Source of the DNA: Lachnospiraceae bacterium
GTDB taxonomy: Bacteria; Bacillota; Clostridia; Lachnospirales; Lachnospiraceae
Length of the DNA stretch: 44,518 nucleotides
Assembly: GCA_024403415.1 (NCBI GenBank)
Contig: JAKSRY010000018.1
Location: forward strand, 1 to 44,518
Reading direction: 5' to 3'
In this document: one piece after another, positions 1-44,518 of the stretch
Layout of the letters: every line of letters begins with the position of its first letter
Numbering within the stretch: the first letter of the stretch is position 1
Notes under the pieces: generated by a model
Seen by the model: only the letters and a program-made list of their open reading frames with translations
What the model was told of the DNA's origin: nothing
The model's database searches: none
Made by a program: the position numbers and the translations under genes

Positions 1-53
1 TCCATTCCGGAAAGTAGAGCATTTATTTCGTCTTGTGATAACATTCCATCCAT
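1..53 (-). CDS. fliY: Flagellar motor switch protein FliY/FliN, N-terminal fragment
   Basis: Only the first 17 codons lie in the window; the gene runs off the left edge. The translated start, MDGMLSQDEINALLSGM, has the LSQDEINALL motif. In FliM and FliY this N-terminal motif binds CheY-P, and the adjacent FliM has a matching LSQSEIDNLL. The ATG sits 3 nt after the fliM stop, with a strong GGAGGAG ribosome site inside the fliM end, so translation is probably coupled. FliY is known as a C-ring component that in Firmicutes can also carry a CheY-P phosphatase domain. Whether this copy has the CheC-like domain (FliY) or only the short FliN domain cannot be seen here. The N-terminal motif favours FliY. 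Confidence 0.85.
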   Translation of the reverse strand, partial: MDGMLSQDEINALLSGM

Positions 54-56
54 GCT

Positions 57-1037
57 TTACTCCTCCTCTCTAACTACCGTCGTAATTCTTACGGCATATT
101 TATCCTTGCTCGAACCCGGCAAGGCAGTAAATTTTTTAATATTACCTACATATATGTCCATCTCAGATTCAACTGACGAATCAAGCCTTATCACATCGCC
201 ACGCTGCAATCCAAGAAATTCGTTAACCGAAACTGAAGATTTACCAAGAACAGCTTTGATTGGAACATCCACACGTTTAATAAGTGACTCGATGTGTTCA
301 ACATAGTCAATCGAATCATCTCTCTGCATAGTTGAAAACCAGTACTTGGTATTCAGCTTATCCATTACTTCCTCAAGCGTAAAATACGGAAGACAGATAT
401 TCATAAATCCTTCCGTTTCACCTATTCTGATATTCATTGTAACAATTGCAATCATATCAGAAGGTGCAATAACCTGAGCGAACTGCGCATTAGTCTCAAT
501 TCTCTCCATAATCGGATTAATATCTATAACATTACGCCATGGTTCTTTCATCAGCTGCATACAGATAATCATCATTCTCTCGATGATTGTCATCTCAATT
601 TCCGAAAAGTCTCTGTTCTTCTCGAGCGGATTCCCCTGCCCTCCAAGCATTCTGTCTATCATGGCGAATCCCAGATTGGGAGACAATTCAACCAGAATAT
701 TTCCATTCAATGGCTTAAAATCAACAATTCCGAGTATTACCGGATTTGAAAGCGCATTACTGAATTCGGAAAAGGTAACAGTTTCTGAAGATGCTACCGT
801 CGTCTGTATTGTTTTTCGTAAATATAGCGGCAAATTCGTAGAAATAAGTCGCCCATAATGTTCAAAGATAATTTCCAGAGTTCTAAGATGCTCTTTTGAG
901 AATTTCGCAGGTCTTTTGAAGTCGTAATCTTTGACCTGTTTCTCGTTACTTTCTTGCATCTGGTCTACATCCAGTTCTCCGGATGTAAGTTGCGAAAGCA
1001 GATTATCAATTTCGCTTTGGGACAGTACCTCGCCCAC
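57..1037 (-). CDS. fliM: Flagellar motor switch protein FliM
   Basis: FliM forms the middle of the cytoplasmic C-ring, binds phosphorylated CheY and passes the switching signal to FliG. At 326 residues it has the usual family length. The N-terminal LSQSEIDNLL motif (about residues 5-14) is the CheY-P binding peptide. It is followed by the CheC-like middle domain (about 45-230, with a GGQG-containing loop near 134) and the C-terminal SpoA/FliN-like domain (about 250-320). The start is GTG, supported by an AAAGGAGGTGA site a few bases upstream. It lies between fliL and fliY in the motor block of the fla operon. Nothing in the sequence suggests it is damaged. Confidence 0.97.
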   Translation of the reverse strand: MGEVLSQSEIDNLLSQLTSGELDVDQMQESNEKQVKDYDFKRPAKFSKEHLRTLEIIFEHYGRLISTNLPLYLRKTIQTTVASSETVTFSEFSNALSNPVILGIVDFKPLNGNILVELSPNLGFAMIDRMLGGQGNPLEKNRDFSEIEMTIIERMMIICMQLMKEPWRNVIDINPIMERIETNAQFAQVIAPSDMIAIVTMNIRIGETEGFMNICLPYFTLEEVMDKLNTKYWFSTMQRDDSIDYVEHIESLIKRVDVPIKAVLGKSSVSVNEFLGLQRGDVIRLDSSVESEMDIYVGNIKKFTALPGSSKDKYAVRITTVVREEE

Positions 1038-1072
1038 GGATTCTCACCTCCTTTTCACCCGGCATCAGATTA

Positions 1073-1585
1073 TTACTGATACAAAGTGCTACTGAAGGTA
1101 ACATCAAAGATAAAATCAGACTCGTACAATGCCTGTATTTTCTTCAATATTTCTTCGCAAAGTACACCCGTGTTTGCTTTGGCCTCGTCAATTGTATATG
1201 ATGAGATAATCTTTATTATTTCACCTTTTATAAGGTCTTCCTGCAAAGCAGAACCATACTCAAGGAAATCCGGATGTTCTTTATTCATTGAAAGCGCTAC
1301 CGAAGCCAGCATATAATGATCCTTTTCATCAACACCCTTCTTAAGAGGTATTGTCATATCACTGATAGTATATGTTTCGATATTTTTCATCGAAACCTTA
1401 TCCGGTGCCTCTTCACTTGCAGGATCATCTGTTGCAATTTCAAGATTAATTGTTGTAGCAATATCCGAAACCAGCTGAGCAGTCTTCTTGTTAGTGCTCA
1501 TAACACTAAAAGCCATTATTCCTGTCAGAACAAGATTCACCAACAGCAATGCCAAAATGGCAACTGAAATCAAATTCTTTTTCAT
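1073..1585 (-). CDS. fliL: Flagellar basal body-associated protein FliL
   Basis: FliL is a single-pass membrane protein that surrounds and stabilises the stator units. The ATG at 1585 is chosen over an upstream TTG because GGAGAG lies at the right distance before it; this gives 170 residues. The N-terminus is MKKNLIS followed by one hydrophobic helix (about residues 5-28). The rest is a periplasm-side (outer-face) domain with the weakly conserved FliL pattern, including a Y-x-x-x-S-V-A-L-S segment and a helical region ending in a short C-terminal strand. It lies between motB and fliM, the normal place in Clostridia. The identification uses position, topology and general pattern, since FliL sequences diverge strongly. 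Confidence 0.88.
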   Translation of the reverse strand: MKKNLISVAILALLLVNLVLTGIMAFSVMSTNKKTAQLVSDIATTINLEIATDDPASEEAPDKVSMKNIETYTISDMTIPLKKGVDEKDHYMLASVALSMNKEHPDFLEYGSALQEDLIKGEIIKIISSYTIDEAKANTGVLCEEILKKIQALYESDFIFDVTFSSTLYQ

Positions 1586-1614
1586 TTGAATACTCTCCAA
1601 ATAATATATACTGT

Positions 1615-2424
1615 TTACTTAACCGAACTCAGCGAATTATATATTCTGATTTCTACTCTACGATTAAGTGCGCGTCCTTCAGGCGTACTATTATCGGCAA
1701 TAGGCTGGTATTCACCTCTTCCCGAATGCTTAACCATACTCATATCTATAGTGCTGTTATCTCTAAGGTAATTAAATACCGAAAGAGCTCGTCCTGAACT
1801 CAGCTCATCATTGTTTGAATATTTAGCGCCTGACATAGGTACATTATCGGTATGACCTTCTATTTCAATAATACTTTCCGAATATCTTTTAAGGATAACT
1901 GCTATCTGATCCAACATCGGAATAGCATCTTTTTTAAGTTCAACCTTACCTGAATCAAACAAAAGTGCGCCATTCAATGTTAACTGAACATATTGTGAGG
2001 TAAACTCTATATCAACTTCATTTTCAAGTTTCGCCTCTTTCAGTGCTTCCTCTATCTTTTCAGCAAGATCTTCAGATTCTTCAAGTTTTGCCTTATCTAC
2101 CTCTTCCAAAGCCTGTTCAAGATTTTCAGGCATAACTTCACCATCGTTTTCACGCCCTGTAGAATTAATGTAATTGTCAAGTTCGTTTAACTGGCTGACA
2201 CCGTTGCTGACAAGCATTCCGTCACCAATAGCGGTTGCACCGCTTGTAAATATACTGAATGTCTGATTAAAAGACGCAACTATCAATTCAAACTTCTGCG
2301 CATCCACAGTTGACATTGAAAACAACAATACGAAGAAACACAGAAGAAGATTCATTAAGTCAGCGAATGTCGATTGCCAGGCCGGAGCACCTTTCGGGGG
2401 CTCGGGGGGCTTTCTTTTAGCCAA
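1615..2424 (-). CDS. motB: Flagellar stator protein MotB
   Basis: MotB pairs with MotA to form the ion-conducting stator and anchors it to peptidoglycan. I place the start at the TTG at 2424, giving 269 residues beginning MAKRKPPEPP, because GGAGGTGG lies just upstream and the protein then starts like other MotB proteins; a longer frame begins at 2469. The single membrane helix (about residues 20-42) carries the ion-binding Asp22 in FADLMNLLLCFF. The C-terminal OmpA-like domain has the peptidoglycan-binding IEGHTDN motif and a conserved SSGRALSV segment. The TTG start overlaps the motA stop by 8 nt, so translation is probably coupled. The coupling ion cannot be decided with confidence from this reading. 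Confidence 0.95.
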   Translation of the reverse strand: MAKRKPPEPPKGAPAWQSTFADLMNLLLCFFVLLFSMSTVDAQKFELIVASFNQTFSIFTSGATAIGDGMLVSNGVSQLNELDNYINSTGRENDGEVMPENLEQALEEVDKAKLEESEDLAEKIEEALKEAKLENEVDIEFTSQYVQLTLNGALLFDSGKVELKKDAIPMLDQIAVILKRYSESIIEIEGHTDNVPMSGAKYSNNDELSSGRALSVFNYLRDNSTIDMSMVKHSGRGEYQPIADNSTPEGRALNRRVEIRIYNSLSSVK

Positions 2425-3208
2425 CGCTACCACCTCCGTCATCTGCTGTGGTTCTCTCTGCCGGAGCAAGGAATGATTTAAGTTTTTCTTCTATTACACG
2501 AGGATTTTCACCGGCCTGAATAGAGAGAAGTCCCTCTATCATTATGGTTTTAATCATCATCTCATTAGCATTGTTCAGTTTAAGTTTATTCTGGACCGGA
2601 GCACAAATCCAGTTGGCAAGCAACGAACCATACAAGGTTGTAATAAGTGCTATCGCCATCTGCGGACCGATACTCGAAGGGTCATCCATGTTATAGAGCA
2701 TGTTAACCAGACCAACCAGCGTACCAATCATACCCCATGCAGGACCCATACCGCCAAGATCTTCCCAGAATTTACAGTTTGCATTATGTCTGTCTTCGCA
2801 GGCTACCATTTCGGTTTCAAGGATACCTCTTACAAGGTCCGGATCAGTACCATCAACTATAAGCAGAATTCCCTTTTTCATAAATGCATCATCAAGATCA
2901 TTTGCTGCTTCTTCAAGTGAAAGCAATCCATCTTTTCTGGCAACATTGGAAAGTTCGATAACTTTTGAGATAATGCCTTTAACATCAAATGTAGGGCTTT
3001 TAAAAATCAAAAGTAAGCTCTTTAAGCCGCCTGTGTATCCCTTGATGGAATTCATACACAATACCGCAAAAAAAGCACCACCGAATGTAATAATCGCTGA
3101 TGGCAAATCCAGGTAATGAACGGCACCTTCAATTCCTGCAGAGGAAAGGATACCATAAACTACCATGCCCAAACATAAGAAAAACCCTAAAATTGACGCT
3201 AAATCCAA
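2417..3208 (-). CDS. motA: Flagellar stator protein MotA
   Basis: MotA forms the ring of the stator that pushes on FliG. The 263-residue protein has the expected four membrane helices: two near the N-terminus (about 4-24 and 35-52) and two in the second half, around GGMGPAWGMIGTLVGLVNML and IALITTLYGSLLANW. The large cytoplasmic loop lies between them. The start is TTG at 3208, giving MDLASILGFFLCLG, which matches the usual MotA N-terminus. The ribosome site before it is weak. It follows flbD by 33 nt and overlaps motB by 8 nt. The C-terminal tail is Gly/Asp-rich because it also encodes the motB ribosome site. Confidence 0.96.
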   Translation of the reverse strand: MDLASILGFFLCLGMVVYGILSSAGIEGAVHYLDLPSAIITFGGAFFAVLCMNSIKGYTGGLKSLLLIFKSPTFDVKGIISKVIELSNVARKDGLLSLEEAANDLDDAFMKKGILLIVDGTDPDLVRGILETEMVACEDRHNANCKFWEDLGGMGPAWGMIGTLVGLVNMLYNMDDPSSIGPQMAIALITTLYGSLLANWICAPVQNKLKLNNANEMMIKTIMIEGLLSIQAGENPRVIEEKLKSFLAPAERTTADDGGGSVG

Positions 3209-3241
3209 AGCTCAAACCTACGATTCTGCCCCAAAAAAGTG

Positions 3242-3427
3242 CTATGGAGCACAAATTTCCTTTCTATACGATTTTACAAGATTTCTAATCTCTTGTCTAC
3301 CTTCTTTTACTATTATCTTGCGCCCGGTAGTGAATGCCACCACTGTATCGGGAGTCTCTTCTACCAGTTCTATCAAATCAGCATTCACCAGTACTTTCTG
3401 CCCATTAAGTTTAGTCAATTCAATCAT
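3242..3427 (-). CDS. flbD: Flagellar FlbD family protein
   Basis: This small (61 residues) protein belongs to the FlbD family found in flagellar operons of Firmicutes and spirochaetes, next to motA. It is not the Caulobacter regulator of the same name. I place the start at ATG 3427 because GGGAGGC stands 5 nt before it and because FlbD proteins begin MIExTxLNG; a longer frame from 3493 would add 22 unsupported residues. Visible features are the MIELTKLNGQ start, the NADLIELVEETPDT core and the TTGRKIIVKE strand. Its exact role is not well established; an effect on motor assembly or motility has been suggested for the family. Confidence 0.9.
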   Translation of the reverse strand: MIELTKLNGQKVLVNADLIELVEETPDTVVAFTTGRKIIVKEGRQEIRNLVKSYRKEICAP

Positions 3428-3497
3428 ATTGCCTCCCAATACTAGTCCCATACGTTGTGATGAGTCGGTCATAAAAAAACTTCCGTATAGCACTCAA

Positions 3498-3518
3498 GGG
3501 GAAACTTCCCGTTTCCCC
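3498..3518 (-). promoter_or_regulatory. Stable intercistronic hairpin between flgE and flbD
   Basis: A perfect 8-bp inverted repeat (GGGGAAAC / GTTTCCCC) encloses a 5-nt loop in the 170-nt spacer between flgE and the corrected flbD start. On the minus strand it is followed by only two T residues, so it does not look like a normal terminator. It could protect the 3' end of the upstream mRNA segment or cause partial termination before the stator genes. A TATAAT sequence also lies in this spacer, but I find no convincing -35 partner. Confidence 0.6.
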
Positions 3519-3597
3519 ATAAAAGTACTATTAATTACTGATTTTATATTTTTATCATGGATATTATACTATCCAAATCATTCAGACTGTTACTTTA

Positions 3598-4953
3598 TTA
3601 TCTCTTAAGGTTGGTCAATTCCTCAAGCAGTGTATCTGAAACTGTAATAATTCTTGAGTTTGCCTGGAAACCACGCTGAGTTGTAATCATTTCTGTAAAT
3701 TCAGCTGAAAGGTCAACGTTTGACATTTCCAAAACGCCTGAGTTCATGTATCCGCCACCGGCTGTAATATCAACACCGATATTATCAAAATCGCCGGAGT
3801 TCTGTGTTGCTGAATAGAGGTTGTCTCCTCTCTTTTCAAGACCTGATGCATTAGCAAACTGTGCTGTTGCAATCTGTCCTAACAATCTTGACTGACCATT
3901 GTCATATGTTGCGTAAATCTTACCATCCTTCTGGATAGAAACACCTGACATTTCTCCAAGCTTACGTCCTGATCCAACACCGTCTGTATCACCTCTTGTA
4001 CATGTAATTGTTGACGCACCATTGTTATTGTAGTCAACAAGTGTCTTACAATCGATATTTACCTTAACTCCTGACATTGAATCTACACCTGCAGATGTAA
4101 AATCCAGTGTAAGGCTTAAATCTGTTGAAGTTCCGGCATTTGTAATCTTACCGGTTGTTGTATCAAACTTTAAGAGTGTATCCTTGGCAAAAATGCCCTG
4201 AAGATCTGCATCCGTCATAGCAGTGCCGTCTGACTTCTTAAGTGGTTCGCCTTCCGAATCTGTGATATCTGTAAGATTCATTGTGAACTCGCCATCCTGT
4301 GTTGTGCTGTTAACACGGAATTTAGCTGTATATTTGTAACCGAGCTTATCATAAAAATCAAGTGTTACAAGTTTACCTGCGTTAGTAACATTTGAATCCT
4401 TGCTATCGATAATTCCTGACAACTGAGCCTGAGTTGTTTCCTCAGGAGGATATGTCATATATTTAGGAGACATAATCTGAAGCGGCTTAACAATATCCTG
4501 CTTAATCTTTCCGGTAGAATCATCAGCAAGCCATCCCATAACATTGTAACCTGTTGAAGTCATACAAAGGTTACCGGCTCCATCTACATAAAAGCTACCA
4601 TCTCTTGTGAAGAGATTCTCTTTACCATTACTAACAACGAAGAAGTTTTCACCTGTGATCATCAAATCAAATGGGTTTGATGTTGTCTGTGAAGCACCCT
4701 GAGTTGTAATTGCTGTCTTTATAGATCCGGTCTTTGAACCAAGACCAATCTGTCTTGCGTTAATACCACCTGTTCCGGTAGTAGGGTTAGCACCTGATGC
4801 AGACTGAGTTGTCTGGTACATCAAATCAGCAAAAGACATTGACTGTGACTTATAAGCTGTTGTGTTAACGTTAGCAATGTTATTACCAATAACATCCATT
4901 CTTGTCTGGTGTGTCTTAAGACCTGCAACACCAGAATACAATGATCTCATCAT
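3598..4953 (-). CDS. flgE: Flagellar hook protein FlgE
   Basis: FlgE is the subunit of the flagellar hook, exported by the flagellar type III system. The start is the ATG at 4953 (451 residues), with AGGAGGGT at the correct distance; the reading frame is open further upstream without a ribosome site. The N-terminal D0 region MRSLYSGVAGLKTHQTRMD, followed by GNNIANVNTTAYK, is the signature shared by rod, hook and filament-junction proteins. The C-terminus has the matching FQANSRIITVSDTLLEEL coil. The middle is a Thr/Ser/Asp-rich variable domain. It follows flgD and the small hook-region gene. Length is typical for Clostridia, and the paired D0 helices support an intact gene. Confidence 0.96.
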   Translation of the reverse strand: MMRSLYSGVAGLKTHQTRMDVIGNNIANVNTTAYKSQSMSFADLMYQTTQSASGANPTTGTGGINARQIGLGSKTGSIKTAITTQGASQTTSNPFDLMITGENFFVVSNGKENLFTRDGSFYVDGAGNLCMTSTGYNVMGWLADDSTGKIKQDIVKPLQIMSPKYMTYPPEETTQAQLSGIIDSKDSNVTNAGKLVTLDFYDKLGYKYTAKFRVNSTTQDGEFTMNLTDITDSEGEPLKKSDGTAMTDADLQGIFAKDTLLKFDTTTGKITNAGTSTDLSLTLDFTSAGVDSMSGVKVNIDCKTLVDYNNNGASTITCTRGDTDGVGSGRKLGEMSGVSIQKDGKIYATYDNGQSRLLGQIATAQFANASGLEKRGDNLYSATQNSGDFDNIGVDITAGGGYMNSGVLEMSNVDLSAEFTEMITTQRGFQANSRIITVSDTLLEELTNLKR

Positions 4954-5037
4954 AATTTTGACCCTCCTAAAATAGCTTTTAGGCTTCACCGTTTCCTTCA
5001 TCTGTCAGTCAGAAGGATTCGCCTCCATAAGGTCCGG

Positions 5038-5436
5038 CTAAATAATTACGGCTCCGTCTATGTTTGTAAAAATATTGTCTTCAGTCTCATCACTGTTCAT
5101 TGCTGTTACAACCGTATTATTTGGAACATTTACAATAAACGCAAGTGAATCAACGAGGACCAGTGATTCTCTGATTCCTTTCATCTGGGCTTTTTGAGCT
5201 CCCTGATTCAGTCTGTCCATCTGCGCGTCCGTAAGCTCTATATTTCTCGAAGCCAAACGGTTTGCAGCATGCTTGCTGAATTTAACTTCAGTATCTTCAA
5301 TAGACTTTCTTGTCAGAATATCCTGAAATGAATTTCCTTCGGAAGTCCTTGAAGATACGTTCTGTTTCTTATCATTATTCAGGTAGCGGTTCTGAAGCTC
5401 TTCTATGGATAGGAATCTGTTTGTATTAATATCCAT
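5038..5436 (-). CDS. Flagellar operon protein of the TIGR02530 type
   Basis: A 132-residue protein of the small family commonly annotated as flagellar operon protein, encoded between flgD and flgE in Firmicutes. The conserved block is VKFSKHAANRLASRNIELTD (about residues 52-71), then the RLNQGAQKAQMKGIRESLVLVD helix-strand and a hydrophobic FIVNVPNNTVVTAM strand. The ATG at 5436 has an AGGGAGGT site. The biochemical role is not known to me. The position between the hook cap and the hook suggests a part in hook assembly or export control. It does not look like a hook structural protein, since it lacks the D0 motifs. Confidence 0.88.
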   Translation of the reverse strand: MDINTNRFLSIEELQNRYLNNDKKQNVSSRTSEGNSFQDILTRKSIEDTEVKFSKHAANRLASRNIELTDAQMDRLNQGAQKAQMKGIRESLVLVDSLAFIVNVPNNTVVTAMNSDETEDNIFTNIDGAVII

Positions 5437-5458
5437 ATTGACCTCCCTGTCATATGAC

Positions 5459-6220
5459 CTAGGTTGTTAAAGGATTCTTTGTATCATCCTCAGCTTCTTT
5501 TTCTTCCACATTATTTACATCGTCAGATTTTTCAGATTCTTTAGTATTTTCAGCAGTTTCTTCGGATTTTTTTGAATCTTCAAGCATCTGGGTTATCTTA
5601 TCAACATACTCCTTGAGTTTATCCACATAAGACGAATCAATCATAGACTTCTGATACGGAGTAAGGGCATCATAACCTGTAGCCAGAGCTTCGATTGCAT
5701 CCTTATGACTCAAATTAATTTCAGACAAATCTGGAAGTTTATTAACTGTATTGGCAAAAGCATTTGCCAGGGTAACCGCATCATTATACGAACTGTCAAT
5801 AACCGCAATAACAGAATCCGCAGGATAAAGTTCTCCTCCAACCGAAAGATATGCCTTTCCGCTTTCATATTTCACGTAATCAACAACACCTTCTACAATC
5901 TTCTGTTCCTTGCCCTTTTCAGATGCATCAATCTGAACTGTCTGACCAACATAACCTGATGCTCTTCCAAGATCCATAGATGATGCCATATTCTGAAGCT
6001 GTTCAACCTGCGAGAAAGTTGCATACTGATTAATATACTCAGTATTCGAAGTAGGCTCCAGCGGATCCTGGTATTTCATCTGTGCAACAAGAATCTGCAT
6101 AAAAGCATCTTTATCATATCCCTTGGGACCTGTCGCCTTTGCATCCTTGGCAGCTGCCTGAGCTGTCTGAGCTGTGCTTTCAACAAGTTTTCCATCTTTT
6201 ACAATAGCGCCAACTGACAT
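5459..6220 (-). CDS. flgD: Flagellar hook-capping protein FlgD
   Basis: FlgD is the transient cap that guides FlgE polymerisation. The conserved N-terminal region is visible at about residues 35-85: DKDAFMQILVAQMKYQDPLEP, then NTEYINQYATFSQVEQLQNM. A Tudor-like segment follows around 95-140. The second half (about 145-253) is unlike the usual FlgD Ig-like domain: it is helical, then strongly acidic and Lys/Glu-rich (KKSEETAENTKESEK and on). With 253 residues the gene is of ordinary length, but the C-terminal tail is low-complexity. It sits 24 nt after fliK and 22 nt before the next gene, so it is part of the same transcript. Confidence 0.94.
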   Translation of the reverse strand: MSVGAIVKDGKLVESTAQTAQAAAKDAKATGPKGYDKDAFMQILVAQMKYQDPLEPTSNTEYINQYATFSQVEQLQNMASSMDLGRASGYVGQTVQIDASEKGKEQKIVEGVVDYVKYESGKAYLSVGGELYPADSVIAVIDSSYNDAVTLANAFANTVNKLPDLSEINLSHKDAIEALATGYDALTPYQKSMIDSSYVDKLKEYVDKITQMLEDSKKSEETAENTKESEKSDDVNNVEEKEAEDDTKNPLTT

Positions 6221-6244
6221 ATAAATTCCTTTCTGCCCGGAATA

Positions 6245-7660
6245 CTATGCCGTATAATCGACTGTACTTCCTGTGGCCTTCATCATCTCTCCGGCAAGTC
6301 TTTCTTCTTCAGAAGCTTCTTCCATAAAGAGAGAATCCAAATCGTTTAAGTTAATTCTTCTGGGCTTTCTGTTCTTGCTTTCACCGTTTTCATTTGATCC
6401 GTGTCCTTTGCCTTCCCAAAGATTCGAATCAAAACTTTGCATTTCAACAGAAACCTCAATTGCTGTAACTTTTGTACCCTGAGCCTTAAAGGTCTCGTGA
6501 AGGTCATTAAGCTGTGCCTCTATGGCAGCTCTGACCTGTTCATTCTGAACCTTAAACTCAGCTGTAACTTCACCTGCCTTAGAAACAAGATTTACTTTTA
6601 CATTTCCAAGACTGGCCGGATGTAACTGAAGTGTTATCTCATCAGCTTCAGGCTTAATGTTAACCTTAACATGCTCCAGAATCTGATCCATAATGTTTCT
6701 TGTTTCTTCAGAAACATATGGCGTTTCAACAGCTACACTATTTGTGTTATTCACCAAATTGTCTAAAATCGGATTCTTAACAAGATTTGTCTGGGCGCCT
6801 GCAGAATTATTATCTGTTTCCTCACGCTCACTGACATTTTTTATAACAGAATGGTTATCTGTATGTTCGGATGACTTATTCTCCTGAACCGATTCGCTTT
6901 GACTACCTGTTTTCAAGGTTGTTTCTTCATCATCTGTTTCAGGCTCTTCTTCATAAGTAACATCTGTAACAGGATTTGCCATAATAGATTCTTCATCTGA
7001 ATTAGCTTCAACACTCATTTCGCTATTCGCTGCATTCATCTCTAAAGAATTCATTTTCTCAAGAAAATCTTTTACATCGAGTATCTCCACGTCCATATCT
7101 TCGGCTAAGTCCGCTATAGTGGCGTCCACTACAGTTGTCAGATTGTTAACGAAATCCATCAGGTTTTCATCTGTTACCAATACCATGGGATCCTGTTCAC
7201 CACTAAGTTCAAGAACCATGTTACCCATATTGGAAGCATCCAGCAGTGACACAAAAGAAAGTGCTAACGTTTCCATTGCCTCTTCTACCTTTTCAACTGT
7301 TTCATCAAAAATATCGGCAATTTTTTCTGCAACAGTCTTTCCTGCTTCTTCAAAGGTTCTTACATTTTCCTCATCGTTTGTGATTCCAACCGAATCATCT
7401 TTAACCTCGACTTTATTGGCTTTAGTCTTTGAAACATCCATTTTCTCGACTTTGCCATCTTTTTCAGGCTTACTGATGGGGTTTGGCTTTTTCTCGAGCT
7501 TAGAGTCTTTAGATCCAATGTCTTTCATTCCCTGGCCATCTTCTGCCTTTGTCATCATATCCGAAAAACTCATTTTACTCTTAATACCATTATTCTGAGT
7601 TTTTCCGGTATTGACGAAAGTCATTATCGATCCCAGGTCCTTAATTGATCCACCGGTCAT
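6245..7660 (-). CDS. fliK: Flagellar hook-length control protein FliK
   Basis: FliK measures hook length and switches export specificity from hook to filament. The 471-residue protein has a long, acidic, low-complexity N-terminal part (about 1-310, rich in Glu, Asp, Ser and Val), as expected for the molecular ruler. The compact C-terminal Flg_hook domain (about 325-420) shows LQLHPASLGNVKVNLVSKAG and the later VRAAIEAQLNDLHETFKAQG pattern. The ATG at 7660 follows a strong AAGGAGGAG site. The gene lies between the motE-like gene and flgD, its standard place. The acidic region gives little sequence conservation, so the call rests on the C-terminal domain. Confidence 0.94.
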   Translation of the reverse strand: MTGGSIKDLGSIMTFVNTGKTQNNGIKSKMSFSDMMTKAEDGQGMKDIGSKDSKLEKKPNPISKPEKDGKVEKMDVSKTKANKVEVKDDSVGITNDEENVRTFEEAGKTVAEKIADIFDETVEKVEEAMETLALSFVSLLDASNMGNMVLELSGEQDPMVLVTDENLMDFVNNLTTVVDATIADLAEDMDVEILDVKDFLEKMNSLEMNAANSEMSVEANSDEESIMANPVTDVTYEEEPETDDEETTLKTGSQSESVQENKSSEHTDNHSVIKNVSEREETDNNSAGAQTNLVKNPILDNLVNNTNSVAVETPYVSEETRNIMDQILEHVKVNIKPEADEITLQLHPASLGNVKVNLVSKAGEVTAEFKVQNEQVRAAIEAQLNDLHETFKAQGTKVTAIEVSVEMQSFDSNLWEGKGHGSNENGESKNRKPRRINLNDLDSLFMEEASEEERLAGEMMKATGSTVDYTA

Positions 7661-7745
7661 TTACTCTCCTCCTTATTCAATTGTCTTTCTGCACAAGGCA
7701 GTTTTTCAAGGTACATATATATTATCGGAGTCCCCGATTCAAAAC

Positions 7746-8624
7746 TTAATCCTCAGGGTCCATAATTTTTGTAATTTTTGCAGCAATCTCCGAATTCATT
7801 ACTCCGAGTATTTTACCTCTGTCGGTAGCATCCATAACTCCCAGAATTCTTGCAACAAGTTCAAGATTATCTGTCATCATTTCAAAGATAGCTGCTGCCT
7901 CCTTCGGTTTCATCTCTGAATATGCCTTGGCATAATCCTTTATTTCCTTCGTTTCTTCAAGCTGTAGTGCTACCTGTTTATAAAGATATTCTGCCGTAGA
8001 CGGATCCATTGATTCATAAAACTTTTTATATGCATCAAGTCCTGGGCCTTTATCTGCATAAACAACCTCTTCATAGAATTCATTTTTTATTCTCTGGAAT
8101 TCAAGTTGAGCATCCTCGAAAGTTTTAAGTCTTTCGATTTCTGCTTTCATGGCCGTGATATCCTCTGAATTAACGTCATCATTAACCTTGGCTCTTTCCA
8201 GTTCAAGTTCAAGTTCGTGCACTCTGTCCACAGCTTCCTTCAGGTCGGAATATCCGCCGTAGGTTCCTTCTCCTTCATCATCAACAACAGTTTCATCAGC
8301 ATCCGGAAGAATAAGATTAAGAACCGGAACATCTTTAAGTATTGGTCTCAGCACTGAAGAACCAAATCCGCCAAGGTCAAGTTTGATAACCAGACACAGA
8401 ATTGCAATCCATATGATAACAATAACAAAAGTAACCGCAAATACAGAACCACCGCCACGTTCCTCATCTTCTTCTATTCCGGCTTCCATGGCTGCAATCT
8501 CTTTAGCTCTCTTCTTTGCTGCCTTCTTCTGTTCCTGCTGCTCTTTGTTAAATTTATTTTTCTCTTCTTTAATTCGTGCGCGTTCGGCTTTAGCCTGTTC
8601 AGCGCTCATTGGTTCGTTAGCCAT
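7746..8624 (-). CDS. MotE-like membrane protein with MgtE N-terminal domain
   Basis: A 292-residue protein encoded between fliJ and fliK. It starts with a very charged Lys/Glu/Ala-rich cytoplasmic stretch (about 5-58), then one membrane helix (about 60-82, FAVTFVIVIIWIAILCLVIK). A coiled coil follows (about 130-175, LELELERAKVNDD region). The C-terminus is an MgtE_N-type helical repeat domain (about 210-290), with EMKPKEAAAIFEMM and NSEIAAKITKIMDPE. The same arrangement is seen in MotE-type flagellar proteins of Firmicutes and alphaproteobacteria, where MotE acts as a chaperone for periplasmic motor proteins. Here this role is an inference. The ATG follows the fliJ stop directly. Confidence 0.85.
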   Translation of the reverse strand: MANEPMSAEQAKAERARIKEEKNKFNKEQQEQKKAAKKRAKEIAAMEAGIEEDEERGGGSVFAVTFVIVIIWIAILCLVIKLDLGGFGSSVLRPILKDVPVLNLILPDADETVVDDEGEGTYGGYSDLKEAVDRVHELELELERAKVNDDVNSEDITAMKAEIERLKTFEDAQLEFQRIKNEFYEEVVYADKGPGLDAYKKFYESMDPSTAEYLYKQVALQLEETKEIKDYAKAYSEMKPKEAAAIFEMMTDNLELVARILGVMDATDRGKILGVMNSEIAAKITKIMDPED

Positions 8625-9074
8625 TTATTCACCCTTTTTCTGACCATAGGTGTAACTTGTCAGTTCATCCACTTCTTTAGACTCTGCAGCATTCAGTTCC
8701 TTCTTAAAGTCTTCAAAAGCCTTCTCTTTAAGCTTATTCTGAATCTTTGTTTCCTGCATTGCCTCTGTCAGTTTGATTCTTGCATTCTCAAGTTCACGCT
8801 CCGCGCGTTTAACCTGCTCCTGCTGCCTCAAAATATATTCATCCATTTTTTCAATGGCATAATCATTATTTTCGAGATCCTTTATATTTATAGCATCCTT
8901 ACGGATTCTTCTTCCTTCTTCAACATAATCTTCTTTTCGTTTTTCCAACGCTTGAAGCTTATCTGTCTCCTCATCAAGATGAAGACGTGCCCTTGAAAAA
9001 TCATTTTTTGCCTGATCTTCAAGTTTTTCCTTAATGTTCAAAATGCTCTGCATTCTATACTTGAATTTAGCCAT
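8625..9074 (-). CDS. fliJ: Flagellar export protein FliJ
   Basis: FliJ is the small coiled-coil stalk of the export ATPase complex, acting with FliI and FliH and cycling empty chaperones. The 149-residue protein is almost wholly helical and charged. Its start, MAKFKYRMQSILNIKEKLE, is typical of the family, and heptads continue through EEQVKR-type segments to about residue 125. It starts just 11 nt after fliI and its stop abuts the start of the motE-like gene. Sequence conservation in FliJ is low, so the order fliI-fliJ and the N-terminal motif carry the identification. Confidence 0.92.
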   Translation of the reverse strand: MAKFKYRMQSILNIKEKLEDQAKNDFSRARLHLDEETDKLQALEKRKEDYVEEGRRIRKDAINIKDLENNDYAIEKMDEYILRQQEQVKRAERELENARIKLTEAMQETKIQNKLKEKAFEDFKKELNAAESKEVDELTSYTYGQKKGE

Positions 9075-9085
9075 CTTCTACCCTG

Positions 9086-10396
9086 TTAATCAAACAGATT
9101 CTTGAGCATATCTATAGTTTCCTCAAGAGTAAACTTCGCATCAGTTTCCTGCAAAAGAAATCTGTTAACCGAATCTATCTTCGAAATAGCATTATCTATA
9201 TTCGGATTTGACCCTGCTCTGTAAGCGCCTATATTTATCAAATCCTCTGCTTCATTATATGTTGCCAGCACGTTCTTTAATTTACCTGCCGCAGCCTTAT
9301 GTTCTTTAGTTGCAATCTGTGACATACAACGGCTGATTGATTGAAGAACATCAATAGCAGGATAATGATTTTTATGCGCCAGACGCCTGTCCAGCATAAT
9401 ATGTCCATCCAATATGGATCTTGCAGTATCGGTAATCGGTTCATTAAAATCGTCACCGTCAACAAGTACTGTATACAATCCAGTAATTGATCCCTTATCC
9501 GAACATCCGGCTCTTTCAAGGAGCTTAGGCAGTTCGGCATATACCGAAGGCGGATATCCTCGTGATACCGGTGGTTCTCCGGAGGCAAGACCAATTTCTC
9601 TTTGTGCCATGCAAAAACGAGTCATCGAATCCATCATAAGAAGAACATCTCTTCCCTGATCTCTAAAATATTCAGCAATTGCCGTAGCAGTTTGCGCCGC
9701 TTTTTTTCTTTCAAGAGCAGGCTTATCAGATGTAGCAACCACAACTATAGACCGCTGCATACCTTCCGGGCCAAGGTCTCTTTCAATAAATTCTCGAACC
9801 TCACGCCCACGCTCTCCAATCAAAGCAATGACATTTATATCAGCTTTAGTGTTTCTTGCAAACATGCCCATGAGTGTAGATTTTCCTACACCGGATCCTG
9901 CAAATATTCCAATTCTTTGTCCCTTACCAATGGTAATAAGCCCATCAACCGCTTTCACTCCAAGTGGAAGAATGTCACTTATTATCTTACGGCTCATAGG
10001 GTCAGGCGCGGGTGCTTCAACCGAATACTCAACCCCAGGCATGTTTTCGATGCCTTCCATTCGGCCAAGGCCGTCAACAACACTTCCCAATAATTCCTCA
10101 CTCACCTTAACAGTAAGTGGATTACCTGTATTTTCAATGCTGCTTCCGGGTCCAATTCCCGTGACAGGCTGATACGGCATCAAAAGATTCATCCCATCTT
10201 TGAAGCCAACGACTTCAGCCAAAGCCGGTTCTATACTTTCACTTATTTCACTTGGATAAATATAACAAAGATCTCCAAGTTTTGCCTGAGGTCCCATAGC
10301 TTCAATGGTAAGTCCTACCGCATTCACAACTTTACCGCGAACCTTATATAACTTTTCTCCGAATATGCTGTTATATTTATCAAAATCTATATTCAT
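9086..10396 (-). CDS. fliI: Flagellum-specific ATPase FliI
   Basis: FliI is the ATPase that powers and orders flagellar type III export; it resembles the F1 beta subunit. The 436-residue protein has the P-loop GSGVGKST at residues 167-174, preceded by LPLGVKAVDGLITIGKGQR. The Walker B strand is DVLLMMDSMTRF, and the family signature SGEPPVSRGYPPSVYAELPKLLERAG is present, as is the GSITGLYTVLVDGDD stretch. All expected catalytic parts are visible and the length is normal. It is followed 11 nt later by fliJ and preceded by fliH after a 79-nt spacer, the longest gap in this part of the operon. Confidence 0.98.
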   Translation of the reverse strand: MNIDFDKYNSIFGEKLYKVRGKVVNAVGLTIEAMGPQAKLGDLCYIYPSEISESIEPALAEVVGFKDGMNLLMPYQPVTGIGPGSSIENTGNPLTVKVSEELLGSVVDGLGRMEGIENMPGVEYSVEAPAPDPMSRKIISDILPLGVKAVDGLITIGKGQRIGIFAGSGVGKSTLMGMFARNTKADINVIALIGERGREVREFIERDLGPEGMQRSIVVVATSDKPALERKKAAQTATAIAEYFRDQGRDVLLMMDSMTRFCMAQREIGLASGEPPVSRGYPPSVYAELPKLLERAGCSDKGSITGLYTVLVDGDDFNEPITDTARSILDGHIMLDRRLAHKNHYPAIDVLQSISRCMSQIATKEHKAAAGKLKNVLATYNEAEDLINIGAYRAGSNPNIDNAISKIDSVNRFLLQETDAKFTLEETIDMLKNLFD

Positions 10397-10475
10397 AAAG
10401 ATATATTCACTTCATAAAAATATAATCTGTTTTTTATTCAGGTTTTTGCTTACGTTTTTCGCGCAAGACCAGTAT

Positions 10476-11363
10476 TTAAACCTTTCTGTAAGCAAGAAGC
10501 ATGAGTTTTTTCTTAAGTTCCTTAAGTTCCGTTTCAAGAGAACAGTCAAAAACTCCGTTTTCCGTTTCAATCATACAGCCGGATGGTGCAAGTGTTGCAT
10601 CCTGAATAAAATCCACGTTATCTTCGAGCAGACCTGTTTCTGCAAGTAATGCCTCTTTTCTTGAAACAATATCCGGATAACATTCTTTTGAAATATGAAT
10701 CACAATATTTTTCGCTGCTCCGGAATCATTAATTGTATTAGTCAGGATATTAAAAATGATTCCGCTGTATGAATCAAGCTCAACCTTAAAGATTCTTTCA
10801 TATATATCAGTCACAAGATCCATCATCTGCGGCTCAATTTCTTCCATTTTAGCCTGATAATCTTCTTCCAGCTGCTTGCAATAATCCATAGCCTGCTGCT
10901 TAATTTCTTCAGCCTCTGCCATTCCCCTTGCATAGCCGTCCTGATACCCCTCTTTTGAGCCATTTTCGTATGCCTGTTCTTTAAGTCGTTCGGCTGTCTC
11001 ATTTGCATCATCCAGAATATATGAAGCTTCCTGCTGAAGTCTGTCCAGTTCTGATTTTGCAATATCAATCTGCTCATTCAAGGCATCAAGTTCCGATGTA
11101 TCAACAGCAACAGGTTCTGAAGCCTTGATAATTCCATCACCTGCATTCTCATCAAGAAGAGCATCAATATTCTCTGCCATAATTCCGGCAGTAAACCCGT
11201 CACCATCTTCCTCGCCATTCACCTCGTCATCATATCCGATGTATGCGAGTCTTCTTCGTCTTTCCTCTTCTTCCTGTATTCTTTTGGACAGTATTTCTGA
11301 AGTTTCAACAACCCTTGAATCCTCATCAACGGCTACGAAAAAGCCTTTCAAAACATTAGACAA
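10476..11363 (-). CDS. fliH: Flagellar assembly protein FliH
   Basis: FliH binds FliI, inhibits its ATPase and tethers it to the export gate and the C-ring. The 295-residue protein has an acidic, disordered N-terminal part (about 30-95), a long helical region with the YENGSKEGYQDGYARGMAEAE segment (about 145-170) carrying the Gly-spaced GxxxG repeat typical of FliH, and a C-terminal globular domain resembling V-ATPase subunit E (about 185-290). The start is TTG at 11363, in an 8-nt overlap with the end of fliG, with GGAGGTG 10 nt upstream. This is the same overlap form as motA/motB. Confidence 0.9.
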   Translation of the reverse strand: MSNVLKGFFVAVDEDSRVVETSEILSKRIQEEEERRRRLAYIGYDDEVNGEEDGDGFTAGIMAENIDALLDENAGDGIIKASEPVAVDTSELDALNEQIDIAKSELDRLQQEASYILDDANETAERLKEQAYENGSKEGYQDGYARGMAEAEEIKQQAMDYCKQLEEDYQAKMEEIEPQMMDLVTDIYERIFKVELDSYSGIIFNILTNTINDSGAAKNIVIHISKECYPDIVSRKEALLAETGLLEDNVDFIQDATLAPSGCMIETENGVFDCSLETELKELKKKLMLLAYRKV

Positions 11364-12375
11364 CTATCTCGTCACCTCCGCCTCTTGAAATAACGATTTC
11401 GCCGGAATCTTCAAGCTTACGAATAACTGCAACTATCTTCTGCTGTGCGTCTTCAACATCTTTCATACGCACAGGGCCCATGAACTCCATATCTTCCTTT
11501 ATCATTTCTGCAAGTCGTTTAGAAAGATTATCGAAGATTGCATTCTGTACCTGTTCATTTGCACCCTTACATGCAATTGCAAGATCTGAATTTTCCACAT
11601 CACGAAGAACTCTCTGTATAGATCTGTCATCAAGCAACAGGATATCTTCGAATACGAACATCTTCTTTCTGATTTCATCAGCAAGCTCGGGTTCTTCGAT
11701 TTCCAAAGTTTCCATGATATGTTTTTCTGTTCCACGGTCAACTGTATTAAGAATTTCAACAACAGCATCCACACCACCGATAATTGTATAATCCTGGTTA
11801 ACCAGTGAAGCAAGTTTGGATTCAAGTACTTTTTCAACTTCTTTAATAACATCCGGCGAAGTTCTGTCCATTACAGCGATACGCTTTGCGACATCCGCCT
11901 GTCTGTCCGGCGGCAATGCCGAAACAATAAGGGCTGCCTGGCCTGCCGGAAGATATGAAAGAATAAGCGCAATAGTCTGCGGATGTTCATCCTGAATAAA
12001 GTTAAACAGCTGTGTTGCATCCGTCTTACGTACAAACTCAAACGGCTTAACCTGCAATGAAGCCGTAAGTCTTGTAATAACATCCACCGCCTTTTCATTA
12101 CCAAAGGATTTTTCAAGCAATTCTTTTGCGTAATTAATACCACCCTCCGCAATATACTGCTGGGCAAGACATATCTGATAAAACTCCTCTATTACCAATT
12201 CCTTGGTTTGTGGAGTAACTGCTCTTGTGTTGGCAATTTCAAGCGTCAGCTCTTCTATTTCCTCTTCTTTAAGGTGCTTAAACAATAAGGCCGACTTTTC
12301 GGGACCCAATGCTATAAGCAGAACGGCGGCCTTCTGAATACCACCTAATACTTCTTCCTGAACTCTGGCCATCAT
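11356..12375 (-). CDS. fliG: Flagellar motor switch protein FliG
   Basis: FliG links the MS ring (FliF) to the C-ring (FliM) and receives torque from MotA. The 339-residue protein has all three domains: the N-terminal FliF-binding part (about 10-100, GIQKAAVLLIALGPE), the middle domain with the EHPQT motif at about 130-134, and the C-terminal torque domain with the charged residues of FVFEDILLLDDRSIQRVLRDVE. The first ATG follows the fliF stop directly and a second ATG is 3 nt later; either may be used. A Gly-rich run in the last residues (RGGGDEIVV) overlaps the ribosome site of fliH. Confidence 0.98.
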   Translation of the reverse strand: MMARVQEEVLGGIQKAAVLLIALGPEKSALLFKHLKEEEIEELTLEIANTRAVTPQTKELVIEEFYQICLAQQYIAEGGINYAKELLEKSFGNEKAVDVITRLTASLQVKPFEFVRKTDATQLFNFIQDEHPQTIALILSYLPAGQAALIVSALPPDRQADVAKRIAVMDRTSPDVIKEVEKVLESKLASLVNQDYTIIGGVDAVVEILNTVDRGTEKHIMETLEIEEPELADEIRKKMFVFEDILLLDDRSIQRVLRDVENSDLAIACKGANEQVQNAIFDNLSKRLAEMIKEDMEFMGPVRMKDVEDAQQKIVAVIRKLEDSGEIVISRGGGDEIVV

Positions 12376-13977
12376 TTACCCCCATTCTTCGTTAAGCCAA
12401 TTGCGCAAAAGCTGTGCTGCGGCTTCCGGATTTTCATCAATGAATTTTTCAACCATAATTCTGGTTTCTGACTTACTTTCAAGTCCAATATCCTCTATAT
12501 CTGATTCAGGCTGTGACTGAAGAAGAGTTTCCACTGTAAGTTCTTCCTCTTCCTCCGGTTCCTTCTCTGTCTTCATGCTTCTTAATACAACGAATAACAG
12601 CAGACCAAGAATTGCTACTATCAGAACAATGGTCATAATATCCGTCATTTCAATTCCGAGACCTTCCTCATCAAGACAGATATTTTCAAGATATCCAACA
12701 ATCGTGATATTATTCTTTGGGAAGCCGGTAGCATTGGCAACCATATCATACATGCTGTCATCAATTTCCATAGGTTCTCTTACCGAATTTGCAAGCTTAT
12801 ATTCATCCCAGGAAATACCATCAAGCAGTCCCTGTGCTTTAGCATCCGCTTCCTTAATAAAATTACACTTTGTAACAGCTAAGGATATTGAAGAATTATT
12901 ATAATCAGGGGCTCCACCAGGTGTTGTTTTATCTGTAATTCTCTCTGAAGGCAAATATTTTCTGTCTGCTTCTTCTACCGCTGATGATGAATGCTGATTA
13001 TCTCTCCAAACATATTCGGTATCCCCATTGGTATCTGTTCCGGGAACATCCTGATTTCCATTTTCAGCTTCAGATGTATAAGTTCTTTCGGAAGCCAGAT
13101 ATCCCTGTGTCTGACCATCCTCTACATAATACTGATGATCTGTTTCTGAATATGTGCTGAAATCGACATTTAAGTTAACGGCAGCTTCAACCTTGTCATA
13201 TTCGCCGGTTCCAAGAACTACCTGCTTAACCTCATTTTTGATTTTGTTTTCCCATTGAGATTTGATAGATAATTGAGAAGATGCCACACCAGACACACTA
13301 TAATTATCTGCACCTGAAAAGAGAACGTCTCCATCAGTACTGTGCACAACTATGTTCTCATCTGTTTTATTTCCGAGTGCAACCGCAATTGCATGTGCAA
13401 GACCGGCTGCCTGTTCCGGGGTCATTTCTTTTCCTTCAAGATCAAGAACCACCCATGCAGATGACTCTTCTTCTTTGGCAATCAGAGTACCGTCATTCTC
13501 CGGAATGTACAATTCAACCGTAGCGCTCTTCACGAAAGAGAACTTACCAAGAATATCCTGTGCCAAACGCTTTTCAAGATATACCTCATACTTTTTCTGT
13601 TTATCAGATTCTGTTGTTGAGAATCCACCATCAGTAACATTATCAATAGTATACGCACTTGACTGAATATCATTGGCTCCAAGCAAAAGGTTAGCCTGTG
13701 ACTGCTGATTCTGATTAATCTTAATTAACAGTCCATCATCTGAGATTGTGTAATCAAGACCTTCTCCATTCAGAAGCTCAGTTACTTCCGAAGCTTCCTT
13801 TGTTGTATCACAATTAATCAGCGTCACATACTGTGGTTTGCTGATTACTGAGATAACAATTGCAAGAGCAAGAATAATTCCTGCTGCAGCAGCAATAATA
13901 TACGTTTTTTGTTTTGTAGTGAATTTATTCCACCAGTCAAGAACCTTTTTAAGCAGGTTTTTAATTCTATCAGCCAT
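12376..13977 (-). CDS. fliF: Flagellar M-ring protein FliF
   Basis: FliF forms the membrane MS ring, the first structure built in the flagellum. At 533 residues it is of usual length. The N-terminal membrane helix is at about 23-46 (KTYIIAAAAGIILALAIVI). The YscJ/FliF ring-building domains follow (about 48-220), with the LLLGANDIQSS and EVYLEKRLAQDILGKFSFVKSATVELYIPE stretches. A long variable outer loop is next (about 290-350), then the second membrane helix (about 445-466, IMTIVLIVAILGLLLFVVL). The C-terminal acidic FliG-binding tail ends AAQLLRNWLNEEWG. It is preceded by fliE after 18 nt, and its stop abuts fliG. Confidence 0.97.
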   Translation of the reverse strand: MADRIKNLLKKVLDWWNKFTTKQKTYIIAAAAGIILALAIVISVISKPQYVTLINCDTTKEASEVTELLNGEGLDYTISDDGLLIKINQNQQSQANLLLGANDIQSSAYTIDNVTDGGFSTTESDKQKKYEVYLEKRLAQDILGKFSFVKSATVELYIPENDGTLIAKEEESSAWVVLDLEGKEMTPEQAAGLAHAIAVALGNKTDENIVVHSTDGDVLFSGADNYSVSGVASSQLSIKSQWENKIKNEVKQVVLGTGEYDKVEAAVNLNVDFSTYSETDHQYYVEDGQTQGYLASERTYTSEAENGNQDVPGTDTNGDTEYVWRDNQHSSSAVEEADRKYLPSERITDKTTPGGAPDYNNSSISLAVTKCNFIKEADAKAQGLLDGISWDEYKLANSVREPMEIDDSMYDMVANATGFPKNNITIVGYLENICLDEEGLGIEMTDIMTIVLIVAILGLLLFVVLRSMKTEKEPEEEEELTVETLLQSQPESDIEDIGLESKSETRIMVEKFIDENPEAAAQLLRNWLNEEWG

Positions 13978-13995
13978 TTTTTAGCTCCCAAACCA

Positions 13996-14310
13996 TTAAA
14001 TCTGCATCTGCATTATTTCTTTGTACGCTTCAAGCACCTTATCCCTGATTGCAACAGTGTACTGAAGTGCCGTACTTGCCTTCTGCAATGCAATTGACAA
14101 TTCATGCGTATTGTCTGTTTCTCCGAGTGCCCATCTTAACTCTTCGTTCTCTGCATCAGACAAATAGGAATTGGTAGTCGAAAGATTTTCAACTGCCTTG
14201 TCAAATAATGAAGTAAATTCCCCCGTGGGCTGTATGTTGGCAATTGAAGAGTTTTCTGCTGCCTTTTGAATGGCGCCGGAACTTATATTGTAAAAACTGG
14301 AAATATCCAT
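13996..14310 (-). CDS. fliE: Flagellar hook-basal body complex protein FliE
   Basis: FliE is the small adaptor joining the MS ring and the rod. The 104-residue protein ends with the conserved helical segment: NTHELSIALQKASTALQYTV, then AIRDKVLEAYKEIMQMQI, where the family motif is (D)VHxxMIALxKAxxSLxLxxxVRNKxxxAYxEIMxMQI. The ATG at 14310 has a GGGAG site. It is the third gene of the operon, after flgB and flgC, as in Bacillus subtilis and most Clostridia. Confidence 0.96.
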   Translation of the reverse strand: MDISSFYNISSGAIQKAAENSSIANIQPTGEFTSLFDKAVENLSTTNSYLSDAENEELRWALGETDNTHELSIALQKASTALQYTVAIRDKVLEAYKEIMQMQI

Positions 14311-14349
14311 ATTTTATGCTCCCATCACTTTACGTTAATAAATTTCCTT

Positions 14350-14366
14350 ACAGGTGACTAACCTGT
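14350..14366 (-). promoter_or_regulatory. Small hairpin in the flgC-fliE spacer
   Basis: The 93-nt spacer between flgC and fliE holds a perfect 6-bp inverted repeat (ACAGGT / ACCTGT) around a 5-nt loop. No T-run follows on the minus strand, so it is not a convincing terminator. It may affect mRNA stability, but no function is shown. Confidence 0.4.
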
Positions 14367-14403
14367 CATTTCATAAATCTGTTACGTTGCTTGCCATGGC
14401 TTA

Positions 14404-14853
14404 TCATGAACCTGCCATTTCAAGTCCCTTCATTGCAATCTCTTTAGATGCATTGAAAGCAGTCGCATTTGCCTCATATGCTCTTGAAGCATCAATGAGA
14501 TTAGTCATTTCAGTAACAATATTTACATTGGGATATGTTACATATCCGTTCTCATCTGCATCGGGATGTGCCGGATCATATACCATGTTCATCTGTGTCC
14601 AGTCATCCTCAGATACTGAAGAAACCTTAACTCCCTGACCTGTATATTTTTCTGATGCATGACCAAGATATGCCTTAAAGTTAGCTGGTGTTGCATTCTT
14701 TTCTTCAAAGGTTACAACCTTACGCTTATAAGGTGTTCCATCTGCGGTACGTGTTGTATTTGCATTTGCCACATTCTCCGCAATAACATCCATACGATAT
14801 CTTTCAGCAGTCAGACCTGACGCATTAATATTAAAAGAATTAAATATACTCAT
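14404..14853 (-). CDS. flgC: Flagellar basal-body rod protein FlgC
   Basis: FlgC is a proximal rod subunit. The 149-residue protein starts MSIFNSFNINASGLTAERYRMD and continues VIAENVANANTTRT, the rod/hook D0 signature. It also contains the FlgC-type GVKVSSVSEDDWTQMNMVYDPAHPDADENGYV stretch. The C-terminal helix (about 118-147) contains MTNLIDASRAYEANATAFNASKEI. Length and motifs are normal for the family. It follows flgB by 62 nt. Confidence 0.97.
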   Translation of the reverse strand: MSIFNSFNINASGLTAERYRMDVIAENVANANTTRTADGTPYKRKVVTFEEKNATPANFKAYLGHASEKYTGQGVKVSSVSEDDWTQMNMVYDPAHPDADENGYVTYPNVNIVTEMTNLIDASRAYEANATAFNASKEIAMKGLEMAGS

Positions 14854-14915
14854 TTATTGTCCTTTCTAAAAAACTTATCATGATTCCAATATCTACAAAC
14901 ATCAGTTTTCAGAAT

Positions 14916-15305
14916 TTATTTTATAACCATCTTCAAATTGGCAAATTCCTGATTGATACCTGTAATAAGTCCCTGATATTTAAGCTGGTTGGCAGCAAGT
15001 TCCACATTCTCTGTATCAATATCAACATTATTGCCATCGATACGATATGAGAAATTGGCTGCATCCGTATACACCCTCGGTTTAAGTTCTGTCGAACTCA
15101 GATGTGCCACCTTTGAATCAACTGTCTCATATCTTGATTCTCCAAGAGCTATTGAAAGCTGACTCTCAAAATCAATGTCTTTCCTCTTGTATCCCGGAGT
15201 ATCGACATTGGCTATATTATTTCCGATAACCTGATTTCGCTGCCATGCAGCATCAGCAGTTTTTTGAAGAACATTAATGTAATCAAATACATTTGAATTA
15301 ATCAT
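14916..15305 (-). CDS. flgB: Flagellar basal-body rod protein FlgB
   Basis: FlgB is the most membrane-proximal rod protein and here the first gene of the fla operon. The 129-residue protein has the D0 signature RNQVIGNNIANVDTPGYKRKDIDFE (about 23-47) and the C-terminal NVDIDTENVELAANQLKYQ stretch (about 90-108), both typical of FlgB. The ATG at 15305 has an AAGGAGAGAG site directly upstream, and a sigma-A-type promoter ends about 42 nt before the start, so the untranslated leader is short. Confidence 0.97.
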   Translation of the reverse strand: MINSNVFDYINVLQKTADAAWQRNQVIGNNIANVDTPGYKRKDIDFESQLSIALGESRYETVDSKVAHLSSTELKPRVYTDAANFSYRIDGNNVDIDTENVELAANQLKYQGLITGINQEFANLKMVIK

Positions 15306-15346
15306 ACTCTCTCCTTATTAATGGGCATACTTCACCCACCATATTT

Positions 15347-15374
15347 ATTATAGATAATCCACCAAAAAAGACAA
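15347..15374 (-). promoter_or_regulatory. Predicted sigma-A promoter of the fla operon
   Basis: On the minus strand a TTGTCT -35 element (15369-15374) is followed after 16 nt by a perfect TATAAT -10 element (15347-15352). The start point would be near 15340, leaving a leader of about 35 nt before flgB. No sigma-28 or sigma-54 type element was seen, so the operon appears to be read by the housekeeping polymerase, as is the B. subtilis fla/che operon from its main promoter. Confidence 0.75.
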
Positions 15375-15391
15375 GACATTTTTAATCAAAA

Positions 15392-15409
15392 ACCACATTA
15401 TGTAGTGGT
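15392..15409 (-). promoter_or_regulatory. Palindrome upstream of the fla promoter
   Basis: An inverted repeat ACCAC-N8-GTGGT ends 18 nt upstream of the fla -35 element. On the minus strand it runs into TTTTT, so it could be a weak second terminator for codY readthrough. Equally, it could be an operator for a regulator of the fla operon. The stem is short (5 bp) and the two readings cannot be separated here. Confidence 0.35.
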
Positions 15410-15491
15410 AGTTTGTGTTAACATAATACCATATCTTGTCGTTGTTGTATGCCTGAAAATGCCGATTTTTCAAGCTTTTTGGCCACCGGCC

Positions 15492-15519
15492 TAGTAGTTA
15501 TTGCTTAACATAACCACTA
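15492..15519 (-). repeat. Imperfect inverted repeat in the codY-flgB spacer
   Basis: A 10-bp inverted repeat (TAGTGGTTAT / ATAACTACTA on the minus strand, one G-T pair) with an 8-nt loop lies in the 347-nt codY-flgB spacer. It lies next to a GGCCGGTGGCC stretch. A short TTAACATAA word in its loop region recurs at about 15418-15426. Apart from this, the fla promoter, the nearby palindrome and the codY terminator, I see no other feature in this spacer. Confidence 0.4.
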
Positions 15520-15575
15520 TATATTGTATTAATATGACATAGATGCTACACGCTTACCTCATCGCAATAACATAT

Positions 15576-15609
15576 AAAAAAGGATTTATGAATGAACATA
15601 AATCCTTTT
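15576..15609 (-). terminator. Rho-independent terminator of codY
   Basis: A perfect 12-bp stem (left arm 15579-15590, right arm 15597-15608) with a 6-nt loop is followed on the minus strand by six T residues (the A-run at 15576-15581). It begins about 45 nt after the codY stop. It separates codY transcription from the fla promoter. Confidence 0.9.
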
Positions 15610-15652
15610 ATACCTGCCAATCCATTATGCCATATTAATTTATAAATAGCCT

Positions 15653-16438
15653 CTAGTGCATTTTCTCTTCCTTCAGTCTCTTAATCTCATCAAACACCAG
15701 ATCATTAAGTACCTTGATATACGTTCCCTTCATCCCTGAAGAACGTGATTCAATGACACCGGCTGATTCGAACTTACGAAGAGCATTAACAATAACTGAT
15801 CTTGTTATACCTACTCTATCGGCTATCTTTGATGCTACCAATATTCCTTCAGTACCATTTAGTTCGTCAAATATATGAACAACTGCTTCCAATTCGGAAT
15901 ATGACAATGTGTTCAAAGCTGACTGAATAACATTCAGTTTACGAACTTCCTCCGCATTTTCTTCGTTAACAGCTCTTAACATTTCAAGTCCGACCACTGT
16001 CGTTCCATACTCGCATAATATTATATCGTCAATTTCGTACTGATCTATAGCCTTATATATAAATAAAGTTCCCAATCTGTCTCCGGAAATTTCGATAGGC
16101 GCAATTATTGCTCGAAACTTCGTAACTGCATCTTCATTAAATCCCAGAGTCTCCAGATTTACATTCTCTTTAGTGGAAAGAACGGAAAGGAGTCTCTCAT
16201 TAAGCATTGAATCAATAAAACCACCAACATTATCAACAATAAGTTCAGTTATCGAATCAACCTTATCGGCATCTCCTATACCAAGCACCTTTCCCTTTTT
16301 TGAAATAACAAGCACATTCGATTCAAGTATTTCACACAGAACGGAACAAAAATCATTAAATACAACTTTGCTTGAACTGTTGTTATGAAGAAGTTTGCCA
16401 ATTTTTCTGGTCTTATCCAATAATTGAACACTACTCAT
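15653..16438 (-). CDS. codY: GTP- and branched-chain amino acid-sensing regulator CodY
   Basis: CodY is a global repressor in low-GC Firmicutes that binds DNA when isoleucine/valine and GTP are plentiful. The 261-residue protein has the N-terminal GAF-type sensor (about 1-155, from LLDKTRKIGKLLHNN to the GTLFIYK strand), a linker helix, and the winged helix at the C-terminus. The winged helix has the highly conserved ASKIADRVGITRSVIVNALRKFESAGVIESRSSGMKGTYI (about 202-241). It has its own promoter and a strong terminator. It lies between topA and the fla operon. In B. subtilis CodY represses the fla/che promoter, so its place upstream of flgB is notable. Confidence 0.97.
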   Translation of the reverse strand: MSSVQLLDKTRKIGKLLHNNSSSKVVFNDFCSVLCEILESNVLVISKKGKVLGIGDADKVDSITELIVDNVGGFIDSMLNERLLSVLSTKENVNLETLGFNEDAVTKFRAIIAPIEISGDRLGTLFIYKAIDQYEIDDIILCEYGTTVVGLEMLRAVNEENAEEVRKLNVIQSALNTLSYSELEAVVHIFDELNGTEGILVASKIADRVGITRSVIVNALRKFESAGVIESRSSGMKGTYIKVLNDLVFDEIKRLKEEKMH

Positions 16439-16478
16439 AAAAAATACCTCCGAATGTGAAAAGTCACTTTACGAAGGT

Positions 16479-16507
16479 ATTGTATCACGATTTATATAAT
16501 TTTTCAA
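16479..16507 (-). promoter_or_regulatory. Predicted sigma-A promoter of codY
   Basis: On the minus strand TTGAAA (16502-16507) and TACAAT (16479-16484) are separated by 17 nt. The predicted start near 16472 gives a leader of about 34 nt, with GGAGGT before the codY ATG. The topA-codY spacer shows no convincing terminator, so topA readthrough into codY is also possible. Confidence 0.7.
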
Positions 16508-16561
16508 CTAATTGTCAGATAATTCAAGATATTACAGGTACTTTTCTGTCGTTTTATATCT

Positions 16562-18559
16562 TTATTTGCCGGCAGCCTCAACAGTATTATCTGTAGGTTT
16601 TGTCCAGCTTATAAAATCACACTCAGGAGAATTAATACAGCCAAAGAATCGTCTTCCCTTCTGCGAACGCTTAATAACTACTTCTCCACCACACTTAGGA
16701 CAGGCAACACCTATCTTCTCAAAATATGGTTTTGTATTTCTACATTCAGGAAATCCCGGACATGCAAGGAACTTGCTTCCCTTTGAGCTGTACTTAATTA
16801 CCATCTGACGTCCACACTGTTCACAAACTTCATCAGACAGTTCATCCTGGATTTTAACCTCTTCCAACTGCTTCTCAGCTTCCTTAACCGCATCGTCGAA
16901 ATCGCCATAGAAGTTTTCTATTATCGTCTTCCACTTAACAGTTCCTTCCTCAACACCATCAAGAAGAGTTTCCATATTAGCAGTAAAATTCACATCAACA
17001 ATAGCCGGAAAAGCTTCCATCATCATCTGATTAACAACTTCACCAACTTCAGTCACAAATATATTTTTACCTTCCTTAACAATATAGCGTCTTCCAAGAA
17101 TAACACCTATTGTAGGAGCATAAGTACTTGGTCTTCCGATTCCGAGTTCCTCAAGCGCTCTTACGAGACTTGCTTCTGTGTAATGTGGAGCAGGCTGTGT
17201 AAAATGCTGTTTTCCTTCAACATTTTCAACCACGAAAACATCTCCCTTTGAAACAGCAGTCTTAAGGGTTTCAGTCTCTTCATTATCTTCTTCTCTTGTG
17301 TATACTTTCATGAAACCATCAAATTTAACACTTGATCCCGAAACTGTAAATCTATGCTTTCCTGCATCAATTTTAACGGAGGTGGTCTCATAAACTGCAG
17401 ACTCCATACGACTTGCAAGGAATCTCTTATATATGAGCTGATATAATCTCAACTGCTCCCTGGTCAGAGAATCTTTGATTTCCGAGGGTTCAAATTCAAG
17501 ATATGTAGGACGTATTGCTTCATGCGCATCCTGTATCTTTTTATCCTCTTTGGCTGCCTGCGTTTTCTTACCGGCATACTGTGGGCCGAACTTTTCGATT
17601 ATATATTTTTCTGCTGAATTCTCTGCTTCTTCCGAAACTCTGGTAGAATCAGTACGCAAATATGTAATAACACCAACAGTTCCATGACCTTTAATTGCAA
17701 TACCTTCATAGAGCTGCTGCGCTATACGCATCGTTTTCTGTGTTGAATAATTCAACACCTTCGAAGCTTCCTGCTGAAGAGTCGATGTAGTAAAGGGAAG
17801 TGGAGACTTCTTTACACGTTCACCCTTCTTAATGTCCGAAACCTCAAATTTGGCATCTTTCAAGTCTTTGATGATGGCATCAGCCTGTTCTTTGGATTTA
17901 ATATCAATCTTGTTATCAGCTTCTCCATAGTACTTTGCCGTAAAAGGTTTCTTTTGACCTTCACCTTTAAGTACAGCCTCAAGCGTCCAGTATTCTTCAG
18001 GCACAAATGAGCTGATTTCATTCTCTCTGTCGCAAATAATTCTTAAAGCAACAGACTGAACTCTTCCTGCCGAAAGACCTCTTTTAACCTTAGCCCAAAG
18101 GATCGGTGAAATCTTATAACCAACTATTCTGTCAAGTACACGTCTTGCCTGCTGTGCATCAACAAGGTTCATATCAATATCCCTTGCGTTCTTAAGCGAT
18201 TCCTTAACAGCCGTTTTTGTAATCTCATTAAAAGTAATTCTCTTGACCTTCTTACCTTCCATATTTATAGCCTTGGTAAGATGCCAGCTGATTGCTTCCC
18301 CTTCACGGTCAGGGTCCGTTGCAAGATATATAATTTCAGCTTTTTTAACTTCTTTTCTTAATCCTGCAAGCAAATCGCCTTTTCCACGAATTGTAATATA
18401 TTTAGGGTCAAAATTATTCTCCGGGGATACTCCAAGCTGAGACTTTGGAAGATCTCTCACATGCCCCTGGCTTGCAACAACCTCATAATTAGAACCCAAA
18501 AATTTTTTAATTGTATTCACCTTTGCAGGTGACTCAACTATAACTAAATACTTTGCCAT
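16562..18559 (-). CDS. topA: DNA topoisomerase I (type IA)
   Basis: TopA relaxes negative supercoils. The 665-residue protein has the Toprim domain with catalytic Glu in VIVESPAK (about 6-13) and the ATDPDREGE acidic triad (80-88). The active-site tyrosine is Tyr300 in YLRTDSTRVS. Two C-terminal four-Cys zinc ribbons follow: one starting CEQCGRQM and closing CPGFPEC, and one starting CPKCGGEV and closing CINSPEC. The ATG at 18559 gives the standard MAKYLVIVES start. It is encoded upstream of codY. Its predicted promoter lies on the far side of a terminator-like leader hairpin, so expression may be attenuated. Confidence 0.98.
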   Translation of the reverse strand: MAKYLVIVESPAKVNTIKKFLGSNYEVVASQGHVRDLPKSQLGVSPENNFDPKYITIRGKGDLLAGLRKEVKKAEIIYLATDPDREGEAISWHLTKAINMEGKKVKRITFNEITKTAVKESLKNARDIDMNLVDAQQARRVLDRIVGYKISPILWAKVKRGLSAGRVQSVALRIICDRENEISSFVPEEYWTLEAVLKGEGQKKPFTAKYYGEADNKIDIKSKEQADAIIKDLKDAKFEVSDIKKGERVKKSPLPFTTSTLQQEASKVLNYSTQKTMRIAQQLYEGIAIKGHGTVGVITYLRTDSTRVSEEAENSAEKYIIEKFGPQYAGKKTQAAKEDKKIQDAHEAIRPTYLEFEPSEIKDSLTREQLRLYQLIYKRFLASRMESAVYETTSVKIDAGKHRFTVSGSSVKFDGFMKVYTREEDNEETETLKTAVSKGDVFVVENVEGKQHFTQPAPHYTEASLVRALEELGIGRPSTYAPTIGVILGRRYIVKEGKNIFVTEVGEVVNQMMMEAFPAIVDVNFTANMETLLDGVEEGTVKWKTIIENFYGDFDDAVKEAEKQLEEVKIQDELSDEVCEQCGRQMVIKYSSKGSKFLACPGFPECRNTKPYFEKIGVACPKCGGEVVIKRSQKGRRFFGCINSPECDFISWTKPTDNTVEAAGK

Positions 18560-18585
18560 TTTTAATCCTTTTGAACAGAAAGTAA

Positions 18586-18637
18586 ATAAAAAGCCCCGTA
18601 GGTTCCACGTTTTTCAACATTCCAATCCCTACGGGGT
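18586..18637 (-). promoter_or_regulatory. topA leader hairpin with U-tract (attenuator-like RNA)
   Basis: On the minus strand a 9-bp GC-rich stem (CCCCGTAGG, 18636-18628, with CCTACGGGG, 18602-18594) encloses 25 nt and is followed by TTTTTATTT. Inside, ATGTT pairs with AACGT around a GAAA tetraloop, leaving a purine-rich internal loop (GATTGGA facing GGAA). The predicted topA start point is at the foot of this stem, so the first 50 nt of the topA transcript would fold into it. It may also end transcripts of the lipoprotein operon upstream. It resembles a terminator whose hairpin has aptamer-like internal structure; I do not recognise it as a known riboswitch. Confidence 0.65.
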
Positions 18638-18640
18638 GCT

Positions 18641-18670
18641 ATTTTATGTCATAAAAGCAATCTCTGTCAA
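18641..18670 (-). promoter_or_regulatory. Predicted strong sigma-A promoter of topA
   Basis: A perfect TTGACA (18665-18670) is followed by 18 nt and TAAAAT (18641-18646) on the minus strand; a 17-nt spacing to ATAAAA is an alternative. The start point would be at about 18634-18637, right at the leader hairpin. Only 34 nt separate that hairpin from the topA start, too little for another promoter. Confidence 0.75.
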
Positions 18671-18738
18671 GATATTTTGTCGTTATTTATAAATATATAA
18701 TAAATTAACAGGTCATTCATACCAACAAAGATGCGACA

Positions 18739-19365
18739 TTATTCAACAGGCCCATCATCACAGTAATATCCTCTGTTTCTTTTTTCAGACCATCTTCCAT
18801 CCTTCCATAATTGCGTCCAATCCTCACCTGATTCCATTTCATAGGTCATGCCCAGTCTTTCACCGGTTCCTCGACTTAGAATTGTAATATGGTCAATGTA
18901 TATAGTCTCATCTGTGAATCCACACCTTATATACTCATCATCTGACATATGAAGCCAGAATCCTCCGACCTTCGATCTTTCAGTTTCATTTCCATAAACA
19001 AAAGTCAGATATATCTTATTATCATCCTGTTCATAAACAACATCATAAGATTCCTTCCTTTTGCCTCCATGCGAATCACATCCATATATCATTCCTTTAC
19101 TAAAAGCATCTTCTACCTCTTTATCGTTGAAAAGGCATTTTTCAGCGTCAAATATATAGGTTATTTGGTTGTAATCAACAACCGTCGCCTCTATTCCCCA
19201 GATATTATCTGAATCATATTTCATCCAATGCGCGTCACCTGAAATATCTGCGTGAAGTCCACTCCTCGATGCATAATAGTTCTCACTGCTTCCACATGCT
19301 GTACATGATATAATCATAAGCCCTGCAAATGATAATGATATTAATCTCTTAAATAAACTTTTCAT
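18739..19365 (-). CDS. Small lipoprotein of unknown function
   Basis: I do not recognise this 208-residue protein. The start is ATG 19365 with GGAGAAG just upstream; a longer open frame to 19473 overlaps the preceding gene and is not supported. The N-terminus is MKSLFKRL followed by a hydrophobic stretch and IISCTACGSS, so it should be exported and lipidated at Cys21 or Cys24. The mature part contains several Trp/Tyr-rich strands (GGFWLHMSDDEYIRCGF, WTQLWKDGRWSE) and looks like a compact beta-rich domain. It lies 22 nt after the DUF4349 lipoprotein gene, so the two are probably co-transcribed and may act together at the membrane surface. Confidence 0.75.
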   Translation of the reverse strand: MKSLFKRLISLSFAGLMIISCTACGSSENYYASRSGLHADISGDAHWMKYDSDNIWGIEATVVDYNQITYIFDAEKCLFNDKEVEDAFSKGMIYGCDSHGGKRKESYDVVYEQDDNKIYLTFVYGNETERSKVGGFWLHMSDDEYIRCGFTDETIYIDHITILSRGTGERLGMTYEMESGEDWTQLWKDGRWSEKRNRGYYCDDGPVE

Positions 19366-19387
19366 ATTTCTTCTCCATAATTTTGGC

Positions 19388-20566
19388 CTACTGGTTTTCA
19401 GTATTTTCAACTGATGCAGCCTGTCCATCCATTTCAACACTCTGTGTATCCTGCAGCACTGTGTTCTGCACATTTTGCTGTGACATATCCATTGTGGTCT
19501 GCTGTGCTATTCCCTGTGCATTCTGCTGCATCATATCCGGTGCGTTCTGCTGTGCTGCAAGTCTTTTTGCTGCCTTTTTTCTTGCTGACTTAATGCACGT
19601 TCTGATTATAATTACTATAATGAGTGCAATTACTCCAAGGAGTAACAAAATAGGTAATGCTTCAATGAAAAATACAGCAAATGCCTGAAGAAAATCTACA
19701 AGATGTTCCCAGCCTGAAGAGAATGCACTCGAAATCTGATCTCCGAAAGTCTCGGGTTCAGGTTCTGTATACTCTTCAACCTCGTCAATGCTCATATATA
19801 TAGTTGTATATTCAACCAGATTATCATATGTCTTAAGTGTAGAAGTTAATGACTCAATTCTGTATCTAACATCAGCGAGACGCTCCTCGATATTGAGCAT
19901 ATCTTCTACCGTTTCAGCCTGTGACATAAATTCAAGCAGACGCTGCTGCTCTATTTCAAGAGACTTCTTACGGGTCTCTGTATCTACATAATTCATTGTA
20001 ACATCTTCAACCCCAACACTCTGGTTAATGATATTAGCCTTGTCACCGACAATTTGTAAAAAGTCATCTACTCTGTCCACAGGAATTCTGATTGTCAGAT
20101 TTGAATACTTTCTCTCTTTTTGTCTTGCAAAACTGCTACCGTTATATTCATTCATATCCTGAATATAACCACTTAGTTCTTTAATCTTATTCTGAATAAA
20201 CTGGTTAAACTGTTCAAATTCTTCGGTTTCAACAGAGAGGTTATATGTTTTAATAAGCTTTCGTGCTGAATCATTATAATTACCTGCTGAATTATCTGCA
20301 GAGCCATTCGCACTGTCGGATGGACTTTCTGCATACTCTTCTGCAAAAGCCTCCTCTGCTTCATACATGTCATAACCATAATCTCCTGTTGCCAGTGCTT
20401 CGGTTGCGACTGCTTCCTTAGTGTTCGCATATCTTGAACCTAATGTTTTTTCTGCTCTTGCTGTGTCACTATAAGATCCTCCGCAGCCTGTAAGCGAAAG
20501 TGCAAATGCCGTACCTATTGCTACAGCAACTATTCTGCTCTTTTTTAATATACCTGAATTTTTCAT
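19388..20566 (-). CDS. DUF4349 domain-containing lipoprotein
   Basis: A 392-residue membrane-anchored protein. The signal peptide ends in the lipobox LTGC (Cys28). The DUF4349 region (about 105-310) has the typical start KLIKTYNLSVETEEF, the strand SNLTIRIPVDRVDDFL and the long coiled-coil helix region around RKKSLEIEQQRLLEFMSQAE and IEERLADVRYRIESLTSTL. A membrane helix follows at about 305-330 (AVFFIEALPILLLLGVIALIIVIIII), then a cytoplasmic basic stretch and a Gln/Asn-rich tail (about 345-392). The tail has repeated QQNAQ/QQNVQ units. The function of DUF4349 is not established. The strong AAGGAGGAAAAAT ribosome site suggests good expression. Confidence 0.85.
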   Translation of the reverse strand: MKNSGILKKSRIVAVAIGTAFALSLTGCGGSYSDTARAEKTLGSRYANTKEAVATEALATGDYGYDMYEAEEAFAEEYAESPSDSANGSADNSAGNYNDSARKLIKTYNLSVETEEFEQFNQFIQNKIKELSGYIQDMNEYNGSSFARQKERKYSNLTIRIPVDRVDDFLQIVGDKANIINQSVGVEDVTMNYVDTETRKKSLEIEQQRLLEFMSQAETVEDMLNIEERLADVRYRIESLTSTLKTYDNLVEYTTIYMSIDEVEEYTEPEPETFGDQISSAFSSGWEHLVDFLQAFAVFFIEALPILLLLGVIALIIVIIIRTCIKSARKKAAKRLAAQQNAPDMMQQNAQGIAQQTTMDMSQQNVQNTVLQDTQSVEMDGQAASVENTENQ

Positions 20567-20683
20567 ATTTTTCCTCCTTAATACCGGTTTGCTATTGCTT
20601 TCTAATGCTTTCTTTTCAGCTTCTGATATAGATACGTATGAATGAAATCATTTTTATGGTGTTTTTATAAAAATTTTTTTAAT

Positions 20684-20721
20684 AAAAATGGCTGACGATT
20701 GGTCCAACACCTCGTCAGCCA
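20684..20721 (-). terminator. Rho-independent terminator of the T4P operon
   Basis: A perfect 10-bp stem (20689-20698 with 20712-20721) with a 13-nt loop is followed by TTTTT on the minus strand. It lies about 65 nt after the stop of the giant secreted protein. The rest of the 218-nt spacer holds the upstream region of the DUF4349 gene; no clear promoter was found there. Confidence 0.92.
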
Positions 20722-20784
20722 CATAGATACATATTAATCTGTGTTCAACAATATCGATAACATTATTTCAACAACACATTTCCA

Positions 20785-23700
20785 TTAGTATAAGTCAAAC
20801 AGCTTGGTTACGTTAATATCCAAGCCCTTAATAATCTCGGTAGGCTTCAATGCTTCAACAGAACCCGTACTTAATTCCTCTGTTCCAAGATGAACATAAA
20901 TAGTAGTTCCATCCCTGGGCTGTAATCCACCGACACCTCCAAGGTTCAGGTCACTTATATTAAAGGTTGCCTGATATACACTAAAGTTCTTAAGAACGTA
21001 TGGTGTTGAATGCAACAGCAACGTTCCATCCGGAGCTGCCACCTTAAATGAATTCTTCATAGATCCATCCAAAATTGGTACTATTTCTTTATAATAGTCC
21101 GAACCTACTCTAAATGTATAATCATCCACACTACCTTTAACATAATATCTGGCATTAAGTTCAGCACGGCTTTCTCTAAAGTTATTATTCAGGGTCTTAA
21201 AGTTAACCTGAATAGTCTCATCGAGCCACTCGCCCGTAGTTGTCTCACTATTAGCATTTTCCTTAACCATATCATACGGAATATACTTATTTAAGATGGT
21301 AGGCGCACTATCCCAAGGGTTTTCCTTAAACTCCAAATCCGGACGATGCTGGCCACTCTGGTATGATGCAACAAGAGTATTAACGAAGAGTTTTCTTTCC
21401 TTATCAAGGTTTTGTCCATCGTCCTTCGCACTCATATAACTATGTCCAGATCCGGTATAAATAATGTTTCCCTTACTATAAATATAGTAGTTATTTCGAA
21501 CATCATTATGCAAAGCCTTATAATACTCATGCTCTGCGGTCATTCCATCAGAATTATCGTCTTTATTACTGATAGCAAGCCATACAACAACATCATCATC
21601 TGTATAATCATCAAAACTTGATGTATCAAGGTTAAGCTGGAAGTACTGGTTATGCGTTGAAGCAACATTAAACTCAGGATGATCGGCATCCGCAATAAAG
21701 AATGGATACTGAGTTATCTGACCTTCATTAATAACAGTAACCTTCTCATAGGTTGTATTCCTGTTATTCGGAACATATGGATTAACCGGATTATACGTTC
21801 TCGTTTTTTCTATAGCATTTACACCATAAGCTGAGGCGAAATTTCTTACGATAGTTGAATCAGTATATCCGTAGTTTTCCCCTGTATTGACTCCATTAAG
21901 CAATGGTTCATCATACTTTGACTCATAATTTTCAACAACAGTACCTTTTCGGAAAGGATCAACTGAATAAGTAAGATCAGTCAGATTCAGCCTGTGGTAC
22001 CTATCCATTCCCATAATATCTCTCAAATAATAACTTGGATAATGAGAATGCTCGTCAACATTGTCCTCTCCCCAACCATAAGTAAATGTCAGGTCATGTG
22101 TAAACAGAATACTTCTTCCCGAAAGGGCATATTCTCTTATTGCAAGCATAGCATCTTTCATAATATCCTGTGGCCGGCAATACATAGTTGCCGGGGATCC
22201 TGTAGAATCTGCGACGCCATTCTTTGCAGAATAAATAAGTGGTATCGTGCCATCAGCTCTTTTTGTTGCCTTAAAATCAAACCAGTCTGAAAATCCGATA
22301 ACAACAATGTCATACTGGCAAAGATAATCATAATATGACATTGTATATTCCTTATCATTTCCATTACCATTATTGAAACGAGTAACAAAAAAGTCTACAG
22401 GTTTTGAATCTACTTTAATATCAAAATCATAAACCTGAGTATACAACTTATGCATCTCCGGATCCTTTTCACCATCCAATATAAAATTGTTCGTATTATA
22501 TTGTTCATCGGAAGGCGGTGTTAGCTGCAACACTTTTATTTCAGGCTTGACAGTGTCCGTAGCCGGAACTGCAGAGAAACCTTCAATAGCAGTTCTTACC
22601 GTTGACAAACTGTTATTTGATCCAAACTGCTTCTGATTCTGAACAAAAACAAGCTTCCATGCCAGGAATCCTACATAGTTCTGTGGTACCGCCTTTGAAA
22701 TAGTATATTCATTACCGCTTCTAAGCTGATATACCCCATCTTCGGAAGGCAGAACTGTACCATCATTAACAGAAATACCTATCTGCAATTCATCGCTAAA
22801 GAAGTCAATGTTGCCGTCACCATCAGTATCCACACTGTCTTCAAACTTACCATCACCATCAAGATCAAGATATAGCTTGACATCGTATGTCATCTCATCA
22901 CTTGTTCCAATGTTAACAGCAGCATCATTCTGAAGCTCAACTCGGTAGTTAAGATAGTATAATCCATCTGAAGATTTTGACAAATATTTATTATCAGAAT
23001 CCCCATTGTCATCAACCGAATTGTATGCAACAGGTTTTTCCTTAACTATCAGTCTAAGCTTAGAGATGTTAAGGTACTTAACAAAAGTCTTTCTTGCAGA
23101 AAGATATGAACCAAGATTCTTTTCAAGCGCGCCTTTGCGGAATGCATTCTTTCCCCAATAAATATAGTTTCCTTCGCCGTTCTTCTGTAAAACAACTTCC
23201 TTAACAAACTTGTACATATTGGAAGAAATATCCAGATGCGTGGTATTAATCGGAGCCTCCGAATTAAGACTTCCATCGGGATTAACATTGAAAAAATCAT
23301 CTGACAAAAGCACAGCACAACCTGCCTGAATATAATTTGTCAAAGAAACAAGCTTATCCCTGGTAATATCATTTCCGGAAGCATATCTGCCATTATACGG
23401 ACCATATTCACCGGTAAATCTGTCACCTACATGTGAATAAACAAGCCCGTCCATAGACTCCTGGTTATACTTGGTTTTCTGAAGACGATATCTAGCATCC
23501 CCTGTACCTTCTGTATATGTGTTCATCATTATCCTGTCCATACCAATGTAAATCATATCGTATTGGACATTCAAATCCTCGTTTTTACCTATAAACTCCT
23601 TGGTTCCCATCTGTTTAATATAGAGATTTTCATCATTTCCGGTAAACTCAAGATTTTCCTTAACCCAGGCCTTATCGATATTATCTCTCTTCATATTACG

Positions 23701-26700
23701 AGAGCTGACTTTTCCGGTTGGAGTATAGGCCATAATTGCTGAAGGATCTATATACTGAGCGGACTCCATAGGTTCAAGGTCTAAAATTCTAAGTTGAGTC
23801 TTAACAGCATTTCTGTCATTATTCGCATTAAGAATATATCTTATCGAAGTAGCCTTATTGTAAGCGGAATTGAACTGACTCCAGTCACTGCTTAACTCGA
23901 TAATCGGTCTTTCATTTTCATACTCTTCGCGAATGGCCATAAATCCGCGAGTAATCTTCTCCTCTGAATACTGATCAAGGAAATCTCCGCTTACTACCTT
24001 AGAAAGAGTTTTAACTGCGCCAACGGTAGCAATCTGCTTATTTTCCCAGACATCATCATCCCAGTCATCATTAACAAAAATAGTTCCCTGAACATAACTG
24101 CAGTCTTCACCCGGATGGCTGTCATATTTTCCGCTCATAACCCCTTTAAGCAAATCTGATCTCAAGGTGCTTATTTTAGTTTCTGAAATATATGTATCAT
24201 CAGGTGCCGGATTATCTGTAACTATTTCCCTTCCCGAAATGGCACCATATGACTTACCATCGTCACCTGAAATAATAGCATCTGAAACATATCTCCAGGT
24301 ATCCGGAGTTCCCGGATCAAGCCAGCTATCAGTTCCAAGAATCTGGCTGCATGCGTTCTGCCAGTCTTCCTGACTCCATTTGGTCAAAGTACCCTGCATA
24401 AGCTTTAATGCAAGAAGCGTAATAAATGGTCTTTCAGATTTTGCAAAATCATCTACGCCAGCGGCATCATAAAGATTTGCATAATAAACAGATCTTTCGA
24501 GAATCACCGGAAGATTATCATCTATTACCATATTCAGCAGTTTTTCGGCAGTTCCAAGATTCATATCCTCCGGATATCTGCCACCTGCAAAATACACCAG
24601 ATTAGCTTCTTCAAGATAATCTGACAATTCATCAATAGTAACCGGAATAACATCCACAACCAAATTATCGCACTGTGCTCCCGGTTCTCTGTCTAAAACA
24701 TATTGCTTAAACCATTCGTTATTTGTAAAACCACCTGTATATTTGAAATTATGATAGACTGTCGTGGTATAGTCTGCCTTAAATTCATATTCACCATCCT
24801 GGGGCTCATGCTGGTTATAAACATAAGGGTCCTCATCATTCGTTTTTACATAGTAAGGTCCTTTGTTTATATCTGCATTAGTAGAGTTATATATATTACC
24901 GCTTACTTCAGAGTAACCTCTTTTTCTTCCAAATGGTCCCGGATAAAGTCCCGCCTGATTGGTCTCTTTAATTGAATCAGACTCAATAACATACGGATTA
25001 GGACAGTCAGTTCCTCTTTCACCAACGATATAATAATCATTTGCCCTTGAATCGGCATACAAATCAGCCAGAGCTATATACTGTAAATCACCAAAATCAT
25101 ATGGGGTAGGATTACTATCGCCGCCGGCGCCAAGATCTCCACTGCCTGAGCCTGCTCCTCCGGCTCCAGGTTCTCCACCACTTGGGCCGTCTCCTCCGGT
25201 TCCGGGTTCTCCACCACTTGGGCCGTCTCCTCCGGTTCCAGGCTCTCCACCGCCCGGTTCATCTCCTCCGGTTCCAGGTTCTCCACCGCCCGGTTCATCT
25301 CCTCCGGTTCCAGGTTCTCCACCGCCCGGTTCATCTCCTCCGGTTCCAGGTTCTCCTCCACCTGCAGGAGTTCCATCATCCGGCAAAGGATTTTCATTTT
25401 CTGCAAGCACAGCAATAACATCATCATCAAAGGAATAATTCGAGAACAAGAGAGAGTTCATCGGTACTCCCAACAATGACAAAAAAACATTATTTGAAAC
25501 TACGTTTCCATATGAAGAGTCTGCCTGATTATCAATTCTTGCACTCTCACCACCTGCTGATGGGTCCTGACCTTCGGTTGGAGGCTCCTGAGCTCCGTCG
25601 CCTGTTGGAGTTTGCGCTCCATCTCCTTCGGGTGTCTGAGTTCCCTCTCCTGACGGGGTCTGAGTTCCATCGCCTGAAGAATCCTGGGTTCCATCGTCTG
25701 AATGGTCATCGTTTTCGTCGTCTGAATTATCCTGACCATCCTCTTCTATACCAAAACCATCATCAAGACCAAAATCATCCACCCCAATACCATTATCAAG
25801 TGAATGACCTGCCGGATCGCCGCCTCCCACCGGAGTATCTCCGGGATATGGGTAAACTTCAAGGTAATATTGTCCATCTATAAGTACAATACGTCCGGCA
25901 TATGTCAGATAATCACCGTTTGCACCGACGCCGCATTTAAAGACATACTTTCCTTCGGTAACTCCACCGCTTTCTGCCAAAGCCTGATTTATCAGTGTTG
26001 AACCAAAATACTGCCAGCTATATACATAATTTTCCACAGGGGCGTTTCCGGCCCTCGTTGCATCATCCGGGTCCTGTGTTGTCATCCAGGGCATAGCGTC
26101 CCCGCCATCATAATCAAGTCTTCTCAGGTTAAATATATATTTACCCGTATAATAGTCATCTGCGGTTCGAAATGCCTCAGTATGCCTATAGAGCTTTATT
26201 CCTTTGATATTGCCCTCGCCATATAATTCGGTTACATCTGTTTCTCCATCTTCCGAACCATACTTTCTGTATGCGTTGGAATAATCGTTATTATCATATG
26301 CACCTTTATGGTCCTTCTCCAATCGGAAGATACCTCTGATGTCCATATTTTTTGCATTAGTTTCGTCCGAAGCCGGTTCATCATATTCTGCCCAGTCAAA
26401 GGCTTTTTTCTGATAAAGATTATAAGCAACCTCATCGTGCGGAGGGATTAAATCAGACGAAGGATCTGCCGGATCAATTCTTTCATTATCCGCAGGATTA
26501 AGTGTCGGATTATATTTGCTGTTTCTAAGCCATCTTAATCTTTCTTCTGTGGACGGCATATCCTTAATTGATTTGCCATCTTTAACAGGTTCCTCGCCTC
26601 CAACAAGATATCCAAATCTGGCATCTGCCTTCGTCGGAACAACTTCAATAACCCTAAAAGGTCTGGGATTAGTATTCATTGCCGTAACTGAATGCTGCGC

Positions 26701-26844
26701 TGAAATATCCTCTATGCCTCTAAGGGTCACCTTTGCATAGGCATCCTGTGTATTAAAAATATATGAACCTGCAATTGCAGACGCAGTTACAGCCACAGAT
26801 GCCAGTATTGCTGTTATTCTCTTGTTAAAAAACTTCTTTAACAT
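20785..26844 (-). CDS. Giant secreted T4P-associated protein (DUF5057-like)
   Basis: A 2019-residue protein, last gene of the T4P operon. It has a Sec signal peptide (about 1-38, ending AYA) and no C-terminal anchor or LPXTG motif. The RPFRVIEVVPTKADARFGYLVGG segment (about 60-85) suggests the DUF5057 family; this match is from memory. Asp/Gly/Thr repeats (about 376-428) and a tandem 12-residue Gly/Pro/Glu array (about 490-570) form a flexible stalk. Three Rossmann/GATase-like modules are suggested near 725-790, 1090-1190 and 1505-1805. A calcium-loop pair, DLDGDGKFED and DTDGDGNIDF, lies at about 1322-1349. Its position after four minor pilins equals that of PilY1 in proteobacteria, so a role as pilus-tip or surface adhesin is an inference. 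Confidence 0.75.
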   Translation of the reverse strand: MLKKFFNKRITAILASVAVTASAIAGSYIFNTQDAYAKVTLRGIEDISAQHSVTAMNTNPRPFRVIEVVPTKADARFGYLVGGEEPVKDGKSIKDMPSTEERLRWLRNSKYNPTLNPADNERIDPADPSSDLIPPHDEVAYNLYQKKAFDWAEYDEPASDETNAKNMDIRGIFRLEKDHKGAYDNNDYSNAYRKYGSEDGETDVTELYGEGNIKGIKLYRHTEAFRTADDYYTGKYIFNLRRLDYDGGDAMPWMTTQDPDDATRAGNAPVENYVYSWQYFGSTLINQALAESGGVTEGKYVFKCGVGANGDYLTYAGRIVLIDGQYYLEVYPYPGDTPVGGGDPAGHSLDNGIGVDDFGLDDGFGIEEDGQDNSDDENDDHSDDGTQDSSGDGTQTPSGEGTQTPEGDGAQTPTGDGAQEPPTEGQDPSAGGESARIDNQADSSYGNVVSNNVFLSLLGVPMNSLLFSNYSFDDDVIAVLAENENPLPDDGTPAGGGEPGTGGDEPGGGEPGTGGDEPGGGEPGTGGDEPGGGEPGTGGDGPSGGEPGTGGDGPSGGEPGAGGAGSGSGDLGAGGDSNPTPYDFGDLQYIALADLYADSRANDYYIVGERGTDCPNPYVIESDSIKETNQAGLYPGPFGRKRGYSEVSGNIYNSTNADINKGPYYVKTNDEDPYVYNQHEPQDGEYEFKADYTTTVYHNFKYTGGFTNNEWFKQYVLDREPGAQCDNLVVDVIPVTIDELSDYLEEANLVYFAGGRYPEDMNLGTAEKLLNMVIDDNLPVILERSVYYANLYDAAGVDDFAKSERPFITLLALKLMQGTLTKWSQEDWQNACSQILGTDSWLDPGTPDTWRYVSDAIISGDDGKSYGAISGREIVTDNPAPDDTYISETKISTLRSDLLKGVMSGKYDSHPGEDCSYVQGTIFVNDDWDDDVWENKQIATVGAVKTLSKVVSGDFLDQYSEEKITRGFMAIREEYENERPIIELSSDWSQFNSAYNKATSIRYILNANNDRNAVKTQLRILDLEPMESAQYIDPSAIMAYTPTGKVSSRNMKRDNIDKAWVKENLEFTGNDENLYIKQMGTKEFIGKNEDLNVQYDMIYIGMDRIMMNTYTEGTGDARYRLQKTKYNQESMDGLVYSHVGDRFTGEYGPYNGRYASGNDITRDKLVSLTNYIQAGCAVLLSDDFFNVNPDGSLNSEAPINTTHLDISSNMYKFVKEVVLQKNGEGNYIYWGKNAFRKGALEKNLGSYLSARKTFVKYLNISKLRLIVKEKPVAYNSVDDNGDSDNKYLSKSSDGLYYLNYRVELQNDAAVNIGTSDEMTYDVKLYLDLDGDGKFEDSVDTDGDGNIDFFSDELQIGISVNDGTVLPSEDGVYQLRSGNEYTISKAVPQNYVGFLAWKLVFVQNQKQFGSNNSLSTVRTAIEGFSAVPATDTVKPEIKVLQLTPPSDEQYNTNNFILDGEKDPEMHKLYTQVYDFDIKVDSKPVDFFVTRFNNGNGNDKEYTMSYYDYLCQYDIVVIGFSDWFDFKATKRADGTIPLIYSAKNGVADSTGSPATMYCRPQDIMKDAMLAIREYALSGRSILFTHDLTFTYGWGEDNVDEHSHYPSYYLRDIMGMDRYHRLNLTDLTYSVDPFRKGTVVENYESKYDEPLLNGVNTGENYGYTDSTIVRNFASAYGVNAIEKTRTYNPVNPYVPNNRNTTYEKVTVINEGQITQYPFFIADADHPEFNVASTHNQYFQLNLDTSSFDDYTDDDVVVWLAISNKDDNSDGMTAEHEYYKALHNDVRNNYYIYSKGNIIYTGSGHSYMSAKDDGQNLDKERKLFVNTLVASYQSGQHRPDLEFKENPWDSAPTILNKYIPYDMVKENANSETTTGEWLDETIQVNFKTLNNNFRESRAELNARYYVKGSVDDYTFRVGSDYYKEIVPILDGSMKNSFKVAAPDGTLLLHSTPYVLKNFSVYQATFNISDLNLGGVGGLQPRDGTTIYVHLGTEELSTGSVEALKPTEIIKGLDINVTKLFDLY
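25166..25381 (-). repeat. 36-bp tandem repeat array coding for a GEPGTGGDEPGG stalk
   Basis: Six 36-bp units start at 25166, 25202, 25238, 25274, 25310 and 25346. They encode 12-residue units of the type GGEPGTGGDEPG. The middle copies (25238-25345) are nearly identical and the outer ones diverge (DGPS, AGSG). The unit length is a multiple of three, so copy-number change would alter stalk length without a frameshift. Confidence 0.95.
25560..25715 (-). repeat. Degenerate 8-residue repeat region (GDGTQTPS type)
   Basis: In the same giant gene about five degenerate 24-bp units encode GDGTQ/GDGAQ-type octapeptides (variants include GEGTQTPE, GDGAQTPT, GDGAQEPP). The segment is rich in Asp, Gly, Thr and Pro and is predicted to be an extended linker between the N-terminal domain and the 12-residue array. 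Confidence 0.8.
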
Positions 26845-26855
26845 CTATCAAATTC

Positions 26856-29396
26856 CTATTCATATAAGTCATCAAAATCAATATCTGAAGGTATTGGGAA
26901 ATTAAGATACTCATTTCCGGTATCCTGAAACCTGGCCGTCACGGTATTGTTTTTATAATCCTTTAATACACACATCCAACGTGCGCCCAAGGGTCTTTGG
27001 GATATACCATCCCAAAAACCAAGAGGAGTAATCTTGACATAAACATACAACTGGTTATCAATATTCTTATTAACCAGCATTCCTACCTGATATGCCGAAT
27101 CCGCAACATCATTCTTATACTCATATCTTCCATTGATAAGTGTATACGGCTGAAGAGTAGCACTACCATTCACATTTTTAGGTAATGAAGACGCTCCAAA
27201 AATTGGATTATCCCATTCGTTTCCGGTAAGATTTTTAGCTACATTGCTCTGATTCATTGAAATTCCTGTGAATACAGGTGAAAAGCTTACATAATATGAG
27301 CGTCTCTCATCATATCTAACGTCCCAGGAACCTATACCATCAGTTCTTTTACCTATCTTCAAAAGATATTTTTCTTCAGCTTTTTCAGCGTCTCTTGGAA
27401 GATAAGTTGTCTCCATATCTATTTTCTGACCAACATCAAAGTACCTAAAAAATCGTGTTCTTTTTCCAACCAATGTCAGAGTAACCGGTTCAACAACTAT
27501 AACCTGTTCGGTTGAATATGCCTTTGCTTCTACATCCGTCATAATGGTGAGGTTTCCATATTCATCTTCTTCATCAGATTCCGGAAGCATAAACCATTGC
27601 GCATCCTCATACTTTTCGGTTTTTGATATCTTAACTCGCAATCGTATTTTATATGTAAATGTCTTTTTCCAGTCAAGGTATGAATTAATATATGTTACTG
27701 CTATTGAATCCACCTGCGATGACGTAAATTTATGACCTGTTTTATTCTGCCAATTCTCTTTATACTTAAAATATACATTATTGAATGAATCCTTTTCACC
27801 GGTTTTCCAGTTTGCCTCGAAATCATCAGGATTTTTTTCCATTTCCCATACAAACCAATAGTAATAACGCTTCTCCTCTTTTGCCATTTGATCATTACTT
27901 TCTTTCAAAGTAACAGAATATGTGGGCGAACCTGATGACCATTGCGCAGAAACAGCATTATCAGTTCCTCGTAATGCAGGGGATGCTGCCAATATAACAG
28001 GCACGGACACTTCTTTGATTGGAGGTACTGCTCCTTTAGGGATTGTAATTGAGTGTTCAACCTTAACCGGCTCTCCCTGTTTATCTCTTTGCATTACTTC
28101 AGCTATAATTACGTAAGTATGTCCTTCCATGGACTTTGAGACAACAAAAGATCCATCCACGTTTCCGGTCGGATTAAGTCCTGCTCCTTCAGGCGGATTA
28201 TCACCCTTTTCAGTGTCAACTCGCATGGTTATCTTAGTATATGCTCCCTTTCCATCTAATGGATTAACCATGGTTCCGGGTCTTGTCTCATCCTCTATCC
28301 TACCGGTATAAAGAATTGAATATTCAAAATTATATATAAGCTGTCCTGTAGATAAGTCTTTCTTTTCCGTAGTCTTTGAAAGATTAATACTTACAGGATA
28401 AACTCCTCCGTCCTTAACCTTAATTCGTAGTCTGGCTTCCTTTGAATTATCTTCAACACTCGTAGCAATAATAACAAAATAGTTACCGTTCATATAATCC
28501 AGAGGCCCCTTAACTATCTGAGTTCCGTTGACAGTCTCTGTTTTCTTCTTTAAGGTAACCTTTCCATTTGAATCAATTGAAATATAGTCCTGATAGCCAT
28601 CCTTCACAGTTGACAAATCAATAGACCATGTTACGTCTGTATTAATTGATTCTGTATAATTCTTTTTCTTTTTAACTTCTGCATCATATTTAGCAGAAGT
28701 TACATCTCCGGCCATCTGTATCGTATCTGTTCTGTTTAATCCAAAGGGTTTTCCATCCCTATAGATAGTTACAGATGCAACATGAGAGTAGAATTCTATC
28801 ACATCGCCTTCATAATACTCATCAAACGAGATTTCCTCATCAACCTTCTTAATCATATTTCTAAGGGCAATTACAGGATTAACCTCAACCTCTCGTTCCC
28901 CTACTATGAATGCAATATTAAGTGTAACCTTTCCATTCTCAAGTTCATCAAGATTAAGACTGAACTTAGAAACATTATCACTAATCAACACTTCATTTCC
29001 AAAAGACAGACCATCGCTTAACTTAAAATCCTTTCCAACAGGAAAAGAAGCTGTATAAAGCTTATTTTCTTCAGCATCAAGCCTTATTTCTGTAATCATA
29101 CAAGGATTTATCGGCTTGCCGTTAGAATCAAATGTGGTATCGGGATTATCACTCATAATAAGAAGCTTATTATCTGTTTCATTGTAATTCACTCCACGGC
29201 TGGTTTCGAGAATCATATCCCTTACCCGGTTCACAACTATCTGCTGTTCATACTGCAGCTTAACATTGGTATTGCTGGTTGCAAAGTTTCTGGTGGCAAA
29301 AACAATGAAAGCACTAATAGCGATTCCTGCTATTGCAAAAATCGCCATCGCTACTATTAATTCTATTAAGGTCAGTCCTCGATTACTCTTTTTCAA
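26856..29396 (-). CDS. Minor pilin, GspJ/PilW-like, with very large C-terminal region
   Basis: An 846-residue prepilin. The N-terminus MKKSNRG^LTLIELIVAMAIFAI has a type IV prepilin peptidase site after Gly7 and Glu at +5. The next 60 residues (FATRNFATSNTNVKLQYEQ, then QIVVNRVRDMI) follow the GspJ/PilW pattern. Canonical GspJ is about 200 residues, so some 600 residues are extra. They are beta-rich and contain Ig/cadherin-like stretches, such as VYPVSINLSKTTEKKDLSTG and VKVEHSITIPKGAVPP. The start is TTG at 29396 with GGAGAAA upstream. It lies between the GspH-like pilin and the giant secreted protein. Together with the H-, I- and K-like proteins it probably forms the pilus tip. Confidence 0.85.
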   Translation of the reverse strand: MKKSNRGLTLIELIVAMAIFAIAGIAISAFIVFATRNFATSNTNVKLQYEQQIVVNRVRDMILETSRGVNYNETDNKLLIMSDNPDTTFDSNGKPINPCMITEIRLDAEENKLYTASFPVGKDFKLSDGLSFGNEVLISDNVSKFSLNLDELENGKVTLNIAFIVGEREVEVNPVIALRNMIKKVDEEISFDEYYEGDVIEFYSHVASVTIYRDGKPFGLNRTDTIQMAGDVTSAKYDAEVKKKKNYTESINTDVTWSIDLSTVKDGYQDYISIDSNGKVTLKKKTETVNGTQIVKGPLDYMNGNYFVIIATSVEDNSKEARLRIKVKDGGVYPVSINLSKTTEKKDLSTGQLIYNFEYSILYTGRIEDETRPGTMVNPLDGKGAYTKITMRVDTEKGDNPPEGAGLNPTGNVDGSFVVSKSMEGHTYVIIAEVMQRDKQGEPVKVEHSITIPKGAVPPIKEVSVPVILAASPALRGTDNAVSAQWSSGSPTYSVTLKESNDQMAKEEKRYYYWFVWEMEKNPDDFEANWKTGEKDSFNNVYFKYKENWQNKTGHKFTSSQVDSIAVTYINSYLDWKKTFTYKIRLRVKISKTEKYEDAQWFMLPESDEEDEYGNLTIMTDVEAKAYSTEQVIVVEPVTLTLVGKRTRFFRYFDVGQKIDMETTYLPRDAEKAEEKYLLKIGKRTDGIGSWDVRYDERRSYYVSFSPVFTGISMNQSNVAKNLTGNEWDNPIFGASSLPKNVNGSATLQPYTLINGRYEYKNDVADSAYQVGMLVNKNIDNQLYVYVKITPLGFWDGISQRPLGARWMCVLKDYKNNTVTARFQDTGNEYLNFPIPSDIDFDDLYE

Positions 29397-29414
29397 AGGA
29401 ATTTCTCCTACCCG

Positions 29415-30098
29415 CTAGTTATCAATAATGGTATGTTTTCCTGTTTCCGGTACTATTTCTATAATGTATCGCGCTTCATCTACATTAGTTTCATCATCTG
29501 ATCTAAAAAAATATATTTTACGAATTGTACTCTTGGCACTTTTAGTTCCTGTTGACACATCATAGGAATAATTCTTCATAGCACCGCTCTTTCGATCAAA
29601 TTCAATAGAAACGGGAGCAGTCTTAGGACTAGTCAAAGACCCATCCTCGTATTCTACAAGAATTCCTACACTGTCAGTCCCAAGATATGTATACTCATGG
29701 TCATTCGGTCCATCCGTAACAACGCTTTCAGATCCATCCAAGGAATGCTCTATCTTTTTAACGTATTTGTCTGCATAATATCCTGTCTTCTCAACCCCGA
29801 CATCCTGCCAGTCTTTGCCGGAATACGGACAGGAATCACTGTCAACATCTATATATCTTAAGTCAAGAATTTCTCCTGCCCGTGTCATTGCGCCTGTTTT
29901 AACATCATTAAGCTGAGAATCAAGTTTCTCTGCCGCTTCTTTTGCGTTGGCACTTGAAAGAAGCATTAAAGATAATATGCCTGCACTCATCATAACAGTC
30001 ATAAGAGCGATGACAATAACAAGTTCAACAAGAGACATACCCTTGTTTGCATTGTTTTTATATTCAGATTTCTTAAAACAATTAATTAATCTCAACAT
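29415..30098 (-). CDS. Minor pilin, GspH/FimU-like
   Basis: A 227-residue prepilin. After a 20-residue leader the site NKG^MSLVELVIVIALM has Gly20 at -1 and Glu at +5. The mature N-terminus then reads SAGILSLMLLSSANAKEAAEKL, and SQLNDVKTGAMTRAG follows; this resembles the GspH/FimT/FimU pattern. The globular part (about 75-227) is beta-rich and acidic. The ATG overlaps the end of the K-like gene by 17 nt and its ribosome site is weak, so translational coupling is likely. Position and length fit the H/FimU role, with moderate certainty about the exact subtype. Confidence 0.82.
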   Translation of the reverse strand: MLRLINCFKKSEYKNNANKGMSLVELVIVIALMTVMMSAGILSLMLLSSANAKEAAEKLDSQLNDVKTGAMTRAGEILDLRYIDVDSDSCPYSGKDWQDVGVEKTGYYADKYVKKIEHSLDGSESVVTDGPNDHEYTYLGTDSVGILVEYEDGSLTSPKTAPVSIEFDRKSGAMKNYSYDVSTGTKSAKSTIRKIYFFRSDDETNVDEARYIIEIVPETGKHTIIDN

Positions 30099-32493
30099 TC
30101 TTTGTCCAATTACTAAATTCTACAAGTTCAGATATTCCTGTATTAGGATTATCCCCATCACCTTCTGACAGATACTCAATTTCTGATGAATCCTCAAACA
30201 GTTCCGATACCTTATACACATTGGTATCATCAGTAAACAAAAGCATGCATTCTTCAACTGCCTTAGGCTTTGCCTCCATATCAATTGCTTGCGGAAGCAC
30301 CAGTTTTCCTCTTGCAATAATAGTTCCCTTAAATGATGAACCACTCAAAGATATACTTCCATTTGTTACGATAAGATTCAGGTCCGAACCATAGGAACTA
30401 AGATTTATATTTTTAACATTATTATCCAGATAATTATTAAGATTCTCAGTTGCCGCCTTTAAGTCAGCCTCCGTATTTGCATTATCAACAGCCTTAAGCT
30501 TATTATCTGCTTCCTCATCATATATAAGCAATACTCTCGTTTTTCCATCAGAATCCTTTATCTCATATATATTAGAAGAACCATCCACAATTTCTTTTAA
30601 GGCTTCCGAGTTAACAAGATTTTCAAACACGGCCTTATTATCACCCTGTCTTGCCTTTTCCCCCTGAAGGTTATCAACATCCGGTGTCAATTTAGTAGTA
30701 TAACCTTCAAACTGTGTGGAATAAGTCTTAAAATCGTCATCAAATATCTCCTGAATATTTAGATTTGTTCCGGAAGTATCTCTTAATGCATTAACTCTGA
30801 CTCTCTCACCGGATTCATAATCATCTCCAAGTGCATAGCCTCCCATATTGAGCATAAGCGAAGTATTATTATACTTTGAATCCGGGAATCTTATGCTTTT
30901 AATATATAAATCTAAATATTTGTCCACAGAATCCTTATTTACACCATAGTACTGAGCAAAATACTGATTAGCTTTTTCAGGTGTTTCAAAAACCATATAA
31001 TAGTAAGTAAAATTAATCCCATCTGAAGACCTGATGACTATTTTTTCGATAGCACTTTTCGGATTTGAAGAATCAAGAAAATCTCCAAGGAAATATTCCC
31101 CTGCTCCCAATATACTTATCTTCTTATTAAAAGCTACTTCCTGATATTCATCATTATGCTCTATAAGATAGTTATACTGATCCGAATCAATAGGATTTCG
31201 ATTAAACAAAGAATCTCCTCCTGTAATTGGCACACCAATACACTCCGGCGGAACCAGATACATCATCTGTTCCGACTTACCGGAAATAGATGATCCAAAG
31301 AATACCTGTCCACTCTTAACAGTGCTGTCAAAGGGACTCGTATTAGCAAAACTTCTTCCTGCAAGAGACAGCCTCTTTACATATGTAAAGTCAAGAACTG
31401 CATCCTTTCCGTTAATAAGTATTGCACTACTAGCCTCACCATCTGTATATGAATTACTGTAACCATAATATTCACCTATCATAGTTACATTAGAATCTTT
31501 TCCACGTACGTCTATATCATCTTTAACGTAAGTCTTTCCATCAAGATAAAAGTCGGACGAATTAACTGTAATATCATCAGCCCAAAGTCTTGTGGACAGA
31601 TGGGTTGTGATCTTTCCACTTTTCATATTGATATCAGATGCCACAATATGCGTTTCACTTGGAGAATCAGATGACGCCAAATCAAGATTGACTCCTTCCA
31701 TATCTATGGAATATGCATATGAATCACCTTTAATCGTTGTTGGATAAGCACTGTTTTTGGTTCTGCCGCCATTCTTCTGTTCAAGTTTGGTATCTGTAAT
31801 AAAGCAATAGCTGCTGACATCTGGCATTGTCGGATTAGCAAAGCTGAAACCTGGATAATTAAGATGAATATCTGTTTTAATTGCCGACACAAAGCCGTTA
31901 CCATCCTGGTAATATACAATCAAATCCTTAAGATAAACACCTTCGTTTTGATATTCAACCATCTCACCTACATAGCTGCCATCCTTAAAGTCATTTCCTC
32001 GCAAAAAAGCTCCATATCCATATTCTTCGGAGCTGGCTGCAGGATGCCATTGTGTTGAAGACTTAAGAAATCTGTACAATCCCTTTGAAGAACCATCCGC
32101 CGGCATTGCTATGTATTGTCCGCCTTTTCCGTTAAGACCCAGCTGTTCCTCAATATTCTTAAAGAATTCAGCCTTTACAAGTTCGTTTTTAGCTGAGGAA
32201 CTCATATCCTCATCGGAATAGTTCTTAAGCACAGATACATATGCAGAACTTAAGCTGTCAGCAGATAACTGCTGCAGACCAACTTTAATTTCATCAAGTA
32301 CCTGCTCTGCAGAATAGAAAGAATCTTTCGAAAATGCATTAACCGAACGCATTTTATAGTTAACAACAGAAGTCGTCAGAATAATACTTACAAGCACACA
32401 AACAAAGCCGACCGCCACGATAACTGAAATAATCGACATTCCTTCATTATTCTTTATTAACTTGTCTCGGAATTTCTTAATTATTCCAGACAT
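30082..32493 (-). CDS. Minor pilin, GspK/PilX-like, lacking Glu5, with beta-helix region
   Basis: An 803-residue prepilin-like protein. The leader ends NNEG^MSIISVIVAVGF, with Gly18 at -1 but Ser, not Glu, at +5 (residue 23). Among pseudopilins the absence of Glu5 is a known feature of GspK, the tip subunit. The mature start continues VNYKMRSVNAFSKDSFYSAEQVLDEI, like PilX/GspK. The rest is far larger than usual. Its middle (about 250-400) has short repeated strands (DDITVNSSDFYLDGK, VKDDIDVRGKDSNVT) that suggest a right-handed beta-helix, and SLSGSSFKGTIIARGKLVLP recurs near the C-terminus. The start overlaps the stop of the I-like gene as TAATG, with GAGGAG upstream. Confidence 0.82.
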   Translation of the reverse strand: MSGIIKKFRDKLIKNNEGMSIISVIVAVGFVCVLVSIILTTSVVNYKMRSVNAFSKDSFYSAEQVLDEIKVGLQQLSADSLSSAYVSVLKNYSDEDMSSSAKNELVKAEFFKNIEEQLGLNGKGGQYIAMPADGSSKGLYRFLKSSTQWHPAASSEEYGYGAFLRGNDFKDGSYVGEMVEYQNEGVYLKDLIVYYQDGNGFVSAIKTDIHLNYPGFSFANPTMPDVSSYCFITDTKLEQKNGGRTKNSAYPTTIKGDSYAYSIDMEGVNLDLASSDSPSETHIVASDINMKSGKITTHLSTRLWADDITVNSSDFYLDGKTYVKDDIDVRGKDSNVTMIGEYYGYSNSYTDGEASSAILINGKDAVLDFTYVKRLSLAGRSFANTSPFDSTVKSGQVFFGSSISGKSEQMMYLVPPECIGVPITGGDSLFNRNPIDSDQYNYLIEHNDEYQEVAFNKKISILGAGEYFLGDFLDSSNPKSAIEKIVIRSSDGINFTYYYMVFETPEKANQYFAQYYGVNKDSVDKYLDLYIKSIRFPDSKYNNTSLMLNMGGYALGDDYESGERVRVNALRDTSGTNLNIQEIFDDDFKTYSTQFEGYTTKLTPDVDNLQGEKARQGDNKAVFENLVNSEALKEIVDGSSNIYEIKDSDGKTRVLLIYDEEADNKLKAVDNANTEADLKAATENLNNYLDNNVKNINLSSYGSDLNLIVTNGSISLSGSSFKGTIIARGKLVLPQAIDMEAKPKAVEECMLLFTDDTNVYKVSELFEDSSEIEYLSEGDGDNPNTGISELVEFSNWTKNVEIN

Positions 32494-33884
32494 TATTTTT
32501 TCTCCTCGTCTAACATAGTTCCACTCATACTAACCTTTATTGGCCATTCAATAGCCGCTTCCTCTTCAGTCTGAGTCTGTTCAATTTCAACAGTAACATT
32601 ATAGAACCTGTCTGTTATTTCATTTGCATCAAGAGTACGTCCATCAAGAGCATATTTTTTCATATACTTAAACTGCGATTTGACAGATGCCTCAAAAGAA
32701 GATGACAGCAAAGCTTTACTTTTAAGCTTATTGTATGTAGAATCATCAAATTCTGTAATAATTCCTTCCGGATCCTGTTCCTTTTCATATGCAGTCAGGA
32801 AACATTTAATCGGAACCGCTGTAATTTCCTTTGTTGAATCCTTATAATAATCAACCTTACTTTCGTCAATAAGATTAGTATATATGCTAACCGGACACTC
32901 TTCCTTAGTCATATTCTTTCCGTATAACTCAAGAATCAGTCCTCTTTTAGCAGCCATATAATTAGCATAACTATCCCCATGACTTTCAGTGTTCTGTGCA
33001 ATTATATACAGCTTAAATTCCAATCCATCCGGATTATGAACAGTAATAATATCACCCTCATGTGGTGCAGCAAGATAGCGTGGTTCATACATGATAAACA
33101 CTGAATTCAGTTGTTTTTTAGTGACCTTATTATCAAAAATCCTACTGCTTTGAGCCTTATACATTGAATCGGCTAATTCTATCGTATTTCCTGAATCACC
33201 GGCAAGAAGATAGGCAACAGTAACATCTACAGTTGCATGAACAATCGGATTTCCCTCACTATCCAATTCAGCAAGATTACCGGTGCTTTTAACCTCTACT
33301 TTAATTTCACGTTTTAAGTTTTCCTCAAAAAAAGATTTTGGTTGTGCAACAATTGTTGATGAAGATGGCTTCGCAAGATATGTTTCATGCTTTGCCAGAT
33401 ATTCACCGTAAACTTTGTCATCAAGTGTTGGACTCATGACGTAAATTGCATCGCAATTGGAAGAAACCGAATCAAAGGATGCCGGATTCAGAGAATTTGT
33501 ATTGGGATAATATCCCGGATCAAGAGTAATTTTTGCTGTAAAGCCACTATCAATAGCATCATTTAAGTCATCATCAAAATCAGGACTTGTAGACGTGATA
33601 TTAATTTCATACATTCCGTTCTCATCAGGCTCAAGTTCTGATGGATCCTGACAATATTTATTTAGTATACTATTCTTATTATTAGCCTTTATATCTTCCA
33701 TGATATTTTCGGCAGCATCTGTGGCATACATCTTCAACTTGGATTTTCCCGTAGTAGTAGCGGATGTCATAAATGCATGCAAAATAGGAATTGATACAAT
33801 TGCCAGGATGATAATGGCTATCAACACCTCAAGAAGCGTAAATGCTTTATTATTCTTCGATTGTGGAAGGGGTAACTTCCTCAT
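32493..33884 (-). CDS. Minor pilin, GspI/PilV-like, enlarged
   Basis: A 463-residue prepilin. The ATG at 33884 is chosen because GGAGAA precedes it and it lies 1 nt after the pilO-like stop; an ATG at 33908 lacks a ribosome site. The site is NNKA^FTLLEVLIAIIIL (Ala14 at -1, Glu at +5). The FTLLEVLIAI form, with the following KSKLKMYATDAAENIMEDIK, is characteristic of GspI/PilV. The remaining 380 residues are an enlarged, mixed alpha/beta domain with many Asp and Ser. It is the first of four consecutive minor pilins. The Ala in place of Gly at the cleavage site is tolerated by some prepilin peptidases. Confidence 0.84.
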   Translation of the reverse strand: MRKLPLPQSKNNKAFTLLEVLIAIIILAIVSIPILHAFMTSATTTGKSKLKMYATDAAENIMEDIKANNKNSILNKYCQDPSELEPDENGMYEINITSTSPDFDDDLNDAIDSGFTAKITLDPGYYPNTNSLNPASFDSVSSNCDAIYVMSPTLDDKVYGEYLAKHETYLAKPSSSTIVAQPKSFFEENLKREIKVEVKSTGNLAELDSEGNPIVHATVDVTVAYLLAGDSGNTIELADSMYKAQSSRIFDNKVTKKQLNSVFIMYEPRYLAAPHEGDIITVHNPDGLEFKLYIIAQNTESHGDSYANYMAAKRGLILELYGKNMTKEECPVSIYTNLIDESKVDYYKDSTKEITAVPIKCFLTAYEKEQDPEGIITEFDDSTYNKLKSKALLSSSFEASVKSQFKYMKKYALDGRTLDANEITDRFYNVTVEIEQTQTEEEAAIEWPIKVSMSGTMLDEEKK

Positions 33885-33885
33885 T

Positions 33886-34668
33886 TTATTCTCCGTCTTC
33901 TCCTGCATAATCTGCTAAAGTAATAGTTCCATTAGCCATAGCTGATCCATCTCCGTCAATTGAGTGGAACAGATTTGACTGTCCCTTGGGAACTGAAGGA
34001 ATAAATGGTGCAGAGTATTCCTTATCCATACCTTCAATATAGTACAATTCCATTGCAACATTTCCCTCAAGCAGTCCGTCTTCTTCTCTGTACATTACCT
34101 GGAAAGATAAAATTGCATTCTCGTTATACTGCATATTTATATAATCAAACATCTTTTTCATTCCGGAATATGTAGAAAGGAAGTTCATTGCAGTCGGAGC
34201 ACCGCACAATTTATATTTAGCTGCAAGATCGGCAGCTTCAGTATCTGAAATCTGTGGATTACCTCCATCCTGGTAAATAATATTGCTGCCTTCGAGATTT
34301 TCTACTCCTGCGACAGCAACAATATCTCGTTCTTCCATATCAATAGCCTTAAATGCTAAATCAAACGGATATGCATTATCGATGCTTGCCCAGAACATTA
34401 ACTGATCTTCTGTTCTTACTTCAGCAGGGAATCTATCTTCTATTTCGCCTCTTAACAGGTCATAATTAATCCTGTCCTTGGCAAATTCTTCCTTTCGAAG
34501 GTCTATAGCCTGATATTCTTCGGCTTTAGTTCTCAGTTCAACATTCTTTGCTTTAAGTGAATCGGTTTCATCCATTGTCGGGCTGATATATAAGAACCAT
34601 GCTGCAACGAAAATGAGTATACCGAGCAAACCTATGAGTAAATCACGTTCTGACTTTTTGATTTTCAT
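33886..34668 (-). CDS. PilO-like inner-membrane assembly protein
   Basis: A 260-residue membrane protein. It has one N-terminal membrane helix (about 10-28, LLIGLLGILIFVAAWFLYI), a coiled-coil stretch (about 33-75, SLKAKNVELRTKAEEYQ) and a ferredoxin-like C-terminal domain (about 80-230) ending in FQVMYREEDGLLEGNVAMELYYIEG. This is the PilO layout. It directly follows the PilM-PilN fusion gene with no gap, as PilO follows PilN in other systems. PilN and PilO form the heterodimer that links the PilM/PilB base to the pilus. Sequence identity to known PilO proteins cannot be judged here, so the call relies on topology and context. Confidence 0.78.
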   Translation of the reverse strand: MKIKKSERDLLIGLLGILIFVAAWFLYISPTMDETDSLKAKNVELRTKAEEYQAIDLRKEEFAKDRINYDLLRGEIEDRFPAEVRTEDQLMFWASIDNAYPFDLAFKAIDMEERDIVAVAGVENLEGSNIIYQDGGNPQISDTEAADLAAKYKLCGAPTAMNFLSTYSGMKKMFDYINMQYNENAILSFQVMYREEDGLLEGNVAMELYYIEGMDKEYSAPFIPSVPKGQSNLFHSIDGDGSAMANGTITLADYAGEDGE

Positions 34669-36468
34669 TTATTCGCCCTCCCCTTCTTCATCTTCGCCAT
34701 CTGTCTCATATTCAATCGGTGCATAATATAACTCCACTGAGAAACCATACAGAACTTCTCCAAGTTCGTTCTCCAAATATGCTACAGATGCAAGGTCAAC
34801 ACTTGAAAAACATTCTATCTTTTTAAGTTCACTGACAACATAAGCGGTTTCAGCCTTACTTGAAACAGTTGCATCAAGTGTAATCTTCTCTGTATCACCG
34901 ACCATACTGTTAAGGCAGAAGGTATACGGCATCTTCTCTTCTAACGTATTAATCAGCTCAACTATGTCATCATTCCTGTTTCTTGTTTCCTTTTCAATCA
35001 GCTTCATATATTCATAATTGTATCTTGAATTCATATAAAGCACATATTCATCATAGGACGGTTGCAGGTCGGCAATTGTTCTCTCATACCCCTTCTTTTT
35101 GTCCTTTTCAGCCTTATTAGGAATGAACGATAGTACAGACATTGCCACTGCTGCGATTACTCCGGCTGCAAAAATAACAACTGCTATAAGCGTTGAATTC
35201 ACACTTGAAGAAGATGCGGCTTTCTTTCCGGATTTTCCCTCTTCATGATCCGGATAAAAACTAACAGGCGCAATTGATGCTCCTATAAGTGATACATATT
35301 CACCATATGTAACCTCCTTGAAAACCTTTTCGATGTCAATTCCCGCAAGATGAGTAAGATTTCTGATATTCATGTTAAGTTCATTACTCATCAGTGTTGA
35401 TATTCCAGAAAAATCAGCACCAACACCTGTAATGAATCCTTTTTCGATAGGTCTTTGCGAGTGATTTGAATTATAATAATCAACTACCCTCAGTATTCCA
35501 CCAACAAGAGTTCTCAATGAATTGGTTACTGCAATTCTTTCCTGATGAGAACTAGCCACTACTGCAGAATCATCCGGCATATTATTACTGAAAGAATTCA
35601 GAATAACTGTCTTCTTTCTGGCAAAATCAAGTGCCTGAACAAAGGAATCAAACTGTCCGAATTCAGTGCTTCTTTGAATTGCTTCGACACCATCACTGAT
35701 TCCATATGGAATAGATCTGTTCAAAGAAATCATTCCATCTTCAAGCACCATAATAAAGGAACCACCGGCGTCAATCTTAACAATCATCTGAACACCTTCA
35801 TTACACTCTTCTTTAGCTGCCTGAAAAACGGAATTACCATTATAATCAATAGCCACAACTTCAAGTCCGAGTGTTGTAGCAAGCTTTTCATAGCTGTTAA
35901 TCAACTGTCTGGGAGCTGCCAGCAGTGAAAGCTTATACCCTGTAGGCTTTCCCAATGACGGCTTAGCAAGTTTAACCTTCTTATCAGCCACAGTTCCATC
36001 ATTCATTCCATTATTGGCTGTTCCGTCAGGATTTTGATTAGCCTGCTGATTAACATTGGCAGGTACCGCTGCTCCCATGCCCGGTGCCGAATCTCTGACA
36101 ATACCGATTATAGAATGTGAGAATAAATATAGAGACGGATTGACCGGAAAATACTCCGAAAGATTAGCTCTTACAATATCCTGAATTCTGTTTTCTTTAA
36201 CATACGGAATAACTGCTTCACGGGTTGCAATACGGCTACTTACAACAGTAAAAATAACCTTTTTGCTCTTCATTCCTTTTTCAGCACTTAATCGCTTAAA
36301 TTCCGTAATAAACTGTTCATTAAGAATAACTCCGGCATCACCTATCATATTTTCAGGTGTTTCAAACACGAAGCTGTTCATAATTTTAGGTGTCTTTCCG
36401 CCGCGTTCAATTTCGCAGACTTTGGTAAGTACCTGCCCTATTTCAACGCTTAAAACACGTTCAGCCAT
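34669..36468 (-). CDS. PilM-PilN fusion, T4P assembly platform
   Basis: A 599-residue protein. The N-terminal part (about 1-415) is an actin-like PilM: AERVLSVEIGQVLTKVCEIE at the start, VIPYVKENRIQDIVRANLSEYFP, IDYNGNSVFQ, and the GGSF nucleotide-site pattern in VKIDAGGSFIMVLEDG. A Gln/Asn/Pro-rich insertion lies at about 130-160. A membrane helix (about 425-447, STLIAVVIFAAGVIAAVAM) is followed by a coiled coil and a ferredoxin-like domain, which match PilN. In most bacteria PilM and PilN are separate and PilM binds a short N-terminal PilN peptide. The ATG at 36468 with GGGAGAAAAGAG upstream is preferred to a TTG at 36489. Confidence 0.82.
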   Translation of the reverse strand: MAERVLSVEIGQVLTKVCEIERGGKTPKIMNSFVFETPENMIGDAGVILNEQFITEFKRLSAEKGMKSKKVIFTVVSSRIATREAVIPYVKENRIQDIVRANLSEYFPVNPSLYLFSHSIIGIVRDSAPGMGAAVPANVNQQANQNPDGTANNGMNDGTVADKKVKLAKPSLGKPTGYKLSLLAAPRQLINSYEKLATTLGLEVVAIDYNGNSVFQAAKEECNEGVQMIVKIDAGGSFIMVLEDGMISLNRSIPYGISDGVEAIQRSTEFGQFDSFVQALDFARKKTVILNSFSNNMPDDSAVVASSHQERIAVTNSLRTLVGGILRVVDYYNSNHSQRPIEKGFITGVGADFSGISTLMSNELNMNIRNLTHLAGIDIEKVFKEVTYGEYVSLIGASIAPVSFYPDHEEGKSGKKAASSSSVNSTLIAVVIFAAGVIAAVAMSVLSFIPNKAEKDKKKGYERTIADLQPSYDEYVLYMNSRYNYEYMKLIEKETRNRNDDIVELINTLEEKMPYTFCLNSMVGDTEKITLDATVSSKAETAYVVSELKKIECFSSVDLASVAYLENELGEVLYGFSVELYYAPIEYETDGEDEEGEGE

Positions 36469-36518
36469 CTCTTTTCTCCCTCTAACCAAACCTTAATTTA
36501 CAAATTCTATTATTAACA

Positions 36519-36538
36519 ATAAATGACGAATCATTTAT
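36519..36538 (-). promoter_or_regulatory. UUCG-capped hairpin between the lipidated pilin gene and pilM
   Basis: A perfect 8-bp inverted repeat (ATAAATGA / TCATTTAT) closes a TTCG loop on the minus strand, an unusually stable tetraloop type. The stem is AT-rich and no T-run follows. It occupies the 111-nt spacer between the pilin-like lipoprotein and pilM and may mark an mRNA processing or stability site within the operon. Confidence 0.45.
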
Positions 36539-36579
36539 ATATAATTTTCAACTAAAAATTCATTAAAATATTATCTATT

Positions 36580-37059
36580 CTAGTAGCTGCTTCCATCAGC
36601 CCAGCGGTATTGTCCGTGTACCTCTGAGGCATTACTGGTCCAAAGATAGTTTTCATATGTATAAATAATATTGTCTGACCACTCCGCATAAACATCCGCA
36701 ACATGATCAGCATTATTTACGCCATATTCCTTCAAAAAGTCCTCTCCACCAACACCTTCAGGTCTGTCAATTCTGATATATCCTCTATTAGTGTCTAGGA
36801 TAACTTTGAACACTGAGTCTCTTTGCAAGCCTTTATCTGCAACAAAGCACTCTATCGCAGCACATATTTCAGTTATATTGGAAAGATCTGTTTCTTCCTG
36901 ATTCCTGGTAACCTGTTCTATTCCGATGTCAACCAGTTCCTTTTCAACCTCTAACTCCGCTACTGTACCACATGCAGTAAGTGCAAAGGCCATTCCAATC
37001 ACCAATATCATACAGATAAGCTTTTTATATAGTTTCAAACTTCTAAATATATTTTTCAT
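36580..37059 (-). CDS. Lipoprotein carrying a type IV pilin head domain
   Basis: A 159-residue lipoprotein. The signal peptide MKNIFRSLKLYKK-LICMILVIGMAFALTAC has a perfect LTAC lipobox with Cys30. The mature part is clearly paralogous to the short pilin two genes upstream. Both share TDL-x-NITE (57-64 here, 43-50 there), then IE-x-x-VADKG, a F-x-V strand, EYG, and W-x-DN-x-I followed by Y-x-x-Y-x-W. It therefore has the pilin globular domain but no prepilin signal and no hydrophobic alpha-1N. It would be tethered to the outer leaflet of the membrane and could not enter a pilus by the normal route. ATG 37059 is chosen for its signal peptide; its ribosome site is weak. Confidence 0.8.
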   Translation of the reverse strand: MKNIFRSLKLYKKLICMILVIGMAFALTACGTVAELEVEKELVDIGIEQVTRNQEETDLSNITEICAAIECFVADKGLQRDSVFKVILDTNRGYIRIDRPEGVGGEDFLKEYGVNNADHVADVYAEWSDNIIYTYENYLWTSNASEVHGQYRWADGSSY

Positions 37060-37087
37060 CTCACTACTCTTTTCAAATTTGAAAGAT

Positions 37088-37852
37088 TTACACTCCAAGC
37101 AATGAAAGATACCAGGTTATGATTTCATTTCCAAACAGGCAGGAAATAGCAATCCCCGCAGAAAGATAAGGTCCAAAAGCCAATGTATGATCCTTATCCG
37201 ATACCTTCATTCTTATGACATGTATGACTGCACCTAAAACACAGCCGATAAGGAATGCCAATATGATACGCTTCCAGCCAAGCATAAAGCCTGCTGCAGC
37301 CATGAGTTTCATATCGCCTCCACCCATCCCGCGTCCGCGGGTGAGGATAATAATCAATTCAATAAATACGCTGACAGCAAAAAATCCAATGACATGGAGC
37401 AGCCAGTCATTGTAATTAATCGCAGTAGTGATACATCCTAACGCAAATATAAACACATTGATTCCAAAGGGAATTTCATGTGTTCTCTCATCAATAACGC
37501 TCAGTGTTATCAGCGCTGATATTAACAGGCAGTAGAGTAGGGAATCTACATTCACCCCGTTAATAAAAAATATACCTAAATAAGCCAAGCCGTTCAGCCC
37601 CTCAATAAGAGGGTACTGAACAGAAAGCTTAGTTCCGCATGCGCGGCATTTGCCCTTTTGAATAACAAAACTAAACAGCGGTATTAATTCATACCATTTA
37701 AGTTTATGTCCGCATGACATGCAGTGCGAGCGCACTACGACAATATTCTCTTTTTTCGGTATGCGGTATATGCATACATTCAGGAAACTGCCTATCACTA
37801 TACCGTAGAGGAAGATGATAATGTAGAGCAGTATGTTAATCAAAGTGGGCAT
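37088..37852 (-). CDS. pilD: Prepilin peptidase / N-methyltransferase PilD (A24 family)
   Basis: This bifunctional membrane enzyme cleaves prepilins after the conserved Gly and N-methylates the new N-terminus. The 254-residue protein has the zinc-binding Cys pairs Cys44/Cys47 (CMSCG) and Cys69/Cys72 (CRACG). The two catalytic aspartates of the A24 family are visible at Asp121 (VIDERTHEIP) and Asp180 (GRGMGGGDMKLM). Eight or so hydrophobic helices are seen, as expected. It lies directly downstream of the short pilin gene (11 nt) and probably processes all six prepilin-type proteins of the operon. No strong ribosome site is visible before the ATG, so coupling to the pilin gene is likely. Confidence 0.96.
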   Translation of the reverse strand: MPTLINILLYIIIFLYGIVIGSFLNVCIYRIPKKENIVVVRSHCMSCGHKLKWYELIPLFSFVIQKGKCRACGTKLSVQYPLIEGLNGLAYLGIFFINGVNVDSLLYCLLISALITLSVIDERTHEIPFGINVFIFALGCITTAINYNDWLLHVIGFFAVSVFIELIIILTRGRGMGGGDMKLMAAAGFMLGWKRIILAFLIGCVLGAVIHVIRMKVSDKDHTLAFGPYLSAGIAISCLFGNEIITWYLSLLGV

Positions 37853-37863
37853 ATCAATTTCGA

Positions 37864-38295
37864 TTATTCAACTTCGTCGCCGTTAGCATCTAAGTATGCT
37901 GCCTTAGAAACAGTAGTGAGCTTCCACTGGTAGTCCTTATACTTCCACTCAATTGTATTATCCCACTCTTCTGACTCAACAGGCGCAACTGCTGCCATAC
38001 TAGCAATACCATATTCAGCAAGAGCATCATCATCAACATCTGTTGCTGTGATTGAAATATCAGAATTAATAGCTGCAGTAACTGTAAACTCTGTTGATCC
38101 TTTAATACCCTTATCAGCTACATAAGTCTCAATTGTAGTCTTAGCTTCAGTGATATTCTGAAGATCTGTTGATTCTCTTCCTTTTTCTACGAATTTGATG
38201 AACTGAGGAGCTAATACAACAATCAAAACTGCCATAATAGCAATAACAATAATCAATTCAACAAGTGAGAAACCTTCATTATTCTTTTTCTTCAT
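37864..38295 (-). CDS. Short type IV pilin, likely the major pilin
   Basis: A 143-residue prepilin with a short leader. The site is NNEG^FSLVELIIVIAIM (Gly8 at -1, Phe at +1, Glu at +5). The hydrophobic alpha-1 helix runs to about 32, followed by APQFIKFVEKGRES and a small C-terminal domain ending ANGDEVE. It is the shortest pilin in the operon. It also has the best ribosome site (AAGGAGA), both consistent with the major subunit. No disulfide Cys pair is present. It is a paralogue of the lipoprotein encoded two genes downstream. That it is the main filament subunit is an inference. Confidence 0.88.
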   Translation of the reverse strand: MKKKNNEGFSLVELIIVIAIMAVLIVVLAPQFIKFVEKGRESTDLQNITEAKTTIETYVADKGIKGSTEFTVTAAINSDISITATDVDDDALAEYGIASMAAVAPVESEEWDNTIEWKYKDYQWKLTTVSKAAYLDANGDEVE

Positions 38296-38372
38296 ACCTT
38301 TAGTCTCCTTTATTTTTTATTTATCAAAATCCCCGCCCCTACATCGGAGAATAATGAACTGTTAATATATTT

Positions 38373-39587
38373 TTACAAGTTATCAAGTGACTCGTACATT
38401 GTAAGCATCGGTGCCATAATTGAAGCAATTAGTAAAATTACAATTCCGGCAAGTACGATAATAATCATTGGTTCCAAAGCAGCCGTCAATGACTGTGTTG
38501 CCATTTCGACTTCCTCATCATAATAGTCAGCCAGTTTAATCATCATTTCTTCTGTATTACCGGCTTCTTCACCAATTCGTATCATATGATACATCATAGG
38601 CGGAAAAAGTCCTGATTCTTCAAGCGGAACCGATAACGGAACACCCTTTACAACCTCTTCCTTGGCATTTCGCATAGCCTGCTTAAACAGCTGATTCTGC
38701 ATTGTATCTGCACATATATCAACAGCTTCAACCAAGGGAACTCCGGCAGCAAGAAGTGTTGAAAGCGTTCTTGATATCTGTGAACAGGCTCCCTTAACCG
38801 ACATATTCTTAGTAATTGGAAATTTCAAAATAAGTTTACTCTTAAGTAATTTTCCGCTGTCAGTCTTTCCATACATTTTAAGTCCGACTACAATAGCCAC
38901 CACAATAGCCAGAATAATAATCCAGTTATCAATCAGGAAATTCGATGCCGACTGAACAGCCTTTGTTATTCCAGGCAAATCAGCACCAAGGTCTTTAAAC
39001 ATATCGGAATAAGCAGGTATAACCTTAACAAGCATCAATATAACTGCACCAACAGCAACCAGACCTACCATTATAGGATATATCATGGCTTTTTTAAGCA
39101 TTGCAGCTATTTTTGCTGACTTTTCATACTGGTCAGCCATTCTCTCCATGGATATTTCAAGAGAACCTGACTGTTCACCGGCGCTGATGGTTGTAATCAT
39201 AAGCTCGGAGAATATTTTAGGATGCTTCGAAAGACCGGTTGCCAAAGATTCACCCTTTTCAACTTCAGCCTGAACTTCTCTGATAGCCTTAGCCAGTTTC
39301 TTGTTTTGTGTCTGATCTCTCAACAGTGTCAAACACTCCAATATCGAAACTCCGGCTCTCGACATAGATACAAACTGTCTGCAAAAAACTGCCAGATCTC
39401 TTGGGGTGGGCGCCTTATCAAAGCTGATATTAATATCTTTTTGTAGAACGCTTGCTTCTGTAAGCTGGGTTACAATATATCCCTTAGCCTTGAGCGAAGC
39501 TCTTACCTGATTTTCGTTTTCGCCCTCTATGGAACCCTTCAGCATTTTCCCATCCTGAGAAAACGCTTCATAGGTAAAACTTGCCAT
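38373..39587 (-). CDS. pilC: T4P inner-membrane platform protein PilC
   Basis: PilC forms the membrane platform that the PilB ATPase turns or shifts to add pilin subunits. At 404 residues it has the usual length. Two T2SSF domains are visible, at about 65-185 (FCRQFVSMSRAGVSILECLT, later LEISMERMADQYEK) and about 265-390 (FSRTLSTLLAAGVPLVEA-like CSQISRTLSTLLAAGVPLV). The membrane helices are at about 168-190, 214-234 and 375-396. The start MASFTYEAFSQDGKMLKGSIEGEN is the typical N-terminal domain. It lies after pilB with an AT-rich spacer. Confidence 0.97.
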   Translation of the reverse strand: MASFTYEAFSQDGKMLKGSIEGENENQVRASLKAKGYIVTQLTEASVLQKDINISFDKAPTPRDLAVFCRQFVSMSRAGVSILECLTLLRDQTQNKKLAKAIREVQAEVEKGESLATGLSKHPKIFSELMITTISAGEQSGSLEISMERMADQYEKSAKIAAMLKKAMIYPIMVGLVAVGAVILMLVKVIPAYSDMFKDLGADLPGITKAVQSASNFLIDNWIIILAIVVAIVVGLKMYGKTDSGKLLKSKLILKFPITKNMSVKGACSQISRTLSTLLAAGVPLVEAVDICADTMQNQLFKQAMRNAKEEVVKGVPLSVPLEESGLFPPMMYHMIRIGEEAGNTEEMMIKLADYYDEEVEMATQSLTAALEPMIIIVLAGIVILLIASIMAPMLTMYESLDNL

Positions 39588-39625
39588 GGTTAAACTCTCC
39601 TTGATTAATGCTTAATATTAAAATC

Positions 39626-39669
39626 AGTATAACTAATTAATATCTTAAGTATAACTAATTAATATCTTA
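39626..39669 (+). repeat. Perfect 22-bp tandem duplication in the pilC-pilB spacer
   Basis: Two identical 22-bp copies (AGTATAACTAATTAATATCTTA, 39626-39647 and 39648-39669) lie head to tail in the 112-nt spacer between pilB and pilC. A third partial AT-rich match follows. It is probably a recent duplication, and its effect on pilC expression is unknown. Confidence 0.95.
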
Positions 39670-39699
39670 TTAATAAATATCGTCTTAAATCTATATTTT

Positions 39700-41394
39700 T
39701 TAAGAATCGAAACTTACTTTCTTCATCTCCTGAACGGATGTAATTCCGTCAAGAACATATCTTGTAGCGCTCATACGCAGTGTGTTCATTCCTTCTTTAA
39801 GTGCCTGTTCTTTAATCTGATCAGCATTTCCGCCTGCTGCGATAACATTTTTAAGATCATGCGTCAATTCCATAATCTCATATACACCGATACGGCCTTT
39901 ATAACCTGTGTTTTCGCATAATTTACAGCCCTTATGTCGGTATATTCTCGGGGGATTGGCAGGGTCAACATTTAATAATGCGCTTTCCTCCTCATCCGGA
40001 GTATATTCCTCTCGGCATGCCGGACATAATCTTCTTACAAGTCGTTGCGCGATAATACCAACCGTTGCATCCGCTATCAGATAATCTTCAATTCCCATGT
40101 CTTCAAGACGCGTAATTGTACTAGCTGCGCTGTTTGTATGCAGTGTGGATACAACCAAATGTCCGGTTATGGAAGCCTGAACCGCAATTGATGCAGTTTC
40201 AGTGTCTCGAATTTCTCCAATCATGATAATATCAGGGTCCTGACGGAGGATAGATCTTAAAGCTGATGCAAATGTAAGATTTGCCTTATTATTAACCTGA
40301 ACCTGATTGATACCATCAATATTTGCTTCGACAGGATCTTCAACCGTTATGATGTTAACCTCTGAACTGTTAAGCTCAGAAAGTGCTGTATACAAGGTTG
40401 TTGATTTACCTGATCCTGTAGGACCTGTTACAAGCAGTATTCCATGCGGATTTGAAAGAATGTGGTCAAATACCTTAAGTTCTTCAGGGTTAAGACCTAA
40501 ATCTTTCTTCTCTCTTGTTAATGCAGTCTTGGAAGTAAGACGCATAACTATCTTTTCACCATAAACTGTAGGAAGTATGGATACACGGATATCATACTCA
40601 AGTCTGTCGACAATCTGTGTGATACGACCATCCTGTGGTTTACGCTTTTCAGCAATATCCATTCCACCGATAATTTTAATTCTGGCAACCAGTGCAGGAA
40701 GGATTCTGCTCGAGTAAACATTCCTTTCGTATAAAGTTCCGTCTATTCTATATCGGATACGAACCTGTTTTTCCATAGGTTCAATATGAATATCTGAAGA
40801 TCTTTGTCTAACAGCCTGCTCAATCATTGACTTAACCAACTGAACAATCGGCGAGTTATTAACATCTTCACTATATAAATCTTCGTTTTCTTCGGTATCT
40901 TCTGATTCTTTTCCTTTAGTATATTCATCCAGCTGATCTTTTAACTGACTCTGACCAAAGAGTCTGTCGAGAACCATATGAATACTTTTAGGTGTTGCAA
41001 CAACAGGTTCAACTGTAAGATTTGTGATAATGGCAATATCATCGATAGCTGCCATATCCATTGGATCTGCCATGGCAACGCGGATCATATTAGGGTTATC
41101 ATCCGGGATTTCAAACGGAAGAACCGTATATTTATACAAAATCTTCTGATCAACTAAAAACTTAATACTATCAGGGATTTCAACATCCGATGGATTAATG
41201 ATTTGAAAACCAAGCTGGTTTGACAACGCAGACGCAATTGCTTCTTCAGAGCAAATACCGGTTTCAACCAAAGTCACTCCAAGCTTATGCCCTGTAACCT
41301 TTTGCTTGTCCAGCCCCTCTTTTAATTGTTCTAAGGTGATAGCTCCTCCATCAACAAGGATATCACCAAGTCTCTTTTTTCTTCTGAGTTCCAT
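39700..41394 (-). CDS. pilB: T4P assembly ATPase PilB with MshEN domain
   Basis: PilB powers pilus extension. The 564-residue protein starts with an MshEN domain: two 24-residue units, residues 8-31 (fitting RLGxxLVxxGxIxxxxLxxxLxxQ) and 37-60, with a 5-residue spacer. In MshE this pair binds c-di-GMP. The catalytic part has Walker A GPTGSGKST (324-332), an Asp box in ITVEDPVE, Walker B around PDIIMIGEIRDTETA and the His box ISTLHTNSA-type VVSTLHTN. The four-Cys zinc site is also present (CPACREEY, then CKLCENTG). All catalytic motifs of an extension ATPase are intact. It is the second gene of the operon. Confidence 0.97.
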   Translation of the reverse strand: MELRRKKRLGDILVDGGAITLEQLKEGLDKQKVTGHKLGVTLVETGICSEEAIASALSNQLGFQIINPSDVEIPDSIKFLVDQKILYKYTVLPFEIPDDNPNMIRVAMADPMDMAAIDDIAIITNLTVEPVVATPKSIHMVLDRLFGQSQLKDQLDEYTKGKESEDTEENEDLYSEDVNNSPIVQLVKSMIEQAVRQRSSDIHIEPMEKQVRIRYRIDGTLYERNVYSSRILPALVARIKIIGGMDIAEKRKPQDGRITQIVDRLEYDIRVSILPTVYGEKIVMRLTSKTALTREKKDLGLNPEELKVFDHILSNPHGILLVTGPTGSGKSTTLYTALSELNSSEVNIITVEDPVEANIDGINQVQVNNKANLTFASALRSILRQDPDIIMIGEIRDTETASIAVQASITGHLVVSTLHTNSAASTITRLEDMGIEDYLIADATVGIIAQRLVRRLCPACREEYTPDEEESALLNVDPANPPRIYRHKGCKLCENTGYKGRIGVYEIMELTHDLKNVIAAGGNADQIKEQALKEGMNTLRMSATRYVLDGITSVQEMKKVSFDS

Positions 41395-41448
41395 TTTTCT
41401 TCCGTTTTAATAAATATATAAAGTACAAATTAGTTTCTGTTACCGGTA

Positions 41449-42810
41449 TTAGTCATCTTCATCCTCATATTTAACAGGGGCACTGTTGACTCGATATACA
41501 TTTCCTACCTTATCAACACTGTAACTTAGTATTTTATCAAGTGGAATAATAGGATTTTCCATTCCGCCTCTCTGCCAATATGCATAATCGTATGCAAGAT
41601 TATTTTTTTTATCAATGAATCTAAACAAATCTCCGGGAGTAGCCTGACTCATCGTGTACTGGCTTCCTGCAGGGGCATTCGTAATATCTACTTCCCTGAT
41701 ATTTCCGCTTAACGGGATAAGCCATTGCCTGCTTGCTTCTGAAGCATAAATTTCCGGGCTTTCCGCCTCACTTAAGTTAATCTTCTGCGAGCCATCTGCT
41801 CCGTTTTCATTCTGACCGACAACAACAAATTGTTTGCCGGCAAGAGATGTAAACACTCCGGACGGGCAGGTAATATCTATCCACATTTCATTAAAATTAC
41901 CATTAAGATTCGCTGCACGATATTCACCTGCGTGATATTTTGCTAAATCTTCTGCATTCCACCACGAAAGATCACTCGCGTATGGCCATACTTTTCCAAG
42001 CTGTGCTCCTTCCCATTTTGCATGGAGAGTGTAATTATGCATAATCGGAGTATCAAAATCAAAAGGAGTGCTGAATGACGCATCCTCATACCATCCGCAA
42101 AAATCGTACAACGCAGCATTAGGATTCGATGGTTTGGTTGCCTTGTCTCCTTCTTTAATATTGGTCTGAGGCGCAGGTGCTATTCCATGGCCATGCATAT
42201 TAAAAGACACTGTATATCTTTTCTCGGATTCAGGTGACGGAGTCGGTGTCGGTTTTACAACAGGATTATCATTCTCCTGTGTCGGGGCAGGTACAAGATT
42301 CAATGCGATCATATCTGCCACAACAACGCTTTCCATCGTATCTTCATTATCGTATCCCGAAGCCCCACATTCTGTACACTTGATAATAGCCGTATTCGTA
42401 TCTGCATCTATGCTTGCTACCCATATTCCACTAGTAAGCTGTTCGTGCTCGCCATAAGTCGGACAATGAAGATATGGAGCAAGTTCCGAGTCAATTGCCG
42501 CGTAACCTGTGGTTGTGTTGACATCAATAAGTTTATTCAAATCAGCCACATTAAACTCAATTATATCTGAAGTTTCGTAGACACATCTTTGAAAGACACT
42601 AAGTACCGCTTCTCTGTTATGTCTGCAGGTCTGAACCCTCTTTCTTGCAGCACTGCTCATAAACGAAGGTACTAAGAGACTTGCAAGCGCAGCAATTAAA
42701 GCGATAACGATAATAAGCTCAATGAGACTAAAACCTCCTTGAGCGCTTCTTTTCGTTTCACCATATGCTTCAGATTTACAGACTTTTTTTTGTAATAATA
42801 GAGTTTTCAA
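41449..42810 (-). CDS. Type IV pilin with C-terminal InlB-type repeat
   Basis: A 453-residue prepilin and the first gene of the operon. The leader is long; the site is AQGG^FSLIELIIVIALI (Gly26 at -1, Glu at +5). The mature helix runs on to SSAARKRVQTCRHNREA. Cysteines occur at HCPTYG (116) and CTECG (145/148). A Pro/Thr linker (about 186-196) leads to an InlB B-repeat-like (Flg_new) domain (about 197-268, KRYTVSFNMHGHGIAP to YTLHAKWE), then a C-terminal domain of about 180 residues. The start is TTG 42810 with AGGGA upstream; no in-frame ATG fits. It could be an adhesive minor pilin or a second filament subunit. Confidence 0.82.
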   Translation of the reverse strand: MKTLLLQKKVCKSEAYGETKRSAQGGFSLIELIIVIALIAALASLLVPSFMSSAARKRVQTCRHNREAVLSVFQRCVYETSDIIEFNVADLNKLIDVNTTTGYAAIDSELAPYLHCPTYGEHEQLTSGIWVASIDADTNTAIIKCTECGASGYDNEDTMESVVVADMIALNLVPAPTQENDNPVVKPTPTPSPESEKRYTVSFNMHGHGIAPAPQTNIKEGDKATKPSNPNAALYDFCGWYEDASFSTPFDFDTPIMHNYTLHAKWEGAQLGKVWPYASDLSWWNAEDLAKYHAGEYRAANLNGNFNEMWIDITCPSGVFTSLAGKQFVVVGQNENGADGSQKINLSEAESPEIYASEASRQWLIPLSGNIREVDITNAPAGSQYTMSQATPGDLFRFIDKKNNLAYDYAYWQRGGMENPIIPLDKILSYSVDKVGNVYRVNSAPVKYEDEDD

Positions 42811-42844
42811 TGGTTTTTCCCTGAAAAAAATTTATACGAACTAA

Positions 42845-42873
42845 ATTATATCACACCAATTTATGGGCTACAA
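42845..42873 (-). promoter_or_regulatory. Predicted sigma-A promoter of the T4P operon
   Basis: On the minus strand TTGTAG (42868-42873) is followed by 17 nt and a perfect TATAAT (42845-42850). The start point near 42838 leaves a leader of about 28 nt, too short for a c-di-GMP riboswitch. The rest of the 210-nt spacer holds the nuclease terminator and no gene. Confidence 0.78.
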
Positions 42874-42970
42874 CTTCTTAAGGGATATTTTTTCATCTTT
42901 TTTAGTACCTAAGTCCCGCCTTGTTCTTTTGCTATTAGGCTATTAATTATGTGCGCTACAAGATGTTTTC

Positions 42971-43002
42971 AAAAACTAAGGGTCCGATACTGCCGAACCC
43001 TT
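42971..43002 (-). terminator. Rho-independent terminator of the nuclease gene
   Basis: A 9-bp stem (42978-42986 with 42994-43002, one G-U pair) with a 7-nt loop is followed on the minus strand by AGTTTTTG. It lies just after the stop of the PD-(D/E)XK nuclease gene and separates it from the T4P promoter. Confidence 0.85.
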
Positions 43003-43020
43003 TGAATAATTATCGAAAGT

Positions 43021-43923
43021 CTATTGACTTATTTCACTACAATCTTTTAGTAATTTTTCTATTTCTTCTGAAGCGCCGTTTTTCTTTGCTGCCTCTTTGA
43101 GCATATCCAACATTTTCTGTTTCCCTCGTTGCTCTCCTATTTCTATTCCACGTTGTTCACCAATTTCTTCGCTTTCCCTGCACAGAAAGTCTATCTTATC
43201 TCCCATGGTCATATATATTTCCTCCGCGTTAGGTGATTTTTTCACCCTATTTACATATTCCGATATTTCTTTCGTCGCTTCATCCACTACATTTTCTGAA
43301 GTACTTTTCTCTATGAAACGAAGCATATTTTTAACTGCCTCGCTTCCACCAGTTTTTCCTCTGGTATTGAAATACTTAAATATCAGTCCGTCCTTATATT
43401 CTCTGTCTGGATTTTCTAATATTTTGTTACATACTGTATATTCAAACAATCCATCTCCAAATATATCGAAATTAGTTATTGTTATTACATACAGATTATG
43501 CATGCCTTCAAAATCATCCAGACCTTTCTTGACATACCGGCTGTCTATCTTTGCCTGATAGTATCTGTTATGCTTGGGAAAATTCACATCTTTTCTCAAA
43601 TGTGGTTCAAGATCATAGATATTTGCAATCTGACTACCAGTAATGTTTTTTTCACCCTGAATGACAGTATCATCCTCAGACTTAATACTAATACCATTCC
43701 TTGTCGTTTCTATTATCTCAACATCAAGCCTTACCCCTCTTAAATCCGTATCCAGTCCTTGTATGATGCTCTGTGCCTTAACATTGATTTCACCAATATC
43801 CCTATTAAGCAGCACCGAAAGGATTCTTCGGAAACAGGGTTCCTTTAATTCCTCATTGGTTGCAAGTTCATTCATCATGAAATCATCGATAACATTCAAC
43901 TCGCTTAATTTTCTTCTTAACAT
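43021..43923 (-). CDS. PD-(D/E)XK nuclease family transposase (Rpn-like)
   Basis: A 300-residue protein of the Rpn/PD-(D/E)XK transposase family, which are DNA nucleases linked to RecA-independent recombination and often present in many copies per genome. The N-terminal family start is FMMNELATNEELKEPCFRRIL. The first catalytic Asp is Asp67 in RGVRLDV. The second motif, usually D-(I/L)-E-x-Q, reads YDLEPH (103-108), so a His replaces the usual Gln/Lys. The C-terminus has a tandem GEQRGIEIGEQRG repeat before the last helix. It is not part of the T4P operon, with its own leader and terminator. Activity with the altered motif is uncertain. Confidence 0.88.
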   Translation of the reverse strand: MLRRKLSELNVIDDFMMNELATNEELKEPCFRRILSVLLNRDIGEINVKAQSIIQGLDTDLRGVRLDVEIIETTRNGISIKSEDDTVIQGEKNITGSQIANIYDLEPHLRKDVNFPKHNRYYQAKIDSRYVKKGLDDFEGMHNLYVITITNFDIFGDGLFEYTVCNKILENPDREYKDGLIFKYFNTRGKTGGSEAVKNMLRFIEKSTSENVVDEATKEISEYVNRVKKSPNAEEIYMTMGDKIDFLCRESEEIGEQRGIEIGEQRGKQKMLDMLKEAAKKNGASEEIEKLLKDCSEISQ

Positions 43924-43925
43924 AT

Positions 43926-43975
43926 ACCTCCTGTCTGCAGGAGATATCTATTATTAAATTCTTAAATTCTCCTGC
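43926..43975 (-). promoter_or_regulatory. Possible ribosome-site switch in the nuclease leader
   Basis: On the minus strand three short segments alternate before the ATG: GCAGGAGA (43975-43968), TCTCCTGC (43944-43937) and CAGGAGGT (43933-43926), the last being the Shine-Dalgarno. The middle segment can pair perfectly with the first (8 bp) or with the Shine-Dalgarno (about 8 bp, loop CAGA). The two pairings exclude each other, so the leader could open or close the ribosome site. No ligand or protein is suggested by the sequence. Confidence 0.5.
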
Positions 43976-44071
43976 TTAAAACAATTATTTCAAGCTGGAT
44001 TTCTTTAGAATTTTAGAATCATAGAAGTGATTATAAGAATGGTTAGGGATGATTTCCCTGTCCCATGTACT

Positions 44072-44120
44072 AAAAGCAAAACAGCTTATGTGTTGGTTCA
44101 ATCATAATCACATAAGCTGT
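44072..44120 (-). terminator. Terminator-like 12-bp hairpin upstream of the nuclease gene
   Basis: A perfect 12-bp stem (44081-44092 with 44109-44120) and a 16-nt loop are followed on the minus strand by TTTGCTTTT. No intact gene ends before it in the window, so it probably once ended the truncated nucleotidyltransferase gene or another lost gene. Between it and the nuclease gene (43976-44071) I see only a small AGGGA/TCCCT inverted repeat and a TATAAT without a clear -35 partner. Confidence 0.75.
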
Positions 44121-44269
44121 CATTATTCAACAATTATTTCTCTATGCAATTTTCGTGTCGGCATATTGCACAATACATTATATTGATAAAAATATACAAT
44201 ATTTCTTTCGATTAAATATCCAACCACAAAATATTGTTTCAATCTCAATTGTGTGCAGACTAGATTTCG

Positions 44270-44419
44270 TCAGAAGTGCATTAACATCACAGAAGCTATC
44301 CTCTTGTCTCCTCGAAGTATATCCAATACCGATTTCACTGTTTTTTGTTTAGTAGGATATATTCTGCTCATGTCTACCAGGTTATCATTAACAATGATAC
44401 CTCCAACTCTCATCTTCAT
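44270..44419 (-). pseudogene. Truncated nucleotidyltransferase-like gene fragment
   Basis: A 49-residue frame, MKMRVGGIIVNDNLVDMSRI and on, contains IYPTKQKTVKSVLDIL and RGDKRIASVMLM before a stop. From memory, small Lachnospiraceae nucleotidyltransferases of the minimal (MNT) fold have the same IYPTKQ helix and then a VxLFGS catalytic motif. Here the frame breaks at ASVMLMHF, exactly where FGS is expected, so the catalytic domain is missing. The 150 nt between its stop and the terminator hairpin has no coding potential that I can see. A short hairpin (44421-44438) lies just before the start. It could also be a genuine small protein, but the break point favours a remnant. Confidence 0.5.
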
Positions 44420-44464
44420 GCTACGCATATTTGCGTAGTATATCAAGGTAATATAAAACGCATA

Positions 44465-44518
44465 ATCGAGTAGGAGAAATTTCTCTATAAAGAGAAATTT
44501 CGACCTCTCACACCACCG
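44465..44518 (-). mobile_element. Group II intron, 3' end (domain VI), continuing beyond the window
   Basis: On the minus strand the right edge begins CGGTGGTGTGAGAGGTCG, then a 10-bp AT-rich hairpin (44492-44501 with 44476-44485), then TCCTACTCGAT. GAGAGG (44509-44504) pairs with CCT-A-CTC (44474-44468), leaving one bulged A at 44471. This is the domain VI layout, with the branch-point A 7 nt from the 3' end, which is AT at 44465 (AY consensus). The GGTGTGAGAGG and CTACTCGAT strings match my memory of bacterial group II intron 3' ends. Domain V and the reverse transcriptase gene would lie to the right. Confidence 0.72.

Follow-up and report, generated by a model that had tools for sequence, protein, structure and literature searches.

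A pilin-type head on a predicted lipoprotein encoded between pilD and pilM in a Lachnospiraceae type IV pilus operon

The type IV pilus operon and the gene between pilD and pilM

We analyzed contig JAKSRY010000018.1 of a Lachnospiraceae bacterium along its whole 44,518-nt stretch, here called the window. On its minus strand is an ordinary PilB-C-A-D-M-N/O type IV pilus (T4P) operon, which reads pilin-like gene, pilB, pilC, pilA, pilD, LP, pilM, pilN/O-like gene, and minor pilins, where LP denotes the lipoprotein with a pilin-type head that is studied here and that lies between pilD and pilM. All operon genes below are on this strand. The order begins with a class III pilin-like protein that has a Flg_new repeat domain (41449..42810; PF07963, PF09479), followed by the extension ATPase PilB with its MshEN domain (39700..41394; PF00437, PF05157, and TIGR02538 at 1.1e-178, which is under the model cut-off) and the platform protein PilC (38373..39587; PF00482 at 4.6e-61 and GspF/PilC models). 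Next comes a PilA-type pilin with a class III N-terminus (37864..38295), which matches N_methyl at 6e-8 and has phmmer matches to solved type IV pilins; from its place in the operon we infer that it is the major pilin. The prepilin peptidase gene pilD (37088..37852; PF06750, PF01478) adjoins LP upstream. Downstream, LP adjoins pilM (34669..36489, likely ATG at 36468 by eye), identified by synteny and by TIGR01175 at 2e-19, under the cut-off of that model; the C-terminal part of its product weakly matches PilN. The pilN/O-like gene (33886..34668) matches no T4P family and is named from its place and from similarity in relatives. Beyond it lie a PilV/GspI-like minor pilin (32493..33908; PF07963), a large cluster protein that has no Pfam match and is similar in relatives (30082..32493), a GspH-like minor pilin recognized by family matches (29415..30098), and a large class III pilin-like protein (26856..29396), in which PF07963 matches over cut-off at 29316-29390.

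There were no terminator-like sites in 34500-38500, and promoter-like sites around LP were at chance level (17 versus 13.4 expected). The congener G001 has the same gene order, with PilD 75% and PilM 54% identical. Elsewhere in the genome of our bacterium, G000, we found a PilT-type ATPase (G000:C77:7115-8158). It is 68% identical to a protein of L068 (JAILIS010000032.1), a Lachnospiraceae MAG with a related pilin; this L068 protein scores above the cut-off of the PilT family. The assembly gene set together with this ATPase suggests a pilus that extends and retracts. Since the N-terminus of the pilB product is an MshEN, or c-di-GMP-binding, type domain, pilus extension may also answer to c-di-GMP. 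Directly 3′ of the minor pilins, 20785-26844 (minus strand) encodes an exported-looking protein of 2019 aa that has DUF5057 (1.9e-34) and a long run of GGEPGTGGDEPGG repeats and might be a surface partner of the pilus. A flagellar block at 57-13977 (FliM, MotA/MotB, FlgE, FliI, FliG, and FliF-like, all named by eye) shares its strand with the T4P operon, and a CodY-like gene and a topoisomerase I-like gene lie between the two.

The LP open reading frame (ORF; 36580..37059, minus strand) is intact and encodes 159 aa plus a stop. Its first 29 residues are a class II (lipoprotein) signal, which with Cys30 covers 36970..37059. A charged tether of 16 residues (residues 31-46; 36922..36969) follows where the pilin has its hydrophobic alpha-1N of 24 residues, and the pilin-type head (residues 47-159; 36583..36921) comprises upper helix 1, EYG, EW..N.I.Y.Y..Y.W, and the C-terminal Y..ADG. 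The signal, MKNIFRSLKLYKKLICMILVIGMAFALTAC, has a basic n-region, a hydrophobic h-region, and the lipobox LTAC at Cys30. We judged it by eye and with a regular expression, and it is the same lipobox that the initial annotation had pointed out. Further lipoprotein signals occur in the window: LTGC, clear by eye, opens ORF 19388-20566, and a likely CTAC, also seen by eye, lies inside ORF 18739-19473. The lipoprotein pathway therefore seems to be in use. We found no match for LspA in G000, a MAG that is 87% complete. Since LspA is present in all five congeners, the likely reason is a gap in the assembly.

Homology of the head and loss of the polymerization elements

An alignment between LP and the pilin of the operon had been claimed from the first look at this DNA, and the claim is well borne out. 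In BLASTP, LP residues 47-140 align with residues 33-124 of the pilin at 38% identity over 95 aa (E 2e-14). Not one of 2000 shuffles scored as high as the real pair (52.4 bits, versus 25.4 for the best shuffle). An hhalign comparison of LP with seven pilins, LP itself being left out, gave a probability of 96.8% and E 2.3e-10 over pilin columns 33-139. LP and the L068 pilin share 33% identity along 111 aa in an alignment that reaches almost to the C-terminus (E 2.6e-12 for a small set). Apart from LP itself, the LP query matched in its own genome the pilin (3.7e-11) and, at chance level, one further sequence (0.279). PDB sequence searches with LP and with a head profile matched no pilin, which is neutral as to fold. 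Judged from these comparisons, the LP head is homologous to a type IV pilin head, far beyond chance.

The class III N-terminus of type IV pilins is signal, membrane anchor, and filament core in one. Passages in PMC4471445 and PMC10191384 give this class III signal as the mark of pilins, versus the class II signal of lipoproteins. According to one current model, outlined in a passage of PMC10191384, pilins wait in the membrane, and the platform clamps them below the head and pulls them out. LP shares with the PilA-type pilins of Lachnospiraceae the head, which begins at upper helix 1 and runs through to the C-terminus (38% identity with the pilin of its own operon). However, these pilins have the class III site, Glu5, and a hydrophobic alpha-1N, and LP has a class II signal and Cys30 instead. 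Indeed, the Pfam N_methyl model has no match in LP, and a search of its own genome with that model gave six matches, none of them at LP. Mean hydropathy is 0.225 for the LP tether, compared with 2.59 for alpha-1N of the pilin. Thus the earlier statement that LP has neither a prepilin signal nor the hydrophobic alpha-1N is correct, as is the remark that the two Cys of its ICAAIEC motif are not present in the window pilin.

We then compared helix 1 of LP with the commonest residue per position in 91 PilA-type pilins of the family, window pilin included. The BLAST alignment of LP with the pilin is gapless over positions 25-34. With helix 1 split post hoc into positions 25-34 and 35-55, a division that rests on ten positions, LP has one of the seven residues conserved above 60% in the lower part (V28 among K26, Y27, V28, E29, S31, R32, and S34) and the window pilin has five, whereas in the upper part LP has all three (D36, A46, and D53) and the window pilin two. 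This pattern and the hydropathy of the tether suggest that the change in LP ends at about the border between the filament-building part and the head. With the class III site, Glu5, and alpha-1N gone and the residues at the base of helix 1 lost, the usual polymerization route is closed to LP, as had been proposed; to go by its sequence, LP cannot be a normal pilin subunit. By membership criteria such as the class III signal, LP is thus not classed as a type IV pilin, although its head is homologous to one.

Distribution, constraint, and age of LP

We found no match for LP in five congeners, of which only G001 has the operon; there, pilM follows pilD after 42 bp, with no LP in the slot. The other four have no T4P operon: three have no PilD match, and G004 has a lone peptidase, whose PilD match we rejected as a T4P operon because it is a short peptidase ORF adjoining a topoisomerase gene.

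A wider comparison covered 75 family loci, namely the window, L036, L068, and 72 regions picked by similarity to the window pilin. Both pilD and pilM are present in 65 of them, and in the slot between the two genes we see LP at one locus, a PilA-type pilin at another (L115), and GspH-like pilins at two more (L111 and L140). LP is therefore the sole lipoprotein seen in this slot among the 65 loci, the three other occupants being class III pilins; here the 11 slots longer than 200 bp (window included) were inspected, and for the 54 shorter slots the judgment rested chiefly on length. The seven remaining slots above 200 bp had no convincing same-strand gene, with short ORFs in two. We also surveyed 135 Clostridia loci, 60 of them from other families of the class, in which 145 ORFs passed a loose lipobox test. 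Among the 93 ORFs compared (52 with 30 or fewer residues after the Cys were left out, and 4 with a prepilin motif are unlisted), no second lipobox protein with a pilin head was present besides LP. One flagged ORF, in L088 (E 1.4e-8), was rejected since its Cys is inside alpha-1N of a class III minor pilin; the next match was only 0.007.

Whole-genome searches gave the same picture. With all of LP as query, 58 of 397 family genomes had matches with E up to 0.01, the best outside G000 being 1.3e-5. These mostly begin in the signal region, and some run deep into the head (G187 11-128, G231 2-131, G325 10-139). None of these places recurs when the same 397 genomes are searched with the head profile. 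That profile search matched 25 places in 22 genomes, and all but LP are prepilins matched from query residue 1-5, as compared by eye. It gave no second case of LP in the 397 family genomes or in four genomes of the G057 genus, and the pairs that it matched in G057 and G402 are class III pilins, not LP. In L224, L216, and L226, matches without the motif were discounted because the ORF calls are likely truncated or frameshifted. A contig scan with LP had no match; the same scan with the window pilin gave three loci (L068, L069, and L070), of which L068 was used, and the 4.7-kb ORF list of L069 held no T4P machinery. LP is a singleton so far, as judged in the genomes searched. The initial annotation had called for the LP/pilin pair in related genomes and named a failure to find it as refuting the idea. 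No such pair turned up among the congeners, the 397 family genomes, or the 135 loci. Because the homology of LP and the pilin is far beyond chance, we read this as the mark of a rare, lineage-specific gene, not as a lack of homology; four of the five congeners have no operon in any case.

Is LP kept as a protein? Identity is 60, 48, and 41% at first, second, and third codon positions, respectively. By the NG86 method, dN is 0.72 and dS is 1.63, the latter close to saturation. In a crude simulation of neutral decay to 55% identity, 2.85% of 2000 copies were stop-free. Taken together, the intact frame, the codon pattern, and the simulation favor LP being a kept protein, short of proof. A comparison of LP with the pilins of the window and of L068 covered 102 columns: 28 are identical in all three and 26 in the two pilins alone, as against 6 for LP and the window pilin alone and 7 for LP and the L068 pilin alone. 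These counts, small as they are, suggest that LP split off before the window and L068 pilins parted, so it is perhaps an old copy, which may elsewhere have been lost or never have been there. A tree of 12 heads did not settle the placement of LP and carries a long-branch warning.

A possible role at the pilus base

The explanation that we prefer, tentatively and with doubt still slightly outweighing belief, is that LP is an old pilA paralogue that now serves as a fixed, non-polymerizing pilin head acting at the pilus base. On this account pilA would have been duplicated, with one copy coming to lie in the pilD-pilM slot, and in this copy a lipoprotein signal with Cys30 and a charged tether would have replaced the class III N-terminus (cleavage site, Glu5, and alpha-1N). 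The product, exported by Sec and lipidated, would sit on the outer side of the cytoplasmic membrane with its head raised above the surface, and it could be neither extracted from the membrane nor packed into a filament in the usual way. The platform might then engage the lipid-fixed head yet never incorporate it. As a pilin look-alike at the base, LP would bind pilins or the platform and so restrain, anchor, or end assembly. A place at the base is suggested by the encoding of LP with the PilM-N/O-C platform and by its retention of the upper head. The class III pilins in the pilD-pilM slot of L115, L111, and L140 provide a precedent for its position. Against a base role, one would expect a component of the machinery to occur in further species. 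The initial annotation had offered docking, capping, seeding, or regulation of pili, or a store of head domains, as possible roles; among these we set aside the store as the least plausible, since a separate polypeptide without alpha-1N would not be able to become a pilin.

Mfa2 is reportedly a fimbrillin-like lipoprotein itself, and we take its fold and that of LP to be unrelated. According to a passage in PMC5954841, Mfa2 of Porphyromonas anchors the Mfa1 (type V) fimbria at its base and terminates its elongation. By analogy, the LP head could be a built-in base anchor or elongation stop that limits or tethers pili and is convergent with the anchors of type V fimbriae, which in this specific form we think doubtful. 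Mfa2 is a lead for how LP may work only: its polymer differs, it sits in a diderm outer membrane, and searches of LP against Pfam and NCBIfam, with E values to 1, show no fimbrillin domain (type V, FimA/Mfa2 type).

Several other explanations deserve consideration. The head may have been co-opted outside pilus assembly, for example as a membrane-bound binder of a pilus ligand or as a surface decoy, an option that is conceivable and still rather unlikely. The polymerization parts are gone while the head is retained, and the same set of T4P genes is found at other loci that lack LP, so LP, judging from the genes, would be unlike a required assembly part. However, LP sits amid assembly genes, adjoining pilD and pilM, and the pilin heads of the family vary so strongly that a kept ligand site would not be recognizable. 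LP could also be a relic, a duplicate pilin that gained a lipoprotein signal by chance and drifts without important function. Its singleton status in the searches made and its early and far divergence fit this, but the frame is intact, the class II signal complete, and the head motifs kept to the C-terminal end; furthermore, identity drops along the codon from first to third position, and few of the copies in the neutral simulation stay stop-free. On balance we hold drift of this kind to be unlikely.

In diderms, according to passages in PMC4471445 and PMC6916266, PilP is an inner-membrane lipoprotein (the former source) that is needed for PilN-PilO stability and joins the assembly complex to the secretin (the latter, which also gives it as absent in Streptococcus sanguinis). 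The LP gene is directly 5′ of pilM and pilN/O, and LP resembles PilP in being a small membrane protein of lipoprotein type within a T4P gene set, so, in a bacterium that has neither secretin nor PilP, it might replace the latter and steady PilM-N/O. We consider this improbable: the domain differs, being a pilin head, LP matches no PilP family of Pfam or NCBIfam at E values to 1, and most family loci have PilM with the slot empty. Still less probable is that LP remains in the pilus, for instance at the base, with its acyl chains standing in for alpha-1N. The homology to the pilin and the presence of the assembly genes would agree with this, but Glu5, alpha-1N, and most of the conserved residues at 26-34 are missing. 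Finally, since LP was found in one draft MAG only, one might think of a chance resemblance or an artefact of gene calling. We give this next to no weight: the BLASTP score (E 2e-14), the shuffles (0 of 2000), and hhalign (96.8%) led us to reject chance similarity, and the flanking genes are conserved.

We return to the preferred explanation, a fixed pilin head at the pilus base. A described form to compare with LP is the S-pilin of Neisseria PilE, a pilin head without alpha-1N (passage in PMC6370729); the S-pilin is cleaved off and soluble, while LP has its own gene and a lipoprotein signal. Among the matches listed in the open-access literature, no lipoprotein with a T4P pilin head is described, in line with what the initial annotation had supposed, and the phrase "lipidated pilin" is met for a conjugative pilin. 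LP separates the function of the pilin head from polymerization, with the head freed from the class III element and given a lipoprotein signal. It could be a natural tool for studying how the head alone contacts other pilins or the assembly platform. It also shows a way for a pilus subunit to turn into a fixed membrane protein. Should control of pilus assembly prove to be its role, LP would be a T4P regulator of a new kind.

Other pilin copies were met during the survey. In L094, from genome G256, an ordinary pilin at 9520-10041 stands beside a paralogue of 134 aa (L094:10694-11098, plus strand), a pilin-head protein that is encoded directly before pilD and has a membrane helix but no GFxxxE (KSKGLIVLIVVIALLVVLF). 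Like LP, it is a pilin copy adjoining pilD without a class III motif; unlike LP, it has kept a membrane helix and, by eye, residues of the P22/K26/E29/R32 type, and it has no lipobox. It may represent a second way for a pilin copy to leave the polymerization route, which would suggest that the class III site can be lost repeatedly among pilin copies. PilA-type pilins akin to the window pilin occur as tandem pairs in two genomes of the G057 genus, at L071:8271-9165 (plus strand), before pilD, and in G402:C106. The pilin head of the window is 39% identical to that of G001 (L036:10984-11406) over 67 aa and 49% identical to that of L068 over 110 aa. PilD has the reverse order of closeness to the window, 75% in G001 versus 59% in L068, and pilin heads may have been exchanged between lineages.
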